Below, piece after piece: positions 1-64,000 of a DNA stretch of 64,000 nucleotides. Positions within the stretch are counted from its first letter, which is position 1, and each line of letters opens with the position of its first letter. The DNA is from Enorma phocaeensis. GTDB taxonomy: Bacteria > Actinomycetota > Coriobacteriia > Coriobacteriales > Coriobacteriaceae. A program made the translations under genes and the position numbers. The notes below the pieces were generated by a model. It was given only the letters and a program-made list of their open reading frames with translations, did no database searches and was not told the DNA's origin. Location: the NCBI RefSeq assembly GCF_016901575.1, contig NZ_JACJKQ010000001.1, positions 1 to 64,000 on the forward strand, given 5' to 3'.

Positions 1-2
1 AG

Positions 3-53
3 AGCGAATGGGGGTCCCGCCGCTATCTGGACGTGACGCTGCTGGAGGGGTAG
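3..53 (+). CDS. C-terminal tail of an unidentified gene cut by the left edge
   Basis: Reading from base 3, sixteen sense codons end at a TAG at 51-53 (the peptide ends DVTLLEG). The GC-rich codons fit a real gene end, but the piece is too short to assign. A ybbR/cdaR-type gene often precedes glmM in Gram-positive bacteria, which is only a contextual guess here. The gap to glmM is 146 bases. Confidence 0.35.
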   Translation, partial: SEWGSRRYLDVTLLEG

Positions 54-199
54 CCGCACCGGAGGGCGGGCCTATGGGGCTGTCGGAAAGTGCGCAAGAA
101 TCTTGACGGTACCCTGCCGTGGCTCCTCGGGTTGCGGCGGCATAGGGGCGCGGCGTTTTGCCCGTCTGCAATCGGACGCCTATTCGAAAGGATCCAGCG

Positions 200-1540
200 A
201 TGAAATACTTCGGCACCGACGGCTTCCGCGGAGAGGCCAACGTGGGGCTCACCGTCGAGCATGCCTTCAAGATCGGCCGCTATGTTGGCTGGTACTACGG
301 CGAGCGCCAGGGCCGCAAGGCCCGTGTCGTGCTGGGCAAGGACACGCGCCGCTCGAGCTATATGTTCGAGTCGGCGCTCACCGCGGGCCTCGTCGCCTCG
401 GGGGCAGACGTGTACATGCTGCACGTCATCCCTACGCCGGGCGTTGCCTACGAGACGGTCGACGGCCGCTTCGACTGCGGCATCATGATCTCCGCCTCGC
501 ACAATCCCTATACCGACAACGGCATCAAACTTGTCAACAGCGAGGGCTACAAGATGGACGAGGACGTCCTTGAGCTCATCGAGGACTACATCGACGGCAA
601 GAGCGAGGTGCCGCTTGCCACCGGCGACCATATCGGCTCGACCATCGACTACATGCAGGGCCGCAACCGCTACATCGCGCACCTCATTGCCAGCGCCAAC
701 TTCTCGCTGCAGGGCGTGAAGGTCGGCCTCGACTGCGCCAACGGCTCGGCGTCTTCGGTGGCCAAGCCCGTGTTCGACGCCCTCGGCGCCGACGTCCGCG
801 TGATCAACAACGCGCCGAACGGCCTCAACATCAACGTCGACTGCGGCTCCACCCATATCGACCGGCTGCGCCGCCATGTGGTCGAGCAGGGTCTTGACGT
901 GGGCTTCGCCTATGACGGCGACGCCGACCGCTGCATCGCGGTCGACGAGCGCGGCAACGTGGTCGACGGCGACCTCATCATGTATGTCTGCGGCGTCTAC
1001 CTGAACAAGCACGGCCGCCTCACCGCCGGCACCGTCGTGCCCACGGTCATGAGCAACTACGGCCTCTTCAAGGCGTTCGACCAGGCGCGCCTCTCCTACG
1101 AGACCACCGCGGTGGGCGACAAGAACGTCTATGCCTGCATGCGCAAGAACGGCTACAGCCTGGGTGGCGAGCAGTCTGGCCACATCATCTTTGGCGACAT
1201 CGAGTGCACCGGCGACGGCATCATGACGAGCCTGCGCGTCATGGAGGTCATCCGTGCCGAGCGCGAGACCCTCTCTCAGCTGTGCGCGCCCGTCAAGCTG
1301 TATCCGCAGGAGCTCGTGAACGTGCGCGTGAAGGACAAGGACGCCGCCATGGGCGATCCTGCGGTTGCCGATGCGGCGAAGCAGGCGGACGAGTTTCTGG
1401 GTGACCGCGGCCGCGTGCTCGTGCGTGCAAGCGGTACCGAGCCTCTGGTGCGCACGCTCGCGGAGGCGCCGACCGACGAGCTGTGCCGTCAGGCAAACGG
1501 GATCGTGCTGAAGGCGCTGGAGCCGCACCGCGCCGAGTAG
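200..1540 (+). CDS. glmM: Phosphoglucosamine mutase
   Basis: Converts glucosamine-6-phosphate to glucosamine-1-phosphate in the cytosol, the step leading to UDP-N-acetylglucosamine for peptidoglycan and wall glycans. The 446-residue product has the full family layout: GTDGFRGEAN at the N-terminus, the phosphoserine loop SASHNP with the catalytic serine near residue 100, the metal site DGDADRC near 239, the sugar-binding GGEQSGH near 327, and the phosphate-binding RASGTEPLVR near 410. I chose the ATG at 200 because GAAAGGATCC lies just upstream and the protein then starts MKYFGTDGFRG as in the family; an in-frame ATG at 158 would add 14 atypical residues. Length is normal for GlmM. Confidence 0.97.
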   Translation: MKYFGTDGFRGEANVGLTVEHAFKIGRYVGWYYGERQGRKARVVLGKDTRRSSYMFESALTAGLVASGADVYMLHVIPTPGVAYETVDGRFDCGIMISASHNPYTDNGIKLVNSEGYKMDEDVLELIEDYIDGKSEVPLATGDHIGSTIDYMQGRNRYIAHLIASANFSLQGVKVGLDCANGSASSVAKPVFDALGADVRVINNAPNGLNINVDCGSTHIDRLRRHVVEQGLDVGFAYDGDADRCIAVDERGNVVDGDLIMYVCGVYLNKHGRLTAGTVVPTVMSNYGLFKAFDQARLSYETTAVGDKNVYACMRKNGYSLGGEQSGHIIFGDIECTGDGIMTSLRVMEVIRAERETLSQLCAPVKLYPQELVNVRVKDKDAAMGDPAVADAAKQADEFLGDRGRVLVRASGTEPLVRTLAEAPTDELCRQANGIVLKALEPHRAE

Positions 1541-1568
1541 GGAAGTGTCGGCAAATAAGAAGCTGTCG

Positions 1569-1606
1569 TAAGGGCCGCATGGGCAGGGGCGTTCATACGG
1601 TCCTTA
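1569..1606 (+). terminator. Hairpin after glmM, possible terminator or attenuator
   Basis: Arms 1569-1581 and 1594-1606 pair over 13 positions with one G-U pair and one mismatch, around a 12-base loop. What follows is TA-rich (CTTATATATTG) and lacks a clear T-run, so termination is uncertain. Apart from this and the hairpin at 1757-1790, I see no gene in 1541-1839. Confidence 0.4.
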
Positions 1607-1756
1607 CTTATATATTGACAGCTATGGAGAACTGGTTGGTGCGCGGTGCGTGGCCGCGGGCAGGTGGGACGAGTTTGGGCAGGTGGGCGGTAGGCCTGCC
1701 GCCGTCGGCGTAACGTTTATGCAAAGACGGAGGCTTCCTCATTGACGAATAATGTC

Positions 1757-1790
1757 ACCCCTCCTACTATGTAACAAACATGGGAGGGGT
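1757..1790 (+). promoter_or_regulatory. Inverted repeat upstream of the sortase-substrate gene
   Basis: Perfect 8-base arms (ACCCCTCC at 1757-1764, GGAGGGGT at 1783-1790) enclose a second dyad, ATGT (1769-1772) and ACAT (1778-1781), around AACAA. It lies 50 bases before the ATG at 1840, so it could be an operator or a 5' untranslated RNA hairpin. No T-run follows, so it is not a simple terminator. Confidence 0.4.
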
Positions 1791-1839
1791 AGGACACTAT
1801 TTCTTCCCGGCTTTGGCAACATGAGAAGGAGCCACCTGT

Positions 1840-2484
1840 ATGAAGAAGTTTGTCACCATGCTTGCTGCTGCGACGCTGGCGTTTTCTGTCCCCTGCGTTG
1901 CGCTTGCTGCTCAGTTCAACAGCCCGAGCGGCACCACCGTCACCTCCCCGTCCGCCCCGAACGGCATCGACGTGTCGATGACCGTCTCCGGCGACGTCAC
2001 GAGCGCCTCCGGCTCCGGCTACATCGAGGTCCTGCCTGCCGACACCGGCGTCCAGGCAGATAACGTGCCCGCCGGCGTGGCCCCCGATGCCACCTTCACC
2101 GTCGAGGCCGTGGGCGACGCCACCTTCACTGAGCTCACGCTCACCTTCAGCGTCGGCTCCGAGTACGCGGGTGCCAACGCGACCGTCTACATCACCCACG
2201 GTGACGGCTCGAGCGAGGTTCGCGAGGTGACCGTTGCCGCCAACGGCACCATCGAGATCACCGTCGACCGCCTCTCGGTCTTCTCCGTCGTCGTCGACAA
2301 GGACTCCGTCCCCGCTGACGGCGCCGGAACCACCACGGGCACCGGCTCGACCGCCAACCCCGACACCTCTGCGACTTCGCCCCAGACCGGCGTCTTCGTT
2401 GCCCCGATCGCCGCAGTGACCGCAGTCGCCACCATGGGCGCCGCTGCCTCCGCCGTCGCTCTGCGTAAGAAGGGCTCCAAGTAG
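1840..2484 (+). CDS. Secreted sortase substrate with SPQTG cell-wall sorting signal
   Basis: A 214-residue surface protein. It has a Sec signal peptide (MKKFVTMLAAATLAFS, predicted cut after ALAA near residue 24), a beta-rich Thr/Ser/Val domain of about 130 residues, then a Thr/Gly-rich linker. The C-terminus carries the three parts of a sorting signal: SPQTG, a hydrophobic stretch of about 23 residues, and the basic tail RKKGSK. SPxTG-type motifs are known substrates of class B sortases, as in Clostridioides difficile, and a class-B-like sortase gene follows 162 bases downstream. AGAAGGAG is the ribosome site. The middle domain is not recognised. It may be a small wall-anchored adhesin or envelope protein; its function is unknown. 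Confidence 0.85.
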   Translation: MKKFVTMLAAATLAFSVPCVALAAQFNSPSGTTVTSPSAPNGIDVSMTVSGDVTSASGSGYIEVLPADTGVQADNVPAGVAPDATFTVEAVGDATFTELTLTFSVGSEYAGANATVYITHGDGSSEVREVTVAANGTIEITVDRLSVFSVVVDKDSVPADGAGTTTGTGSTANPDTSATSPQTGVFVAPIAAVTAVATMGAAASAVALRKKGSK

Positions 2485-2548
2485 GCTTGCATGTTGCAGG
2501 CGTCGCTTGCGTTCGTACGCCGAGGCGCCGCTACGTTATAGGCATGTG

Positions 2549-2580
2549 ATGGGAACCTGCTTTGCGCGGGTTCCCATTTT
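2549..2580 (+). terminator. Rho-independent terminator of the sortase-substrate gene
   Basis: A 12-base stem (2549-2560 with 2566-2577, one G-U pair) with loop TTTGC is followed by TTTTG. It separates the substrate gene from the sortase gene, so the two are probably transcribed separately or with read-through. Confidence 0.8.
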
Positions 2581-2646
2581 GTATATCTGCCACACGTTTC
2601 ACGACTCTCGAGGCCAGACGTTGGTGGCAGTAGGAATGGATGAGAG

Positions 2647-3654
2647 ATGACAGACGGCAACAGGCTTGGCAAGCATGCTCGCGTGTCCCCGGCATCGGAT
2701 CTGGTCCCAGCGGGGGAGGAGCGCCCAAGCGACGCTTCGTCCAAGATGGAATCGAGCGTCTCACCTGAGGTGGCGACCGATTCTCAGGAGTCGCCTGGGT
2801 CCGCCTCGGCGAAGGACGCCGAGTCAGCGCCCGACTCCGGGATGGCTCATGGCCCCAAGCAGGGCTCCCGGCCCCATCAGGCTCCTGGCTCGACGTCGGC
2901 GCTGCGCAGGCCCGTGCTGGTTGCCGTGCTCGTCGTGTGCCTGGCGGTCGCCGTGGGCGGTTTCGTTACGCTTTCGGGCGTGCTCTCCGCTGGCGAGCGT
3001 GCGCGCGAGCGACAGGAGCAGACGCCGGTTCCCGAGACTCCCACCGAGGAGGAGCTGCCCGACAACCCCATCGACTTCGCGGCGGAACAGGAAAAGAGCG
3101 CCGACATCTATGCGTGGATCTATATTCCCGACACCGGCGTCAACCTCCCCATCGTGCAGAGCTCGGTCGACGACAACTTCTATCTGAGGCGCGACGTTAC
3201 GGGTGCCGACGACGTCTTTGGCTCCATCTTCACCCAGAGCATGAATGCGCGCGACTTCTCCGACCCGGTGACCCTCGTATACGGGCACGACACCGACAAC
3301 GGGACCATGTTCGGCGACCTCCACAAATTTGAGGACAAGACGTTCTTCGACGAGCACGAAGACATGTATATCTACACGCCCGGCCACATCCTTACCTACC
3401 GGATCGTGGCGGCATATGTGTACGACGACCGCCACATCATGAACAGCTTCGACTTCTCGGATCTTGCTGTGCGCCAGCGGTACTTTGATTCGGTGTTGAA
3501 CCCCACCTCGATGGTGGTGAACGTCCGCGACGGCGTCACGCTCACCACTGATGACAAGATCGTGCAGCTGAGCACCTGCAACGGCGTGAGCACGAGCGAC
3601 AATACCCGCTATCTGGTGACAGGAGTGTTGGTCGATGACCAAGAGACCAAGTGA
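2647..3654 (+). CDS. Membrane-anchored class B-type sortase
   Basis: A cysteine transpeptidase that should cut the SPQTG motif of surface proteins and join them to the wall. The 335-residue product has a long acidic, Ser/Pro-rich cytosolic N-terminus (about 1-85), one membrane helix (about 88-110), a linker and the catalytic domain. The domain opens with the class-B-like pattern DIYAWIYIPDTGVNLPIVQS and FYLRRDV, and has the triad His214 (YGHD), Cys311 (LSTCNG) and Arg321 (TRYLV). Its 3' end overlaps the LCP gene by 20 bases, which suggests coupled expression. The neighbouring substrate gene at 1840-2484 is the obvious target. Class B is judged from motifs and length, not from a tree. The cytosolic tail is unusually long for a sortase. 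Confidence 0.88.
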   Translation: MTDGNRLGKHARVSPASDLVPAGEERPSDASSKMESSVSPEVATDSQESPGSASAKDAESAPDSGMAHGPKQGSRPHQAPGSTSALRRPVLVAVLVVCLAVAVGGFVTLSGVLSAGERARERQEQTPVPETPTEEELPDNPIDFAAEQEKSADIYAWIYIPDTGVNLPIVQSSVDDNFYLRRDVTGADDVFGSIFTQSMNARDFSDPVTLVYGHDTDNGTMFGDLHKFEDKTFFDEHEDMYIYTPGHILTYRIVAAYVYDDRHIMNSFDFSDLAVRQRYFDSVLNPTSMVVNVRDGVTLTTDDKIVQLSTCNGVSTSDNTRYLVTGVLVDDQETK

Positions 3655-5119
3655 GGATGCCGCCGGCATGGAAGACACCGTAATGGGCGGGGCTGCGCGC
3701 GAGAGGAGGGAGGCGGGCCTCCAGCCTTCGGGCGCCAAGCTCTCCGCGTCTCCCGATGCGGACGGCGCCGAGGCGGAGGAGGACGATTTGCCTGCGCGCC
3801 CCCGTGGCAACCATTTCAAGCCGTCGAAGCCGGACCCCGCCCAACATGACGAGGCCGGCGAAGACGCCGCCGATGTGCGAGAAGCTGATGCAAAACCTTC
3901 TTTTGGAGCTTCTAGCGCGGTGGATGACGGGAAGTCTCTGGATGCCGCGCATCCAGAAGATGCCGGAGAGCCTGTCGACCCTGAGCGGGAAGAGGTGCAA
4001 GACGGCGACCTGCCGCCGCTGCCCGAGCTGCCGACCGACCCTCACGAGGGGCTTCGTCGCGTACGCAAAAAGACCCATAACAAGGCAAAGCGCCGCCTTA
4101 AAATCGCCGCCGCGGCGGTGCTCGTGGTGGCCGTGCTCGCCGGGACGGCCGTCTTTGCGCTCAACCGCCTCGTGGCGCAGGGCGGCGAGGCGCTCCGCAG
4201 CGCCTCGACGCCCGAGGACCTGCAGGCGGCGGAAGACGCCGAGACCAAAGACGAGGGCCTGACGGTCGAATACCAGGGCAAGACCTATCGATACAACGAG
4301 AACATGGTGTCGATCGTGGTCATCGGCTACGACAGGCGTGACAGCGTGGAGACCACGGGCAAGGCGGGGCAGGGCGACGCGATCATGGTCGTCGCCATGG
4401 ATACCGAGACGGGCGCGATGCGCGTCATCGGCATTCCGCGCGACACCATGGTCGACGTGGACGAGCATCTGGGCGACGCGTTCATCGGCCAGGACCAGAT
4501 GCAGATCGCGCTTGCCTTCAGCTATGGCGACGGGTATGACGAGAGCAGCCGCAACGTGGTCCGCGCCGTGTCGCGCGTGCTCTACAACGTGCCCATGGAG
4601 TACTACTTCGCCATGGACATGAACGGCGTCGGTCCTCTGAACGATGCCGTGGGCGGCGTGACGCTCACCCCGATTGCCTCCATCCCAAACACCTCGATCG
4701 TCGAGGGCCAGCAGATCACGCTTCGCGGCAGGCTTGCGCTGAACTACCTGCAGTATCGCGACACCTCGCAGCTCACCTCGTCGCTCGATCGGCAGGCTCG
4801 CCAGGTGCAGTACCTTCAGGCGTTCTTCCCGCAGGCAATCGCCAGCGCGCAGGGCAATCCCGGCGTGTTGATCGACCTGTATAACACCGCGCTCGAATAC
4901 TCCACCACCAACCTGGGGCTGAGCGAGTTCAGCTTCTTGGCCGCGCAGCTCATCCAAAACGGCATGAGCCAGCTCGACGTGACGACGCTTCAGGGCGAGG
5001 CGGTGAAGGGCACGCAATACGTCGAGTTCTATCCCGACATGACGAGCGTATACGAGACCGTGCTCGACACCTATTACACCGTGGTGGATGAGAAGGCGGC
5101 TGAGGACACCGAGGAATAG
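3635..5119 (+). CDS. LytR-CpsA-Psr (LCP) family glycopolymer ligase
   Basis: LCP enzymes move undecaprenyl-linked glycopolymers onto peptidoglycan on the outer face of the membrane. This 494-residue protein has a long charged, low-complexity cytosolic N-terminus (about 1-150), one membrane helix (about 153-175) and an LCP domain. Visible motifs are VVIGYDRRD, GQGDAIMVVAMD, IGIPRDTMVD, and the late arginine block ALNYLQYRD plus LDRQARQ, which is the phosphate-binding part. The start used, ATG at 3635, overlaps the sortase gene by 20 bases; an in-frame ATG at 3668 is an alternative. Beside a sortase it belongs to a wall-attachment group, and it could attach the glycan made by the 32-56 kb locus (inference). 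Confidence 0.88.
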   Translation: MTKRPSEDAAGMEDTVMGGAARERREAGLQPSGAKLSASPDADGAEAEEDDLPARPRGNHFKPSKPDPAQHDEAGEDAADVREADAKPSFGASSAVDDGKSLDAAHPEDAGEPVDPEREEVQDGDLPPLPELPTDPHEGLRRVRKKTHNKAKRRLKIAAAAVLVVAVLAGTAVFALNRLVAQGGEALRSASTPEDLQAAEDAETKDEGLTVEYQGKTYRYNENMVSIVVIGYDRRDSVETTGKAGQGDAIMVVAMDTETGAMRVIGIPRDTMVDVDEHLGDAFIGQDQMQIALAFSYGDGYDESSRNVVRAVSRVLYNVPMEYYFAMDMNGVGPLNDAVGGVTLTPIASIPNTSIVEGQQITLRGRLALNYLQYRDTSQLTSSLDRQARQVQYLQAFFPQAIASAQGNPGVLIDLYNTALEYSTTNLGLSEFSFLAAQLIQNGMSQLDVTTLQGEAVKGTQYVEFYPDMTSVYETVLDTYYTVVDEKAAEDTEE

Positions 5120-5348
5120 GCGGGAGAATCCCTGTTGCGCGACAGTGGTATCGCAAATTGAGGTCCAGTGGCCCTCCGGGGCGGGGGTGCGGGGCGGTCT
5201 ACGCATAAAGAAATGCAAAATGCCTGAAAGAACCGGCAGTTCTATGCAGGTAGAGCACCCTTGCGCACTGAAGTGTGCTAAAGTATGCGCGTTTACATCG
5301 ACGCTGCCAATCCCAGCGCGCGAGCAACCAATGTGGAGGAGGATTTTC

Positions 5349-7193
5349 ATGCCCGAGAAGATTGAAGAGCTGGTTCGCGCCGCACTCGCCGCGGCCCAGG
5401 ACGCAGGCGACCTGCCCGCGTTCGACCTGGAAGATTGCGGTGTCGAGCGACCGGCGGACACTTCTCATGGTGAGTGGACCTCCACCATGGCGCTGAAGTC
5501 CGCCAAGTTCGCGCACTGCGCCCCGAAGAAGATCGCCGACGCCGTGTGCGCGCACATGCCCGCAGACCCGGTTGTCGAGAAGGTCGAGGTCGCTGGCCCC
5601 GGCTTCATCAACTTCTACCTGTCTGCCGCTGCCAAGAACGCCGTGTTTGCCGAGGCGCGCGAGCAGGGCATGGACTTCGCCCGCTCCAACGTGGGCGGCG
5701 GCCTCAAGACCCAGGTCGAGTTCGTTTCCGCAAACCCCGTCGGCCCCATGCACGTGGGCCATGGTCGCTGGGCCGCGCTTGGCGACTCCATGTGCCGCGT
5801 CATGTCGCACGCCGGCTACGACATTCAGCGCGAGTTCTGGATCAACGACTACGGCAACCAGATGAACACCTTCGGCAACTCCATCTCGAAGCGCTATATG
5901 CAGCTCGCCGACATCATGGAGAAGCAGGGCTGCGACATCGACGCCGCCCGCGACTTCCTGGCAAAGGACCGCGACAACTTCGTGCAGGACGAGGCCGACG
6001 AGCATCCCGACAGCCATCCCTACATGGATGACTTCACGGCCGACCTCGGCAAGGACTCCTACGGCGGCACCTACATCATCGACGAGGCGGCTGCCTTCTG
6101 GAAGAGCGATGGCGACAAGTGGGTCGACGCCGACCCGCAGGAGCGCATGCTCTCCTTCCGCGAGCGCGGCTATCAGAAGATGCTCAAGGACATGCGCGAG
6201 ACCTGCCACGACGTGCGCTGCGACTTCGACGTGTGGATGAGCGAGCGCACCATGTACCAGAAGGACTGGACGGGCACCTCTCCGGTCGAGCGCGCCTACG
6301 CCAAGCTCGATGAGATGGGCTACCTCTATCGCACCGACGACGGCGCGCTGTGGTTCAAGTCCACCGCCTTCGGTGACGACAAGGACCGCGTGATTCAGAA
6401 GTCCAACGGCGACTACACCTACTTCTCCTCCGATATCGCCTACCACTGGAACAAGTTCCAGCGCGTGGACCATGTCATCGACATCTGGGGCGCCGACCAC
6501 CATGGCTATATCGCCCGCGTGCGCGCCGTCTGCGACGCCCTCGGCTACCCCGGGCAGTTCGAGGTGCCGCTGGGCCAGTTCGTGAACCTGCTTCGCTCCG
6601 GCAAGCCCGTGCGCATGTCCAAGCGCAAGGGCACGATGATCACCTTCCGCGAACTCATCGACGAGGTGGGTGCCGACGCCACCCGCTACACGCTCGTCTC
6701 CCGCTCCTCCAACCAGACCATCGACTTCGACATCGATGCCGTGAAGGAGAAGAGCCAGTCGAACCCCGTGTATTACGTGCAGTATGCCCACGCCCGCATC
6801 TGCTCCATCCTGCGCAAGGCTGCAGGCGTTACCAAGGAGCAGGCCGACCTCATGGGCATGGAGGCCGTCGCGGTGAAGGCCGTCGGCAGCGACGTCAACT
6901 ACTCGCTGCTCACCGACCCCACCGAGCTCGCGCTCTCCCGCAAGCTCTCCGAGCTGCAGGACCTCATCGCTGGCTGCGCCCGTGACCGCGCGCCGTTCCG
7001 CCTCACCCATTATCTGGAGGAGCTGGCCGCCGACTTCCACAGCTTCTACGCCGCGTGCCAGGTGCTGCCGAGCGAGGGCCGTCCGGTCGATCCGGAGCTC
7101 ACCCGCGCCCGTCTCGCCGCCTGCGACGCCGTCCGCTCGGTGCTCGCGCTCGTCCTGTCGCTCATCGGCGTGTCCGCGCCTACGCAGATGTAG
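5349..7193 (+). CDS. argS: Arginyl-tRNA synthetase
   Basis: Class I aminoacyl-tRNA synthetase that charges tRNA-Arg. The 614-residue product has the HIGH-type motif HVGH at residues 135-138, the ArgS-typical SANPVGPMHVGHGR context, a KMSKS-like loop RMSKRKG near 422-428, and the C-terminal helical anticodon-binding (DALR-type) domain with SNPVYYVQYAHAR. The start is fixed by a strong ribosome site GGAGGAGG six bases before ATG 5349; the frame is open further upstream to 5088 but that part is not family-like. The upstream gap 5120-5348 holds no other gene. A candidate extended -10, TGCTAAAGT, lies at 5276-5284. Confidence 0.96.
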   Translation: MPEKIEELVRAALAAAQDAGDLPAFDLEDCGVERPADTSHGEWTSTMALKSAKFAHCAPKKIADAVCAHMPADPVVEKVEVAGPGFINFYLSAAAKNAVFAEAREQGMDFARSNVGGGLKTQVEFVSANPVGPMHVGHGRWAALGDSMCRVMSHAGYDIQREFWINDYGNQMNTFGNSISKRYMQLADIMEKQGCDIDAARDFLAKDRDNFVQDEADEHPDSHPYMDDFTADLGKDSYGGTYIIDEAAAFWKSDGDKWVDADPQERMLSFRERGYQKMLKDMRETCHDVRCDFDVWMSERTMYQKDWTGTSPVERAYAKLDEMGYLYRTDDGALWFKSTAFGDDKDRVIQKSNGDYTYFSSDIAYHWNKFQRVDHVIDIWGADHHGYIARVRAVCDALGYPGQFEVPLGQFVNLLRSGKPVRMSKRKGTMITFRELIDEVGADATRYTLVSRSSNQTIDFDIDAVKEKSQSNPVYYVQYAHARICSILRKAAGVTKEQADLMGMEAVAVKAVGSDVNYSLLTDPTELALSRKLSELQDLIAGCARDRAPFRLTHYLEELAADFHSFYAACQVLPSEGRPVDPELTRARLAACDAVRSVLALVLSLIGVSAPTQM

Positions 7194-7245
7194 GCTCTCC
7201 GGCGCCGGTTTGCCCCGGTAGCCGTGCGTATATGACGCGTTTATG

Positions 7246-7283
7246 ACGCCCGTCCGGCCGTTCGCCGGGCGGGCGTTCGTTTT
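7246..7283 (+). terminator. Rho-independent terminator after argS
   Basis: Arms 7246-7258 and 7264-7276 pair over 13 positions with one G-U pair around loop CGTTC, followed by TTCGTTTT. Confidence 0.85.
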
Positions 7284-7304
7284 GTCGGCGCGTTTGGTGG
7301 GTTG

Positions 7305-7313
7305 TGTTACACT
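7305..7313 (+). promoter_or_regulatory. Probable rho promoter (extended -10)
   Basis: TGTTACACT has the extended -10 form TGN plus TACACT. No good -35 is present at normal spacing. It gives a leader of about 245 bases before the chosen rho start. Confidence 0.45.
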
Positions 7314-7565
7314 ACAGGTGCGCAAAGGCGCATCTCCCCTTAAGAACATATTTCGGCACCGCAGCAGCATATGTGACGTTTGGCGCGAGTAATTACTTCT
7401 TGGCGGTGCATCCGAGATGCCAAGGCGCTTGCATTCTTACCTATTTGTCTCGGCGACGGGCGATATTTGCATGCAGGACCAGGTCCTGAGCGCGGCATGT
7501 CGCGAAGGGCGTCGAGTGGACGCATCGCAGGCGAGAGCGTCCATCGGAAGAAAGTTGGCAGATAC
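7314..7565 (+). other. Long untranslated leader of rho
   Basis: About 250 bases lie between the likely promoter and the rho start. They hold a 5-bp hairpin at the very 5' end (7319-7323 with 7328-7332) and a bulged hairpin at 7399-7424. The rho frame stays open back to 7380, so part could instead be coding, but that sequence has no family-like residues. A long leader is compatible with Rho autoregulation, which is known in other bacteria and is inferred here. Confidence 0.4.
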
Positions 7566-9980
7566 GTGACAGAAGACATGAATGGTGCCGTAGAGTCACC
7601 TGCGCCCCAGCAGGAACGCGCGAACGTCGCGCCGGCACCCGAGGCGGAGGCTCCAAAACAAGCCCCAGCCGCTCGTGAGGAGAAGCGCTCCTCTGGGACG
7701 CCTGCAGGCGATGGCGGCGCTCCAACGGCGGTCGAGCCAGCATCCGCCCAGAAAAACGCTGCGGATGCACCTGCGGAGGAGCGTCCTCGCCGTCGCGGGC
7801 GCAAGCCCAAGGCGGCTTCCGCCGCTTCTGAGGGCGCCGATGCGGCTCCCGCTGCAAAGCGCCGGACGCGTCGCGCCAAGACGGCGGACGCCGGTGCAGA
7901 GAAGGCGCCGTCGGCACCCATCTCCGACGAGGTCGCCCAGGCGCGCGCGTTGGCCCAGGTTTCCCAGGCGTCGGTGGTGCGCAGGCAGCGTCGTGCCGCC
8001 GAGCGCGCCGCAGAGGCCATCGCCGGTGTCGGAGATGCTCCTTCAGGCTCTGAGCCTCTGCAGGTAGAGATTCCCCTCGTTGATCCTGCCCTGCGCCCGC
8101 ATCGCCGTGGCCGCAAGCCCAAGGCCTACGTCGAGGCGGAGCGTCGTGCCGCCGAGGCGCTCGCCGCCGCCCAGGCTGCCGCCGAGGCGGCTCAGGCGCC
8201 CGAGCATGCCGATACGCCTGCCGCCGGCGCCGCCGCTTCCGAGGACGTCGCCCCGCGCGATGCTCATGCGCTCGATGGCGCGGAGGCCCGCGACGCCTCG
8301 CAGTCCCCGGAGGACGCATCCTCCCAGGCTGCTCCGGCGCCCGAGGACGCTGCCGACGTGCATCCCGGACGCGGTCGTCGCGCTGCGGCGGCGGAGGGCA
8401 AGAAGGCTGCCGGCCGCAAGCGCAAGAAGGCCGCCGACGAGGCGGCTGCCGAAGAGGCACCTGCAGCCGCGACGGCTGAAGAGGCGCCTGCCGACCAGGC
8501 GGGGGAGGCGGCGTCCCAGGAGCATGCGCGCCGCTCCCATGCGCAGCGCCGCGACCGCGGCGAGCGCGGAGGCGACCGCGGGGAGCGCGAGGGCCGCGAG
8601 GGTCGTTTTGACCGCAACGACCGCAACCAGGGCGACCGCAACGACCGCCGTGGCCGCCAGAAGGACCGCAAGCAGCGCAACAACCGCTTCAACGTTCCTA
8701 CGGAGCCGTCGCTCTCCCGCGACGACCTCTCAGCCATGAAGGTCGCCGAGCTGCGCGAGAAGGCCCGCGAGCTCGATATCGACGTCACGGGCAAGAAAAA
8801 GGCCCAGCTCGTCGAGGAGGTCTATCAGGCCGCAGCACGCGCCGAGGGCTTCCGCGACATCGAGGGCATCCTCGAGATCTCAAACGAAGGCTTCGGCCAT
8901 ATCCGTGCTCACGGGTACATGCAGAGCCGCGACGACGCCTTCGTTCCCGCCAATCTCATCCGCGCGGCACGCCTGCGTCCCGGCGACTTCATCGTGGGCA
9001 CCCTTCGCCCCTCGCGCCAGGGGGACAAGTATCCCGGCCTGGCGAAGATCACGAGCGTGAACGGCCTCGATCCCGAGCAGATTCGCACCCGTCCCAAGTT
9101 CAGCGACCTCACGCCGATCTATCCCAACGAGCGCCTCAAGATGGAGCACGGCAAGGACTCCATCACCGGTCGCGCCATCGACATCGTCGCGCCCGTCGGC
9201 AAGGGCCAGCGCGGCCTGATCGTATCGCCGCCCAAGGCGGGCAAGACCACCATCTTGAAGAAGATCTGCCAATCCATTGCCACGAACAACCCCGAGGTGC
9301 ACCTCATCTGCCTGCTCGTCGACGAGCGCCCCGAAGAGGTCACCGACATGCAGCGCTCCATCAAGGGCGAGGTCGTCGCTTCCACGTTCGACATGCCGGC
9401 CGATAACCACACCCGGGTGTCCGAGCTCGTCATCGAGCGCGCCAAGCGCTTGGTGGAGCTCGGCGGCGACGTCGTGGTGGTGCTCGACTCCATCACCCGT
9501 CTCGCACGCGCCTACAACCTGGCTGCGCCGGCGTCCGGCCGCATCCTCTCGGGCGGCGTCGACTCGGCGGCCCTCTATCCTCCGAAGCGCTTCCTGGGCG
9601 CCGCGCGCAACATTGAAAACGGCGGCTCGCTCACCATCTTGGCATCCGCGCTCATCGATACCGGGTCCAAGATGGACGAGGTGATCTTCGAGGAGTTCAA
9701 GGGTACCGGCAATATGGAGCTCAAGCTCGACCGCGACCTCGCCGACCGCCGCATCTTCCCGGCGATCGACCCGGTGGCATCAGGCACGCGCAACGAGGAC
9801 CTGCTCATCGACGAGCAGATGCGCCCGTTCGTGTGGGGCATCCGCCGCGTGCTTGCCAACATGAACAACACCGAGCGCTGCGCGTCCTCCTTCATCAAGG
9901 GGCTCAAGAGCACCAACTCCAACGAGGAGTTCCTCATCCGCTCCGCAAAGCGCGCCGCCGACCTCGGCGAGCTCCGGTAG
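7566..9980 (+). CDS. rho: Transcription termination factor Rho with long disordered N-terminal region
   Basis: Hexameric RNA-dependent ATPase that ends transcription. The product is about 804 residues against roughly 420 for E. coli Rho. Residues 1-380 are an Ala/Glu/Arg-rich low-complexity extension containing two copies of RRGRKPKA and a very basic Arg/Asp/Asn tract (DRNDRNQGDRNDRRGRQ) just before the core. The core then follows in order: Rho N-terminal helices (LSRDDLSAMKVAELREK near 382), the RNA-binding cold-shock domain, Walker A SPPKAGKTT at 554-562, and Walker B VVVVLDSITR near 637. The GTG at 7566 is the start used; ATG 7578 and ATG 7497 are in frame and possible. Long N-terminal insertions are common in actinobacterial Rho. 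It has its own terminator. Confidence 0.93.
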   Translation: MTEDMNGAVESPAPQQERANVAPAPEAEAPKQAPAAREEKRSSGTPAGDGGAPTAVEPASAQKNAADAPAEERPRRRGRKPKAASAASEGADAAPAAKRRTRRAKTADAGAEKAPSAPISDEVAQARALAQVSQASVVRRQRRAAERAAEAIAGVGDAPSGSEPLQVEIPLVDPALRPHRRGRKPKAYVEAERRAAEALAAAQAAAEAAQAPEHADTPAAGAAASEDVAPRDAHALDGAEARDASQSPEDASSQAAPAPEDAADVHPGRGRRAAAAEGKKAAGRKRKKAADEAAAEEAPAAATAEEAPADQAGEAASQEHARRSHAQRRDRGERGGDRGEREGREGRFDRNDRNQGDRNDRRGRQKDRKQRNNRFNVPTEPSLSRDDLSAMKVAELREKARELDIDVTGKKKAQLVEEVYQAAARAEGFRDIEGILEISNEGFGHIRAHGYMQSRDDAFVPANLIRAARLRPGDFIVGTLRPSRQGDKYPGLAKITSVNGLDPEQIRTRPKFSDLTPIYPNERLKMEHGKDSITGRAIDIVAPVGKGQRGLIVSPPKAGKTTILKKICQSIATNNPEVHLICLLVDERPEEVTDMQRSIKGEVVASTFDMPADNHTRVSELVIERAKRLVELGGDVVVVLDSITRLARAYNLAAPASGRILSGGVDSAALYPPKRFLGAARNIENGGSLTILASALIDTGSKMDEVIFEEFKGTGNMELKLDRDLADRRIFPAIDPVASGTRNEDLLIDEQMRPFVWGIRRVLANMNNTERCASSFIKGLKSTNSNEEFLIRSAKRAADLGELR

Positions 9981-10060
9981 CGGCAGCGCCTCGCTTGAGC
10001 TGCCGCCGCAAGACGTCCCGTCTCGTCTGGTGTCGGTAAGCTCGATGTAAGGTCTTTTCG

Positions 10061-10094
10061 AGCGCCCGCGCGTCATCGCAGCGGGCGCTTTTTC
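10061..10094 (+). terminator. Rho-independent terminator after rho
   Basis: A perfect 9-bp stem (10061-10069 with 10081-10089) and an 11-base loop are followed by TTTTTC. Confidence 0.85.
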
Positions 10095-10190
10095 TTGCGG
10101 TATCGTATATGGGCTTGACGCGAGGCGTCGGCGGGGACGGCAGGTCCGCCCCGAAACACCAGGGTTTCCAACGAAAGGCGGGGATGCACG

Positions 10191-11162
10191 ATGATCGAGT
10201 ATTACAAGACAGGGGCCGATGGCAAGACTGCGCTGGTGGAGGCGCCTGAACCGGGATGCTGGATCAACGTGGTCGATCCCACCGCCGAGGAGCGGGCGCT
10301 GCTGGAAAACGAGTTGGGCGTGCTGCCCGAGTTCTTGCGCTCGGCATTGGACGAGGAGGAGACCTCGCGCATCGACTACGATGACGACGTCAACCAGATC
10401 TTCGTGATCGTGGACTACCCGACGGCGAAGTTCACGCCGGGCACGCGCGACACGCTGCCGCTGCAGTATGACACCATGCCGCTGTCTATGGTGTTCATGC
10501 CGGACAAGAACCAGTTCGTCACCGTGAGCCTGCACGAGAATCTGGTGACCGAAGACATGGCAAAGGGCCGTATCCGCGGGGTCGACACGCGCTACCGCAC
10601 GAGGTTCTTGCTGCAGCTGCTGCTGCGCATCAGCCAGCTGTACCTCATCTACCTGCGCCGCATCGACCGGCTCTCCTCCAATACCGAGGCGCGCCTGCAT
10701 GCGTCGGTGCGCAACGAGGAGCTCATCCAGATGCTCAATCTCGAGAAGTCGCTCGTCTACTTCTCGACGTCGCTCAAGGCCGATGAGGTGACTCTCAACA
10801 AGATCATGCACGGCAGGCTCATTCCGCTCTACGAAGAGGACCAGGATCTGCTCGAGGACGTGCTCGTCGAGATTCACCAGGCCATCGAGATGTGCAACAT
10901 CTACTCCAACACGCTCTCCGGCACCATGGATGCGTTTGCGAGCGTCATCTCGAACAACCTGAACATCGTCATGAAGGTGCTCTCGGTCATCACCATCGTC
11001 ATGGCGATCCCCAACATCATCTTTGGTTTCTACGGCATGAATGTGGCCTTGCCGTTTGAGGGCGTCCCGTTTGTGGGCACCTGGGTCTTCCCGGTTCTGG
11101 TCACCGCGGTCTGCTGTATCGTGGCCGCCTACATCTTCAAGCGTCTGGGCATGTGGCACTAG
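10191..11162 (+). CDS. corA: CorA-family magnesium/divalent metal transporter
   Basis: Pentameric inner-membrane channel for Mg2+ and related ions. The 323-residue protein has a long soluble N-terminal domain with the expected helical stalk, then two C-terminal membrane helices. The first helix ends in the diagnostic YGMN at residues 281-284, with a short ALPFEG loop before the second. The ribosome site AAAGGCGGGG precedes ATG 10191. A small leader hairpin (GAAAC 10153-10157 with GTTTC 10164-10168) lies upstream, but nothing resembles a known Mg2+ riboswitch. The last 26 bases overlap the convergent dehydrogenase gene. Confidence 0.93.
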   Translation: MIEYYKTGADGKTALVEAPEPGCWINVVDPTAEERALLENELGVLPEFLRSALDEEETSRIDYDDDVNQIFVIVDYPTAKFTPGTRDTLPLQYDTMPLSMVFMPDKNQFVTVSLHENLVTEDMAKGRIRGVDTRYRTRFLLQLLLRISQLYLIYLRRIDRLSSNTEARLHASVRNEELIQMLNLEKSLVYFSTSLKADEVTLNKIMHGRLIPLYEEDQDLLEDVLVEIHQAIEMCNIYSNTLSGTMDAFASVISNNLNIVMKVLSVITIVMAIPNIIFGFYGMNVALPFEGVPFVGTWVFPVLVTAVCCIVAAYIFKRLGMWH

Positions 11163-11943
11163 GCTCGACGATGTCAAACAGGGCCCTCTCCAGCCGCGCG
11201 GCGACGCGATAGGGGAGCACCTTGCTTGCAATGTAGAAGGCCTTCATGTCTGCAGAGGGTATGCAGAGCTGCCGTCCCGCGCGGGCGGCAGCAAGCGCCT
11301 TCGCAGCCACCCTGTCGGGACCCTCGAAGCCGATAAGCGCAGACATGGTCTCCATGGTCTCTGCGTCGCCGGGCCTGTCGAGAAACTCGGTATGCATGAA
11401 TTTCGGGCAGACGGCGGTGGAGTGGATGCCCACCTCGCCGAGTTCGGTGTCAAGCGAGCGCGAGAGGTCGAGCACGAAGCGCTTTGCGGCCGCGTACACG
11501 GCAAGGCCGGGTTGCGGCATAAAGGCGGCGACGCTCGCGACGTTGAGGATACGGGATCCTGCATGCATGTAGGGGAGTGCGCGGTAGATCATCTCGACCG
11601 GAGCACGGACCAAAAGCGACAGCATGCATGAGACGTCGCGCTCCTCCTGCAGGGCAAGCGGGCCAAAGGTTCCGCAGCCGGCGTTGTTGACCAGCAGGGC
11701 GACGTCGGCGTCTTCTTCGGCAAGCGCGGCATCGATGATATCGAAGGAGACGGGATCGGTGAGATCGAGGCAGAACGGGCGGACCGGCGTCTTGCAGGTG
11801 CGTACGAGGGCCTCGAGGCGATCGGAGCGCCGCGCCACGACCCAGATCTCGTCCACATGGCCCGCGTCGCCGGCGTCGATGCGCCGGACGAACTCCCTGC
11901 CCAGTCCCGAAGACGCGCCGGTGACCAATGCGATGCTCGCCAT
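11137..11943 (-). CDS. Short-chain dehydrogenase/reductase (SDR), substrate unknown
   Basis: Classical NAD(P)-dependent SDR of 268 residues. It has the Rossmann motif TGASSGLG near residue 8, the structural NNAG, the catalytic serine in NVASVAAF, and the catalytic pair YAAAK. The substrate cannot be told from sequence. The start is ATG 11943, with AGGAATGGAG just upstream; a longer open frame reaching 12189 lacks family residues. It is convergent with corA and their 3' ends overlap by 26 bases (11137-11162). A weak -10 (TACAAT on the minus strand, 12022-12027) lies upstream. Confidence 0.88.
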   Translation of the reverse strand: MASIALVTGASSGLGREFVRRIDAGDAGHVDEIWVVARRSDRLEALVRTCKTPVRPFCLDLTDPVSFDIIDAALAEEDADVALLVNNAGCGTFGPLALQEERDVSCMLSLLVRAPVEMIYRALPYMHAGSRILNVASVAAFMPQPGLAVYAAAKRFVLDLSRSLDTELGEVGIHSTAVCPKFMHTEFLDRPGDAETMETMSALIGFEGPDRVAAKALAAARAGRQLCIPSADMKAFYIASKVLPYRVAARLERALFDIVEPSATCPDA

Positions 11944-12216
11944 GGGTGCTCCATTCCTCAACAAGCGAAACGTTGTGCGCGAAGCCTGCCGAGGCGGACG
12001 TAGGTGACCCTGGGCAGGCGCATTGTAATAGTTGTTCCCCAAATGCGCCCGCGCAAACGCGAGACGCCCGCTTGCCCGCCGCGACCATATTCGATTGAGC
12101 CCGTGGGTCGACGCGACGGGTGGGGCCCATTTGGTTGATGCCGAGGCGGCACCTATGATCGAGTTTTTGCAGATGCGCTCGCTCCCCATCGTTTTCGGCC
12201 TCTTTGCGGTTTCCCC

Positions 12217-12244
12217 TTGGCAAGCTGTGTGGCTCGCCTATAAT
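12217..12244 (+). promoter_or_regulatory. Strong sigma-70-type promoter for the 12403-14096 pair
   Basis: TTGGCA at 12217-12222 and TATAAT at 12239-12244 are spaced by 16 bases. Transcription would start near 12251, giving a leader of about 150 bases before the gene at 12403. In the divergent gap 11944-12402 the other candidates seen are the small frame at 12275-12391 and a weak minus-strand -10. Confidence 0.7.
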
Positions 12245-12274
12245 GGCCATAACGATCGCGACGGAAAAACAGAG

Positions 12275-12391
12275 ATGAAACGCACTACCATCCGTTGCCT
12301 GGGGCATATCCCTTCGCACAATCGTCATCTTGTTTCGAGCGAGCCGTTGGTTGGTTTGGGTGGTTCCGTCTATGGTGGCGGGAACTGGTGA
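12275..12391 (+). CDS. Possible 38-residue leader peptide
   Basis: An ATG at 12275, 24 bases after the likely transcription start, opens a frame of 38 codons (MKRTTIRCLGH... GGSVYGGGNW) that stops at TGA 12389-12391. The stop overlaps the AAGGAG ribosome site of the next gene at 12391-12396. Its own ribosome site (AGAG) is weak. It may be a regulatory leader or chance; there is no homology evidence. Confidence 0.25.
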   Translation: MKRTTIRCLGHIPSHNRHLVSSEPLVGLGGSVYGGGNW

Positions 12392-12402
12392 AGGAGACGG
12401 CG

Positions 12403-13638
12403 ATGGCTGATTCTCGCAGAGGTTCGCGTGCGGCACGTGTCGGCATTTCCTGTGCTGCGGGCATTGCGGTGCCTGCTGCGGCATTTGTCGCCACCATGCC
12501 TTTTGAGGGCGTCCACGAGGTCGTGGCGGCCAATGTCGTGCCGTTCGCCGTGGGCTCGGTCGCCGGCGCTGGCATCCTGACGGCGGTCTCGGGCATTGCC
12601 GACCGCCGGCAGCGTCGTCGTGAAGAAGATGAGGCGCGGCCGTCGGGCAGTCGTTATTCCGATGCTGTGCGCATGAGGCCGCTGCCCAAGGACGTTCCCG
12701 TCATCGCGCGCGCCCACGACGCGCTTTCCGAGGAGGAGGCGTGGGCAGAGATCGACGCCACCTTCACCGACGGGTCTCCGATCAGCTGTGACGCGACGCG
12801 CTCCAAGGACATCTATCAAATCGCGCTCGAGGAGCTTCAGCGAAGCTCGTCCGCCCACGCCGCGGCGCCTGCAGGCGATGCCGCCGAGGCTTCCTCCTCT
12901 GCGCAGCCAGCCGCCGGAGAGCCCGGCGTCGTGACGGCGTCGATGCTCCGGCAGAGCTTGGCCGACACCACGGGCGCCTATATGGCGCTGCGCAACGAGG
13001 GTGCGGCGACCACTGCCAGCCTGAGCGCTTCAGATGATGCTACGAGTGCCACGACGGTCTCGCTTGATGAGGACGATACCGAGGCCGCCCGTCAGGCGCT
13101 CGCGTCGCTCGACCGCTTCGAAGATTCCGGCGCCCTCGGTGCGCCGAGCGTTTCTGCTGCCGGCATCACGACCAAGGCGACGACGGGCGTCGTGCCGGTC
13201 GCTCCTGTCCAGGCGTCCCTCTCGCGCGGGGTCGCTGCCCCGCGCCCGTCCTCAACGGGCTCCATGGGAGTCGCTCCGACTCGGGCCGGCATGCGTGCCG
13301 ACGAGCCTGATGACGACATCGAGGTTCCCATGGTCGATTACTCTGGCCATGAGGACATGTGGGCCCAGGCGCTTGCTATTCTCGAAGGGCCGGTACAAGA
13401 GGAGGCCCCTGCGTATGTGCCGAAGCATTTCCGCGCCGCCTCGGCCTCCACGTCAACCAGGGCAGCCGCCATCGCGGAAGGCGATCGTGAGACGCGCATC
13501 CACAGCCATGTCAACGAGTTGCTCGAGCAGGAGCTCGACCGCGCCTCCTCGCAGAGCGTCCGTCGAACGAGCCGCGAGTACCTTCGCGTCATTCAAGGCG
13601 GCACGGCATCTTTTCCTAGGCAGCAGGCTGAGGGCTGA
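12403..13638 (+). CDS. Unknown protein with two N-terminal membrane helices
   Basis: I do not recognise this 411-residue protein. It starts with a short basic segment, then two hydrophobic helices (about residues 11-30 and 43-68), a basic turn (DRRQRRREED), and a long cytosolic part. The middle (about 155-320) is Ala/Ser/Thr-rich and probably disordered. Two blocks look ordered: DALSEEEAWAEID near 110, and a C-terminal helical block (HSHVNELLEQELDRASS) followed by REYLRVIQGG. ATG 12403 is supported by AAGGAG at 12391-12396. The stop overlaps the ATG of the VanZ-like gene (TGATG), so the two are translationally coupled and probably work together in the envelope. Confidence 0.75.
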   Translation: MADSRRGSRAARVGISCAAGIAVPAAAFVATMPFEGVHEVVAANVVPFAVGSVAGAGILTAVSGIADRRQRRREEDEARPSGSRYSDAVRMRPLPKDVPVIARAHDALSEEEAWAEIDATFTDGSPISCDATRSKDIYQIALEELQRSSSAHAAAPAGDAAEASSSAQPAAGEPGVVTASMLRQSLADTTGAYMALRNEGAATTASLSASDDATSATTVSLDEDDTEAARQALASLDRFEDSGALGAPSVSAAGITTKATTGVVPVAPVQASLSRGVAAPRPSSTGSMGVAPTRAGMRADEPDDDIEVPMVDYSGHEDMWAQALAILEGPVQEEAPAYVPKHFRAASASTSTRAAAIAEGDRETRIHSHVNELLEQELDRASSQSVRRTSREYLRVIQGGTASFPRQQAEG

Positions 13639-14096
13639 TGAAGCGCGTATCGATTCCCTGGCTGGTCGCAGGCGTCGCAATCATATGCGTCATCTGGGGC
13701 AACTCGCTCATGCCGGGCGCGTCGAGCAACGGGTTTAGCTTGCATGTCCTCGACGATGTGCGCTCGCTGCTGGATTCGCTCGGCATCGCAAGCGGCTGGC
13801 TCACCAACTTTGTGGTTCGCAAGGCGGCGCACTTCAGCGAATACGCCGTGCTGGGCGCCGTGATGGCGAAGGCGATCGATCCCATGCGAACCTTTGACCG
13901 CGCGCGGCTGTTTGCGCTCTGTCTCACGCTTGTGCTCGTGCCTTCGATTGACGAGACCATCCAGCTGTTCGTGCCCGGCAGGTCGGGCATGGTGACCGAT
14001 GTGCTGCTCGATTGCTCTGGCGCCGCCTTCGGCGTCCTTTCGAGCGCATCCATAGGCCGCGCTTTACGTCATCGGCGCAAATACCTGCAGAAATGA
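13638..14096 (+). CDS. VanZ-like membrane protein
   Basis: A 152-residue protein with four predicted helices. It has VanZ-family marks: VIWGNSLMPG in the first helix, the conserved RKAAHFSEYAVLGAV segment, and SIDETIQLFVPGRSG with the D-E-Q pattern and the following VTDVLLDCSG. VanZ homologues are linked to low-level teicoplanin resistance, but most chromosomal members have no proven role. It is coupled to the unknown gene upstream by a one-base stop/start overlap. Confidence 0.88.
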   Translation: MKRVSIPWLVAGVAIICVIWGNSLMPGASSNGFSLHVLDDVRSLLDSLGIASGWLTNFVVRKAAHFSEYAVLGAVMAKAIDPMRTFDRARLFALCLTLVLVPSIDETIQLFVPGRSGMVTDVLLDCSGAAFGVLSSASIGRALRHRRKYLQK

Positions 14097-14146
14097 TATC
14101 CAGAGTACGAATGTGGCGAATCGGCCAAAAAAGTTGAAAAAAGTAC

Positions 14147-14175
14147 TTGCATCCGGATGGGGCTCCTGCAATAAT
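14147..14175 (+). promoter_or_regulatory. Promoter of the tRNA-His/tRNA-Lys unit
   Basis: TTGCAT at 14147-14152 and AATAAT at 14170-14175 are spaced by 17 bases and lie 28 bases before tRNA-His. An A-rich tract (14127-14142) upstream could act as an UP element. Confidence 0.65.
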
Positions 14176-14203
14176 AATCAAGCGCTGAAGGCGCAGGAAC
14201 ACG

Positions 14204-14280
14204 GTGGGTGTAGCCCAGTTGGCTAGAGCGACGGGTTGTGGTCCCGTAGGTCCAGGGTTCGAGTCCCTGTACCCACCCCA
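14204..14280 (+). tRNA. tRNA-His (GTG)
   Basis: Full cloverleaf. Acceptor GTGGGTG pairs with TACCCAC, the anticodon loop TTGTGGT carries GTG, and the T-loop is GTTCGAG. The discriminator is C and CCA is encoded. The base before the acceptor (14203) is G, matching the extra G-1 of tRNA-His. Confidence 0.97.
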
Positions 14281-14299
14281 GTGTGTTTCTTACATAGAC

Positions 14300-14375
14300 G
14301 GACCGGTAGCTCAGCTGGTAGAGCAGGGGACTCTTAATCCCAAGGTCCAGGGTTCGAACCCCTGCCGGTCCACCA
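14300..14375 (+). tRNA. tRNA-Lys (CTT)
   Basis: Acceptor GGACCGG pairs with CCGGTCC, the D-loop is AGCTCAGCTGGTAGAGC, and the anticodon loop CTCTTAA carries CTT. The T-loop is GTTCGAA and CCA is encoded. It lies 19 bases after tRNA-His in the same unit. Confidence 0.97.
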
Positions 14376-14384
14376 TCGCTTCTA

Positions 14385-14411
14385 AAAGCCAGGTATTGCC
14401 TGGCTTTCGTT
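14385..14411 (+). terminator. Terminator of the tRNA unit
   Basis: A perfect 9-bp stem (14385-14393 with 14399-14407) with loop TATTG is followed by a T-rich stretch. From here to 14591 I see no gene. Confidence 0.75.
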
Positions 14412-14591
14412 GTATTACAGGTATTATGTATCAAGGGAAGATCTCGCTCCCATCTGATGTGGATGTCGTCTGCAGCGAGATTGCATGATGCCTTGTCTGT
14501 AGCCGGACATTCGCACCCTTGCGTGAATCGCGCGGTCTGCTCCGTGCTCCGTGCCCCCGCTGCAGAGGTTGGTGAGAGGCGCCAGGGCGTT

Positions 14592-16241
14592 CTATCGGTG
14601 TTCTAGCCGTTCAAGGCTCTGCACGATGGGGCGCGCCTGCGTGGGATCCTCGGTGGGGAAGTCGGCTCGGTAGTGCGCTCCACGGCTCTCGGTGCGCTCG
14701 AGCATCGACGCCACCATCGCTTGTGCGAGGAGGAGCTGCGCCCTCATGCGGGCGTAGGAGGCATGCCACGACGCGTCGGCTGCATCATTCAGAGAGTTCG
14801 CGTCGTCGTGTACCGCGCGAGACGCTACGCGCTCCTGGAGCTCTTGGATGGTTGTAGCGGCCCTAGATAGCCCCTCGTGGGTGCGGACGACCATGCACGC
14901 GTCGCTCATGGCTTCCCGCAGCCTCGCGAGCGTGCTCGATGCCTCTGATGGGTCGAGCGCCGCCATCTCCCCGCGTTCCGCCCGGCTTGCCTTCCAGGCT
15001 GCCAATGCCTCGACGCCGCTTAAGACGTGGGCCGGCAGCCACCTTGGTGCGTCGCCGCCATACGCTGCGGCGGCGTGCCCGGCGCGCCGTCCAAAGACGA
15101 GGCCGTTGGCGCTCGAGAGGCCTCCGATTCGGTCGGCGCCATGCATTCCGCCCGTGACCTCCCCGCATGCAAACAGGCCGGGGATTCCTGTCGAGCCCGC
15201 CTCGTCGATGGCGATGCCGCCGTTGGAGGCATGTGCATACATGCCGATGCGCAGCTCGTCGGTAGGATGTATGCCTTGCTGCTCCTCAAGCCAGCTGGTA
15301 AAGGTCTGGACAAACTCCGGGACGTCTTCGCGGGGGAATTCGTATCTGAGCGGCAATCCCTCCGTCCCGGCCGCATCGACGGCGAGGTCGACGGCGCGAG
15401 ATGCCAGGCGCGACGTGAAGGGTCCGTAGGGAGAGCGCGCCTCAAGCAGCTCACGTGGAATCTGTGGGGTGGTGCGGGCATAGCGGAACGACTTCTCGTT
15501 AAAGACGATGCCTCGCTTGGGAGATAGAAGGCCGGGCATCATCTGCATGAACTCGATGTTTATGAGCCGCGCGCCATGAAGGAGGGCGATCCCGTGCGCC
15601 GATGCCAACACGTCGCCTGAGGTGAGGCGACGAGAGAACAGGCCGCTCGTGCCGCCGGCTGCCAGGATCGTTGCCTCGGCATAGACCGTATGGAGGCCGT
15701 TGTGGGCGCGGTCATAGACGACGCCTCCGCCAATGGCGCCAGACGGCGTGTCGACGAGGTCGATCAGCTCGCAATGCTCGAGAACGCGAATGTCGAGCCG
15801 CTCGATCTCGCAACCAAAAGCCTCTTCCATGCTTTCACGCACCAAGCCGCGCCAGACGCGGTTTTTATGGTCGAAGCAGGGGATGAAGGCGGCCTCGTGT
15901 GCGCTCGCTTCGCTAGCAGGACGTCTGAGCGTGACGCCGAGCCTTTCGAGCCACGTGATGCCAAGAGGAATGTCATGGACGAAGGTCGTGACAAGCGACG
16001 GGCTGGCCATGCCGCAGCCCACCGTGCAGATGGTGCGGGCGAGGTCCTCCTCGTCTGATCCGTCGACGGGTGCGATAAGGCCCAGCCCCCAGGTCCCGGG
16101 GTAGAAACTAGAGCCCGAGAAGAGCTTGCCCGCGCTTACCAGGGTCACCGAAGCGCCCGAGCGCGCCGCCTCGATGGCCGCGCAGGCGCCGGCGATGCCG
16201 GCTCCGATTACAAGCACGCGAGGCGGATGGCTGCACTTCAC
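14592..16241 (-). CDS. FAD-dependent oxidoreductase of the L-aspartate oxidase/fumarate reductase type
   Basis: A 549-residue cytosolic flavoprotein. It has the N-terminal dinucleotide fold VLVIGAGIAGACAAIEA, the FAD/substrate-domain pattern ATILAAGGTSGLF, the late FAD motif GLFACGEVTGGMHGADRIGG with GLSSANGLVFGRRAG, and a C-terminal helical domain ending ESRGAHYRADFP, as in NadB and SdhA/FrdA. NadB-like is the closest reading, but no quinolinate synthase or nadC is nearby, so a different reductase or oxidase role is possible. The start is GTG 16241 with GGAGAGGAG upstream; the frame is open to 16814 but runs through the terminator of the next operon. It is separated from the Fe-S pair by that terminator. 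Confidence 0.82.
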   Translation of the reverse strand: MKCSHPPRVLVIGAGIAGACAAIEAARSGASVTLVSAGKLFSGSSFYPGTWGLGLIAPVDGSDEEDLARTICTVGCGMASPSLVTTFVHDIPLGITWLERLGVTLRRPASEASAHEAAFIPCFDHKNRVWRGLVRESMEEAFGCEIERLDIRVLEHCELIDLVDTPSGAIGGGVVYDRAHNGLHTVYAEATILAAGGTSGLFSRRLTSGDVLASAHGIALLHGARLINIEFMQMMPGLLSPKRGIVFNEKSFRYARTTPQIPRELLEARSPYGPFTSRLASRAVDLAVDAAGTEGLPLRYEFPREDVPEFVQTFTSWLEEQQGIHPTDELRIGMYAHASNGGIAIDEAGSTGIPGLFACGEVTGGMHGADRIGGLSSANGLVFGRRAGHAAAAYGGDAPRWLPAHVLSGVEALAAWKASRAERGEMAALDPSEASSTLARLREAMSDACMVVRTHEGLSRAATTIQELQERVASRAVHDDANSLNDAADASWHASYARMRAQLLLAQAMVASMLERTESRGAHYRADFPTEDPTQARPIVQSLERLEHR

Positions 16242-16342
16242 AATGGGCTCCTCTCCGATACAGGGGGGCAATGCCCGCGCATCGGCCCTCTCGGGCGGTC
16301 GGCGTTTGCGAACGTAACTATACCGCGAACAGGGCGGGTAGA

Positions 16343-16382
16343 TGAAAAGACCGCCGCCCAGACAAAACTGGACGGCGGTCTT
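16343..16382 (-). terminator. Terminator of the GGGtGRT/NifU-like operon (minus strand)
   Basis: On the minus strand a 15-base stem (16368-16382 with 16347-16361, one G-U pair) is followed by TTTT. It ends the operon that reads leftward from 18217. Confidence 0.85.
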
Positions 16383-16456
16383 AGGGGCGAATCTGCACGC
16401 CCCGGACGTCGCGTCATCGCGAACGGTTCGGGGTGCAGGCCTCCGCGTGTCGGATC

Positions 16457-17461
16457 TTAGCCGTTGAGGGCGGCGTTGACGGCGACGGCGCAAGCGACGG
16501 TCGCACCGACCATGGGGTTGTTGCCCATGCCGATGAGGCCCATCATGTCGACGTGCGCAGGCACGGAGGAGGAACCGGCGAACTGGGCGTCGGAGTGCAT
16601 GCGGCCCATGGTGTCGGTCATGCCGTAGGAAGCGGGGCCGGCAGCCATGTTGTCCGGATGCAGGGTACGGCCGGTGCCGCCACCGGAGGCCACGGAGAAG
16701 TACTTCTTGCCGGCCTCGATGCGCTCCTTCTTGTAGGTGCCCGCAACGGGGTGCTGGAAGCGCGTGGGGTTGGTGGAGTTGCCGGTGATCGAGATGTCGA
16801 CGTTCTCGTGCCACATGATGGCAACGCCCTCGCGGACGTCGTCGGCGCCGTAGCAGTTGACCTCGGCGCGAGGACCATCGGAGTAGGGGATGGTCTCGAC
16901 GACCTTGAGCTCGCCCGTGTAGTAATCGAACTGGGTCTTCACATAGGTGAAGCCGTTGATGCGGGCAATGATCTGGGCGGCGTCCTTGCCAAGGCCGTTC
17001 AGGATGACGCGCAGCGGCTTCTTGCGGGCCTTGTTGGCGTTCATGGCGATGCCGATGGCGCCCTCAGCGGCGGCGAAGGACTCGTGGCCGGCCAGGAACG
17101 CGAAGCACTCGGTGTCATCGCCGAGCAGCATGGCGCCCAGGTTGCCGTGGCCAAGACCCACCTTGCGGTCCTCGGCGACGGAGCCGGGGACGGTGAAGGC
17201 CTGGATGCCCTCGCCGATCAGGGACGCGGCCTCAGAGGCGGTCTTGGCACCCTTCTTGATGGCGACGGCGCAGCCAAGGGTGTAGGCCCACTTGGCGTTC
17301 TCGAACGCGATGGACTGGACGTCCTCCACGATGGCGCGGGGGTTGACGCCCTTGTCCAGGCAGATCTGCTCGGCCTCCTCGAGGGAGGAGATGCCGTTCT
17401 CAGCGAGGCAGGCGTTGATCTTCTCAACGCGGCGCTCGTAACCTTCGAAGCTTACAGCCAT
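16457..17461 (-). CDS. GGGtGRT family protein
   Basis: A 334-residue protein of a widespread but uncharacterised family named for its glycine motif, seen here as SGGGTGRTLHPDN near residue 275. The first 75 residues are helical, followed by several glycine-rich blocks (LGHGNLGAMLLG, LAGHESFAAAEGAIGIAMN). There is no signal peptide or membrane helix. The gene follows a NifU-like scaffold gene by 21 bases, a pairing known across the family, so a role in Fe-S cluster handling is inferred; the reaction is not known. The ribosome site is GGGAGG. Family membership is strong; function is open. Confidence 0.9.
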   Translation of the reverse strand: MAVSFEGYERRVEKINACLAENGISSLEEAEQICLDKGVNPRAIVEDVQSIAFENAKWAYTLGCAVAIKKGAKTASEAASLIGEGIQAFTVPGSVAEDRKVGLGHGNLGAMLLGDDTECFAFLAGHESFAAAEGAIGIAMNANKARKKPLRVILNGLGKDAAQIIARINGFTYVKTQFDYYTGELKVVETIPYSDGPRAEVNCYGADDVREGVAIMWHENVDISITGNSTNPTRFQHPVAGTYKKERIEAGKKYFSVASGGGTGRTLHPDNMAAGPASYGMTDTMGRMHSDAQFAGSSSVPAHVDMMGLIGMGNNPMVGATVACAVAVNAALNG

Positions 17462-17482
17462 TGTTCTTTCCCTCCCTTTCTG

Positions 17483-18217
17483 TTACTCGTGAACCGGGAA
17501 CACGTTCTCGACGGTGTGGGTCTCTTCGTCGGTGCGCGGGTCGATGTACTTCGCCGCGGCCTCCCACTGGCCGTAGTGGCCCATGGCGCCGGCGACGGCC
17601 TCCTCGGGCGACTTGCCCTTCTTGAGGGCGTCGGTGAACTTGCCGAGGTTCAGGAACTCGAACGCGATGATCTCGTTCTTGTCGTTGAGCGCCATGCGGG
17701 TGACGTAGCCCTGGGCGAGCTCGAGGTAACGAGCGCCCTTGGCCTTGGTGCCGAACATGGTGCCGACCTGGGAGCGCAGGCCCTTGCCCAGGTCGTCGAG
17801 GGAGGCGCCGACGGGCAGGCCGCCCTCGGAGAACGCGGTCTGGCTGCGGCCGTAGACGATCTGCAGGAAGATCTCACGCATGGCCACGTTGATGGCGTCG
17901 CAGACGAGGTCGGTGTTCAGAGCCTCGAGAATGGTCTTGCCGGGAAGGATCTCGGAAGCCATGGCTGCGGAGTGGGTCATGCCCGAGCAGCCGAGGGTCT
18001 CCACGAGGCACTCCTCGATGATGCCATCCTTGACGTTAAGGGTGAGCTTGCAAGCGCCCTGCTGGGGAGCGCACCAACCCACGCCGTGCGTGAGGCCGGA
18101 GATGTCGGAAATCTCCTTGGCCTGGACCCACTTGCCCTCCTCGGGAATGGGTGCGGGGCCGTGGTATGCGCCCTTGGCAACGGGGCACATGTTCTCCACT
18201 TCTGCTGTGTACTGCAT
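17483..18217 (-). CDS. NifU-like iron-sulfur cluster scaffold-type protein (GGGtGRT partner)
   Basis: A 244-residue protein whose middle has the NifU/IscU-like fold pattern: LTLNVKDGIIEECLVETLGC, then SGMTHSAAMASEILPGKT. Possible metal ligands are Cys11 (MCPVAKG), Cys49 and Cys56 (GWCAPQQGAC), Cys69 and Cys78. The C-terminal half is longer than in IscU/SufU and is specific to this subfamily. It is first in a two-gene operon with the GGGtGRT gene. ATG 18217 has GGAGAGG just upstream; an open frame to 18280 adds residues unlike the family. It is distinct from the sufU gene at 23191-23613, so the organism carries two scaffold-type proteins. Confidence 0.82.
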   Translation of the reverse strand: MQYTAEVENMCPVAKGAYHGPAPIPEEGKWVQAKEISDISGLTHGVGWCAPQQGACKLTLNVKDGIIEECLVETLGCSGMTHSAAMASEILPGKTILEALNTDLVCDAINVAMREIFLQIVYGRSQTAFSEGGLPVGASLDDLGKGLRSQVGTMFGTKAKGARYLELAQGYVTRMALNDKNEIIAFEFLNLGKFTDALKKGKSPEEAVAGAMGHYGQWEAAAKYIDPRTDEETHTVENVFPVHE

Positions 18218-18288
18218 GCCTCTCCTCTCTTTCGACTTATATCGGCGAGCCATGGCGAGATGGCCCCCCGAGCCTGACATGCCCCTCT

Positions 18289-18294
18289 ATTCTA
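18289..18294 (-). promoter_or_regulatory. Candidate -10 box for the NifU-like/GGGtGRT operon
   Basis: Minus-strand TAGAAT, 72 bases before the ATG at 18217. No clear -35 is present. It is placed about 50 bases downstream of the centre of the inverted repeat 18325-18366, so an activator at that repeat is possible. Confidence 0.35.
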
Positions 18295-18324
18295 GCGCGA
18301 TAAAGCGCGCATCGATTCGGTGAC

Positions 18325-18366
18325 TGGCGGCCAATTTTACGTCGACGGAAAATTGCTTTGCCGCCA
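18325..18366. repeat. Large two-part inverted repeat upstream of the NifU-like operon
   Basis: Outer arms TGGCGGC (18325-18331) and GCCGCCA (18360-18366), and inner arms CAATTTT (18332-18338) and AAAATTG (18349-18355), are all perfect. A CTTT bulge lies on one side and ACGTCGACGG in the centre. No T-run follows on either strand, so it is not an ordinary terminator. It lies in the 225-base gap between the NifU-like gene and the membrane protein gene. Confidence 0.7.
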
Positions 18367-18442
18367 AGGGGAGGGAAAGCGGGCAACGGGCGCCTCCGTG
18401 GCGGCGCGACGCATCTTTTCCTATGGTGTTGTCGCTTAGGCG

Positions 18443-19732
18443 CTAGCGCTTCTTGCTGCGTTTCTTGTCCGAAGGGGCTTTCGGGCGGTACTTGATGCCG
18501 GCGGGCCGCTCGAGCGAGCCCTGTCCGCCGCGCGCGATGCGCCAGACGTTGCGGTAGCGCCTTGTCCACCGGTGGTAGATGCTTTCGGTGGAGGTGGAGC
18601 GCATGCCCATGCACGGCGCCGCGATGAGGACCGGCAGGAGATACTCCACGCTGCGCCAGATTACCAGGCCTGCGGCAAGGTGCCAGCCGAACATGTTGCC
18701 GAACAGATAGGAGAAGCCCACCTCCGCGCCGCCCGCGCCGCCCGGAAGGGGTATCGCGTTCACCAGGAGCTCGACCATCGAGCCGGATGCGAGGCAGATG
18801 AGAAGGTCGGCCTCGAGGCCAAACGCGCGCAGCACGAAATAGGGCAGCGCATACATGCATGCCAGCTGCATCAGGGTGATGATCTCGACGACGATGAGGA
18901 CGCGCCGGTGCTTTGCCGCCGAGCGGAACGCGCTTGAGAACGTGGTGACCTGGGTGTCCAAGACGTCTTGGAACCGCTCGTAGCGCTTGTCGTTCAGGAT
19001 ATGGAGCTTATGGCCGATGCACAGCACGATGCCGCCGACCTTCTGGATGGGCCGCGGCAGCGCGCAGAGCAGGAGCACGCCGCCTACCTGGACGAACTTG
19101 TAGGCAAACATGAAGATGCCGATAAAGATCACGTCGAGGCCCAAGATCCTGACGTCGGCGAAGGTTTCAAGGAAGTAGCCGCTGCAGAGCAGGAGCATGA
19201 GCGCGGCGAAGATGCCCTCGCCGGCCTCGTAAAGCGTGAAGCGGATGAACTGCAGGGCCGATGCGTCGGTGAGGGAGAGGCCTGCTCGCGTGAGACGATA
19301 GATCTGGGAGGGGATGACCCCTGCGCCTCCCGGCGTCATGCGCATGAAGAAGACGCCCGACGCCTCGACGCTCATGAGGTCGCGGAAGCCCACCGGCGAG
19401 TCATGGTCGGTCGAGGCGAGGACCGAATAGGCGAGCACGCCAAAGACGTAGTAGAACAAAAAGCAGCAGACGCCGGACACGATCCAGCCGACATCGACGC
19501 CCATGAGGGCGCGGAAGAAGTCGTCCACCTGGCCGCTGACGAAGAGATAGGCGACATAGGCGATCGCGATGAAGCCGAGGAGGAAGATCGTCGTGCGGAC
19601 CTGCTTCATGGAGGAGCGGTCGGCGTTGCGGTCTCGCACGGTGGTTGCCGAGCCCACGTGAAGCTTCGGGGGAGCAGACTTGCGTGGTTTTGCGCTTGAG
19701 GTACGGGTGTCACGCTCGCTTTCTCGCGCCAT
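18443..19732 (-). CDS. Lysylphosphatidylglycerol-synthase-type membrane protein (UPF0104/YbhN-like)
   Basis: A 429-residue integral membrane protein with a basic cytosolic N-terminus (about 1-45) and about eight to ten helices. Recognisable family parts are the SVEASGVFFMRMTPGGAGVIPSQ segment (flippase-like first half) and the late GSMVELLVNAIPLPGGAGGAE block. There is no C-terminal aminoacyl-transferase domain, so it is not a full MprF; roles in lipid or glycolipid transport have been proposed for such proteins. AGGAAG precedes ATG 19732. On the minus strand a possible -10 (TACACT, 19766-19771) lies upstream. Confidence 0.85.
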   Translation of the reverse strand: MARESERDTRTSSAKPRKSAPPKLHVGSATTVRDRNADRSSMKQVRTTIFLLGFIAIAYVAYLFVSGQVDDFFRALMGVDVGWIVSGVCCFLFYYVFGVLAYSVLASTDHDSPVGFRDLMSVEASGVFFMRMTPGGAGVIPSQIYRLTRAGLSLTDASALQFIRFTLYEAGEGIFAALMLLLCSGYFLETFADVRILGLDVIFIGIFMFAYKFVQVGGVLLLCALPRPIQKVGGIVLCIGHKLHILNDKRYERFQDVLDTQVTTFSSAFRSAAKHRRVLIVVEIITLMQLACMYALPYFVLRAFGLEADLLICLASGSMVELLVNAIPLPGGAGGAEVGFSYLFGNMFGWHLAAGLVIWRSVEYLLPVLIAAPCMGMRSTSTESIYHRWTRRYRNVWRIARGGQGSLERPAGIKYRPKAPSDKKRSKKR

Positions 19733-19897
19733 GCTACTTCCTTTTCAAATCGGGTATCCTCGGGCAGTGTACCCCAATCTCGTGCGGGTTCCATAGACCG
19801 CAGGTGATATTCAACCCTTCAGCACGCCGCGCAGACTCCGGTCCTCCACGGATGGAGACGCGTGCTGGGTGGCACATGGACGCGGCGGATGGTCGAT

Positions 19898-19917
19898 CTT
19901 ACCCACCCCTGGGTAAG
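19898..19917. promoter_or_regulatory. Perfect hairpin in the gap 19733-20058
   Basis: CTTACCCA (19898-19905) and TGGGTAAG (19910-19917) form an 8-bp stem with a CCCC loop. There is no T-run. The 326-base gap lies between the osmoprotectant transporter operon (ending at 20059) and the membrane protein gene (starting at 19732). Otherwise I see only the weak -10 for the latter. Confidence 0.4.
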
Positions 19918-20058
19918 GATGTCGCAGAAGCGGCGGGAGATGGTCAATCATGGTGTACTCTGGGCAAATTGATTGCGGGTTGGAGGGGGACACTGGTCAT
20001 TCTTGGTGTTGCCTGGGCACCACTTTAGTGAATTGGCTCAGCTTCGGTGGAAGCCATC

Positions 20059-20706
20059 TCAAGAAAGCTCGCGTAGAGAGATTCCCCGAGACGTGAGCGC
20101 CTCGAGTCGCTTGAGCAGCGCGTCGACGACCAGGGCGAGGGCCATGCAGCAGAGCGTTCCCGCCAAGATCTTGTCGACGTCGAGCGTACGGAGGCCCGAG
20201 AAGAGGATGAGTCCCAGCCCTCCCGCATTGATGGAGGCGGCGATGGTCGCGATGCCGATGGTCGAGATGGCAGCGAGGCGCACGCCGGCGATGATTGTGG
20301 GCAGCGCCAGCGGAAGCCTGACGCGTATCATGACCTGACGGGGACTCATCCCCAGGCCTTCAGCCGCCTCCAGGATGTCGGGGTCGACGCCGCGGATCCC
20401 CTCGAGCGCGTTGCGGACGAGCATGAACTGGCAGTAGACGACCATCACGATGACCGCCGAGGTAAAACCGAGGCCCGTGAGCGGTATGAGCAGGGCGAAC
20501 AGCGCGAGGCTCGGAATGGAGTAGATCGCTCCCAGCACCTCGACCACCGCGTCGCCAAGTCGACGGGAGCGGAGGCAGACCATGGTGACGATCGCGGCGA
20601 GCGCGATTGCCAGCACGAGCGTCGCGCCCGTGAGCCAGAGATGCTCGAGCGTTGCCTCCAACAGGTCGTCGGCGTGGCGCGTGACGTAATCGATAAAGCC
20701 CGACAT
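20059..20706 (-). CDS. Osmoprotectant ABC transporter permease (second permease, OpuC-type)
   Basis: A 215-residue inner-membrane permease with about five or six helices and the cytosolic EAA loop EAAEGLGMSPRQVMIRVRLP near residue 115. The core SIPSLALFALLIPLTGLG and the late ASINAGGLG are typical of the ProW/OpuCB family. ATG 20706 lies 4 bases after the stop of the ATPase gene, so the two are coupled; a further in-frame start at 20748 would overlap it. It is the last gene of the operon. Confidence 0.88.
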   Translation of the reverse strand: MSGFIDYVTRHADDLLEATLEHLWLTGATLVLAIALAAIVTMVCLRSRRLGDAVVEVLGAIYSIPSLALFALLIPLTGLGFTSAVIVMVVYCQFMLVRNALEGIRGVDPDILEAAEGLGMSPRQVMIRVRLPLALPTIIAGVRLAAISTIGIATIAASINAGGLGLILFSGLRTLDVDKILAGTLCCMALALVVDALLKRLEALTSRGISLRELS

Positions 20707-20710
20707 GCCG

Positions 20711-21532
20711 TCACATCCCGGATCGCTCGACGGCCCGGCCGCGTCCATCGACGGCGGCCTCCCCGGCGCGAACGGTTCCCTCTACCGCCTTGAGCAGCTC
20801 GCGAACGAACGGGGTCGCCGGATGCCTGAGCATCTCGGATGGGGTGGCGTATTGCTGCACCACGCCGCGGTCGAGAACGAGGATCTTTGTAGCGAGGCGC
20901 AGCGCCTCGGAGATGTCGTGGGTAACAAACACAAAGGTCTTGCCGCTGTCGCGGTGCAGGGCGAGAAGCTCGTCTTGAAGATTGGTGCGCGTGATGGCGT
21001 CCAGGGCGCCGAAGGGCTCGTCGAGCAGCATGAGCTTGGGCTCGGCGGCAAGGCCTCGTGCGAGGCCCACACGCTGCTGCTGGCCTCCGGAGAGCTGTTT
21101 GGGGTAGCGGTCGCGGAATTCGCCGGGCTCAAGGTGGACCAGATTCAGCAACTCGTCGACGCGCGCGTCGATGCGTGCGCGGTCCCAGCCCAGGATGCTC
21201 GGCACGCATGCGATGTTCTGCGCGACGGTCATGTGGGGGAACAGGCCGGTCTGCTGAATCACGTAGCCGATGCCGCGACGGAGCTCGACGGGGTCGACCT
21301 GCGAGATGTCGCGCCCATCGACGCGCACGACGCCCTCGTCGGGGTCGTGGAGACGGTTGATGAGCTTGATGAGGGTGGTCTTTCCGCCGCCCGAGGTGCC
21401 CAGCACGCACACGAGCTCCCCTGCGGCTATCGAGAGCGAGACATGGGAAATCGCCGCCTCGGCTGCGCCGGGAAAGCGTTTGCTGACATCGAGGAACTCG
21501 ACGGCGGGCGTGGCATCGGTCTGAGTTGGCAT
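20711..21532 (-). CDS. Osmoprotectant ABC transporter ATPase (OpuCA/ProV-type, no CBS domains)
   Basis: Drives uptake of a quaternary amine such as glycine betaine, carnitine or choline. The 273-residue protein has Walker A GTSGGGKTT (45-53), the Q-loop VIQQTGLFPHMTV, signature LSGGQQQR (147-154), Walker B LMLLDEP and the switch His in FVTHD. After the ATPase fold only about 30 residues remain, so the tandem CBS domains that sense ionic strength in OpuA and OpuC ATPases are missing. It starts 14 bases after the substrate-binding protein gene. Confidence 0.9.
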   Translation of the reverse strand: MPTQTDATPAVEFLDVSKRFPGAAEAAISHVSLSIAAGELVCVLGTSGGGKTTLIKLINRLHDPDEGVVRVDGRDISQVDPVELRRGIGYVIQQTGLFPHMTVAQNIACVPSILGWDRARIDARVDELLNLVHLEPGEFRDRYPKQLSGGQQQRVGLARGLAAEPKLMLLDEPFGALDAITRTNLQDELLALHRDSGKTFVFVTHDISEALRLATKILVLDRGVVQQYATPSEMLRHPATPFVRELLKAVEGTVRAGEAAVDGRGRAVERSGM

Positions 21533-21546
21533 GGCTGGCTCCTTGG

Positions 21547-22473
21547 CTATGCGATGCTCTCGAAGAACTCGCGAGCTACGTCCTCATAGTCCTCTTTATC
21601 GATGTCGACGCGAGCGTTGAGCCCGGTCAGGATCTCGGTGGTGAGCGCCTCGCTCACGCGATTGAGCGGCTCCTCGATGCCGGGAAGCTCCTGGAGCACC
21701 TCGCCGCGCACCACAGGGGCGACGTTGTAGGGAGGCCAGACGTGCTTGTCGTCCTCAAGGAGGGTGAACATGTCGTCGGAGAGCTGGGCCTCGGTGGTGT
21801 AGGCGGGCGTCACGTCCGCCTCGTCGTTGCGGAGGACCTCGTATTTCAGCCCCTCGTCGTACACTTCGTGCTCTGCCCAATCGAAGGGTCCGTAGGCGGC
21901 CTCGAGTGCCGGCAGGCTGTCTTCGCGCTCGTCGAACTGGCCCTGGCTGGCGAAGCGGAGCTCGCTGGCGTGCTCCTGCAGGTCCGAGATGGTCTTGATG
22001 CCGAGCTTCTCGGCGACGTCGGTGCGGATGGCGAGGCTCTGTCCGTCTGCCGCCTCTGACTTCTCGAGCCAGACGAGGTCGAATTGGTCAGCGTATTCGC
22101 TCTTGACCGTCTCATACACCTCGTCAGGGTCGGTTAGGGGGTCCATCTGCAAGATGTTGATGAGGCCCGTTCCGGTGTACTCGGGATACAGGTCGATGTC
22201 GCCGTTGACGAGCGCGGTGTGAATGAGCGATCCGGAAATCTCAAACGACCGGTCTACGGAGAAGCCGGCGTCCTCAAGGGCGAGGGCATAGATCTCGGAG
22301 AGGATGACGCCTTCGGTGAAGGCCTTGGACCCCACGGTGACGGCCCCCTTCGAGCTGCCGGAGGTTCCGTTGCAGCCGGTGAGGGCGGCCACGCCGGCGA
22401 TGCCGAGGGCGGCTCCGGCGGAGGCGAGGGCCGCCCTGCGAGAGATGGCCGGCGTCTTGAGTCGATGGTTCAT
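21547..22473 (-). CDS. Osmoprotectant ABC transporter substrate-binding lipoprotein (OpuAC/OpuCC-type)
   Basis: A 308-residue exported lipoprotein. The N-terminus has twin arginines (SRRAALASAG), a hydrophobic segment and the lipobox LTGC near residue 29. The mature part has the family opening VTVGSKAFTEGVILSEIYAL, DLYPEYTGTGL in the ligand cleft, and late VAPVVRGEVL. The exact ligand cannot be read from sequence. ATG 22473 has GAGG at good spacing; a longer open frame to 22560 puts unrelated residues before the signal peptide. Confidence 0.9.
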   Translation of the reverse strand: MNHRLKTPAISRRAALASAGAALGIAGVAALTGCNGTSGSSKGAVTVGSKAFTEGVILSEIYALALEDAGFSVDRSFEISGSLIHTALVNGDIDLYPEYTGTGLINILQMDPLTDPDEVYETVKSEYADQFDLVWLEKSEAADGQSLAIRTDVAEKLGIKTISDLQEHASELRFASQGQFDEREDSLPALEAAYGPFDWAEHEVYDEGLKYEVLRNDEADVTPAYTTEAQLSDDMFTLLEDDKHVWPPYNVAPVVRGEVLQELPGIEEPLNRVSEALTTEILTGLNARVDIDKEDYEDVAREFFESIA

Positions 22474-22531
22474 GGTGTGCCTCGATTCTCTACGAGGGGA
22501 CAGTGCGTTTGGTCTTTCGGCGGAGCGCCTG

Positions 22532-23170
22532 CTAGGCGAGGTGAAGGCGTCGCCTGACAAGGTTGTCCGCGGCGGCGAGCAGGCGGCTGGTGAGAAGCGA
22601 GAGCGCCGCGACCGACAGGCCTCCTATCCAGAGGAGGTCGTTGCGCATGGCGCCGATGCCGGTGTAGATGAGCACGCCGAGCCCGCCGGCTCCGATGTAG
22701 GCGGCAAGCGATGCCGACGCGATGACTTCGATGGAGGCGGTCCGTATGCCGGAGAACGCGACCGGAAAGGCGAGCGGCACCTGAATGCGCCAGAACATCT
22801 GAGTGGGGCTCATCCCTAAGCCGCGCGCCGCCTCGATCATCTCCGAGGGAACGTTGCGGAAGGCAACGGCGGTGTTGATGAGGATGGGCGGGATCGCAAG
22901 CACGGTGAGCGCCACGACTGCGGGGAGCGTGCCCACCCCGAGATACGGCACGCATATGATGAGCACCGCAAGGCTGGGAACGATGCGGAGCACCCCTGCG
23001 ATGCCGGTGGCAAGCCGGTCGGCAAGGGCGCTGCGGGAGCAGAGAATGCCTGCCGGAACAGCCACGAGCACAGCGATCGCGAGGGCGAGCGCGCTTACCT
23101 GGAGATGCTCGGCTACCATCTGAAGCCATTCGGCTCCGTCGGACGCGAAGTAGTCAAGAATGGATTGCAT
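22532..23170 (-). CDS. Osmoprotectant ABC transporter permease (first permease, OpuC-type)
   Basis: A 212-residue permease with about five or six helices. It contains RIVPSLAVLIICVPYLGVG, the EAA loop EAARGLGMSPTQMFWRIQVP and AAYIGAGGLG, matching the other permease of the operon, so the pair makes a heterodimeric channel as in OpuCB/OpuCD. It begins only 20 bases after the stop of sufU, with no terminator between, so it may be read from the suf promoter. The gap to the binding-protein gene is 58 bases. Confidence 0.88.
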   Translation of the reverse strand: MQSILDYFASDGAEWLQMVAEHLQVSALALAIAVLVAVPAGILCSRSALADRLATGIAGVLRIVPSLAVLIICVPYLGVGTLPAVVALTVLAIPPILINTAVAFRNVPSEMIEAARGLGMSPTQMFWRIQVPLAFPVAFSGIRTASIEVIASASLAAYIGAGGLGVLIYTGIGAMRNDLLWIGGLSVAALSLLTSRLLAAADNLVRRRLHLA

Positions 23171-23190
23171 GGGCGTCAATGTGCGCGCTC

Positions 23191-23613
23191 TTAGGCGTCG
23201 AGCATTCCGTCGAGCGTGCGCCAGGCGAGCTCGGCGCACTTCACGCGCGCGGGCATGTGGGAGATGTCCTTGAGCTGCGCGGCCTCGTCGAGGTCCTCGT
23301 AGTCTTCCTCGGAGAGCTCCTCGCCGCGAATCATCGACAGGAAGAGGCCTGAGAGGCGTCGAGCCTCCTCGACGGTCTCACCGGTGATGAGGTCGGCCAT
23401 GATGTCGGCGGACGCCTGGCTGATGGCGCATCCGTGGCCGGTGAAGCTCGCTTCCTCGATCACTCCGTTCTCCACGCGCAGCTGCAGGGTGAGCTCATCG
23501 CCGCAGCTGGGGTTGATGCCGTCGTGCGTATGGGTGGGGGAGTCCATCTCGTATTTGTAGTCGGGATGCGAGTTGTGCTCCATGAACGTGGTCGAGGTGT
23601 AGATGTTGCCCAT
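23191..23613 (-). CDS. sufU: SufU-type Fe-S scaffold / sulfur-transfer protein
   Basis: Accepts sulfur from SufS and passes it on for cluster assembly. The 140-residue protein has the three conserved cysteines of the family: Cys37 in NPSCGDE (with Asp39), Cys62 in GHGCAIS and Cys126 in RVKCAELAW. The insertion between the second and third cysteine fits SufU rather than IscU; in Bacillus SufU these residues bind zinc. It follows sufS by 55 bases and is the last suf gene. Confidence 0.93.
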   Translation of the reverse strand: MGNIYTSTTFMEHNSHPDYKYEMDSPTHTHDGINPSCGDELTLQLRVENGVIEEASFTGHGCAISQASADIMADLITGETVEEARRLSGLFLSMIRGEELSEEDYEDLDEAAQLKDISHMPARVKCAELAWRTLDGMLDA

Positions 23614-23668
23614 GCATGGCTCCTATCTGAGAAATGGGATGAAACGAACCCGTCCCCAACGATCCACG

Positions 23669-25012
23669 TTAGGCGTGGAACGTGGACCAGACGGACTGCA
23701 GGCCATCGATAAAGGCGTCGACGTCGGCGCGGTCGTTGTAGAAGGCGAGGCTCGCGCGGCAGCATGCGAGGTTTTCGCATTCGAGCCATGCGAGCAGGGG
23801 CTGCGCGCAATGGTGCCCGGCGCGGATGCATACGTTGTGCATATCGAGGATGCTCGCGACGTCGTGCGGATGGATGCCGCGCACGTTGAAGCTGATCACC
23901 CCGTGGTGGCGGTCCCAATAGATGGAGCCGAGGATGTCGATCCAGGGGAGCTCGACAAGGCGCGACATCGCGTAATGCACGAGGGCGGCCTCGCGGGACC
24001 GGATCGCCTCGTAGCCAACCTGGTTGGCGAGGTAGTCGAGGGCGACGCCGGTGGCGTAGATGCCGGCGGCGTCTTGGGTGCCCGCTTCGAACTTTTCGGG
24101 GACCGGCGCCCATACGGCGCCCGACTCGGTCACAGAGTCGATCATCTCGCCGCCCGTGAGGAACGGGTCGGCCGCCTCAAGAAGTTCGAGCTTGCCCCAG
24201 AGCACGCCGACGCCCATGGGTCCCAGCGCCTTGTGGGCGGAGAACGCCAAGAAGTCGGCGCCGAGCTCGCGCACGTCGACTGGCATGTGCGGCACGGACT
24301 GCGCCGCGTCGACGACCATGTAGCCCCCTTGGGCGTGGACGGCGCGGGCGAGCTTCTCGACCGGAACGCGGACGCCTAGCACATTGGAGACCTGCGTGGC
24401 CGCGACGATCTTGGTTTTCGGACCGATCTTCGCGGCAATCTCCTCGTCCGTGAGCTCGCCGGTCTTGGTGGGACGCAGGTAGACGAGCGTGGCGCCGGCG
24501 GCACGGCATGCCTGCTGCCACGGAATGAGGTTGGAGTGGTGCTCCATGATCGTGATGGCGACCTCGTCACCAGGCTCGAGGACGGTCGGCGCGAAGGAGC
24601 GCGCAACCAGGTTGAGCGATTCGCTCGTGTTGCGCGTAAAGACGACCTCGTCGGCGCGCGGGGCGCCCTTCTCGTCGACCGCGCCTATGAGGGCGGCGAT
24701 CTGACGGCGGACCGAAGAGATCGCTTCGGTCGCCTCGATGGAGAGCGAATAAAGGCCGCGCAGGGGATTTGCGTTCATGGTCTCGTAGAAGCGCTTCTGC
24801 GCATCGAGCACGCATGCCGGGCGCTGCGCGGTGGCGGCGCTGTCGAGAAACGCGATGCCGGGATGCTCGCTGAACAGCGGGAAGCTCGCCTTGTAGGGGT
24901 TGGCGTCTATGTCTACGCGGGGCCAGGCACGGGACGCGGCGTCGGAGGCGTCGAAGAAGCCGGGGGCGGGCGCCGTGCAGGTGTCGCAGGAGACGTGTTC
25001 TGTGTCGATCAT
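23669..25012 (-). CDS. sufS: Cysteine desulfurase SufS
   Basis: PLP enzyme that takes sulfur from cysteine for Fe-S clusters. The 447-residue protein shows FLDSAATAQRP near 55, the PLP-contact EHHSNLIPW, VVDAAQSVPH, the PLP lysine at Lys261 (FSAHKALGPMGVG) and the active-site cysteine at Cys402 (RAGHHCAQP) in the short loop of group II enzymes. The N-terminus is extended by about 35 residues and has a CDTC pair, which is unusual. Its ATG overlaps the sufD stop by 4 bases, showing tight coupling. Confidence 0.95.
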   Translation of the reverse strand: MIDTEHVSCDTCTAPAPGFFDASDAASRAWPRVDIDANPYKASFPLFSEHPGIAFLDSAATAQRPACVLDAQKRFYETMNANPLRGLYSLSIEATEAISSVRRQIAALIGAVDEKGAPRADEVVFTRNTSESLNLVARSFAPTVLEPGDEVAITIMEHHSNLIPWQQACRAAGATLVYLRPTKTGELTDEEIAAKIGPKTKIVAATQVSNVLGVRVPVEKLARAVHAQGGYMVVDAAQSVPHMPVDVRELGADFLAFSAHKALGPMGVGVLWGKLELLEAADPFLTGGEMIDSVTESGAVWAPVPEKFEAGTQDAAGIYATGVALDYLANQVGYEAIRSREAALVHYAMSRLVELPWIDILGSIYWDRHHGVISFNVRGIHPHDVASILDMHNVCIRAGHHCAQPLLAWLECENLACCRASLAFYNDRADVDAFIDGLQSVWSTFHA

Positions 25013-26301
25013 GCGAGGTCCTCCTCAAAATCCGCGAAGAGCTTGCTGCCAAGGCGGCAAACGTTGTCACGGATGATGTCGTCGGGTGCTGAGATGAAGG
25101 CGTCTTCGAGCTTGGCGCGCATGAAGAGGCCCTCGGCAGCCTCGGGCGAGACGCCGCGGCTCTCAAGGTAGAAAAGCTGGTCGGGGCGGACGTGCCCGAT
25201 CGTGGCCCCGTGGTTGCCCGCCACGTCGTCTTCGTCGCACAGGATGGTGGGGACGGTCTTGTTGTCCACGCCCTGGCTCGCCAGGAGCACGGTTTCGCGC
25301 TCGGTTCCCTCGGAGCCCTTGCATCCGTGAACGAGGTCGATGGTTCCGCGCAGCACCTTCTTGGAGGTGCCTGCGAGCACGCCGTTCGCCATGATCTCGG
25401 AGATGGTCTTGCGGCCGCGATGGCGAACCACGTAGTTAAAGTCGCGCACGTCTGCGCCTGCAGCGAGATAGCGGGTGTCGATGTCGATGCGGGCGGTGTC
25501 TCCGCGCAGGTCTGCGGCGAGGCCCGTCGCGGTCATCCCCCCGCCCAGAACCACGTGGCGCACGGTCACGCGCGCGCCCTCGTCAAGGACGAAGCCGGAG
25601 TCGTCGATGACGGTGAAGCCGTCGTCCGCCGTGACGTACACGGTGATGTTCACATGTGAGCGGGGGCCGGCAAACACGCGAAGCTCCGAGCCGATGAGGC
25701 CCGACGACCCGTCGCGCGCGTCCTCGCCGTCTGAGACGCCATCGAGCGAGATGGCGAGGTCAAGCGTGGCGTTCTCTTGAGCGATCGCGTCGACGCTCGC
25801 CGAGGCGGCCTCTCCCGACACGCCCTTCAGGTGGATCGACGCGCGCTCCGAGGCGCCCTGCTTGGCTGCAAGCACCACCGTGGAGCCGGCGAGGAAGTTG
25901 AGATAGGAGCGCGTGTCGGTCCCGACGCCGGTCTCGAAGGCGGCGGCAACGTCTGCGGCCACCTCTTCGATCGTCGCCTTCCGCTGATAGCTCGAAAGAG
26001 CCGGAATGTCGAGGTCGCCAAGGCCCGCATCGCCGCCGTCCTGAGCGCCGCTCCGAGCGCCTGCCACGCAGGCGCGAGAATCCGGGGCGCCGTCATGCGA
26101 GGCGTCGAGGCGCTCCTGAAGCGCGACGACCGCGTCCTCGAAGCTGGCGGAGGTGGAGGTGAGCTCTTCGCCGGCGTCGATATCCAGCATGCCTCCCGGG
26201 ACGAGACCCGCGGGAATGGAGATGGTCGTGTCGTTCATCCTGAGCCAGCTCCAGGTGGGGGCGGGCATGGCGCTGGCATGTCGTATCTTGAGAGCGTCCA
26301 T
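25009..26301 (-). CDS. sufD: Fe-S cluster assembly protein SufD
   Basis: Partner of SufB in the SufBCD scaffold complex. The 430-residue protein has the SufBD beta-helix core with INITVYVTADDGFTVIDDSG, VHGCKGSEGTERETVLLAS and the end block ATIGHVRPDQLFYLESRGVS followed by EAAEGLFMRAKLED. It starts directly at the sufB stop (ATG 26301, stop 26302-26304) and overlaps sufS by 4 bases. It is less conserved than SufB, as usual. Confidence 0.92.
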   Translation of the reverse strand: MDALKIRHASAMPAPTWSWLRMNDTTISIPAGLVPGGMLDIDAGEELTSTSASFEDAVVALQERLDASHDGAPDSRACVAGARSGAQDGGDAGLGDLDIPALSSYQRKATIEEVAADVAAAFETGVGTDTRSYLNFLAGSTVVLAAKQGASERASIHLKGVSGEAASASVDAIAQENATLDLAISLDGVSDGEDARDGSSGLIGSELRVFAGPRSHVNITVYVTADDGFTVIDDSGFVLDEGARVTVRHVVLGGGMTATGLAADLRGDTARIDIDTRYLAAGADVRDFNYVVRHRGRKTISEIMANGVLAGTSKKVLRGTIDLVHGCKGSEGTERETVLLASQGVDNKTVPTILCDEDDVAGNHGATIGHVRPDQLFYLESRGVSPEAAEGLFMRAKLEDAFISAPDDIIRDNVCRLGSKLFADFEEDLA

Positions 26302-27714
26302 CTAACCGATCGCCCCTTCCATCTCAAGCTTGATAAGGTTGTTCATCTCAACGGCATACTCCAGCGGCAGCTCCTTGGAGACGGGGTTCGCGAACCCGTT
26401 CACGATCATGGTGCGCGCCTCCTCTTCGGAGATGCCGCGGCTCATGAGATAGAACACCTTGTCGTCGCCGATGCGTCCGATGGTCGCCTCATGGCCGATG
26501 TCGACGTTTTTGGCTCGGATGTCCATGGCGGGGATGGTGTCCGAGCGGGACTGGTCGTCGAGCATGAGCGACTGGCACGAGACGGTCGCCTGCGAGCCCT
26601 CGGCATCGGGGGTGGCGACGATGGAGCTGCGGAACGTCTGGATGCCGCCGCCTTTAGAAATGCCCTTGGTCTCGACCGTGGCCGAGGTCTCGGGAGCCGC
26701 GAGCACCACCTTGGTGCCGGTGTCGAGGTTCTGCCCGGCGCCGGCGAAGGTGATGCCGGTAAACGAGCTCTTTGCGCGCCTGCCTGACAGCACGCTCATG
26801 GGGTAGAGGTAGCCCACGTGGCTGCCGAAGGAGCCCGAGACCCACTCGATCTCGCCCTCCTCGTCCACGCGCGCACGCTTGGTGTTGAGGTTGTACATGT
26901 TCTTCGACCAGTTCTCGATGGTCGAATAGCGCAGGTGCGCGCGCTTTCCCACGAAGAGCTCGACCGCTCCCGCATGAAGGTTTGCCACGTTGTATTTGGG
27001 TGCCGAGCAGCCTTCGATGAAATGCAGGTCTGCATCGTCTTCCACGATGATGAGGGTGTGCTCGAATTGGCCGGCACCCTTTGCGTTGAGGCGGAAGTAG
27101 CTCTGGAGCGGGAACTCAAGCTTGGTCCCTGCCGGCACGTACACAAACGAGCCGCCCGACCACACGGCTCCGTGCAGGGCGGCGAACTTGTGGTCCGTGG
27201 GCGGAATCAGGGTCATGAACTTGCTCTTGATGAGGGCCTCCCAGCGAGGCTCGTGGAGCGCCTCCTCGATGCCGGAGTAGACGATGCCCATCTTGGCCGC
27301 CGTGTCCTGCATGTTGTGGTACACGAGTTCCGAGTCGTACTGGGCGCCGACGCCGGCGAGATAGCTGCGCTCCGCCTCGGGGATGCCCAGGCGCTCGAAG
27401 GTGTTCTTGATGTCGTCGGGCACCTCGTCCCAAGTCGCCTGCTGGTCGGTGTTGGGCTTCACGTACGTGACGATGTTGTCCATGTCGAGCCCCTCGATGC
27501 CGGGGCCCCACGTGGGATTGCTCATGCTGTGATAGATCTCGAGAGACTTCAGGCGGAAGTCGAGCATCCATTGGGGCTCGTCTTTGCGGCGGGAGATCTC
27601 GGTGACGATCTCGGGGGTGAGGCCGGCGTCGAGCCGCTCGAAGCCCTCTTCGGAATCTTTGAAGTCATAGAGGCTGCGGTCGATATCCGCGACCTCGGTG
27701 CGCTGCTTTGCCAT
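26302..27714 (-). CDS. sufB: Fe-S cluster assembly protein SufB
   Basis: Main scaffold subunit of SufBCD. The 470-residue protein has family blocks SNPTWGPGIEGLDMDNIVTY, SEVVYHNMQ-type DSELVYHNMQ, FVYVPAGTKLEFPLQSYFR, HFIEGCSAP (cysteine of the sulfur-transfer path), the ATIGRIGDDKVFYLMSRG end block and a C-terminal acidic/basic tail. Length is standard. It lies 9 bases after sufC. Confidence 0.96.
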   Translation of the reverse strand: MAKQRTEVADIDRSLYDFKDSEEGFERLDAGLTPEIVTEISRRKDEPQWMLDFRLKSLEIYHSMSNPTWGPGIEGLDMDNIVTYVKPNTDQQATWDEVPDDIKNTFERLGIPEAERSYLAGVGAQYDSELVYHNMQDTAAKMGIVYSGIEEALHEPRWEALIKSKFMTLIPPTDHKFAALHGAVWSGGSFVYVPAGTKLEFPLQSYFRLNAKGAGQFEHTLIIVEDDADLHFIEGCSAPKYNVANLHAGAVELFVGKRAHLRYSTIENWSKNMYNLNTKRARVDEEGEIEWVSGSFGSHVGYLYPMSVLSGRRAKSSFTGITFAGAGQNLDTGTKVVLAAPETSATVETKGISKGGGIQTFRSSIVATPDAEGSQATVSCQSLMLDDQSRSDTIPAMDIRAKNVDIGHEATIGRIGDDKVFYLMSRGISEEEARTMIVNGFANPVSKELPLEYAVEMNNLIKLEMEGAIG

Positions 27715-27723
27715 GTCGCCCCC

Positions 27724-28515
27724 TTAGCAGGACTCGGACACGGTGCCGGAGGTCTCGCCGGCCGCCGCCTGCTCGAAGCTCTCGAAGCCGTTCTCGTCGA
27801 TCCAAGGGATAAGCTCGGCGTTGTCGTGGCGCACCATGTGCCCCCCGACCATGACGTGCACGCGGTCCACATCGAGATGCTCGAGGATGCGGGTGTTGTG
27901 CGTGATGATGATGAGGGTCCCGTCGCAGCTCTTGCGATACAGGTCGATGCCGCGCGAGACGACGCCGAGCGCGTCGACGTCGAGACCGGAGTCGGTCTCG
28001 TCGAGAATGGCGAGCTTGGGCTTGAGGAGCAGCAGCTGGAGCATCTCGACCTTTTTCTTCTCGCCGCCGGAGAAGCCGACGCCCAGCTCGCGGTTGAGGT
28101 AGGCGGGGTCCATGTCGAGCGCGGCGCAAAGCTCTTTCATGCGGCGGCGAAACTCCTTGCCGCGCATCTCGAGGCCGGGGCGCCCGGCGATGGTGGCGCG
28201 CAGGAAGCTCGAGAGCGGCACGCCCGGAATTTCGACGGGAGCCTGGAACGAGAGGAAGAGGCCGGCGCGGGAGCGCTTGTCGGGGGAGAGGTCGGTGATG
28301 TCCTCGCCGTCAAAGGTGATGGTGCCTTCGGTCTGGGTGTAGACGGGGTCGCCCATGATGAGGTGGCCCAACGTCGACTTGCCGGCGCCGTTGGGGCCCA
28401 TCAGCACATGCGTCTCGCCGGCGGCAACGTCGAGGTCGATGTCGTGAAGGATGGACTTCTCGTCCACCGAGGCGCAAAGGCCGCGAATGGAGAGAAGGGG
28501 AGAGGTGCTGGTCAT
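27724..28515 (-). CDS. sufC: Fe-S cluster assembly ATPase SufC
   Basis: ABC-type ATPase of the cytosolic SufBCD complex. The 263-residue protein has Walker A GPNGAGKST (40-48), the SufC-typical LSFQAPVEIPGV loop, the signature FSGGEKKKVEM, Walker B AILDETDSGLD and THNTRIL at the switch. It is first in the operon sufC-sufB-sufD-sufS-sufU and has its own promoter at 28611-28638, divergent from the Rrf2 regulator. Confidence 0.96.
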   Translation of the reverse strand: MTSTSPLLSIRGLCASVDEKSILHDIDLDVAAGETHVLMGPNGAGKSTLGHLIMGDPVYTQTEGTITFDGEDITDLSPDKRSRAGLFLSFQAPVEIPGVPLSSFLRATIAGRPGLEMRGKEFRRRMKELCAALDMDPAYLNRELGVGFSGGEKKKVEMLQLLLLKPKLAILDETDSGLDVDALGVVSRGIDLYRKSCDGTLIIITHNTRILEHLDVDRVHVMVGGHMVRHDNAELIPWIDENGFESFEQAAAGETSGTVSESC

Positions 28516-28610
28516 GTCGTGCCTTCCTGAACGGTTGGGTCCTCATCATGCGCGGCGGCGCTCGCTGTCGTGTGACGAGGTTCTTAAACCCTATGATTTC
28601 TCTCGGATTA

Positions 28611-28638
28611 AGGATAAGATGATGTGGATTTCAGTCAA
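28611..28638 (-). promoter_or_regulatory. Promoter of the suf operon (minus strand)
   Basis: On the minus strand TTGACT (28633-28638) and TATCCT (28611-28616) are spaced by 16 bases. The -10 is 95 bases upstream of sufC. It lies in the divergent gap facing the Rrf2 gene, so it is the likely target of that regulator. I could not define a convincing palindromic operator. Confidence 0.6.
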
Positions 28639-28735
28639 GGGCTAACCTGCTCAATCTACGAGAAATGCTACTTGATACGCGTTGTTTTCGGCCGCTCTTG
28701 CGGGACACGGCGAAGCGGCGAGACGGAGGGCTCGT

Positions 28736-29185
28736 ATGCTCATATCTTCAAAAGGGCGCTATGCATTGCGCCTGATGATTTACATCGCCGCCTTCGGCGG
28801 ACCCCATGGCAGGGTCTCCCTTCGCGAGGTCGCCGACGGCGAGGACATCTCGCTGAAGTACCTTGAGCAGCTCGTGCGTCCGCTCATGCAGGCGGGGCTG
28901 CTGCGCAGCGTGCGTGGCAAGGGCGGAGGCTATGCCCTCGCACGTCCCGCTGAGGAGATTCGCGCTGGAGACATCTTGAGGGTGGCCGAGGGGACGACGG
29001 CGCCGGTCGCCTGCGAGGGCCTCGACGGCGCCTGCGCGCGCGCCGGCCTATGTTCGACGGTGAAGTTCTGGACGGGCCTCGAGTCCGTGATCGAGAGCTA
29101 TGTCGACGGGGTCACGCTCGCAGAACTCGCACGCGTGCCCGAGATCGACCTCGACGTCGACCTGTCTCACATGGAAGGCGTCTAG
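28736..29185 (+). CDS. Rrf2-family regulator, probable Fe-S-sensing repressor of suf
   Basis: A 149-residue winged-helix DNA-binding protein. It has the Rrf2 start SSKGRYALRLMIYIA, the recognition helix ISLKYLEQLVRPLMQAGLLRS, the wing RGKGGGYALAR and three C-terminal cysteines, Cys93, Cys100 and Cys106 (C-x6-C-x5-C). This resembles the cluster-binding triad of IscR. Its place, divergent from sufC, points to control of the suf operon by cluster status (inference). ATG 28736 has GGAGGG upstream; a longer frame from 28682 is less likely. Confidence 0.9.
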   Translation: MLISSKGRYALRLMIYIAAFGGPHGRVSLREVADGEDISLKYLEQLVRPLMQAGLLRSVRGKGGGYALARPAEEIRAGDILRVAEGTTAPVACEGLDGACARAGLCSTVKFWTGLESVIESYVDGVTLAELARVPEIDLDVDLSHMEGV

Positions 29186-29262
29186 ATATGCCGGGTCTCT
29201 CCGTTGCTTGCCCCCGTTTTTGCCACGCTTCCCGAATAATGCGAATGCCCGTGCCGCAATGA

Positions 29263-29271
29263 TGATATAAC
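29263..29271 (+). promoter_or_regulatory. Extended -10 promoter for the CAP-SLH gene
   Basis: TGATATAAC (TGN plus TATAAC) lies 51 bases before the ATG at 29322. There is no good -35. Confidence 0.45.
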
Positions 29272-29321
29272 GGCATCGACCTGCTCGGATGAGGCGTTGG
29301 TTTATGTGGGGGAGGGTCATC

Positions 29322-30686
29322 ATGAAACGAAATGCGAGTCGGCGCCATGCGGGGGGCACGGGCGCGTCGGCGGTGCGGAAGCTCTGCGCCGCAATCGTCG
29401 CGGGCGCGCTTGCGGGCTGTCTGTCCGTTCCTGTCGCGGCATTTGCTGACGAGGCGACCGTCGGCAGGGCCGATGGTCCTATTCAGCTGATCACCGAGAA
29501 CCCCTCTTTTGGGATGGCCGCCCCGACGGTCCCCGAAGGGGCGGCGTTCGAGGCGGGATCGAACGCCTCGGGCGTTCAGGCGCTTGGAATCGAAGACGAC
29601 ACGGTCGCCATTGGGGTGGGCGGCGTCTACCACCAGACTTCGGCGCGACAGATGCTCGGCTTGGTCAACAGCGCGCGGGCATCACGCGGTGCGTCCCCTC
29701 TCGTCTGGGATGAGAATCTCGAATACCTTGCCATGGTCCGCGCCGCGGAGATTTCGGTGAGCTTTAGCCACACGCGTCCAAACGGGCTTACCTGCTTCAG
29801 CATCGCCGATGAATACGATGTCTCTGTGGGGTGGAGCATGGGTGAGAACATCCTGATGGGCGCGTCCACGCCCGAGCTCGCCAATCAGCTGTGGACAAAC
29901 TCTCCGGGCCACTATTCAAATATGGTGAACACGTCGTTCTCGAGCGTCGGCGTCGCGGCGTTTGAATGTGGCGGGAGCTGGTACTGGGTCGAATTCTTTG
30001 GAGCTACCAGGGGAACCTCTGTGGGGGATGCCCTGGACGGGCCAGCGACGACGGTGTTCGACGTGCTCCCCCAGTATTTGGGTGCCGTGTTTAGCGACTT
30101 TAATGCCGGCGATTGGTATATGACCAACTCGAACAATCGCCGTGATTTGGTGTACACGCTGAACAACGGCATCATGTCGGGCTATGCAGACCGCCCTCTG
30201 TTTGGCTTTTATGACAACATCACGCGCGCCGATGTGGCGGTGATTCTGTATCGCATGGCGGGGGAACCCCAGGCAGATGCCCCAGACTTTGAAGACGTCG
30301 ACTACGGTTGGTATTATGGGCGAGCCATCGAGTGGGCGCGGTCGACAGGGGTGATAACCGGCTATCGGGATGCCGACGGCGCATATCGTCGCTTTGGCCC
30401 AAACGATCCCGTGACGCGCGAACAGCTCGTGGTCATGCTCGCCAATTTCGCCGAGAAGATCGCCGGGCAAGACGTCGGTCGAAGCGAGGCGGCCGCCTCA
30501 GGCATCAGCGGATGGGCTCAGGTGTCGTCGTGGGCTCGAGAGGGCATGGCGTGGGCGGTGGACGAGGGAATCCTCGGCGGCGTTTCAACCAGCCACGGTC
30601 CCGAGCTGCAGCCGCAAGGCAACGCCACCCGCGCCCAAGTCGCCATCATGGCGGCACGGCTTCATCGCGACGTCTTGGGGTGGTAG
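29322..30686 (+). CDS. Secreted CAP/SCP-domain protein with three C-terminal SLH repeats
   Basis: A 454-residue exported protein. It has a basic start and hydrophobic signal (KLCAAIVAGALAGCLSVPVAAFA). A CAP/SCP domain lies at about 105-235: MLGLVNSARASRGASPLVWD, FSHTRPNG and MGENILMG with the conserved His and Glu. Three SLH repeats fill about 262-450 (GIMSGYADRPLFGFYDNITR, GVITGYRDADGAYRRFGP, GILGGVSTSHG), for non-covalent wall attachment. The role of bacterial CAP domains is unsettled. ATG 29322 has GGGGGAGGG upstream. It shares its SLH block with the genes at 30885 and 55990. Confidence 0.9.
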   Translation: MKRNASRRHAGGTGASAVRKLCAAIVAGALAGCLSVPVAAFADEATVGRADGPIQLITENPSFGMAAPTVPEGAAFEAGSNASGVQALGIEDDTVAIGVGGVYHQTSARQMLGLVNSARASRGASPLVWDENLEYLAMVRAAEISVSFSHTRPNGLTCFSIADEYDVSVGWSMGENILMGASTPELANQLWTNSPGHYSNMVNTSFSSVGVAAFECGGSWYWVEFFGATRGTSVGDALDGPATTVFDVLPQYLGAVFSDFNAGDWYMTNSNNRRDLVYTLNNGIMSGYADRPLFGFYDNITRADVAVILYRMAGEPQADAPDFEDVDYGWYYGRAIEWARSTGVITGYRDADGAYRRFGPNDPVTREQLVVMLANFAEKIAGQDVGRSEAAASGISGWAQVSSWAREGMAWAVDEGILGGVSTSHGPELQPQGNATRAQVAIMAARLHRDVLGW

Positions 30687-30727
30687 CGGGCGGTCATCAG
30701 ACGCGGCTCGCAATGGCGTTGTTTTTA

Positions 30728-30764
30728 TGTCGGGCGCAGGTTTGTGGACGACCTGCGCCCGACA
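30728..30764. repeat. Perfect 14-bp inverted repeat between two SLH genes
   Basis: Arms 30728-30741 and 30751-30764 (TGTCGGGCGCAGGT and its complement) match without error around a 9-base loop. The T-run GTTTTTAT is before, not after, the stem on the plus strand, so it is not a textbook terminator for either strand. It may still end transcription of the CAP-SLH gene. Confidence 0.75.
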
Positions 30765-30884
30765 GGGGTTTCGCAACGTCGCGCACTCAGTCATACTGGG
30801 TTCTGTTCTAACCGGGTAATGCCACGACAACGTGCCTTAATCGAACTATTCCCGCTTGCCGGGCGGCACGCCAAGGAGGACTTC

Positions 30885-32465
30885 ATGCGTCATGCTCATC
30901 GCGCCGTACTTGCCGGTTTCGCACTGGTGCTTTCGCTAGGGGCGGCTCCCCAAGCGGTTTTTGCCGCAGAGGCGGCGGGCGCCGCCTCGATCGTTGAACA
31001 GGCAGACAGGCTCCCCGCTCCGGCCGATTACGACAAGGCGGATTTCTACGAGGGCGCATCGGAGGACGGCATCTCCCTGCTTTCTTCATCGCTTCAGCCG
31101 GTGTACCTTTCGGACGAGATGAAGTACTTCACCAAATACGAGAGCAACAAGAACTACGACCAGGGATTTTCTCGCGGTGACGGCTACAACGCGCTCGGCT
31201 ACTATCAGTTCGACCGCCGCTATTCGCTCGTCGGCTTCATAACCGATGTCTACAATTACAACCCGACGAAGTATGGCATGTTCGCGGCTGTCATCGCACG
31301 CGCCTCGGAGCTCTCAGACGGCTCCGTCTCGCTCTATGATTCCGAGACGGGAAGGCTCACCGAAGTCGGCCAGCTTGCCGAAGATGCCTGGCATGCGGCC
31401 TACGCCGCCGATTCGAGCGAGTTTGCGGCCCTGCAGGATGCCTGGGCATACAACAACTACTATGCAGTGACCGAGCGGTGGCTTGCAAGCGAGTCTGGCG
31501 GGGGCATTGTGATGACGGGCCGAGCCGATTGCGTCAAGGGCCTCGTGTGGAGCATGACCAACCTGTTTGGAACCGGCGGCGTCCGCTATTTCTTGGGATT
31601 GGCCGAGCTTTCAAACAGCATGACGGATCGCCAGATGGTCAACGCGCTGGTGGACGCCTTGGTGGAAAACATCGCCGAGCGCTATCCCAACCAGACGCAA
31701 TATCACAAGGGCTGGATCTCGCGGTATCAACGCGAGCGGGAAGACTGCCTTGCATACATCGCTGAGGACGAGGCGGGCCAGGGAGGCTCCGAGGCGCCTG
31801 CGCCTCCTTCCGAGCCCGACACCCCATCCGAGCCTGAGGCGCCGGGGAACTCCGGGGGAATCGAGACCCTGAGCGCTTTTGCTGATTACGATGCGACCGC
31901 CTGGTACGCGGTCAATCCGGATGACCTTGTCTACACCGTATCGCATGGGTTCATGTCCGGCTACGCCGATGGTTCAGGCGAATTCGGGTTTGAGCGGTCC
32001 ATCACCCGCGGGCAGGTGGCCGTCATCCTCTGGCGCATGGCAGGCGAGCCTTCGGCCAACGCTCGTGACTTTGCCGACGTCGACTACGGCGAATTCTATG
32101 GCGATGCAATCGAGTGGGCGCGATACACCGGCGTGATCAGCGGGTTCTCGAGTGCCAACGGGCCGCTGAACATCTTTGGTCCCGAGCTCACCATTACCCG
32201 CCAGGAGCTTGCCATCATGCTTGCGAACTATGCGTCGAAGATCGGCAGGGTGGACACTTCGACCGATCTGTCGGCAGCTATGTCGATGAGCGGCTGGAAC
32301 GAGGTCGGCTCATGGGCCCAGGCGGCCATGGGCTGGGCTGTTGATAAGGGCGTCATTACGGGTTCCGTCGTGAACGGAGTCGCCCGTCTCAACCCCACGG
32401 GCACGGCGACGCGGGCGCAGGCCGGCGTTATGATTGCCCGACTGTATCGCGACATATTGAGCTGA
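30885..32465 (+). CDS. Secreted putative lysozyme-like protein with SLH repeats
   Basis: A 526-residue exported protein with a signal peptide cut near VFAAEA. After about 70 residues comes an unnamed domain (about 80-300) that begins MKYFTKYESNKNYDQGFSRG and DGYNALGYYQFDRRYSL. The Glu followed by a GYYQF-type motif recalls lysozyme-fold transglycosylases, so a muramidase role is inferred, not shown. A Pro/Glu linker (APAPPSEPDTPSEPEAPG) leads to three SLH repeats (GFMSGYADGSGEFGFERSIT, GVISGFSSANGPLNIFGP, GVITGSVVNG). AAGGAGGA precedes ATG 30885. The 3' end overlaps the convergent membrane protein gene by 38 bases. Confidence 0.85.
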   Translation: MRHAHRAVLAGFALVLSLGAAPQAVFAAEAAGAASIVEQADRLPAPADYDKADFYEGASEDGISLLSSSLQPVYLSDEMKYFTKYESNKNYDQGFSRGDGYNALGYYQFDRRYSLVGFITDVYNYNPTKYGMFAAVIARASELSDGSVSLYDSETGRLTEVGQLAEDAWHAAYAADSSEFAALQDAWAYNNYYAVTERWLASESGGGIVMTGRADCVKGLVWSMTNLFGTGGVRYFLGLAELSNSMTDRQMVNALVDALVENIAERYPNQTQYHKGWISRYQREREDCLAYIAEDEAGQGGSEAPAPPSEPDTPSEPEAPGNSGGIETLSAFADYDATAWYAVNPDDLVYTVSHGFMSGYADGSGEFGFERSITRGQVAVILWRMAGEPSANARDFADVDYGEFYGDAIEWARYTGVISGFSSANGPLNIFGPELTITRQELAIMLANYASKIGRVDTSTDLSAAMSMSGWNEVGSWAQAAMGWAVDKGVITGSVVNGVARLNPTGTATRAQAGVMIARLYRDILS

Positions 32466-33615
32466 CCGCAGCCGCGCACCCGCGGCTGCTCGGCGCGAGG
32501 CGCCACACCAAAAGGCAGAGCGCGATGGCTGCCAAGATCGCTGCCGCCAGCAGCGGAGAGCTGAGCGTCATATATCCGAGCGGAGCCAGCAGGGCAAAGA
32601 GCTGGGGCGAGAGGCTATAGAGACTTTTGAGCCACGAGGCCCAGTCCGGTTGCGGGAGCTCCCCGTGCTCGCTCGTCCAAATATTCATTTCGCCAATGAC
32701 GTTGCCGACAACATATTCAGGGCCAATGACTATTGCGGCGAGCACCCATTTGAACATCCACGTTGCGAGAAAGCCTGTGCCAAACGCGATGGTGATGCAT
32801 GCAATGGTAGACAGGTGCCATCGGATGGTGCTGTCCTGTCTCCGGCAAGCGATGGTTCCGCAGAACACCACCATTGCGAGAACGGCTGCCGGAATGGTAA
32901 GGAAGTCAAGGAAACAATAGACGGCACCGCCGCCGAGAGCAATCAGGCTGAGAAGTCGCCGGGTTGAATAGGGCTCATCCTGTCGTTTGAGGTGTCCAAC
33001 TGTAACAAGCAGCGCGCTGGTAAAGATGCCCGCAGAAAGCGATATGCCCAAGGTGAGGTCGGTCATGAACGTGATGCCGAGTCCGGTGGGGATGAAGGCC
33101 GCGGCAGAGAACGTGATTGCCGCCGGCAGGCCCACCGATGCGCTCAATGCGACGGTGAGCCAGATGATGGAGACTGCAAGCAGCGTCAGCACAATCGCCT
33201 GGATCGCTCCTATGCCTCCGGCGAGAAGTCCAAGGTCGCATAGCATCTGCCATCCATGCCAGTACCGAAAATAATCGAAGGGGACGTCGACGCCCTCGGG
33301 GCTGCGGTCGGCAATCGAGGCGCGTACCGAGGTCGTGAGGGGATCGTCCCAAGATCGTTGCTGGGCCACCTCGATGATGAAGCGGTTGTTGTCGTAGCAC
33401 ACCGGGATTGTTGCGATGGATGTGTCATAGCGGTAGATGTTGGTGAGCATCGGGGAAGCCCAAGACGTCTCCGCTCGCTCTTGAAGGGCAGTCTTGGGGA
33501 GCATGTTCGCACCGACATTGCTGGCGACGAAGCAGAGCTGGAGCAGCACGAGGCAGGCGATAGATGCAAGCAGAAACGTCCCTCGGCCCATGCCTTGCTT
33601 GCCTTGCACCGTCAT
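32428..33615 (-). CDS. Multi-spanning membrane protein, unrecognised
   Basis: A 395-residue protein with one N-terminal helix, an extracellular segment of about 100 residues (ASPMLTNIYRYDTSIATIPV and on), then about eight or nine helices. This layout resembles other membrane proteins of surface-glycan loci (an exported loop plus a helical core), but I see no family motif. A role in polymer export or assembly is a guess. The gene ends inside the convergent SLH gene (38-base overlap). No gene is seen in 33616-33824. Confidence 0.75.
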   Translation of the reverse strand: MTVQGKQGMGRGTFLLASIACLVLLQLCFVASNVGANMLPKTALQERAETSWASPMLTNIYRYDTSIATIPVCYDNNRFIIEVAQQRSWDDPLTTSVRASIADRSPEGVDVPFDYFRYWHGWQMLCDLGLLAGGIGAIQAIVLTLLAVSIIWLTVALSASVGLPAAITFSAAAFIPTGLGITFMTDLTLGISLSAGIFTSALLVTVGHLKRQDEPYSTRRLLSLIALGGGAVYCFLDFLTIPAAVLAMVVFCGTIACRRQDSTIRWHLSTIACITIAFGTGFLATWMFKWVLAAIVIGPEYVVGNVIGEMNIWTSEHGELPQPDWASWLKSLYSLSPQLFALLAPLGYMTLSSPLLAAAILAAIALCLLVWRLAPSSRGCAAAVSSICRDTVGQS

Positions 33616-33824
33616 ACGATCATCCCCCCAGCTCGGTCGGCATCACACCCTATGGTATATCATGACCCCCTCAAGGGGAGGTTGCTCTTTTGCATGCGGC
33701 GGCTGCTGCTGGGTGCGTTCGACCAGCGTGAGCCGAAAGTATTCTTTTGTGATGCGAAAAGATAGTTATTTCTCTTTGAATTTGTGGGGAATAGTTGATA
33801 TGGAGGGCGATTTTGGTGGGAGGA

Positions 33825-34199
33825 TCAATTCCCCAGTCTGTCCTCTCTGTCAGATGCGTTCGTATTGCGATGTTCGGCGTTTTGAATAGCAACCTCCTGG
33901 ACCAGAGCGATCAGCTTTGTTCTCAGCGTGGATAGCTCGGATTGGATGGCGAATTCGCGGATGAGCAGGAGCGCGATGATGACGAGAAAGACGAAGTTCG
34001 ACGGCGACTGCACGCCAAGAAAGTCTGCGAAGAAGAAGGCAATCTGGGGAAAGACGGCAAGAACCACGAATCCGAGGCTCATGAAAAGCCAGAAGATCGA
34101 ATCACCCGCAGTGATCTGAGCTTTCTTGATCTTGCGAACGACGAACGCCAATACCACCAGGGCGCATATGATGAGGAAGATACGAAGTGTGGCAGACAT
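33825..34199 (-). CDS. DUF2304-type small membrane protein
   Basis: A 124-residue protein with three helices, the KAQITAGDSIFWLFMSLGFV pattern of DUF2304, and a C-terminal coiled tail (REFAIQSELSTLRTKLIALV). Members usually sit beside a family-2 glycosyltransferase, as here: the glycosyltransferase gene ends 9 bases upstream. It is thought to be an accessory subunit for lipid-linked sugar transfer. GGAGC precedes ATG 34199. Confidence 0.82.
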   Translation of the reverse strand: MSATLRIFLIICALVVLAFVVRKIKKAQITAGDSIFWLFMSLGFVVLAVFPQIAFFFADFLGVQSPSNFVFLVIIALLLIREFAIQSELSTLRTKLIALVQEVAIQNAEHRNTNASDREDRLGN

Positions 34200-34208
34200 G
34201 ATATGCTC

Positions 34209-34895
34209 CTAGTTTTTGAACCACATGGCAAACAGAATGGATACGCAGGCGTTTGCCATGTAGGAGACCGATTTGGATAGGGTGAGGTAGCTTTCTCCTG
34301 CCATGCGCTCACGCATCTCTACCTGGCATTCTCCAACTGTGGCGTTCTTCTTCTTGATGAGGAACGCGAGCGTATCGGGTTCTGGCGCGAGGTCTGTTCT
34401 CGTGGCGAACTGTTCTATCATGCGCCGATTGTACAGGCGCATGCCCGAGGTGGGGTCCTTGATGGTTACCCCACAAGTGAGTCGGATGATAAATGAGATG
34501 AGGTTCGAACCGGCCATGCGCAAAGAATGAGGCTTGGATTTGGTGACGAATCTCGATCCAATGACAATGTCGGAACCTGTCGACCGTTGAAACTCAACAA
34601 GATCAGCGAGGTGTTCGGGGCGATGCTGTCCGTCCGCATCGAATTGGATGACGTTGTCATAGCCATGGCGCCAGGCGTACTTCATCCCTGTCTGAAACCC
34701 TCCCGTGAGGCCCAAGTTCACCGGCTGGTCGATGAGGGCGTATCCATGCTCGCGGCAAAGCGCGGCGGTGCGATCGCGCGATCCGTCATTCACGATGACA
34801 TAGTCAAATTCGGGTGCCCGTGCTCGAAGCTCTTCGATCGTGGAGACGATGGACTCCTCTTCGTTGTAGGCGGGCACAATGACCAATGTTGACAC
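34209..34895 (-). CDS. Family 2 glycosyltransferase (polyprenyl-phosphate sugar transferase-like)
   Basis: A 228-residue GT-A enzyme with VIVPAYNEEESI, VNDGSRDRT, the DxD-type FDADGQHRPEHL and DPTSGMRLYNR, close to the dolichyl-phosphate mannosyltransferase group but with at most a short hydrophobic C-terminus. It may load a sugar on undecaprenyl phosphate. The start is GTG 34895. It is operonic with the DUF2304 gene, 9 bases away. Confidence 0.9.
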   Translation of the reverse strand: MSTLVIVPAYNEEESIVSTIEELRARAPEFDYVIVNDGSRDRTAALCREHGYALIDQPVNLGLTGGFQTGMKYAWRHGYDNVIQFDADGQHRPEHLADLVEFQRSTGSDIVIGSRFVTKSKPHSLRMAGSNLISFIIRLTCGVTIKDPTSGMRLYNRRMIEQFATRTDLAPEPDTLAFLIKKKNATVGECQVEMRERMAGESYLTLSKSVSYMANACVSILFAMWFKN

Positions 34896-34929
34896 GACTG
34901 CGGTCTCCTCATCGCGGAATATGACACAT

Positions 34930-34945
34930 CGTATGCCATCATACG
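34930..34945. promoter_or_regulatory. Small dyad in the divergent gap before the flippase gene
   Basis: CGTATG (34930-34935) and CATACG (34940-34945) are separated by CCAT. It sits between the minus-strand glycosyltransferase (start 34895) and the plus-strand flippase (start 35101), so it could be an operator. Confidence 0.3.
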
Positions 34946-35100
34946 CGCTCGTGTGCGCCGTGGTCTAGGCTGCGCGGAAAACCAATGATTCCATGGGGAT
35001 TGAAGCCGCCCCTCGCGCCGGGGGATGCGAACCTCTAGCATTACGTGGCTGGTGCAGGTGGTCTGGCCGCGCGGCAGACAGATGGCGGACGGAGGCTGTT

Positions 35101-36351
35101 GTGTCGAACGACACCCTTTCGATTCAGAAAAACATGTTGTGGAATACCGTGGGATCGCTGGTGTTCCTGGGGTGTCAGTGGCTTACGACCATCTTGGTGG
35201 TGCGGCTTTCCAGCGGGTATGACGCGGCGGGGTCGCTGGCGGTCGCCATGGCGGTCTCGAACATCTTTGCGCCCATCGCCCTGTATAAAGTGCGTTCTTT
35301 TCAAGTTTCGGATATCGAGGGTGAGTTTTCCAGCGGCGAATATATCGCCTTTCGCGTGGTGAGCATCGCGGCCGCCCTGGTGATATCCATTCCCTATATG
35401 CTTCTCACCTGTGCTCCCGCCGACTACGCGGTGGTCATCGCCTATCTGTTGTTCCGCGTGGGCGAGGTGTTCATCGATGTGCTGCACGGTGTCGACCAGC
35501 GTTCGCTGCGCATGGATTACTGCGGCAAATCGATGGCGCTCAGGGGCGTGCTGTTCTTAGTGGCGTTTGCGGTCGCGCTCGCGGCGACGAACAGTTTGCT
35601 CGTCGCCGTGATCGCCATGGCGCTGTGCACCTATCCCGTCGTGCTGCTCGACTGGCGTTGGGCGGCGCAGTTCGAATCGCTGACGCCGCAGGTGAACGTG
35701 GCGCATATGGCGTCGCTCGCCAAACAGTGTTTTCCTGCCGTGGTGGGCATGGTGTGCAGCTATGCCGTCACCACGCTGGCGCGTCAGTACCTTGGCATGG
35801 TGCAGGGCAACGAGATGTTGGGCATCTACGCGTCGGTGTGCACGCCGGTGCTCATTATTCAGGCTGGCGCGAGCTACATGTACGCTCCGCTGCTGGGGCC
35901 TTTTGCGCGCGCGTTCACCGAGGGCAACTTCTCGCGATTCACCTCGCTGTTGGGCCGGGTCTGCCTGGGTATTGTGGGCATCAGCGTGGTGGGCACGGTC
36001 GGCTTCTTCTTTTTGGGCGAACCGTTCCTCTCGCTGGTGTTTGGCCCCGAGATCGTGCCGTACACCTATCTGCTCTATGCCGCGCTCGTGTGCACATCGT
36101 TCACGGCATTCATTTCATTTTTGAATGACCTCATGATTGTCATGCGCGAGATGCGGGGCAACATGGTGGGCAACGTGTGCGCCCTCGCCGCGACGGTGCC
36201 GTTTACCATGGTTGCCGTGGCATGGTGGGGGATGAACGGCGTGAGCATTGCTATCTCTGCTGCGTACGCCGTGGGCATCGCCATCATGCTGGTCGTCGTG
36301 GCGCGCCGGCTGCGAACCCAGCGGCGTGTCTCAGAGGCGTCCCCTCGCTGA
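35101..36351 (+). CDS. Polysaccharide flippase-type membrane protein (MOP superfamily)
   Basis: A 416-residue protein with about 12 helices and no signal peptide. It opens IQKNMLWNTVGSLVFLGCQW, as in polysaccharide exporters of the Wzx/RfbX type, with later helices GMVCSYAVTTLARQYLGMV. It should flip lipid-linked oligosaccharide across the membrane. The start is GTG 35101 with GGAGG seven bases upstream; the frame is open to 34993 but unlike the family. Confidence 0.85.
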   Translation: MSNDTLSIQKNMLWNTVGSLVFLGCQWLTTILVVRLSSGYDAAGSLAVAMAVSNIFAPIALYKVRSFQVSDIEGEFSSGEYIAFRVVSIAAALVISIPYMLLTCAPADYAVVIAYLLFRVGEVFIDVLHGVDQRSLRMDYCGKSMALRGVLFLVAFAVALAATNSLLVAVIAMALCTYPVVLLDWRWAAQFESLTPQVNVAHMASLAKQCFPAVVGMVCSYAVTTLARQYLGMVQGNEMLGIYASVCTPVLIIQAGASYMYAPLLGPFARAFTEGNFSRFTSLLGRVCLGIVGISVVGTVGFFFLGEPFLSLVFGPEIVPYTYLLYAALVCTSFTAFISFLNDLMIVMREMRGNMVGNVCALAATVPFTMVAVAWWGMNGVSIAISAAYAVGIAIMLVVVARRLRTQRRVSEASPR

Positions 36352-36416
36352 GTGCGTGACGTGCCGCATGGCGCAGCGACACGATGTCGCCTGTGGCTTG
36401 TCTGCCTGCTCCGGTG

Positions 36417-36445
36417 TTGGGGAAGGGCGTCAGAATGTCTATAAT
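36417..36445 (+). promoter_or_regulatory. Promoter of the CHAP-repeat gene
   Basis: TTGGGG (36417-36422) and a perfect TATAAT (36440-36445) are spaced by 17 bases, 30 bases before ATG 36475. Confidence 0.65.
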
Positions 36446-36474
36446 GGCGGCAGGCATCTGACAAGGGGGATCGT

Positions 36475-38730
36475 ATGAGACGGCTTTCTGCTGCGCTGCT
36501 GCTTGTGCTCACGTTGGGGCTTGGCGTGTCGCCCGCGTCGCTGTGGGCGGACGATATGGCACACGCCAACGGGGCGGCAACGGGGGAGTCCTTGTCGGCC
36601 TCGACGCAGCTTGGTGCTGCGGGCGATGCGTTGGCAGTGGAGGACTCGACCGCAGACGTTGCTGCGCCGAGTGATGACACAGCGGCAGACGGTGAGCATC
36701 TGACGCCTGTCGAGCAGCCTGACGCGACCCCTGCGCCCGACGCAGGTGCGGCCGCGCAAACGGTCGAGGTGCTGGACTACACCGGCATCGAGCTGTCTGA
36801 AGAGCGCATTGTGCTGGGCCAGACCGTCGTCGTCACCCCGCAGGTGAGCGGGATGGACGAAGCAGGCCTTCGCTTCAACTATGTTTGGAACTACGAAGGG
36901 GCTTGGAAGGAGTGGTCGTCGACCGTCAAGGAGACCGGTTCGCAAACGGCCGATGCCACCTGGAAGTTCACACCTTCGCGGGTTGGCCGCTACGAGATCT
37001 ATATCGATGTTGTGCAGCCCGACGGCACGACACTCACCAAGACCACGACGTTGACCGTAATGCAAAACTGGGCGGTCGACGATCTTGTGGTGACCGTGGG
37101 CGATGACGCCTACGAGGCGGCAATTCCGCTTGGCGAGTCGGTGAACCTGACGTGTGCCATGGCGGACGGCAGCGTCCTGCAGGGCCTCACCTATAACTTT
37201 GGCTGGCGTTTTGGTGACGGTTGGAACGAATGGGACTCGATCATGAAGTCCGGCGCCGCCTCATCAACAAACGTATGGACGTTCACGCCGGCCAAGGCGG
37301 GGACCTATCACCTGTTTGCCGACGTCATGGGACCGGACGGATCGAAGGAGACGGTCGAGAAGACCGTGGTGGTCGGCCTCGCTTACGCAGCGACCGGCGT
37401 GGAGCTCTCTGCGGAAAGCATCGAGTTCGGCTCATCGGTCGTGGTGTCTCCCGTGCTGCCCGCCTCGCTCGATGGGCTCACATTCAACTACGTGTGGTGC
37501 TTGAACGGCGGCTGGGACGTGTGGTCCTCGACGGTGAAGGAGGAGGGCGAAGAGACCTCCGAGAGCACGTGGACGTTCACCCCGTCGCAGCGCGGCACGT
37601 ATGTGCTGTACGTCGACGTGGTGGGATCCGATGGCACGCGTCAGACGCTCAGCACAAATCTCAACGTGAACAACGGTTGGGATTTCTCGGGCGTCTCGCT
37701 CGACAAGCCGTCGCCACAAACGGTGCGCACACCCATTACCGTGCGTCCGAATGTCACTGGCGAGCGTTGCGACGTGCTTGAGTTCAACTACGTCTGGGTG
37801 CGTGACAACTGGGCGGAATGGTCGTCGACGGTGAAGGAGACGGGCGCCCGTACCACGGAGACGTCGTTCACCTTCACACCGACGAAGAGCGGCGCGTATA
37901 CGTTCTATATCGACGTGGTGGACACGCGGACGGGCGAGACGATCACCAAGCAGGCCACCCTTCAGGTGAATGCGCGCTGGACGCTCAAGGGTCTCGACCT
38001 GTCCTATGCGAGCCCCATGCGCCCGTACGCCCAGGTCACCATGAGGCCGATTCTCGAGGGCGACACCTCCGGCTTGACGTTCAACTATGTGTGGCAGGGC
38101 GACAACTGGTACGTGTGGGATTCCGACCTCAAGAACGGCGGCTACACCACGGCCGCCTCAAAGACGGTGACTATCGGCAACGGTGGCATCTACAGCTTCT
38201 ATGTCGACGTGGTCGACCAGTACGGCGAGAAGCAGACCGCACAGGTGCTGAACATCCGCGCCCGCTATGCCGCCGATATCATCAACCGTATTGAGGGGAG
38301 CCTGGCGTCGCAGTCGCCCTATAACGGCTCGAAGTTCGAAAACGCCCTCATGGCTGCGGGCGGCACCTTGTGCAACAATCGCCGCGGCTGGTGGTGCGCC
38401 ACGTACCTGTGGTGGGGCTTCCAGCAGAACAACGCGCTCGATCTGTGGGGCACGAGCGGCATGCAGGCCGATCCCGAATGGCTGGCGAATGAGTTTCGCG
38501 CTTTGGGCCGGTTCCACAATGGAACGTCGGGCGTGCAGCGTGGCGACGTCTTGTTCTCCTATTGGGCACCGTGGCGAGCAGGACAGTGGATCACCCATGC
38601 CTCCTATGTGACAAACGTCACCGCCTCCACCGTGACGGTGCTTGAGGGCAACATGGGCTACAGCAGCGTGTGGCACACCTACTTGCTGTGGGATTCCCAT
38701 TTCCGCGGCTATGCGCGTCCGGCTTACTAA
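36475..38730 (+). CDS. Secreted five-repeat protein with C-terminal CHAP-like cysteine peptidase domain
   Basis: A 751-residue exported protein. It has a signal peptide (RRLSAALLLVLTLGLGVSP), a Thr/Ala/Asp-rich spacer to about 98, five tandem aromatic repeats of about 100 residues (about 100-595), then a catalytic domain of about 150 residues. Each repeat carries a FNYVW-type strand, a W-x-W-S-S-T-V-K block and a late YxxYxDVV strand. The end domain has Cys641 (WWCATYLWW), a His in ITHASYV and an Asn in LEGNMG, the CHAP/amidase triad. It should cut peptidoglycan amide bonds. It is one of three proteins here with this repeat (others at 41004 and 42729). The repeats probably bind a wall polymer (inference). 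Confidence 0.85.
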   Translation: MRRLSAALLLVLTLGLGVSPASLWADDMAHANGAATGESLSASTQLGAAGDALAVEDSTADVAAPSDDTAADGEHLTPVEQPDATPAPDAGAAAQTVEVLDYTGIELSEERIVLGQTVVVTPQVSGMDEAGLRFNYVWNYEGAWKEWSSTVKETGSQTADATWKFTPSRVGRYEIYIDVVQPDGTTLTKTTTLTVMQNWAVDDLVVTVGDDAYEAAIPLGESVNLTCAMADGSVLQGLTYNFGWRFGDGWNEWDSIMKSGAASSTNVWTFTPAKAGTYHLFADVMGPDGSKETVEKTVVVGLAYAATGVELSAESIEFGSSVVVSPVLPASLDGLTFNYVWCLNGGWDVWSSTVKEEGEETSESTWTFTPSQRGTYVLYVDVVGSDGTRQTLSTNLNVNNGWDFSGVSLDKPSPQTVRTPITVRPNVTGERCDVLEFNYVWVRDNWAEWSSTVKETGARTTETSFTFTPTKSGAYTFYIDVVDTRTGETITKQATLQVNARWTLKGLDLSYASPMRPYAQVTMRPILEGDTSGLTFNYVWQGDNWYVWDSDLKNGGYTTAASKTVTIGNGGIYSFYVDVVDQYGEKQTAQVLNIRARYAADIINRIEGSLASQSPYNGSKFENALMAAGGTLCNNRRGWWCATYLWWGFQQNNALDLWGTSGMQADPEWLANEFRALGRFHNGTSGVQRGDVLFSYWAPWRAGQWITHASYVTNVTASTVTVLEGNMGYSSVWHTYLLWDSHFRGYARPAY
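36775..38262 (+). repeat. Five tandem aromatic repeats (coding) in the CHAP protein
   Basis: Units of about 300 bases begin near 36775, 37066, 37375, 37669 and 37969. The FNYVW-type strand falls near 36874, 37192, 37484, 37783 and 38081. Unit 2 has the variant YNFGWRFGDGW. Copies are diverged at DNA level, so they are old. They read as a beta-sandwich module; a link to Y_Y_Y or GBS-Bsp-like repeats is possible but unproven. Confidence 0.8.
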
Positions 38731-38770
38731 GGGCGGGTGACGTGATGAGCGGCGCGAGGGCGCGCTGACC

Positions 38771-39739
38771 ATGGCGGCTGAACGAAACAACACGTTGGAC
38801 CTGCTTCGCATTGTCGCGTTTTGCGGCGTCGTGGCGCTTCATACGGTCAGCCCCGATGGGCCGCTTTCGGCGGGTCTGAACATCGCGTCCCGCTTCGGCG
38901 TGCCGTTCTTCTTTGCGGTGGCAGGGTTTTTTTCGCTCCGCGCGGGCCGGGCGAAGCTGCGCAGGCGGTTGGCGCATGTGGCTCGCATCGCGCTGGCCGC
39001 TGTCGCGCTGTATGCGGTGACGACGATGGTGGGCCTTACGCCCAGCTTCGAGGCGTGCTGCGGTGGCGCCGATTACCCGATGCTGGGCTCTGTGCTGTGG
39101 AACTTCTTTGTTTGGAACGCGTATCCGCCCGCCTATCCACTTTGGTTCCTGTTTGCGCTGCTCTACGTCTACTTCGTTTGGATGCTGCTGTGCGAGCGCC
39201 CCGGTGGGATGCGACTCTTCTGCGTCTGCGGCGCGTGCCTGCTGGCGGCGCGCGTGGCAGTGGGGGAGATTGGCGGTTTCATAGCCCCGTTGAGCGATCC
39301 CATGCGTTCCTGGCTGTTGACAGGCATCCCCTCGTTTGCGTTGGGGTTGCTGCTGCGGCAGCACCAGGACAAGCTGGCATCTTGGAGCACGGGATTTGAC
39401 GCGCTTATGGTGACTGCCGGGGCGGTATGCGCCGTCATGGAGGCGGCGACGTTTGGCTTGCAGGAGTTGTATGTCGGAACGGTCATCGTCGTGACTGGCG
39501 TGTTCGCCGCCGCGTTGCGCCATCCATGTGCAGCCGACGCTCGTGGCTGGTTTGCCGCCTTGCGCTGTGGGGAAACCAGCATGATCGCCTATGTGGTCCA
39601 CTATGCCGTGATCATGCTGCTCATGCGGTGGCAGGCGTCCACCGAGATGATCCGCTTCTTGGCTACCTGTTCCGCTTCGTTACTTGTGGGATTTGTTATC
39701 GCTGCGAACGCGGGGGCACTGAGGCGACGGCGCGCCTAA
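38771..39739 (+). CDS. Acyltransferase family 3 membrane protein
   Basis: A 322-residue protein with about ten helices. The N-terminus has the family signature NNTLDLLRIVAFCGVVALH with the conserved His, followed by VPFFFAVAGFF and a basic RAGRAKLRRRLAH loop. Such enzymes add acetyl or other acyl groups to exported sugars, so it probably decorates the surface glycan. It starts 40 bases after the CHAP gene and is probably co-transcribed with it. Its last 44 bases overlap the convergent glycosyltransferase. Confidence 0.88.
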   Translation: MAAERNNTLDLLRIVAFCGVVALHTVSPDGPLSAGLNIASRFGVPFFFAVAGFFSLRAGRAKLRRRLAHVARIALAAVALYAVTTMVGLTPSFEACCGGADYPMLGSVLWNFFVWNAYPPAYPLWFLFALLYVYFVWMLLCERPGGMRLFCVCGACLLAARVAVGEIGGFIAPLSDPMRSWLLTGIPSFALGLLLRQHQDKLASWSTGFDALMVTAGAVCAVMEAATFGLQELYVGTVIVVTGVFAAALRHPCAADARGWFAALRCGETSMIAYVVHYAVIMLLMRWQASTEMIRFLATCSASLLVGFVIAANAGALRRRRA

Positions 39740-40862
39740 GCGCCTGCTCCGCGCTGTGCGCGGCGGCCTGCCAGGAATATTCGGTGCGCACCTTGTCGCA
39801 TACCTTGGTGCCCTGCACGTGCGTGGCAGCTCGATGGCGTGCGGCATGACTCAAGGCTTCTGCGATTGCCGCGGCGTCATCTGTGGGGAGCAGCATGCCC
39901 AGCGTGTCATCGGTGATCAGCTCGGGTGCCACGCCCACCGCCGTCACGGCGGCGGGCGTTTCACATGCCGCCGCCTCAAGCAGCACGGCGCCAAATCCTT
40001 CCGAGCGCGATGGCAGGCAGAGCAGATCTGCTTGCAGGAGCAGGGCGGCGACGTCAGCCTTGTCGAGCGGGCCCAGCAGTCTTACGTTGGGCGGCGCGAT
40101 GCGTTCCAGCTCGCCGCGCAAGGGTCCGTCGCCCGCCAACGCGATCATGCAATCAACCTGTTGCTCGTGGAGCATCCGGGCGGCTTCAACAAGCTGCGAC
40201 ACGCCTTTTTCAGGCACCAGACGTCCCACAAAGGCCACCAGGAGCTGTTCGGGCCGTGCGGCGCAATCGTGCCGGAAATCACGCGTCGAGGTTGTGTCGC
40301 GAAAGGCGTCGGCATCGATGGCGTTAGGGATTACGCCGCGGGCTTCAATGCCAAAGGTGCGCAGCCATGCGCAACTTTTTTGCGACACGCCGTAGCATGC
40401 GGGGCGCGTCGCCTTGATAACGGCGGTGATGGCATGCTCATAGAGTTTAATGGCGGTGTCGAGCATCGGGTTGCCCAAGGTGAGATACGCCGATCCGTGA
40501 TCGAGCACCACGGGCGTCAACCCTTTGCTGCGCGCATAGCGCGCCCCCTGCACCGAGTGCGGGTAGAACCGGGTGTTGACCAGCACGCCGTCGCAGGGCA
40601 GCTGTTCAAGCTGTTGCCAGAGCTGGCGAAACCGCGCATTGCGACGGGGCAGCGGCAGCCTGCCGCCCAACAGGTCGTGGCAGGGCAGGCGAACCACCGT
40701 GACGCCGCCGTCGCGCTCGACATCGTCCACGCCTGCGACATTGCTGGTCACCACGGTCACGCGATGCCCGGCTGCGGCCAATTCACGCGCAATGTGCTCC
40801 GTGAAGTTTTCGACGCCGCCAATGCTTGGCCGATACAGTGCGGAAAAAATGACGTAATGCAT
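39696..40862 (-). CDS. Family 4 glycosyltransferase
   Basis: A 388-residue GT-B enzyme. It has the N-terminal YRPSIGGVENFTEHIARELA acceptor loop, IPNAIDADAF, VAFVGRLVPEKG at the start of the donor domain, and the donor-binding SRSEGFGAVLLEAAACETP (E-x7-E). It should extend the surface glycan from a nucleotide sugar in the cytosol. It is convergent with the acyltransferase gene (44-base overlap). Confidence 0.92.
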   Translation of the reverse strand: MHYVIFSALYRPSIGGVENFTEHIARELAAAGHRVTVVTSNVAGVDDVERDGGVTVVRLPCHDLLGGRLPLPRRNARFRQLWQQLEQLPCDGVLVNTRFYPHSVQGARYARSKGLTPVVLDHGSAYLTLGNPMLDTAIKLYEHAITAVIKATRPACYGVSQKSCAWLRTFGIEARGVIPNAIDADAFRDTTSTRDFRHDCAARPEQLLVAFVGRLVPEKGVSQLVEAARMLHEQQVDCMIALAGDGPLRGELERIAPPNVRLLGPLDKADVAALLLQADLLCLPSRSEGFGAVLLEAAACETPAAVTAVGVAPELITDDTLGMLLPTDDAAAIAEALSHAARHRAATHVQGTKVCDKVRTEYSWQAAAHSAEQALRRAVASVPPRSQR

Positions 40863-41003
40863 GACTGCCTTTCACCTCGCTATCCGTATTGTAGCGAGCC
40901 GGCGACGGCCTCTGGCGGTCATGGCGGCGGCGTCATGGGATCGACCGTTTATCGGGAGCGCGACGGCCGGTGTTTGCTATCGTAGGGGTGGGAGGTGGCA
41001 GTT

Positions 41004-42563
41004 ATGAAAACGCTGCGTGTGCTTACGGTGTCGTTGCTGAGTCTCCTATGGGCAGCCTTGGTGGTCGCCTGTCCGCGTGCCGCGCTCGCCGAGGCGTTTG
41101 ATCGTGCGGCGGCGACCGATTTCGCACAGCTCGAGGCATCTCCGTCCAGCGTGCAGCTGGGGGCATCGGTCGATATCATCCCGCAGCTTGTGGGGGACGC
41201 TGCGGGGTGCCGCTTCAATTACGTATGGAACTACGAGGACGCGTGGTCCGACTGGTCTTCAACGGTGCTGGAGACGGGCGATGAGACCAACGAGGCGACA
41301 TGGGTCTTTACGCCCTCACGGGCGGGTTGGTATCGCATCTATGTCGATGTGATCACGCCCGACGGCGTCAAAACGACGAAGTCTGTGGATGTGGGCGTTT
41401 CATATCCCTATGACGTCAACGGCATGCAGGTGAGCGCCTCTTCGATTGCGCTCGGCGAATCGGTGACCGTGACGCCCGATGTTGTGGGCGATGCGGGCGG
41501 CGTGCGATACAACTATGTGTGGCAGCGCGGCGACACATGGGATGAATGGGGGTCGACGGTCAAGGACACCGGTGACACCACGGCGTCTACCTCTTGGACG
41601 TTCACACCGTCGAAAAGCGGGCTCTATCATCTTGCGCTCGATTTCTACCACCTCGACGGCGTCAAGCAGACGCTGACGACGGATGTGCGCGTTGCGTCGG
41701 GCTGGAGCTGCGAGGGCATACGCCTTGCGGCGCCTGAGCGCATCGTGACGGGCTCGTCGGTGACCTATGCATGCCCCGCTGTGGGCGAGGCGGCCTCGTA
41801 TGTGCGGTTCAACTATGTATGGCAACGCGACAACTGGGCGGAGTGGTCTTCGACACTGCTTGAGACCGGAGACTATACGGCCGACGTCGACCAGGTGTTT
41901 GCTGTGCCGCGAAGCGGCTATTATGTGCTGTATGTCGATGTCTACGACACGCGATCCGGCGAGGTGGCGACGTATGAGCGGGCATTCACGGCACATCCGA
42001 CCAACTATATGATTGCCGGCGCCACGCGCGGCGCCGTGGTGTCGTGGCTGGCGGGACACCAGGGCGGCTACTATATGGGCACACCCTACTGTTGGACCGT
42101 GCGCCCCAGCGATTGCACTTATCCGGTTGGCAGTCCCCGTTGGGATGGTTTTACCGGCATGAACTGCGCCGGGTTTGTTGCGCATGCGTATCAAAGCTGT
42201 GGCGCCAACCTTGCGGCAATCACGGCGGCAACCCCCTTCATTCCCGCGGGAATGGGGACCAACGGCGAATACGTCAACGCATGGCGCTGGTACGGCTACG
42301 CCATCTCATCCGGCGCGACAACCTATACGTATGACTCGGTCGCCGCGTTGTTGGCCGACGGCAAGGCGGAAAAGGGCAACCTGCTGTTCTTCTATCCGCT
42401 GAATCTAGCTACGACCGACTGTCACCTTGGGTTCTTCTGGGGCGACAATCCCCATCAGAACCTGATGTGGCATTCCGATCCTTATGGCAACCGCTTGTCA
42501 GACATCGTGAATGTCGCCGGTCCGTCACGCATCATGCTGATCAAGGGCGTGCCGACCGACTGA
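41004..42563 (+). CDS. Secreted three-repeat protein with C-terminal NlpC/P60-like cysteine peptidase domain
   Basis: A 519-residue exported protein. It has a signal peptide (LTVSLLSLLWAALVVACPRA), three aromatic repeats (about 37-329) like those of the CHAP protein, then a domain of about 185 residues. That domain has Cys388 in GMNCAGFVAHAY, a His in DCHLGFFWG and a second His in LMWHSD, the NlpC/P60 triad. It probably cuts within the stem peptide. ATG 41004 has GGAGG eight bases upstream; GTG 40995 is in frame but overlaps that site. It is followed 165 bases later by the L,D-transpeptidase gene with the same repeat. Confidence 0.85.
   Translation: MKTLRVLTVSLLSLLWAALVVACPRAALAEAFDRAAATDFAQLEASPSSVQLGASVDIIPQLVGDAAGCRFNYVWNYEDAWSDWSSTVLETGDETNEATWVFTPSRAGWYRIYVDVITPDGVKTTKSVDVGVSYPYDVNGMQVSASSIALGESVTVTPDVVGDAGGVRYNYVWQRGDTWDEWGSTVKDTGDTTASTSWTFTPSKSGLYHLALDFYHLDGVKQTLTTDVRVASGWSCEGIRLAAPERIVTGSSVTYACPAVGEAASYVRFNYVWQRDNWAEWSSTLLETGDYTADVDQVFAVPRSGYYVLYVDVYDTRSGEVATYERAFTAHPTNYMIAGATRGAVVSWLAGHQGGYYMGTPYCWTVRPSDCTYPVGSPRWDGFTGMNCAGFVAHAYQSCGANLAAITAATPFIPAGMGTNGEYVNAWRWYGYAISSGATTYTYDSVAALLADGKAEKGNLLFFYPLNLATTDCHLGFFWGDNPHQNLMWHSDPYGNRLSDIVNVAGPSRIMLIKGVPTD
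41112..41990 (+). repeat. Three tandem aromatic repeats (coding) in the NlpC/P60-like protein
   Basis: Units start near 41112, 41401 and 41698; the FNYVW-type strand falls near 41214, 41508 and 41809. Unit 3 has QRDNWAEWSSTLLETG, nearly the same as unit 4 of the CHAP protein (VRDNWAEWSSTVKETG). Confidence 0.8.
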
Positions 42564-42667
42564 TAGCGTTCGCACCCATGGTCGCGACTACGCAACAACG
42601 ACGATGACCGGCCGGCACGGCGACGGCGCCGTTCACGGGGTCGGGTGGCGGCGCCATGGCGGCGCAG

Positions 42668-42673
42668 TATGAT
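42668..42673 (+). promoter_or_regulatory. Candidate -10 for the L,D-transpeptidase gene
   Basis: TATGAT, 55 bases before ATG 42729. No -35 is seen. The gap upstream is GC-rich with several short dyads around 42620-42660. Confidence 0.3.
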
Positions 42674-42728
42674 GGATCCACAGCATGTCGGTCGACCCGT
42701 TTTGACGGTTTGACGGGAGGGAATGCCC

Positions 42729-44180
42729 ATGCGGTGGAAGCGTTTGACGCGTTGGTGCCTCGGCTTGTTGGTCGCATTGGCGGGGATGGGGGCGCTGCCC
42801 ACAACGCCTGCGTATGCGGAAGACCAAGTCCGCCTTGAAACTGTTGGCGATTGGAGCGTGTCGGCACTCCAGCTGTCTTCGGAGGGGGACGCGCTTACGA
42901 CTTCGGTGCCCTGGGGCCAGGAGATTGACGTGCGTTTGGTGTTGGAGCCGGGAAGCGACAATGCCGGTTTGCGGTACAACTTTGGCTGGCGTTTCGGCGA
43001 CACGTGGGACGAGTGGGATTCCTTGGCGCTCCACGGAGCAGAACAAGCGGATGCCACATGGTCGTTTAGGCCCACCAAAGTGGGGCGCTACTATGTGTTT
43101 GCCGACGCCATAGCCCCCGACGGTCGCAAAGAGACGCTCGATGCCACTATCGAAGTCGATAAGGGGTGGAGCTTCGATGGCCTGGCGCTCGACAAGACGT
43201 CGCCGCAATACGTGGACACGGACCTCACGCTTTCTGTTCAAGTGTCGGGCGTGCGCTCAAAGGCCGTCGTGTTCAACTATGTGTGGCAGCGCGACAATTG
43301 GGCTGACTGGTCGTCTACGGTGAAAGAGACCGGCGAGCATGTGACAGAGCGTTCTCACACGTACACCTTCACCCACAGTGGCGACTACACCCTCTACGTT
43401 GACTGCCACGATCAAGAGACGGGGCAGACGTGGACATACGAGCAGGATTTCCGCGTCAACAAGACATGGAATCTCGAGCGCTTGGATCTGTCGTACGAGA
43501 CGCCGCTCTACATCGGCGGGGGCGTGTATGGCACGGCGGTCGTCTCGGGAGATACCGCGGGGCTGAAATACAACTTCGTGTGGGAGCGTGACGGTTGGGC
43601 CGATTGGAATTCAAACCTTCGCGCAGGCTCCTATACAAGCTCGTCGACGATGTCGTGGGTGCCGATTGCGGTTTCGGGCACCTATTCGTTCGCCGTCGAT
43701 GTCGTCGATGCGCACGGGGAGCAGCAGACCGTCAGTGTGGGTGGCGTCGTAGTCGGTTCTCCCGTTCGTGATCGCATGACGAGCATGGCGCAGGGCTATG
43801 CGAGCAACACCTCGTGGCTCATCATGATCGACACCACCAATAACTACCTGGGTATTTATCGAGGTGGTCGAGGGGCGTGGAACCTCGATCGGTTCTGGAT
43901 CTGCTCAACGGGCGCCCCGGCGACGCCGACGGTGCTGGGAGAGTATACCGTCAAGGCGAAGGGCTATTCGTTCGGCCATGGCTACACCTGCTACTACTAC
44001 ACGCAGTTCTACGGTGACTACCTCATTCATTCTGTGAAGTACTATCAAGGGACGTTCAATGTGCTCGACGGGCGTATGGGCATGAATATATCCGAGGGAT
44101 GTATTCGCCTTCCCATCGACCAGGCAAAGTGGATTTGGGACAATGTGCCCACGGGCACCAAGGTGGTGACCTATCGGTGA
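42729..44180 (+). CDS. Secreted three-repeat protein with C-terminal L,D-transpeptidase (YkuD) domain
   Basis: A 483-residue exported protein. It has a signal peptide (KRLTRWCLGLLVALAGMGAL, cut near AYAED), three aromatic repeats (about 38-339) and a YkuD domain (about 350-483). The domain has SWLIMIDTTNNYLGIY, the catalytic His in LIHSVKYY, and SEGCIRLP with Cys458. L,D-transpeptidases make 3-3 cross-links or attach proteins to the wall. ATG 42729 is chosen because GGGAGG is eight bases upstream; ATG 42723 would leave two. The dehydratase gene follows by 26 bases. Confidence 0.88.
   Translation: MRWKRLTRWCLGLLVALAGMGALPTTPAYAEDQVRLETVGDWSVSALQLSSEGDALTTSVPWGQEIDVRLVLEPGSDNAGLRYNFGWRFGDTWDEWDSLALHGAEQADATWSFRPTKVGRYYVFADAIAPDGRKETLDATIEVDKGWSFDGLALDKTSPQYVDTDLTLSVQVSGVRSKAVVFNYVWQRDNWADWSSTVKETGEHVTERSHTYTFTHSGDYTLYVDCHDQETGQTWTYEQDFRVNKTWNLERLDLSYETPLYIGGGVYGTAVVSGDTAGLKYNFVWERDGWADWNSNLRAGSYTSSSTMSWVPIAVSGTYSFAVDVVDAHGEQQTVSVGGVVVGSPVRDRMTSMAQGYASNTSWLIMIDTTNNYLGIYRGGRGAWNLDRFWICSTGAPATPTVLGEYTVKAKGYSFGHGYTCYYYTQFYGDYLIHSVKYYQGTFNVLDGRMGMNISEGCIRLPIDQAKWIWDNVPTGTKVVTYR
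42840..43745 (+). repeat. Three tandem aromatic repeats (coding) in the L,D-transpeptidase protein
   Basis: Units start near 42840, 43165 and 43465. Unit 1 has YNFGWRFGDTWDEWDSL, the same variant as unit 2 of the CHAP protein (YNFGWRFGDGWNEWDSI), which suggests whole repeats were exchanged or duplicated between genes. Confidence 0.8.
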
Positions 44181-44197
44181 CGCGATTCCGGTGATAG

Positions 44198-45253
<1,056 letters not shown>

Positions 45254-45272
45254 AAACTGCGCGCGTCGCTGA

Positions 45273-47003
45273 TTACCTCGGCAGGCGTTTGTGCGAAGCC
45301 GACTTCATAGGCGCCAACCAGCTTCCGGCAAGGCAGATGAGCAACGGGGCGGTGTAGATGAGCGGCGTCGCATATCGCGAGTCATACATGGGCGAGAGCA
45401 TGATGCTGGCAATGCAGAGCAGCACCGGGATGAACACGGGAAGCCAGCGGGGCGCGTGGCGCACGCAGATCCAAAACGCCAGCGCGGGGATCCACAGACA
45501 ATAGGTGACGCCCCACAGCACGATGTTGAGGACGGGCGTGGCGGCGATGGCGTTGAACAGGTTCGTTGCCGCATCGCGCCAACCTGCGAGCGCATCGGGC
45601 TGGTAGAGCAGGGGGTTGCCGCCGTTTTCCATATCCCAGGTGATCTGCTCCAGAAAGACCGTCCCGCCAGGGGCGACAAAGCCCGTGGTCATGGCGATCA
45701 TGGCCTGCAGGTACGTGGTGGGGTGGCGAAGACCTTCGACGAGCCAGGTTTTTGCATACGCCACCCACGCGTCACGAGAGGCATCTTGCACGTAGGCGTA
45801 TTTCACGGGGTCTGCCCATTTGGGGGAATACCGATCCGCCAGCGTGTCGTAGACCAGCACGTCGTCGATAGCCTGACGCTCTTCATCGCTCAGCTCGTTT
45901 TCGTGAAGCGAGACATAGCGCGCCGTCATTTGGAAAGGCGTCCCCATGATTTCTTGCTTTCCTCCGGGAACAACGTTCAGGAGGGGGAATACGACGGCAG
46001 GCAGGAGCACCCAAATGAGTGCGCCGGGAATGGCGGCCTGCAGCAGGCAACGGAGGCGCGAACCGCGATAAATGAGCGCAAAGAGCACCATGCTGCCCAC
46101 CACGATGTAGACGCCCGTCTTTTTGGTGAGAGCGAGCAGGGAGCCCAGCACGATGCTCATGATGAGGAAGCGCCGTTTACCAAGGACCTTGCCGCGTGTT
46201 CTCACTATCTCGATGATGAATACAAACCAGACAATGTAGATGCCCGAGAACAGCATGTCTTTGAGCACCGTTGAGGCGTAGTTTCCAAAAATGGGAATGA
46301 GGCAGACGAATACATAGGCACCGATGCAGAGCGGACGCGGCGTACCGATGGATCGAAGGTAGGCGAAGGCATAGGAGAACGCGATGGCCGTACCGATCGA
46401 CTGCAAGACGGCGACGGCAAAGACGCCAACGTTCCATGTCCCGAACAGCTGGTGGCTCACCCAGCCGAACGCGCCGTAAATGAGTGTGTCAAACAGCGGA
46501 TGGTGATCGGAAAACTGGGCGCCCTCCACAGGCACGTTCGGTACAGACCACACGCCGATGCTCACCGGATCGCCATGCGGATACACCTGCGTGATCTGGT
46601 AGTACGTGTCATAGTTCATGGAGCCGGGATAAAACGCGATGATCCAGAAGGCCCAAAAGAGCAGGAGGATGCCCGCAAACAGCAAGACGCTTTTGGTGCT
46701 GCGCCGGGGGATGAACCGGTCGAGCATGGAGACGTCTGCGGCATGGGATCCCGCTGCTGCGACACGGCGCGCCACCATGCCCAGCAGCAGATCGCCCGCG
46801 AGGAGAGCGACGGCGGCGACAGGCGTGAACACCAGCGAGCGCACGAGCATGTCGCCTGTGGTGAGATCCGTCCATCCGTTCGCCATGAGTGCGCTTCCCA
46901 TGACGCCCAAGATGGCAAGCAGCCATGAAAGCGCAAGGAACAGCAACGCCTTTCCCACGGTCGCCGGACGGATTCTGTTTAACGTAATACCGTGTTCAGC
47001 CAT
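45273..47003 (-). CDS. DUF6020-type multi-spanning membrane protein
   Basis: A 576-residue protein with about 12-13 helices and a large outer loop. The motif IIAFYPGSMNYDTYYQITQV after the third helix, FSDHHPLFDTLIYG, and GNYASTVLKDMLFSG recall GT-C fold enzymes that use lipid-linked sugars, where an acidic residue follows the first helices. I believe this is the DUF6020 family. A glycan-modifying or polymerising role is inferred. It is divergent from the DUF6541-type gene at 47173. Confidence 0.75.
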   Translation of the reverse strand: MAEHGITLNRIRPATVGKALLFLALSWLLAILGVMGSALMANGWTDLTTGDMLVRSLVFTPVAAVALLAGDLLLGMVARRVAAAGSHAADVSMLDRFIPRRSTKSVLLFAGILLLFWAFWIIAFYPGSMNYDTYYQITQVYPHGDPVSIGVWSVPNVPVEGAQFSDHHPLFDTLIYGAFGWVSHQLFGTWNVGVFAVAVLQSIGTAIAFSYAFAYLRSIGTPRPLCIGAYVFVCLIPIFGNYASTVLKDMLFSGIYIVWFVFIIEIVRTRGKVLGKRRFLIMSIVLGSLLALTKKTGVYIVVGSMVLFALIYRGSRLRCLLQAAIPGALIWVLLPAVVFPLLNVVPGGKQEIMGTPFQMTARYVSLHENELSDEERQAIDDVLVYDTLADRYSPKWADPVKYAYVQDASRDAWVAYAKTWLVEGLRHPTTYLQAMIAMTTGFVAPGGTVFLEQITWDMENGGNPLLYQPDALAGWRDAATNLFNAIAATPVLNIVLWGVTYCLWIPALAFWICVRHAPRWLPVFIPVLLCIASIMLSPMYDSRYATPLIYTAPLLICLAGSWLAPMKSASHKRLPR

Positions 47004-47172
47004 ATGGTGCCCTTAGTGTCGAGTGAGCCTAGTCCATCGCTATGGTACACATTCTTGTGAGACGGTTCTAGGTGGAACGAGGGGTTATTGCTGTTTCGAC
47101 TCGTTGTACGCTTGGTAACGTGCCTGCCCGCTGGTGTAGACTGAATGCCCAGGGAAGAGGGGAGAAAGCCGT

Positions 47173-49161
47173 ATGTGGGTTCAATTTGCCATTGCTGCCG
47201 CCTTGGGCGCATGTGTACTGTATCTTCCTGGTTTGATTCAGCTCTGGCGCACCGCCTTGCCGCGCAAATACCTGGTGGCGTTTGCTCCGCTTCTGTCCGT
47301 ATTTGAGCTGGCCGCTGTGGGAACCGTATGCGGCCTTGCGGGGATACGCGTTTCCGGGCTGGTCTTGCTTGCTGTCCTCGCGGTGCTCTCAATAGGCATC
47401 GCCTTGGTTTTGTTTGCTGCGATGCGAACTGCTTCCCGCCACACGTGGTCGAAATGGGATGTGATCAACCAAGGCCTATATGTGGTCATGGGTGTTGCGG
47501 TGACCACGCTGCTCTTTATTCGGCCGCTCGATGGCGCAGACTCTTTTGCGCAAATGTTCGATAACGCCTTTCACCTCAACCTGATGTCCTCCTTTGTCGA
47601 GACCGGTAGCTTTTCGGTAGCTCAAGCAACCCAGTATCCCTCCGACACGCTCGTGCCGTTTGGCGATCTCGCGTTTTATCCGGCGGCGTGGCATATTCTG
47701 ACAGCTGCGGTGGCCGACGTGCTTCATGTCTCGCTGGCTTTGGCGGAGAATGCGATCAATGTCGTGCTGGTCGCATGCGTCTTCCCCCTCAGCATGTATA
47801 CCTTTGTGGACAGGTTGTTTGGTGACAGGGCGCGCATTCATATTTGCGCTGCGTTGTGTACCCTGGCGTTCACGGCGTTTCCTTGGGGGCCGCTTGCGTA
47901 TGGGCCGCAGTACCCCAATTTCGCCGCGTTTGTTTTGTTGCCTGCGGCAATGTCCTGCTTTATCTCTCTTTTCACCCAGCAGGGTGGGCGCGCGGCCTAT
48001 GGTGTCGTATTCGTCTTTGCTTGCTGTTCGCTCGTTTGCTTACAACCCAATGCGATCTTCACGGCAGCGGTGATTCTCACGCCGTGGTGCATGCTTCGTA
48101 TGTATCGCGTGGTGTTGGAGGTCAAGGAGAAGCGGTCACTTGCGTTGGGCGCCGCCGGTGCCTTCTTTGTTTTCGTCGCTTTGATTTGGGTGGTTTGCCA
48201 GCATCTGCCGGTCTTTACGGATGTGGTTGATTATGCCTGGTCGACGTATGCCACGCCATTCCAAGCGATTATGGACTATCTCGATCTTGGCTATCGCAAC
48301 ACCGTTGCGCAGGTGTTGCTTGCCTTGATTGTGTTCGCCGGTATCGTTCGCGTATTGAATATGCGCACCCACCGTTGGTTGCTTGGCGCCTACGGATACT
48401 TCTGCTTGGGATATCTTTTGAGCGGCGCGCTTGAGGGAGGACCCTTTGGCACGTTGATCACGGGATTTTGGTACAACGACATTGATCGCATTGCATCGGG
48501 TGCGGTCCTTGTCATGATCCCCCTTGCTGCATGTGGTCTCGATGGCCTTGCGGCTGCTGTTGCCGGGGCGTTAAGTGGCAATCGTGGACGTGCGTGCTCC
48601 GTGCCGGCATACGTGTGTTGCGCGGGGGCAATGATGTTTGCCGTATATCTGCCGAACTTCATTTTGGCTGGTCAAGGAGATGTGGTCACATCGTTTGGGA
48701 GGCGATATGAGCGCTTTGTCGAGCTGGCGACCGTTCATTCCCTCACCGACGACGAGGAGGCGTTTCTTGCAGAATGCAAGCAGGTTGTGGGGGATGCCGT
48801 TGTGGCCAACAATCCCTACGACGGCAGCGTGTACGCGTATATGACCCATGGCATCAACCTCTTGAACAGACATTACTTTGCCCAAGATGACGAAGCACAC
48901 GACCTGATCAACAATCGTCTTGACGAGCTGTCAGCGGCGGAAGATGTTCGAAATGCGGCGCAGACGGAACAGGTGGCGTATGTTGTTCAGCTTGATGCTC
49001 CGGGCCTTACGGGTGACCACAGCGTATACCAGCCGTTCGGCACCGACCAGACATCGGTGGATGGCGGGTGGGGCGGCCTCATGAGAATAAATGACACCAC
49101 GCCGGGGTTTGAGGTGGTGCTGAGCAGCGGCGACATGAGGTTGTATCGAGTTGTCGCATAG
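47173..49161 (+). CDS. DUF6541-type large membrane protein (paralogue 1)
   Basis: A 662-residue protein with about 13 helices in the first 500 residues and a soluble C-terminal part. Marks are DNAFHLNLMSSFVETGSFS, FYPAAWHILTAAV, AFTAFPWGPLAYGPQYPNF, GFWYNDIDRIASG and the end block INDTTPGFEVVLSSGDMRLY. It is a clear paralogue of the gene at 49205, which lies tail to tail 43 bases away. The look is that of a GT-C-type enzyme (acidic outer-face residues, PAAWH); function is unknown. The ribosome site is AGGGGAG. Confidence 0.78.
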   Translation: MWVQFAIAAALGACVLYLPGLIQLWRTALPRKYLVAFAPLLSVFELAAVGTVCGLAGIRVSGLVLLAVLAVLSIGIALVLFAAMRTASRHTWSKWDVINQGLYVVMGVAVTTLLFIRPLDGADSFAQMFDNAFHLNLMSSFVETGSFSVAQATQYPSDTLVPFGDLAFYPAAWHILTAAVADVLHVSLALAENAINVVLVACVFPLSMYTFVDRLFGDRARIHICAALCTLAFTAFPWGPLAYGPQYPNFAAFVLLPAAMSCFISLFTQQGGRAAYGVVFVFACCSLVCLQPNAIFTAAVILTPWCMLRMYRVVLEVKEKRSLALGAAGAFFVFVALIWVVCQHLPVFTDVVDYAWSTYATPFQAIMDYLDLGYRNTVAQVLLALIVFAGIVRVLNMRTHRWLLGAYGYFCLGYLLSGALEGGPFGTLITGFWYNDIDRIASGAVLVMIPLAACGLDGLAAAVAGALSGNRGRACSVPAYVCCAGAMMFAVYLPNFILAGQGDVVTSFGRRYERFVELATVHSLTDDEEAFLAECKQVVGDAVVANNPYDGSVYAYMTHGINLLNRHYFAQDDEAHDLINNRLDELSAAEDVRNAAQTEQVAYVVQLDAPGLTGDHSVYQPFGTDQTSVDGGWGGLMRINDTTPGFEVVLSSGDMRLYRVVA

Positions 49162-49204
49162 CTCATCATGCCGGCACATGCGCCGTCAGCATGGCGTCGA
49201 CGTG

Positions 49205-51280
49205 CTAGACAATCTCATACAGCCGTCGGTCGCCTTCTGAAAGCAGGCATTTCAGACCAGGGGTGGTGCCGTCGATGCTGTTGATGCCAAGCCATTTTTG
49301 GCGCCAGTAATAGCCGTAGTAGCAGCGATAGGGCGTATTTTGTCCACCGAGGTCAAGCACGAGTATATACTTGATATTCGCCTCTTTGAGCACCTCTTGC
49401 ACATGTGTGTTGCTTGCCAGCTCGTTGATGTGCGTCCGCAGCAGCCCGGCGTATGACGGCTCCGTTTCTAGGGTCTCGGCCGCCGAGCGCCGATAACACA
49501 GGTTGAGCCCTTCAAGGGGGTAGCCAAAGGGGCTGCCGTCGTCGGCGCAGTTATAGATTTGGTAGGAGGGGTCGACGACCTCGGCAACCTTGTGCAGGAA
49601 TGCGCGCTCGGCCGGATCGAGCGTGTTGTTTCGTTTGACGTCATTACCGGCCATGAGGCAGAACTCAATGTTGCCAAAGGGTGTCGTTGTTTGATCGTTC
49701 CAGGCCTCGTTGACGGACCGGTAGAGCATGAGGCCGGTCGGGACGAGCGCGAGCAAGCAGGCGCAGGCGCTGCCAACCATGCCGATACCGGCTCCCTTTC
49801 GAAGCGCCGCGATGCCACGGATGAGCGCTCGCACCACGGCGGTGGCACCGGCTACGGCAAGTTGCAGGGCGCTGAGCGCGACCAGAATGGCAATACGGTA
49901 GGGATCGGTGTACCAGAAGCCTGTGAGGAGATGTTCAAGTTCGCCGTCCGTCGCGCCGCAGACTACGAAGAGCGCGCACGACAGGAGCCACGAGGCAACA
50001 AGCCAACGCCGGCCGGGCTGACGAAGCTGCGTGAATGCACCCACGATCACCAAGAGGCCCAACCCCCACTGCGGAAAGTCTTCTATGCGCAACGAGAGTG
50101 AGAGGCAGGCAACCAGCGCCCCGGGAATGTCCGTGAAAGGATCCCAGTCAAATTGGACGATGGATTGGAGCGGGGGAAGACGATACGCGACGTACCACAG
50201 AGCGGCGACCGCAAACGTGAAGACAGCTCCTGCGAGCAGGGCATGCCAGCGATTCCAACGTTGCGCGCATGCCCGCCCGAGGCGGCTTAAGCAGAAGGGG
50301 TAGAGCAACACGGCGGCAGAGAAGATCACATTGGGATGTGCAAGCGTACACGCGATGGCGCCGGCGAGCAGCATGAGGAGCATCGCGGCATATTGCTGCG
50401 GCGTGTAGTGGTTGTCGACCAGTTTGATGAAAAGGGCGCAGAGGGCGGGAAGCATGCAGAAGCCGATGAAATTCGCATAGAGCGGTCCCGCTGCCGGATA
50501 CAGCGCCCCCCAGGGGAAGGCGGTGAAGGCCAGGCAGAGCAAAGCTCCGCACACCAACGGCGTGCGCTCGCCGCGGAACACGGTTGTGAGCAAGGCAAAC
50601 GCCGATGTGGGGAAGACCAAGGCGAGCAAGACGAAGTTCACGGCGTTGACCGCAACGGGAATGGAGACGTTGAGCGCGCTGACGACCATCGCGCAGAGGC
50701 AGTGCCATGCTGCCGGATAGAAGCTTGCGGCAGTGTCAACCAGGGGAAGCGTGATGGCTTGCGCATCGGGGTACAGCGTGGCATGCAACGATGAGTAGTT
50801 GCCCGACTCCACGAATGCCTGAATGAGGGAGAGGTGGAAGGTGTTATCACTGTCCTGCACAAAGGAGGTGGGGCCGTCGAGCGGGATGATGAAAAACCGT
50901 ACGGCAACTACGGTGCTTACAACGCAGAACGTTGCCCAAAGACCAACATGGAGCGCGTCCGTGGCGCGCCGCTGCTTGTCGCGATTGCTTCCCTGCCGAG
51001 ATTGCGTCGCATGGTCGCGTCGGCGTTTGAGCAGTGCCGACGCGAGCAAGCAGAGCGCGGCGATACCAAGGAACGGCGCCACGAGCGATGCGCAGGACGC
51101 GGGCACCCCTGCCGCTCCATAGATGATTGCCAGCACACAATAGGCAAAAAGGGAGACCATGGGTGCATAGAGCACGGCATTGAGCGGGCGTACGCGAAGA
51201 CCGGAAAGAAGCAGGCCGCCCGGTAGGAACAGAAGCAAGGCTGTGCACAGGGCGGCAGCGCAAAGCTCAAGCCATGTCAT
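49205..51280 (-). CDS. DUF6541-type large membrane protein (paralogue 2)
   Basis: A 691-residue protein with the same layout as the product of 47173-49161. Matching blocks are DSDNTFHLSLIQAFVESGNY, FYPAAWHCLCAMV, AFTAFPWGALYPAAGPLYANF, GFWYTDPYRIAIL and the end block IDGTTPGLKCLLSEGDRRLY. The two have diverged strongly elsewhere, so the duplication is old. It is inverted relative to paralogue 1. Confidence 0.78.
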   Translation of the reverse strand: MTWLELCAAALCTALLLFLPGGLLLSGLRVRPLNAVLYAPMVSLFAYCVLAIIYGAAGVPASCASLVAPFLGIAALCLLASALLKRRRDHATQSRQGSNRDKQRRATDALHVGLWATFCVVSTVVAVRFFIIPLDGPTSFVQDSDNTFHLSLIQAFVESGNYSSLHATLYPDAQAITLPLVDTAASFYPAAWHCLCAMVVSALNVSIPVAVNAVNFVLLALVFPTSAFALLTTVFRGERTPLVCGALLCLAFTAFPWGALYPAAGPLYANFIGFCMLPALCALFIKLVDNHYTPQQYAAMLLMLLAGAIACTLAHPNVIFSAAVLLYPFCLSRLGRACAQRWNRWHALLAGAVFTFAVAALWYVAYRLPPLQSIVQFDWDPFTDIPGALVACLSLSLRIEDFPQWGLGLLVIVGAFTQLRQPGRRWLVASWLLSCALFVVCGATDGELEHLLTGFWYTDPYRIAILVALSALQLAVAGATAVVRALIRGIAALRKGAGIGMVGSACACLLALVPTGLMLYRSVNEAWNDQTTTPFGNIEFCLMAGNDVKRNNTLDPAERAFLHKVAEVVDPSYQIYNCADDGSPFGYPLEGLNLCYRRSAAETLETEPSYAGLLRTHINELASNTHVQEVLKEANIKYILVLDLGGQNTPYRCYYGYYWRQKWLGINSIDGTTPGLKCLLSEGDRRLYEIV

Positions 51281-51432
51281 GTGAAGGTCACCTTTCCGAT
51301 CAAATGATGCAGCAAAATGATATCAAGACTCATGGTGCGGCGTTCTGCAGGTGCAAGGGGCCTAGGTAGACGCGGCCGCCCCGTCGATCGGAGCAGCCGC
51401 GCGATGTGACAATGCCCTACTGCAGGAGCCGC

Positions 51433-53244
51433 TCAGCGTCCCAAAAGGCGGCTCAGCTTCTTTGCGATTCGCCATCGAAGTGTTCCCGTGGGGAAGAGGC
51501 GATGGACAAGATCGGTTCGATCGGCAGTCGGAGGTTGGGGGGCGACGCCGGCGCGCAGGATGGTTTCATATACCTTGCTGCCGCGGGCGGCCTGCCAGAA
51601 CAGCCAGTTGTGGCTGTATTCGACATCGGCATGAGGGACACCGGGCTCTTCGAACGAGACGCACAACGGGTCGCTTGCCGCCTTCCAGGCCGCCACCGAC
51701 TCCGAAGGGGACCAGGTTGCCGTGTCGACCACGTGCAACGAGGGGCACGCGAGGTCGAACGGCAGCGTCTCGCATGCCAGCTTGACCAGCGAAAGGCTTT
51801 GGCGAACAGCCTTGTCAAGGCCGTCGACAGCGGGAGCATGCGTCTGACACGCAGCGATGGCGCCTTGTGCGGTGTGCTGCGCACGAGCAGTGGCCGCATC
51901 GACAACGCATACCGCGGGATCGCAGTACACTGGTGCCTCCGCTGCGGCGAGATAACTCTCCTGTTGCGCGCGGCGCGGCGGCTTGTTGAGCTCGCGTTCC
52001 AGTTTGAGTGCGCGCAGGGCGGCGTAAGCGCCGCGAGACACAGCGAGCAGACGGGCGGGGTCGTCGTTGAACAGCACGGTGTCACACACCCAGATGGCCT
52101 TGGCATTCGCGTGGGGGAAGAGCCACGGCGAGAGTTCGGGCATGTGCTCCGCGATGGTGTGGTCGTCGACCGGAGGCAACGAGCCGGGTCGTTGCAGAGC
52201 CGGCCAGATAATCTGGTCGATCGCCACGTTGCCCGGCAGGGCGCGCATGCCGGCGAGTGCGCGTGAGAACGCGCAGCGGTTGTCCGTGATGACATGTACG
52301 CGGTAGGTAGCGCCCGGCGACACGGCCTGCGCCAGCGCATCGAGGCAGACCGACAGCGCTTCGGGGGCCTGATCATGCCATTGCCAGTAGATCGTGATGC
52401 CGTCATCGCTTGGCGCGGGAAGCGCGGCGCTCGTGGTCTCAAAGAACACCATGGGGAGCTCAGTAATAACGGGGGAGCCGATGCGCTGCTGGTGAGCGAC
52501 AAACACGCTGAAGAGGATTTCACCCAGATAGCCGCAAATGCGTCGCTGCGTTGCCGTGAGTCCCGCGTAGTCCTTCTGTTGGTCGAACGCAAGGAGAACG
52601 TCAAACTCGAAGGCGCAGAGCACATCAAACAACGCTCGCTTCATGATGAAGCAGTTGTAGCCGCGATAGTGATAGCCATCAAGGTAGCGCTTGAGATCAT
52701 CGAGATAGTCGGGCTGGCGTTCCGCCACGATTGCGACAAGCTTGTCCACGTCCTCTTGCGCCAGCAGCCCGTACGAGATCATGTGCGACGCGACGGTTTG
52801 CTGGGGCCCGCACGGCGTCGGGGCGTTTCGTACATCCCAGAGCGGCGGGACGATCATGTCGCATGCCGTCGCCGCTTGCTTGATGGCGTCGGTGTCATCG
52901 AGGTGGAAGAGCGAGAACGCCTCCTGCGACATCTGTGGATATTCCATTTGCAGATGGTCGTTCGCCGGGTGGCTCTGGCCGTCAAAGGCGAAGAAGCGAC
53001 GATAGTGGCACTGTCCCACGTAGTCGGCATCGAGGTTCTTCCAACCCCAGTATTGCCCGCTCAGCTCGCAAAACGTGAAGTTTCGGTCGGAGATGTGGTC
53101 GCCCTCGTTGTCTGGCTGCATGCCGGCGAGTGGCTCCTTTGCCTGCGCGGCGCCCACATGGACGGGCAGATAGACCTCCGATTCGGGGAGCATCACATCT
53201 TTGTGGCAGGAGACGAGGATCTTGATGGTGGGATCGTTGCTCAT
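51433..53244 (-). CDS. DUF4422 glycosyltransferase with a second glycosyltransferase-like half
   Basis: A 603-residue cytosolic protein. The N-terminal half (about 1-265) is DUF4422: IKILVSCHKDV, FTFCELSGQYWGWKN, YVGQCHYRRFF and GYNCFIMKRALFD. The C-terminal half looks like a family 8 enzyme (YRVHVITDN near 320, then KAIWVCDTVLFNDD in the place of the DxD motif), with the first Asp of DxD replaced, so it may be inactive or altered. It is the last of three glycosyltransferase genes on this strand, 6 bases after the previous one. Confidence 0.82.
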   Translation of the reverse strand: MSNDPTIKILVSCHKDVMLPESEVYLPVHVGAAQAKEPLAGMQPDNEGDHISDRNFTFCELSGQYWGWKNLDADYVGQCHYRRFFAFDGQSHPANDHLQMEYPQMSQEAFSLFHLDDTDAIKQAATACDMIVPPLWDVRNAPTPCGPQQTVASHMISYGLLAQEDVDKLVAIVAERQPDYLDDLKRYLDGYHYRGYNCFIMKRALFDVLCAFEFDVLLAFDQQKDYAGLTATQRRICGYLGEILFSVFVAHQQRIGSPVITELPMVFFETTSAALPAPSDDGITIYWQWHDQAPEALSVCLDALAQAVSPGATYRVHVITDNRCAFSRALAGMRALPGNVAIDQIIWPALQRPGSLPPVDDHTIAEHMPELSPWLFPHANAKAIWVCDTVLFNDDPARLLAVSRGAYAALRALKLERELNKPPRRAQQESYLAAAEAPVYCDPAVCVVDAATARAQHTAQGAIAACQTHAPAVDGLDKAVRQSLSLVKLACETLPFDLACPSLHVVDTATWSPSESVAAWKAASDPLCVSFEEPGVPHADVEYSHNWLFWQAARGSKVYETILRAGVAPQPPTADRTDLVHRLFPTGTLRWRIAKKLSRLLGR

Positions 53245-53250
53245 AGCAAC

Positions 53251-54270
53251 CTACCGTGCATCCGACGAGACGGCATGGAGGGCAAAGCGATCCTTGTGGT
53301 CAAGATAATACTTCACCATCTCTTTAGTTTGAGGGCCATAACCAAGATGGCCGGCAACGCTGTTTTCGCTGACGATCATGGCGCGACCGGTGAAACAGGC
53401 GTAATGGCAGATGTGCTCCTCGTCATCGCCAAGACCATACTCGCTGCCCACAAAAGTGAGCGGGAAACGACCAAAGTCCTCCCACGCCTCGCGGGTGAAC
53501 AGGATGGCACCGATGCTGTAGCGGGTTGGGCAAACGGTAAACGAAAGTTTCTCCTGCGAGAAGCGTTCAGTGAGCGCGTCGACGTCGCGCAACATGGGCT
53601 GGGTATCTCCCCACATGTAGCGAGCCACGCGGGCATCTTCGATAATGGCCTTGTTGTGGTGCAAGCCGTCGGTGATTTTCATGTCGGTAAGCCCGGTAGC
53701 GCGAAAGTCTTCGATGAGTCCGCACTTCTCGAGCAGCCGCAGGTGGCCGTAGCAGCTCACATTGATAAGGGGAGAAACAAACGCCGGAAGGTAGAAGCTG
53801 TCATCGACGACGAGACGATAGGTGTCCTTGAGCGCCGTGAAGAAGTTTTTCGAGATGAACATGTCCTCGTCAAGCTTATAGATCCACTTTGCATGAGGAT
53901 GCTCTTCAATGGTTATGTTCTGGATGAGTGAAAGGTGATTTACGGTGGTCGAGAGATACGACCAACCATACTTCTCGGCGAGGTTCTGAAGCTTTTGGTT
54001 CTTAAGGCCGCTCGTCATGATGCAGATGTCTAGATCCGCGGGCGCGTAAGCGGCAATTCGTCCGAACACATCGTCCCACAGGTCCTCTTTATATCCAGCG
54101 AGGATAATGCAGAGGTTTTCGCTTCCGGAGCTGCGGTCAATAAATTCGTGCTCGGTGGAAAGCGGCTCGCGAGACGATTTTTCTTCCCTGAGCACGCGAC
54201 GAGCGGTTAGAAAGGCATGGCCCATCCTGTTGCCGTCGATGGTGTCATACAGCGAATCTTTCAGAGACAT
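53251..54270 (-). CDS. Glycosyltransferase, GT-A type, family unclear
   Basis: A 339-residue cytosolic protein. ENLCIILAGYKEDLWDDVF opens the nucleotide fold, KWIYKLDEDMFISKNFF carries a DED motif in the DxD place, and GLGDDEEHICHYACFTG contains the likely catalytic acids. It is shorter than the DUF4422 partner and lies 6 bases before it. GGAGTC precedes ATG 54270. It probably adds one sugar of the surface glycan. Confidence 0.78.
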   Translation of the reverse strand: MSLKDSLYDTIDGNRMGHAFLTARRVLREEKSSREPLSTEHEFIDRSSGSENLCIILAGYKEDLWDDVFGRIAAYAPADLDICIMTSGLKNQKLQNLAEKYGWSYLSTTVNHLSLIQNITIEEHPHAKWIYKLDEDMFISKNFFTALKDTYRLVVDDSFYLPAFVSPLINVSCYGHLRLLEKCGLIEDFRATGLTDMKITDGLHHNKAIIEDARVARYMWGDTQPMLRDVDALTERFSQEKLSFTVCPTRYSIGAILFTREAWEDFGRFPLTFVGSEYGLGDDEEHICHYACFTGRAMIVSENSVAGHLGYGPQTKEMVKYYLDHKDRFALHAVSSDAR

Positions 54271-54392
54271 AAGACTCCTCAGGCGTCGTGGTGGCGTTCA
54301 GTTCTCATTTGTCGACGCAATCGGCTTCGATAATGCGTACCTATTCTAACAAGGGCGCATGTTCAAGAGGGGGCCTTCACCGTTTCCTCGAT

Positions 54393-55637
54393 TTATGAGG
54401 ACAGATGGTCCTTGATGGAGCGGAGCGGACGCACCACCATATTTCCAAGACGGTATGACGTGGATTCGTATATAGATTGCTTCTCTTGCTCAAGCGTCGA
54501 TACCCGCTGTTTCAAAGCTTCGAGTTCGTGTTCTTGGCGTTCGGCTTTTTCAACATAGGTCAGCAGCTGCTGGATATGCAGATAATCCATAAGCTTTTGA
54601 GCGTTGCACGTGTCGATATAATCGCGGAGAGGTGCATATTCGGCAAACAGGACGTACGCCTCGCTCGAATTGAGGAGATTGTGCATGACCCTTATGTCCT
54701 CTTCGTTGGTCAGAGTGCCTTCGGGAAGGTTGTCTATTTCCAGATCGTGAAGCCCGTGCGAGGAGAGTAGCTCGTATACGGCCGAAAACGCTCCGTGGTC
54801 CTTGATGGTAAGCAGGTTGTATCTGCAGGCATTTGCTGCCCAGTTTGCATAGGCAACAAAGAGCTCATCAAAGACCCCCTGCTGCTTGAGAAAGTCTTTG
54901 AACGTCATAAACGCCGTGAAGAAATCAAATGGGTGGCGGGCCTTTCCCGACATGCTGCTCTCTACCGCTTCGCGATGAACGACCAAGGGCTCATCTACGC
55001 ATGCAAGTCGACTGGCGAGCACCAGCGCAGGAGCTGAGAACATGAGGTCTTCGGTGAGGTAAATCTCCTGGAACCGGATATTGTTTTCTCGCATAAAGCT
55101 CGCGCGTATGAGCTTGTTCCAGGGGTAGTTGTGGAAGGTGACGAACAGATCGTTGGGGTTGTCCCGCCAATTGAACGCGCCGTCGGGATAGAGCCAGCGC
55201 TTGAGCGACCAGTCTGCCGGAATCTCGCAGCCAAGTCGCTGGTTGTAGAGGCGAAACGCGGTCATGACCACGTCGGCGTTATATTGCTGGGCGCAGGACA
55301 CGGTCTTCTCTAAGAAATCTTCCCTGCAGTAGTCGTCAGAGTCCATAAAGAAGAAGAATGTCCCACGTGCGAAGTTGACCGCATTATTTCGTGCAACGCC
55401 GGCTCCGCTGTTTTCCTGCTGGATAACCTGGACGCGGCGGTCACGTTCGCGATATTCATTCAAAATCGACAACGATTCATCTGTTGAGCCGTCGTCGACG
55501 CAAATGAGTTCAAAATCGTCAAGTGTCTGGGCAAGGATGCTGTCCATGCATTGGCGTAGATATGGCGAGGTGTTGTACACCGGCATGATTACCGATACGA
55601 GAGGGTTTGTGCCTTCGGTCTTTTGCGTGTTGGTCAT
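54393..55637 (-). CDS. Family 2 glycosyltransferase
   Basis: A 414-residue enzyme with VSVIMPVYNTSPYLRQCMDS, CVDDGSTDES, the DxD-type FFFMDSDDYCREDF and NKLIRASFMRENN. A C-terminal coiled coil (EALKQRVSTLEQEKQ) is followed by the TSYRLGNMVVRPLR end found in many wall-glycan transferases. ATG 55637 has AAGGA six bases upstream; the frame is open to 55712. It is lower in GC than the flanking housekeeping genes. Confidence 0.9.
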   Translation of the reverse strand: MTNTQKTEGTNPLVSVIMPVYNTSPYLRQCMDSILAQTLDDFELICVDDGSTDESLSILNEYRERDRRVQVIQQENSGAGVARNNAVNFARGTFFFFMDSDDYCREDFLEKTVSCAQQYNADVVMTAFRLYNQRLGCEIPADWSLKRWLYPDGAFNWRDNPNDLFVTFHNYPWNKLIRASFMRENNIRFQEIYLTEDLMFSAPALVLASRLACVDEPLVVHREAVESSMSGKARHPFDFFTAFMTFKDFLKQQGVFDELFVAYANWAANACRYNLLTIKDHGAFSAVYELLSSHGLHDLEIDNLPEGTLTNEEDIRVMHNLLNSSEAYVLFAEYAPLRDYIDTCNAQKLMDYLHIQQLLTYVEKAERQEHELEALKQRVSTLEQEKQSIYESTSYRLGNMVVRPLRSIKDHLSS

Positions 55638-55674
55638 GTCGTTTCCTTGCGCTTGGCGTGTGGTACAGGCCACC

Positions 55675-55680
55675 ATTATA
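55675..55680 (-). promoter_or_regulatory. Promoter -10 for the three-gene glycosyltransferase operon
   Basis: A perfect TATAAT on the minus strand, 37 bases before the ATG at 55637. The -35 is poor. It should drive the genes 55637 to 51433. Confidence 0.5.
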
Positions 55681-55947
55681 TAGAGTGCGCCGAGCAGTTG
55701 ACCTTCCAGCAAATGTCACGTGCTGGTTTTTGGCGGCGTATGGGTCTTATCCGGGTCTCCACATCTTGGAGCCTTGCTTATGCGGCCCTTCGATGGTTTT
55801 GGACACAAGAGGGATGGGTGCTGGTCGGCTTTGTACCCGGTTTTGCCCAAGCTATGTCACACGCATTCGGCGCCTCGCTCGTAAGACATCTCTCGATTTC
55901 TCACACAACCGTCTTCCGCTCTCCATCACCTCGCGGCCGTCAGCCGG
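55681..55947. other. Divergent intergenic region, no gene seen
   Basis: Between the minus-strand -10 at 55675 and the plus-strand -10 at 55948 I see no gene-like reading frame, RNA gene or clear repeat. Confidence 0.5.
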
Positions 55948-55953
55948 TACAAT
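55948..55953 (+). promoter_or_regulatory. Candidate -10 for the GH25-SLH gene
   Basis: TACAAT, 36 bases before ATG 55990, without a convincing -35. A small hairpin (TGAGG with CCTCA) lies just after. Confidence 0.4.
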
Positions 55954-55989
55954 CATGAGGTCACCCCTCAATTGTGAAGGAGAACAACT

Positions 55990-57990
55990 ATGGCAAAGCA
56001 GCGAGTAGGGGCGACGCTCGTGGGTCTTGTTGCCGCGGTGATGCTGGTGCTCACCTGCGGCATTGTAATGATGCCTGCGACGTCGTATGCCGCGGAGGGC
56101 GGCGAGGAGCGTCTGGAGAACAGCTGGCGCTACGACAACGGTGAGCTTATCGAGGGCATCGATCCCACCGCAAACGGCATCGCCACCTTATCTGGAAACG
56201 ATCCTTGGTCGCAGGGTCCCGATGGGTCGTTCTACAACAGCGTGGGCGAGGTCATTCCCAATGCCGTGCGCAAGGGCATCGACGTCTCCCATCATCAAAA
56301 TCAGATCGACTGGAACCAGGTCAAGGCGTCTGACGTCGATTTCGCCATCATCCGCTGCGGCTATGGCGGAAACTACACCTCTCAAGACGACCGCATGTGG
56401 ACCTATAACGTCAACGAGTGCACGCGCCTGGGCATCCCGTTCGGCGTCTACATCTATTCATATGCAGAAAACACTGAGGACGCCGTGAGCGAGGCCGAGC
56501 ACGTGCTTCGCCTCGTCGAGGGCTACGACCTCGACTATCCCATCTATTATGACCTTGAAGACTCCTGCATGGACGGCCTTTCGAACGATGAGCTCGCCGC
56601 CATCGCGCAGACCTTCTGCGACATCATCGAGGCGAATGGTTACGAGGTCGGCATCTATGCGAACCTGCAGTGGTTCAACAACCGCCTGACGGATTCGTGC
56701 TTTGACGACTGGGATCGTTGGGTTGCTCAGTGGAACACCTCGTGCACCTATACCGGCAAGTACAGTCTTTGGCAGGCGACAAGCGACGGCAGCGTTCCCG
56801 GCATCGAGGGCCGCGTCGACATCAACTTCGAGATGGCGGACCGTCCCAACGATGTGTACGCCGATGCGTGGTACGTGGCAAGCGGGGCCTATCGCTTTGT
56901 GACCGACTACGGCATCATGGGCGTCTATACCGGCACCAATATGTTTGGGCCAAACGATTCCCTCACCCGCGGTCAGGTCGCCGTGATCCTGTGGCGCCTC
57001 TGTGGCGAGCCGGATGTCGCAAACTCCATCGCCTTCCAGGACGTGTCGTCGGGACAGTATTACACCCAGGCGGTCGAGTGGGTGGCAGGCGAAGGGCTCA
57101 TGACCGGATACGACGACGGGCGCTTCGGGCCGAACGACGTGGTGACCCACGAGCAGCTCGCCGTCATCGCGCAGCGCTTCGGGCAGACGCGGCGGCCCTC
57201 GCTCTCTGCTCACGGCACCTCGGGCCTGTCGGGTCTTCGCGACGCCTCGTCAATCTCGAGCTTTGCGACGAATGCCGTCAACTGGTGCATGACCTATGGC
57301 GTGTATGACGACGTGCTGGATCAGACGGGCGGGTATCTCTATCCCACCCAAGCCGCCACTCGTTCCGAGATGGCATCCTTGCTTCAGCTGCTGTATCGAG
57401 ACGCGCTCGACTATCCCTCCGACGTGAGCCCCGTTGACTGGTATGTCGTCGGGGGAGAGTTCGACTATGCGGTGGACTCCGGGATCATGACCGGATACAG
57501 CAACACCGGCCTCTTTGGACCCTATGACACCCTGACTCGTGGCCAGGTTGCTACCATCTTGTGGCGTCTGGCAGGGGAGCCTTCTGCTCCTGCCGGCACC
57601 GAGGACTTTTCGGACAACCTGGATAGCTCCCAGTTCTACTACACCCCGGTGCGTTGGGCGCGTTCTGCGGGCGTGATCTCCGGTTACGGCGATACGAACA
57701 CCTTCGGGCCCGGTGACGTGGTGACGCGTGAGCAGCTTGCCGTCATGCTGTGCAACTATGCCGAGAAGGTCGAGCGAATCGACGTCTCGTCCAACTGCCG
57801 CGCCCTCGATGCCATCGATGGCGCCGATGACGTGAGCTCGTGGGCGCGCGCCGCCATGGGCTGGGCGGTCGACGCCGGCCTGCTTTCGGGCGTCGAGACG
57901 CCTTCTGGTCGAGAGGTGCGGCCGCAGGACAACGCGAACCGCGCCCAGATGGCTGTCATGTCTGTGAACCTCGTCACGAACGTCCTGTAG
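55990..57990 (+). CDS. Secreted GH25 lysozyme with six SLH repeats
   Basis: A 666-residue exported muramidase that hydrolyses the glycan chain of peptidoglycan. It has a signal peptide (GLVAAVMLVLTCGIVMMPA, cut near SYAAEG). A GH25 domain lies at about 92-285: KGIDVSHHQ with Asp98, AIIRCGYGG, PIYYDLED with Asp188 and Glu190, and VAQWN. Six SLH repeats in two blocks fill about 288-664 (GIMGVYTGTNMFGPNDSLTR, GLMTGYDDGRFGPNDVVT, GIMTGYSNTGLFGPYDTLTR, GVISGYGDTNTFGPGDVVTR and two weaker). AAGGAG lies eight bases before ATG 55990. Confidence 0.95.
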   Translation: MAKQRVGATLVGLVAAVMLVLTCGIVMMPATSYAAEGGEERLENSWRYDNGELIEGIDPTANGIATLSGNDPWSQGPDGSFYNSVGEVIPNAVRKGIDVSHHQNQIDWNQVKASDVDFAIIRCGYGGNYTSQDDRMWTYNVNECTRLGIPFGVYIYSYAENTEDAVSEAEHVLRLVEGYDLDYPIYYDLEDSCMDGLSNDELAAIAQTFCDIIEANGYEVGIYANLQWFNNRLTDSCFDDWDRWVAQWNTSCTYTGKYSLWQATSDGSVPGIEGRVDINFEMADRPNDVYADAWYVASGAYRFVTDYGIMGVYTGTNMFGPNDSLTRGQVAVILWRLCGEPDVANSIAFQDVSSGQYYTQAVEWVAGEGLMTGYDDGRFGPNDVVTHEQLAVIAQRFGQTRRPSLSAHGTSGLSGLRDASSISSFATNAVNWCMTYGVYDDVLDQTGGYLYPTQAATRSEMASLLQLLYRDALDYPSDVSPVDWYVVGGEFDYAVDSGIMTGYSNTGLFGPYDTLTRGQVATILWRLAGEPSAPAGTEDFSDNLDSSQFYYTPVRWARSAGVISGYGDTNTFGPGDVVTREQLAVMLCNYAEKVERIDVSSNCRALDAIDGADDVSSWARAAMGWAVDAGLLSGVETPSGREVRPQDNANRAQMAVMSVNLVTNVL

Positions 57991-58246
57991 CTTTCGAGGG
58001 CGCGGTGTCGTCGATCGGGCCGGCCATAAGGACAGATCCTCTTGCGGATATGTTCCGAAAACTTCCGTTAAGCCTTACGCGTCGGGGTTGATGGAGTAAT
58101 ATCGGGTGCTGGACGGGAAGCCACTTCGCCGTAAGATGCGATAATTGGCGGACCGCCCGGTGCCCGATCCGCCCCGCGGTGCGAAGGGGCGAGCAGCATG
58201 GATTCTCATCGCGTTGCCTGCATCCCGCCCGCATGTATGAATAGAT

Positions 58247-58323
58247 GCGCCATTAGCTCAGCTGGATAGAGCAGGAGACTTCTAATCTCAAGGTCGAGGG
58301 TTCGAATCCCCCATGGCGCACCA
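58247..58323 (+). tRNA. tRNA-Arg (TCT)
   Basis: Acceptor GCGCCAT pairs with ATGGCGC, the anticodon loop CTTCTAA carries TCT, the T-loop is GTTCGAA and CCA is encoded. In the 256-base gap before it (57991-58246) I see no gene. Confidence 0.97.
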
Positions 58324-58335
58324 CTGCAATCTTCG

Positions 58336-58364
58336 GGCGTCCCATCACGTGGGGCGCCTTTTTT
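58336..58364 (+). terminator. Terminator after tRNA-Arg
   Basis: A 9-bp stem (58336-58344 with 58350-58358, one G-U pair) and loop TCACG are followed by TTTTTT. Confidence 0.88.
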
Positions 58365-58396
58365 CATAGCGTCGTCAAATAGATTGGAGTCCGTCG

Positions 58397-59335
58397 ATGG
58401 GCAGCAGCATCGCCGTTCTCATCCCGTGCTACAACGAGGCCGTCACCATCGCGAAGGTGGTCGATGATTTCCATCGCGAGCTGCCTGAGGCAACGGTCTA
58501 TGTCTACGACAACAACTCGACCGATGATACCGCCGAGATCGCGCGAGCCCATGGCGCAGTCGTTAGGCGTGAGCCCCGCCAGGGCAAAGGCAATGTGGTC
58601 CGCCAGATGTTCCGCGATGTCGAAGCGGACTGCTATCTTATGGTCGATGGCGACGACACCTATCCCGCCGAGGCGGCGCGAGGGCTCTGCCAGCCGATCC
58701 TTGAGGGAGAGGCGGATATGACGGTGGGCGACCGGCTCTCCAACGGCAGCTATGCCGAGGAGAACAAGCGCGCCTTCCATGGCTTTGGCAACGATCTCGT
58801 GCGCTTTATGATCAAGGCCATCTATGGGTACGGGTTCGAAGACGTCATGACGGGGTATCGCGCCTTTTCGCGCACCTTTGTGAAGACGTTCCCCGTCCTT
58901 TCGGATGGTTTTCAGATCGAGACCGAGCTCTCCATTCACGCGGTCGACCGCCGCTGGCGCATCTTGGATGTGCCGATCGAGTATCGGGACCGCCCCGAGG
59001 GCTCAGAATCCAAGCTTTCGACGGTATCGGACGGCGCAAAGGTCATCCTCGCCATCGCGTCGCTGTTCAAGAACTATCGCCCCCTCAAGTTCTTCAGCCT
59101 GGTCGCTCTGCTGCTTGGCCTGGTGGGTCTCGCCCTCGGCCTGCCTGTGGTCGCGGAGTTTCTCCGCACCGGACTCGTCCCCAGGCTTCCTACGGCGGTG
59201 CTGGCGGTCGCCTTCGTCTTTTTGTGCGGGCTCTCGTTTGCGACGGGCCTGATCCTGGACAACGTCGCAAAGACCGAGCGGAAGCAATGGGAACTTGCGG
59301 TGTATCGAGAGACGGAGCGTTCGCAGCGTCGATAG
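58397..59335 (+). CDS. Family 2 glycosyltransferase, dolichyl-phosphate mannose synthase-like, with membrane tail
   Basis: A 312-residue protein. The GT-A domain has VLIPCYNEAVTI, YDNNSTDDT, the DxD-type MVDGDDTYPAEA, VGDRLSNGSYAEENKRAFH, and MTGYRAFSR. Two hydrophobic helices follow (about 232-290) with a short basic tail. Such enzymes load a sugar on a polyprenyl phosphate at the inner membrane face. It lies alone after the tRNA terminator and before the EIIA gene. Confidence 0.9.
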   Translation: MGSSIAVLIPCYNEAVTIAKVVDDFHRELPEATVYVYDNNSTDDTAEIARAHGAVVRREPRQGKGNVVRQMFRDVEADCYLMVDGDDTYPAEAARGLCQPILEGEADMTVGDRLSNGSYAEENKRAFHGFGNDLVRFMIKAIYGYGFEDVMTGYRAFSRTFVKTFPVLSDGFQIETELSIHAVDRRWRILDVPIEYRDRPEGSESKLSTVSDGAKVILAIASLFKNYRPLKFFSLVALLLGLVGLALGLPVVAEFLRTGLVPRLPTAVLAVAFVFLCGLSFATGLILDNVAKTERKQWELAVYRETERSQRR

Positions 59336-59347
59336 GCGCGGGCACGC

Positions 59348-59356
59348 TGGTATGAT
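59348..59356 (+). promoter_or_regulatory. Extended -10 promoter for the EIIA gene
   Basis: TGGTATGAT (TGN plus TATGAT), about 95 bases before ATG 59452, leaving a structured leader. Confidence 0.5.
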
Positions 59357-59374
59357 GGTGTCCAGGACAGGGGT

Positions 59375-59416
59375 GTTCCCAAGGCCGGGCCTCGCAGGCC
59401 CTTCGGCGTGCGGAAC
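59375..59416 (+). promoter_or_regulatory. Structured leader of the EIIA gene
   Basis: An inner 6-bp hairpin (GGGCCT 59387-59392 with AGGCCC 59396-59401, loop CGC) sits inside an outer pair GTTCC (59375-59379) and GGAAC (59412-59416). It could be a regulatory RNA fold; there is no T-run. Confidence 0.4.
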
Positions 59417-59451
59417 ATCTTGAAGGCGGTGGAGGAGCGAAGGACGGGCGC

Positions 59452-60000
59452 ATGCGTATTCGGGATATGGTCGCGCGGGCATTTTGCAAGAGGGCGGAGA
59501 ACGACCAGGCATCGCCCATGGAGCCTGTCGATGCGGCCGAGCCGCCCGAGGGCCCGGTTTCGGCCGAGGAGGTCCTGCTGGGATGCTCGTTCGCTACGCG
59601 CGACGACGCGTTGCGCGCGCTTTCGAAGCACGCGGTCGATCTGGGCATCGCCTCCGATCCCGATGAGCTGATGGATGCATTTTTGGAGCGAGAGGCCGAA
59701 GGCACCACCGGCATGATGGACAGCTTCGCCATCCCTCACGCCAAGTCTGCGTCGATCAGCCGGGTTGCGGTGCTGGTGGCAAAAAGCCGCCGGGATATCG
59801 GTTCGTGGGAGACCATGGACGGCGTTCCCGTCCGCGTGGTCATAGCTCTTCTGGTACCCGATGACCAAGCAAATACCGAGCATCTGCGCATGCTTGCCAA
59901 GATGGCCGAGGCCCTTATGGATGAGGGCTTCCGCACGCGTTTGCGCCGCTCCGACGATGTAGCGTGTATCGCCGCCGAGGTCAACCGTCACCTGCGCTAA
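59452..60000 (+). CDS. Stand-alone PTS EIIA, fructose/mannitol (PTS-EIIA-2) type
   Basis: A 182-residue cytosolic phosphocarrier. The first 40 or so residues are a charged extension; the EIIA domain then has the active-site block EGTTGMMDSFAIPHAKS with His96, and VRVVIALLVPDDQANTEHL. No EIIB or EIIC gene is adjacent, so it may feed a distant permease or act as a regulatory (PtsN-like) carrier. It lies just before ptsH. ATG 59452 is the start. Confidence 0.9.
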   Translation: MRIRDMVARAFCKRAENDQASPMEPVDAAEPPEGPVSAEEVLLGCSFATRDDALRALSKHAVDLGIASDPDELMDAFLEREAEGTTGMMDSFAIPHAKSASISRVAVLVAKSRRDIGSWETMDGVPVRVVIALLVPDDQANTEHLRMLAKMAEALMDEGFRTRLRRSDDVACIAAEVNRHLR

Positions 60001-60186
60001 CCCTCGCCCATGACGTTCGCCCGCGCATTTCCGCCGTTCGCGGGCGCTCGGGTCGAAATGCAACAAAGAATCTTTCGGCGGCCAGTATCTCGCATACCAT
60101 CCCGCGCATGATGCGCTAAACTAAGTACGTCGTTTATCGTGTCCTTGGGTGCACGGCGCCGGGACATGTTCGAAAAGGAGTCACAT

Positions 60187-60450
60187 ATGGTTTCTGAGAA
60201 GGTCACCCTTGTCAATCCCCAGGGTCTTCACATGCGTCCCGCGGGCCTGTTCGCCTCTACCATGGGCAAGTATTCCTGCAACGTGACCGTCGTCACCCCC
60301 GAGAAGGAAGTCAACGGCAAGAGCCCCATGGCCCTCATGGCTGCCGGCATCCCCTGCGGCACCGAGGTTGAGGTTCGTTGCGACGGCGCTGACGAGACCG
60401 ATGCCCTTGCTGCTGCCATCGAGCTCATCAAGAGCGGCCTCGGCGAGTAG
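60187..60450 (+). CDS. ptsH: Phosphocarrier protein HPr
   Basis: The general PTS phosphocarrier, 87 residues. His15 lies in NPQGLHMRPAG, the site phosphorylated by enzyme I, and Ser46 in NGKSPMALMAAG is the site that HPr kinase would use. ATG 60187 has AAAAGGAG upstream; an open frame to 60139 is not family-like. It has its own terminator before ptsI. Confidence 0.97.
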   Translation: MVSEKVTLVNPQGLHMRPAGLFASTMGKYSCNVTVVTPEKEVNGKSPMALMAAGIPCGTEVEVRCDGADETDALAAAIELIKSGLGE

Positions 60451-60504
60451 CTCGCCTAGCGGGTCTCACCGTGAACTTACCCAACTGAGTTCAGTGGATC
60501 GAAC

Positions 60505-60537
60505 GCGGGCGTCTACGTGGTGGACGCCCGCTTTTTC
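60505..60537 (+). terminator. Terminator between ptsH and ptsI
   Basis: An 11-bp stem (60505-60515 with 60521-60531, one G-U pair) and loop CGTGG are followed by TTTTTCTTT. It should lower ptsI expression relative to ptsH. Confidence 0.88.
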
Positions 60538-60543
60538 TTTCTA

Positions 60544-60560
60544 GCCTCCTTGAAGGAGGC
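60544..60560 (+). promoter_or_regulatory. Hairpin holding a perfect Shine-Dalgarno-like AGGAGG upstream of ptsI
   Basis: GCCTCCT (60544-60550) and AGGAGGC (60554-60560) form a perfect 7-bp stem with a TGA loop. It directly follows the terminator T-run and lies 23 bases before ATG 60583, which has its own AGAGGAG site at 60571-60577. Confidence 0.55.
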
Positions 60561-60582
60561 ATTTGTTCTGAGAGGAGCATCC

Positions 60583-62286
60583 ATGTACGAGGGAGTTAAC
60601 GCATCCGAGGGCATCGGCATCGGTACCGTTGTCGTCGCCGTCGAGCCCGATCTTTCTTTTGATCCCCATGCCGTCGAGGACGTCGACGCCGAGAAGGCTC
60701 GTTATCAGGCTGCGCTCGATGTCTTCTGCGAGAAGACCAACGCCCAGGCGGAGCGCATGAAGGTTACCGTGGGCGAGAACGAGGCCGAGATCATGAGCGG
60801 CCACATCATGCTTGCCCAGGACCCCGGCCTGGTGGACGGCATCAACTCCGCCATCGACGGCGGCATGTGCGCAGAGCAGGCGCTCGTCGAGACGAGCACC
60901 ATGTTCGAGAACATGTTCCTTTCCATGGACGACGAGATGTTCCGTCTGCGCGCGAGCGACATCGCCGACATCCGCACCGGCATTCTGGCCGAGCTCCTCG
61001 GCCGCGAGGTCGTCGACCTCTCCGCGCTGCCCGCGGGCAGCATCATCGTGGTGCATGACCTCACCCCGTCCATGACGGCGACCATCGACAAGGAGAACGT
61101 CGCCGGCATCGTGACCGAGGTCGGCGGCCGCACCTCCCACTCTGCCATCATTGCCCGCGCGCTCGAGATCCCTGCGGTTCTTTCGGTGTCCAACGCCTGC
61201 GGCGCCCTGCACAACGGCATGACGGCGATCGTCGACGGCATCAACGGCCACGTGCTGAGCGAGCCTGACGAGGAGACGCTTGCCGATTATAAGGAGCGCG
61301 CCGAGGCCTTTGCCGCCGAGAAGCGTGCCCTCGATGCCTTCCGTGGCAAGCCCACCGTCACCGCCGACGGCGACAAGAAGGTTCTTGCCTGCAATATCGG
61401 CAACCCCGAGGACGCCAAGGGCGCTGTCGACCATGACTGCGAGGCCATCGGCCTGTTCCGCTCCGAGTTCCTGTTCATGGACGCCAAGGAACTTCCGTCC
61501 GAGGAAGAGCAGTTCGATGCCTACCGCTCCGTTGCCACCACCCTGAAGGGCGCCCCGGTCATCATCCGTACGCTCGATGTGGGCGGCGACAAGGAGATTC
61601 CTTACATGAATCTCCAGAAGGAAGAGAACCCCTTCATGGGCTACCGTGCCGTCCGCTACTGCCTGGATAACCCTGATGAGTACAAGGTGCAGCTGCGCGC
61701 CCTGCTGCGCGCGAGCGCATTCGGCGACATCAAGATCATGGTGCCGCTCGTCACCTGCGTCGAGGAGCTGCGCCAGGTCAAGGCCCTCGTCGAGGAGTGC
61801 AAGGACGAGCTGCGCACCGAGGGCTATAAGTTCAACGAGGATATCGAGGTCGGCATCATGATGGAGACGGCGGCTGCCGCAAACATCGCCGACATCCTCG
61901 CCGAGGAGGCCGCCTTCTTCTCCATCGGCACCAACGACCTCACGGGATATACCATGGCGTCCGACCGCGGCAACGACAAGGTCGCCTATCTTTACAGCTG
62001 GTACTACCCGGCGGTCCTGCGCGCCATCAAGAACATCATCGTGAACGGCGTGAAGCAGGGCATCATGGTTGGCATGTGCGGCGAGGCCGCGGCAGACCCG
62101 CTGCTTACCCCGCTGCTGCTCTCGTGGGGCATGGAGGAGTTCTCCGTCTCCGCGCCGAGCGTCCTTAAGACCCGCAAGGCTATCTCTCAGTGGACGAAGG
62201 CCGATGCCGACGTTCTTGAGGAGAAGGTCATGCAGCTTAAGACCGCCGAAGAGGTCAAGGCCGCCCTTGAGGAAGCCGCACGCTAA
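60583..62286 (+). CDS. ptsI: PTS enzyme I (phosphoenolpyruvate-protein phosphotransferase)
   Basis: Takes phosphate from PEP and passes it to HPr. The 567-residue protein shows ASEGIGIGTVVVA at the start, the active-site His186 in GGRTSHSAIIARALEIPAV, RSEFLFMDAKELPSEEEQFD, IIRTLDVGGDKEIPYMNLQK, and the C-terminal GTNDLTGYTMASDRG and VGMCGEAAADP (PEP-binding Cys). ATG 60583 is the start. It follows ptsH after a terminator. Confidence 0.97.
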   Translation: MYEGVNASEGIGIGTVVVAVEPDLSFDPHAVEDVDAEKARYQAALDVFCEKTNAQAERMKVTVGENEAEIMSGHIMLAQDPGLVDGINSAIDGGMCAEQALVETSTMFENMFLSMDDEMFRLRASDIADIRTGILAELLGREVVDLSALPAGSIIVVHDLTPSMTATIDKENVAGIVTEVGGRTSHSAIIARALEIPAVLSVSNACGALHNGMTAIVDGINGHVLSEPDEETLADYKERAEAFAAEKRALDAFRGKPTVTADGDKKVLACNIGNPEDAKGAVDHDCEAIGLFRSEFLFMDAKELPSEEEQFDAYRSVATTLKGAPVIIRTLDVGGDKEIPYMNLQKEENPFMGYRAVRYCLDNPDEYKVQLRALLRASAFGDIKIMVPLVTCVEELRQVKALVEECKDELRTEGYKFNEDIEVGIMMETAAAANIADILAEEAAFFSIGTNDLTGYTMASDRGNDKVAYLYSWYYPAVLRAIKNIIVNGVKQGIMVGMCGEAAADPLLTPLLLSWGMEEFSVSAPSVLKTRKAISQWTKADADVLEEKVMQLKTAEEVKAALEEAAR

Positions 62287-62322
62287 GGCTTCTTGGGTCA
62301 ACTCACTGTAAAGCTCGAACTG

Positions 62323-62348
62323 CGTCCGGGGCCATGTGGTCCCGGACG
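62323..62348 (+). terminator. Hairpin after ptsI
   Basis: A perfect 8-bp stem (CGTCCGGG 62323-62330 with CCCGGACG 62341-62348). No T-run follows; the next bases are a promoter -10, so termination is uncertain. Confidence 0.4.
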
Positions 62349-62350
62349 TG

Positions 62351-62356
62351 TATAAT
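62351..62356 (+). promoter_or_regulatory. Promoter -10 of the phosphofructokinase gene
   Basis: A perfect TATAAT, 64 bases before ATG 62421. No clear -35 is seen. It sits just after the hairpin 62323-62348. Confidence 0.5.
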
Positions 62357-62420
62357 CGTTCTGGTTATATGCTGTTGGGCGCATATGCGCCGCGCAGTTC
62401 TCCTAAGAAAGGATGGGCCT

Positions 62421-63353
62421 ATGTTCTATACGCTTACGGCGAACCCTGCTGTTGACATGACGGTTCAGTGCCCGACGCTTGTTCCCAATGAGAACATCCG
62501 CTCCGTCTCGGCCGCGTATACGGCCAACGGCAAGGGTCTCGACGTCTCGTTCGCGCTCAAGAAGTTCGGCGTCGACTCGGTTGCCCTTGGCTTCTTTGCG
62601 GGATTTACCGGCAAGTATGTCGTTGACGAGACCATGAATATGGGCTGCCTCTGCCGCCCGGTATGGATTGACGGCATCACCCGCATCAACTCCTACTTTA
62701 ACGATGGCGAGAACGAGTACGGAATTCTGAACTCGGGTCCTTCCATCACCCCGCAAAACGAGCAGGAGCTGTACAAGATCCTTGACAACACCGGTGACCT
62801 CGACTGCCTCGTGGTTTCCGGCTCCGTGCCCCCGAAGGCCTCCAAGGATTTCCTCGACCAGGTCGTGTCGCACGCTCAGGCGCGCGGCGCCGACGTGGTG
62901 CTCGACCTCTCCAGCGACAAGCTGAAGACCCTTGCCTCCAAGAAGCCCCTGCTTATCAAGCCGAACCATCACGAGATGCGCGAGATCTTTGGTGTCCAGA
63001 TCGACACTGACGACGACGCCCGTCGCGCCCTCAAGCTGGCCCACGAGGCCGGCGTGCAGAACGTGCTGCTCACCATGGGCAGCCGCGGCAGCGCCTACTT
63101 CTCGAACGGCGAGGACATCTGGTATGCCAAGCGCGAGTTCAACATCAAGCTCGTGAGCTCCGTGTGCGCCGGCGACTGCACCCTTGCCGCCTTCCTGCTC
63201 AAGTGGTATCACAACCGCGACAACGTCGAGGAAGCCCTCAAGCTCGCTCTCGCCACCGGCGCGAACGTCTGCGAGAGCGCAGGCCTCGGTGACTTTGGTC
63301 ACGTCGACGAGTACAGCAAGCGCATCGCCGTGCGCAAGCTTCCGCGCGAGTAG
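62421..63353 (+). CDS. pfkB: PfkB-family sugar-phosphate kinase, probably 1-phosphofructokinase
   Basis: A 310-residue kinase with TLTANPAVDMTV at the start (as in FruK), the sugar-binding AAYTANGKGLDVSFALKK, LLIKPNHHEMREIFG, and VLLTMGSRGSAYF. The catalytic-base motif is CAGDCTLAAFLLKW: the usual GAGD loop has its first Gly replaced by Cys, with the catalytic Asp kept. It should make fructose-1,6-bisphosphate from fructose-1-phosphate, in line with the PTS genes beside it; tagatose-6-phosphate kinase is the main alternative. AAGAAAGGA precedes ATG 62421. Confidence 0.88.
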   Translation: MFYTLTANPAVDMTVQCPTLVPNENIRSVSAAYTANGKGLDVSFALKKFGVDSVALGFFAGFTGKYVVDETMNMGCLCRPVWIDGITRINSYFNDGENEYGILNSGPSITPQNEQELYKILDNTGDLDCLVVSGSVPPKASKDFLDQVVSHAQARGADVVLDLSSDKLKTLASKKPLLIKPNHHEMREIFGVQIDTDDDARRALKLAHEAGVQNVLLTMGSRGSAYFSNGEDIWYAKREFNIKLVSSVCAGDCTLAAFLLKWYHNRDNVEEALKLALATGANVCESAGLGDFGHVDEYSKRIAVRKLPRE

Positions 63354-63390
63354 CAATCCGACATTTTCGGCTCTACAGTGCCGTTTCTTG

Positions 63391-63420
63391 GGGCGTCCCG
63401 CTTCGGTGGGGCGCCCTTTT
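63391..63420 (+). terminator. Terminator with a TTCG tetraloop after the phosphofructokinase gene
   Basis: An 11-bp stem (63391-63401 with 63406-63416, two G-U pairs) closed by C-TTCG-G is followed by TTTT. Confidence 0.9.
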
Positions 63421-63432
63421 GCTGTAGTTCGC

Positions 63433-63438
63433 TATACT
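63433..63438 (+). promoter_or_regulatory. Candidate -10 for the CCA-adding enzyme gene
   Basis: TATACT, 27 bases before the GTG at 63466, without a good -35. Confidence 0.4.
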
Positions 63439-63465
63439 GATTGGACTTAGGGGAGGTGATCGCTG

Positions 63466-64000
63466 GTGGCTGCAACGGATGAGCTCGCTTGCGCTCCATC
63501 GCTGAGGGGCACACGGGTCCCGAGGGGCGCATGTCTCGTGCTCGAGGCGCTCGAGTCGGCCGGTCTCGAGGCCTGGCTGGTGGGCGGCTGGGTGCGCGAC
63601 GCGCTGCGCGGCGCTCCCTGCCACGACGTCGACCTGTGCTGCTCCGGGTCATGGCAGCAGAGCAAGCGTGCGCTTGAGGATGCTGGCATCCGCGTGATTG
63701 AATCAGGCATCAAATTCGGAGGCATCACCGCCGTCGCGCTTGGTGAGCGCATCGAGGTCACCACATATCGCCTTGATGGGTTTTATCGCGACGGACGCCA
63801 TCCAGAAAGCGTCGAGTATGCCGAGAGGGTCGAGGACGACCTCGCACGACGCGACTTTACCGTGAATGCGATGGCGTGGCATCCCGTGCGTGGGCTGCTC
63901 GACCTCTATGGCGGAGCGGACGACCTTTCCCGCGGGATCATACGTGCCGTGGGAGACCCCCGTCGTAGATTTGAGGAAGACGCCCTTCGCATGCTGAGGG
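63466..64000 (+). CDS. cca: CCA-adding enzyme / tRNA nucleotidyltransferase, N-terminal part (runs off the right edge)
   Basis: About 178 codons are present. The class II nucleotidyltransferase head is clear: WLVGGWVRDALRG, then HDVDLCCSG with the catalytic acids, the second acidic strand ERIEVTTYR, RRDFTVNAMAW, and FEEDALRMLR at the edge (motif D/E region). It adds or repairs the tRNA 3' CCA; a poly(A) polymerase of the same family cannot be excluded without the C-terminus. The start is GTG 63466 with GGGGAGG nine bases upstream. Confidence 0.9.
   Translation, partial: MAATDELACAPSLRGTRVPRGACLVLEALESAGLEAWLVGGWVRDALRGAPCHDVDLCCSGSWQQSKRALEDAGIRVIESGIKFGGITAVALGERIEVTTYRLDGFYRDGRHPESVEYAERVEDDLARRDFTVNAMAWHPVRGLLDLYGGADDLSRGIIRAVGDPRRRFEEDALRMLR

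Follow-up and report, generated by a model that had tools for sequence, protein, structure and literature searches.

An aromatic beta-sandwich repeat shared by secreted wall enzymes of Enorma phocaeensis and wall-glycan exporters of Coriobacteriia: a candidate glycan anchor

Why three secreted proteins ending in different wall enzymes should share one repeat module, and what this module might hold on to, is the question raised by a locus in Enorma phocaeensis (contig NZ_JACJKQ010000001.1, positions 1 to 64,000; this whole stretch of 64,000 nucleotides is the window). Proteins A, B and C carry five, three and three copies of one ~98-residue beta-sandwich repeat, followed by CHAP-like, NlpC/P60-like and YkuD domains, respectively (Table 1). 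A first-pass annotation had described this architecture, and the open reading frames, repeats and catalytic residues were all found as claimed, the signal-peptide-like starts being judged by eye from the sequence. The frame of B opens at a GTG at 40995 and that of C at 42723. The YkuD assignment of protein C is certain from its Pfam match (PF03734, E 4.9e-16) and both catalytic residues. NlpC/P60 (PF00877) reaches 16.8 bits on B against a cut-off of 23, with the residues of Table 1 in place, and a homologous protein in L095 scores 22.4 bits. CHAP (PF05257) gave no direct match for A; the closest relatives, L072 and L073, score 27.4 and 27.3 bits against a cut-off of 26. SLH (PF00395) was absent from all three proteins in a Pfam scan. 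A lineage-wide trio was rejected, as A, B and C occur together only here among the genus members searched and relatives show other combinations.

Table 1. Positions of the repeat proteins and neighbouring features in the window.
Feature	Position	Strand	Basis and remarks
Secreted CAP protein with SLH domains	29289..30686	+	Pfam; other anchor class, same locus
VgrG3-like lysozyme with SLH	30744..32465	+	Pfam; L087 relative
DUF2304 small membrane protein, proposed GacJ-like	33825..34199	-	Pfam; homologues adjoin repeat genes in other genomes
GT2 glycosyltransferase, proposed GacI-like	34209..34895	-	Pfam and homologues
Multi-membrane protein, putatively Wzx-like	34993..36351	+	No Pfam match
Protein A, 751 aa	36475..38730	+	Signal peptide-like start, 5 repeats, CHAP-like C-terminus
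Five repeats of A	36778..38268 (36778-37071, 37111-37386, 37393-37680, 37681-37980, 37984-38268)	+	11-repeat profile, E 6.7e-39 to 1.9e-31
CHAP-like catalytic domain of A	38269..38730	+	Residues C641, H708, N726; relatives L072/L073
Acyltransferase 3	38771..39739	+	Pfam
GT4 glycosyltransferase	39696..40862	-	Pfam
Protein B, 519 aa	41004..42563	+	Signal peptide-like start, 3 repeats, NlpC/P60-like C-terminus
Three repeats of B	41121..41999 (41121-41411, 41412-41705, 41709-41999)	+	11-repeat profile
NlpC/P60-like domain of B	42009..42563	+	Residues C388, H474, H490
Protein C, 483 aa	42729..44180	+	Signal peptide-like start, 3 repeats, YkuD L,D-transpeptidase
Three repeats of C	42858..43751 (42858-43169, 43173-43469, 43473-43751)	+	11-repeat profile
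YkuD domain of C	43818..44168	+	Profile match E 3.3e-17; residues H434, C458
Nucleotide-sugar dehydratase, RmlB-like	44198..45253	+	Pfam
DUF6020 and DUF6541 membrane proteins, candidate GT-C glycosyltransferases	45273..51280	.	Pfam for 45273, 47173
GH25 lysozyme with SLH domains	55990..57990	+	Pfam

The surface-glycan setting claimed for the locus was confirmed by the GT2, DUF2304, GT4, acyltransferase, RmlB-like, DUF6020 and DUF6541 proteins, joined by a DUF4422 protein (Pfam). The Wzx-like label is putative because the membrane protein has no Pfam match; its homologues adjoin repeat genes in seven other genomes (L061, L065, L067, L073, L075, L076, L094). ORF 49205 was grouped with the DUF6020 and DUF6541 proteins because it matches the same homologues, the Pfam scan having covered 45273 and 47173. 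Secreted repeat genes adjoin homologues of the window's GT/Wzx-like cassette in other genera too, and the repeat also occurs on glycan exporter subunits.

What kind of domain the repeat is can be read from its profile and predicted fold. Columns N, W, W, W, S, G, G, Y, D, G and T are invariant across the 11 copies (mean column identity 48%). A genome-wide search with the 11-repeat profile returned exactly those copies (E 7e-39 to 1e-28), and a scan of genome contigs with protein A as query found no relative. Pfam Y_Y_Y (PF07495) scores 39.5 bits on A, above its cut-off of 26.6, while B and C, at 9.8 and 19.2 bits, do not reach it. Judging by these matches, the repeat appears to be a divergent Y_Y_Y/PKD-like domain (PF07495, PF00801) and thus not wholly unknown. 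The Pfam matches are weak to moderate and the fold class is the same, but a W..W(S/G)S motif sets the repeats of proteins A, B and C apart as a subfamily of their own. Y_Y_Y/PKD-like domains also occur on other wall amidases among the proteins examined. The AlphaFold model (pLDDT 94.6) is an Ig-like beta-sandwich, and PKD was among the top matches of the fold search (Z 9.6-9.8, with rmsd 2.1-2.2 over 81 aligned positions), on a par with FnIII and further sandwich folds. Fold searches gave only generic Ig/PKD/FnIII-like sandwiches, which say nothing about function, and searches found no named wall-binding domain matching the repeat. Both the Pfam matches and the generic fold would suit a PKD/Y_Y_Y-type spacer or protein-protein interaction domain devoid of glycan affinity, providing length on the enzymes and dimer stabilisation on the exporter.

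In Coriobacteriia the repeat is found in two settings, secreted wall enzymes and a cytoplasmic wall-glycan ABC exporter. The former account for 30 of the 33 non-exporter repeat ORFs examined, with amidase/glucosaminidase, CHAP, NlpC/P60, L,D-transpeptidase and lysozymes as catalytic partners; apart from exporter subunits, repeat proteins nearly always have a wall enzyme at the C-terminus. On the exporter, the repeat usually forms the N-terminus of a TarH/Wzt-type ATPase and in two genomes is found on the permease (ABC2_membrane confirmed). With the repeat profile, ATPase N-domains score as high as 83 bits in class-wide searches; in the extracted set, the top score is 92 bits. A profile from other organisms' ATPase domains alone recovers 11 of 11 window repeats (best E 1.2e-24), which places the relationship far beyond chance, and a profile-profile comparison with diverged ATPase domains gave Prob 97.7 and E 1.6e-12. 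Based on these reciprocal profile searches, the ATPase N-domain and the window repeats are homologous. A membrane-like stretch ahead of the ATPase domain was found in none of the 37 N-domains checked. An artefactual ATPase fusion was rejected, as the frames are unbroken in many independent genomes. A secreted relative was detectable in 9 of 30 repeat-ATPase genomes; the idea that every such genome has secreted repeats was dropped, since it fails in about two thirds (two profiles).

The diverged ATPase domains have lost most of the conserved tryptophans of the repeat, as a spacer would allow. A neutral spacer should, however, turn up on unrelated proteins as well, and the repeat is almost confined to wall enzymes and exporter subunits, recurs on those subunits where relatives carry Wzt_C, SLH, CWB2 or ChW, and has shifted to the permease in two genomes; we thus regard the spacer function as unlikely. 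Alternatively, the repeat might bind peptidoglycan itself instead of a secondary glycan and target the enzymes to their substrate, the exporter copy being an unrelated co-option. Nearly all secreted carriers are indeed peptidoglycan enzymes, the phosphoesterase L069 being the exception, yet no mature peptidoglycan is within reach of the exporter ATPase and the glycan cassette adjoins secreted repeat genes in several genera, which leaves peptidoglycan an improbable ligand.

SLH, CWB2 and ChW are viewed as domains that belong to exported surface proteins. The exporter ATPase of the window genome itself (L104), located 282 kb away, nevertheless combines ABC_tran with three SLH repeats (E 2e-20), one of which retains the TRAE motif, and does not carry the aromatic repeat; it has the homologous nucleotide-binding domain and adjoins an ABC2 permease (PF01061). 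The equivalent ATPase carries CWB2 in L072 (1e-10) and ChW in L206 (1e-22). SLH, CWB2-like and ChW modules are C-terminal, and the aromatic repeat is N-terminal on Coriobacteriia ATPases. Wzt_C (PF14524) was seen only in homologues outside the class (L268, L283 and L292; three scanned) and not on the scanned Coriobacteriia ATPases, whose extensions were SLH, CWB2, ChW or without match. In the open-licence literature, none of SLH, CWB2 and ChW was found to be described as part of an exporter ATPase. In a set of 80 genomes, SLH proteins besides the ATPase occurred in 13 of 13 SLH-ATPase genomes and SLH matches in 5 of the 67 others (Fisher p 3e-11). Supported branches show at least three separate placements of SLH on the ATPase, and in no case did the SLH content of the genome change in the opposite direction; independent contrasts yielded three pairs (sign p 0.25), too few for significance. 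Co-variation of CWB2 on the ATPase with CWB2 elsewhere was not supported (p 0.22). The coupling of exporter module to secreted modules is weaker for the repeat than for SLH and absent for CWB2.

SLH and repeat proteins are interleaved in one locus (29289-57990), and the L087 relative of the VgrG3-like SLH lysozyme has two repeats of the A/B/C family in place of SLH. In this genome, both classes might therefore bind one polymer at different epitopes, with A, B and C as a second client set of the SLH-ATPase exporter. As the repeat is absent from every other SLH-ATPase genome of the 80, two genus-mates included, we consider such sharing rather unlikely. A shared polymer would be a sub-case of a glycan anchor and does not exclude it.

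We favour the explanation that the repeat is a glycan-binding anchor, which seems reasonably probable. A glycan is the best guess for the ligand because the repeat sits on glycan exporter subunits where relatives carry SLH, CWB2, ChW or Wzt_C. The SLH co-variation, and the fact that SLH and the Wzt carbohydrate-binding domain each recognise non-reducing-end glycan structures, also speak for this reading. Outside the cell, tandem copies would anchor different peptidoglycan enzymes to a wall polysaccharide, while in many relatives the single copy joined to the exporter on its cytoplasmic face would recognise the finished lipid-linked polymer prior to export, much as O antigen is recognised by the Wzt carbohydrate-binding domain. 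Alternative wall-anchor modules (aromatic repeat, SLH, CWB2-like, ChW) fill this proposed recognition slot in Coriobacteriia, and thus one recognition chemistry could serve both membrane sides. This suggests that one sugar-recognising part both licenses polymer export and later holds proteins to the polymer outside the cell. In the window genome, SLH occupies the exporter slot, with three further SLH wall proteins in the window's locus, and A, B and C probably bind a polymer that the surrounding GT2/DUF2304/Wzx-like/GT4 cassette builds or decorates. Since this genome's exporter bears SLH and not the repeat, it is synteny that ties the ligand to the local cassette. The original idea of a common targeting module for the neighbouring glycan is thus partly supported: wall-enzyme carriers, cassette synteny and exporter fusions motivate it well and add an unforeseen exporter arm, while the link to this particular glycan is one of synteny. 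More tentatively, and with the balance somewhat against it, export and anchoring in Coriobacteriia may use interchangeable modules, the exporter licensing just anchor-capable polymers and modules being swapped on both sides together. Wall-anchor modules on a cytoplasmic exporter motor would join two questions, how a finished polymer is sensed and what fits the surface proteome to the wall glycan, and exporter fusions could help to predict which class of ligand an unknown wall-anchor domain binds.

Several known systems offer parallels. The cassette may resemble GacIJKL of streptococcal rhamnan side-chain glycosylation (reviewed in PMC8035078) in clustering a GT-A enzyme, a small membrane protein, a Wzx-like flippase and GT-C candidates; the likeness lies in the kinds of components, with GT2 and DUF2304 identified by Pfam and the Wzx-like and GT-C roles putative. 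SLH domains bind pyruvylated ManNAc at the non-reducing terminus of secondary cell wall polymers (PMC6081394). They are modular non-covalent anchors on wall enzymes, as proposed here for the repeat, and also occur on this genome's exporter ATPase, but the beta-sandwich repeat of the three proteins has no sequence relationship to SLH. A precedent on the exporter side is Wzt_C of O-antigen ABC exporters. There, too, the ATPase of a homologous polysaccharide exporter carries an accessory domain, one that binds non-reducing-end glycan structures (PMC9445017), whereas the Coriobacteriia slot holds modules otherwise seen on secreted wall proteins, for which we propose a similar role in polymer recognition.

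The three secreted proteins A, B and C and their homologous repeats are real, and the copy numbers, the three different C-termini and the catalytic residues are as the first-pass annotation had placed them. A profile of the 11 repeats matched exactly those 11 across the whole genome (E 7e-39 to 1e-28). Among the C-terminal domains, only that of C passed the Pfam cut-off directly, the class of A being assigned via relatives above the CHAP cut-off and that of B from a sub-threshold match. Pfam reads the repeat as a divergent Y_Y_Y/PKD-like domain, and its AlphaFold model is a confident beta-sandwich (pLDDT 94.6) with generic structural matches. The surrounding ~29-59 kb intermix wall enzymes and glycan genes and encode three SLH-anchored besides the three repeat proteins. 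Related VgrG3-like lysozymes carry SLH in the window and aromatic repeats in another stretch (L087), which points to anchor swapping.

Features of the window, this genome and related stretches (L-numbered)
Feature	Location	Remarks
A	36475-38730 (+)	5 repeats, CHAP-like
B	41004-42563 (+)	3 repeats, NlpC/P60-like
C	42729-44180 (+)	3 repeats, YkuD
CAP+SLH	29289	
VgrG3-like lysozyme+SLH	30744-32465	
GH25+SLH	55990	
DUF6541-type membrane proteins	49205-51280 and 47173-49161	opposite orientation; candidate GT-C enzymes
Interspersed GT2, DUF2304, acyltransferase, GT4, RmlB-like dehydratase, DUF6020, DUF6541, DUF4422		
Putative Wzx-like membrane protein		no Pfam match
Exporter ATPase of this genome	contig C1 325609-326877 (L104 9582-10964)	three C-terminal SLH domains, E 2e-20
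Permease with N-terminal repeat-like domain	L112 7165-8337; L113 6990-8159	bare neighbouring ATPase
Exporter ATPase with ChW	L206 2059-3402	E 1e-22
VgrG3-like lysozyme with aromatic repeats	L087 8156-9643	
Neighbouring YkuD and NlpC/P60-like proteins	L080 5105-11733	each CWB2 domains and one repeat

The repeat is present in 44 of 398 Coriobacteriia genomes and 3 of 67 in the window's family, and was not found in the two genus-mates. We read 40 stretches around repeat matches, yielding 33 non-exporter repeat ORFs besides the window's own. The expectation that repeat proteins always end in a wall enzyme, called by Pfam, through a close match to a scanned neighbour or from visible catalytic motifs, held for 30 of these (amidase_3 with glucosaminidase, YkuD, CHAP, NlpC/P60, C39, GH25, VgrG3-like lysozyme), two others ending at contig ends and one being a calcineurin-like phosphoesterase, but the repeat also occurs on exporter subunits. 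Because neighbouring pairs of repeat proteins bearing unlike enzymes recur (L068, L072, L080, L094, L095/L096), the window's arrangement is one instance of a pattern. The further expectation that repeat genes sit with glycan genes was borne out in part: cassette homologs (Wzx-like, GT2/DUF2304 or GT4) adjoin them in ten stretches (L061, L065, L067, L073, L075, L076, L094, L095, L096, L098), with nearly the whole window cassette in L073.

A dozen early repeat matches fell on non-secreted ABC ATPases, ~368 residues long and bearing a single repeat at the N-terminus. They are of the polysaccharide exporter type (TarH/Wzt), have an ABC2 permease alongside wherever checked, and in many cases a series of GT2 genes comes next. 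Their repeat-profile scores fall in a gradient from 92 to about 14 bits across Atopobiaceae-like genomes; even the most diverged ATPase domains align with the secreted repeats (Prob 97.7, E 1.6e-12), and a reverse search with an ATPase-domain-only profile recovered all 11 window repeats. In two genomes (G261, G321) the permease carries the repeat-like domain instead.

Other modules occupy the same slot. The cytoplasmic exporter ATPase of this genome, adjoining its ABC2 permease outside the window's glycan locus, is 74% identical to repeat-bearing ones and carries SLH, as do ATPases in genus-mates, some genomes of group g3, six of g11 and two of f3. A ~120-residue unassigned region separates ATPase from SLH in eight stretches (L172-L177, L236, L237) and is missing from the ATPases of the window's genus, a difference suggestive of independent fusions. 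A CWB2-like region fills the slot in an f3 clade (Pfam E 1.3e-10 for L072, below threshold for L091), and genomes of the ATPase clade with such C-terminal regions (L072, L091, L189-L220) mostly have no other CWB2 proteins. ChW was seen once, and Wzt_C, a proven O-antigen-binding domain (PMC9445017), on three scanned extended ATPase homologs from outside Coriobacteriia. One exporter ATPase family thus bears several module types whose known roles elsewhere are to recognise glycans or to attach proteins to the wall, and the case for placing the aromatic repeat in that class draws above all on its sharing their slot.

Grouping 80 genomes by exporter module and counting modules genome-wide, we found SLH matches beyond the ATPase's own in 13 of 13 SLH-ATPase genomes, against SLH matches in 5 of 67 others (p 3e-11), and none in sampled bare-ATPase relatives within g3 and g11. 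In the weakest case (G031), a place-by-place check located the SLH protein besides the ATPase, a GH25 lysozyme ~8 kb off. On the ATPase-core tree SLH requires at least three supported changes, and genome SLH content changes with it in two to three of the three independent pairs and against it in none, too few pairs to reach significance. Among genomes with a clear repeat on the ATPase, 9 of 19 also have secreted repeats (p 0.0014), and among those with a diverged one 0 of 11; the figure for the remaining genomes is 5 of 50. With clear and diverged repeat ATPases pooled, p is 0.033; neither p value is adjusted for kinship. CWB2 on the ATPase did not co-vary with CWB2 elsewhere (80 genomes, p 0.22). 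Exporter ATPase and secreted repeat genes on the same contig lie about 2 to 40 kb apart in eight genomes (G364, G366, G111, G206, G270, G316, G399, G196), the first three having CWB2-like rather than repeat ATPases, and 282 kb apart in this genome.

SLH binds the non-reducing terminal pyruvylated ManNAc of wall polymers (PMC6081394), and TRAE-like motifs are kept in the SLH repeats of 10 of 13 ATPases. The simplest joint reading would be that a polymer end is recognised inside, licensing export, and again outside for anchoring, the window's repeat being another such glycan-binding, cap-recognising module. Homology, fusion, position, SLH co-variation and cassette synteny are seen in the sequences themselves, while glycan binding, cap recognition and export licensing are proposed from them. 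A, B and C likely bind the polymer that the local cassette builds or decorates; as the exporter of this genome bears SLH, this may be a different polymer from the exporter's or another epitope of the same one. By analogy, the window's GT2/DUF2304/Wzx-like set may correspond to GacI/GacJ/GacK, which add side chains extracellularly to streptococcal rhamnan (review PMC8035078). For SLH, CWB2 or ChW on exporter ATPases we found no account in the open-licence literature. The recognition principle is already known from Wzt; its use of wall-anchor modules that are shared with the secreted proteome appears to be a new form of it.
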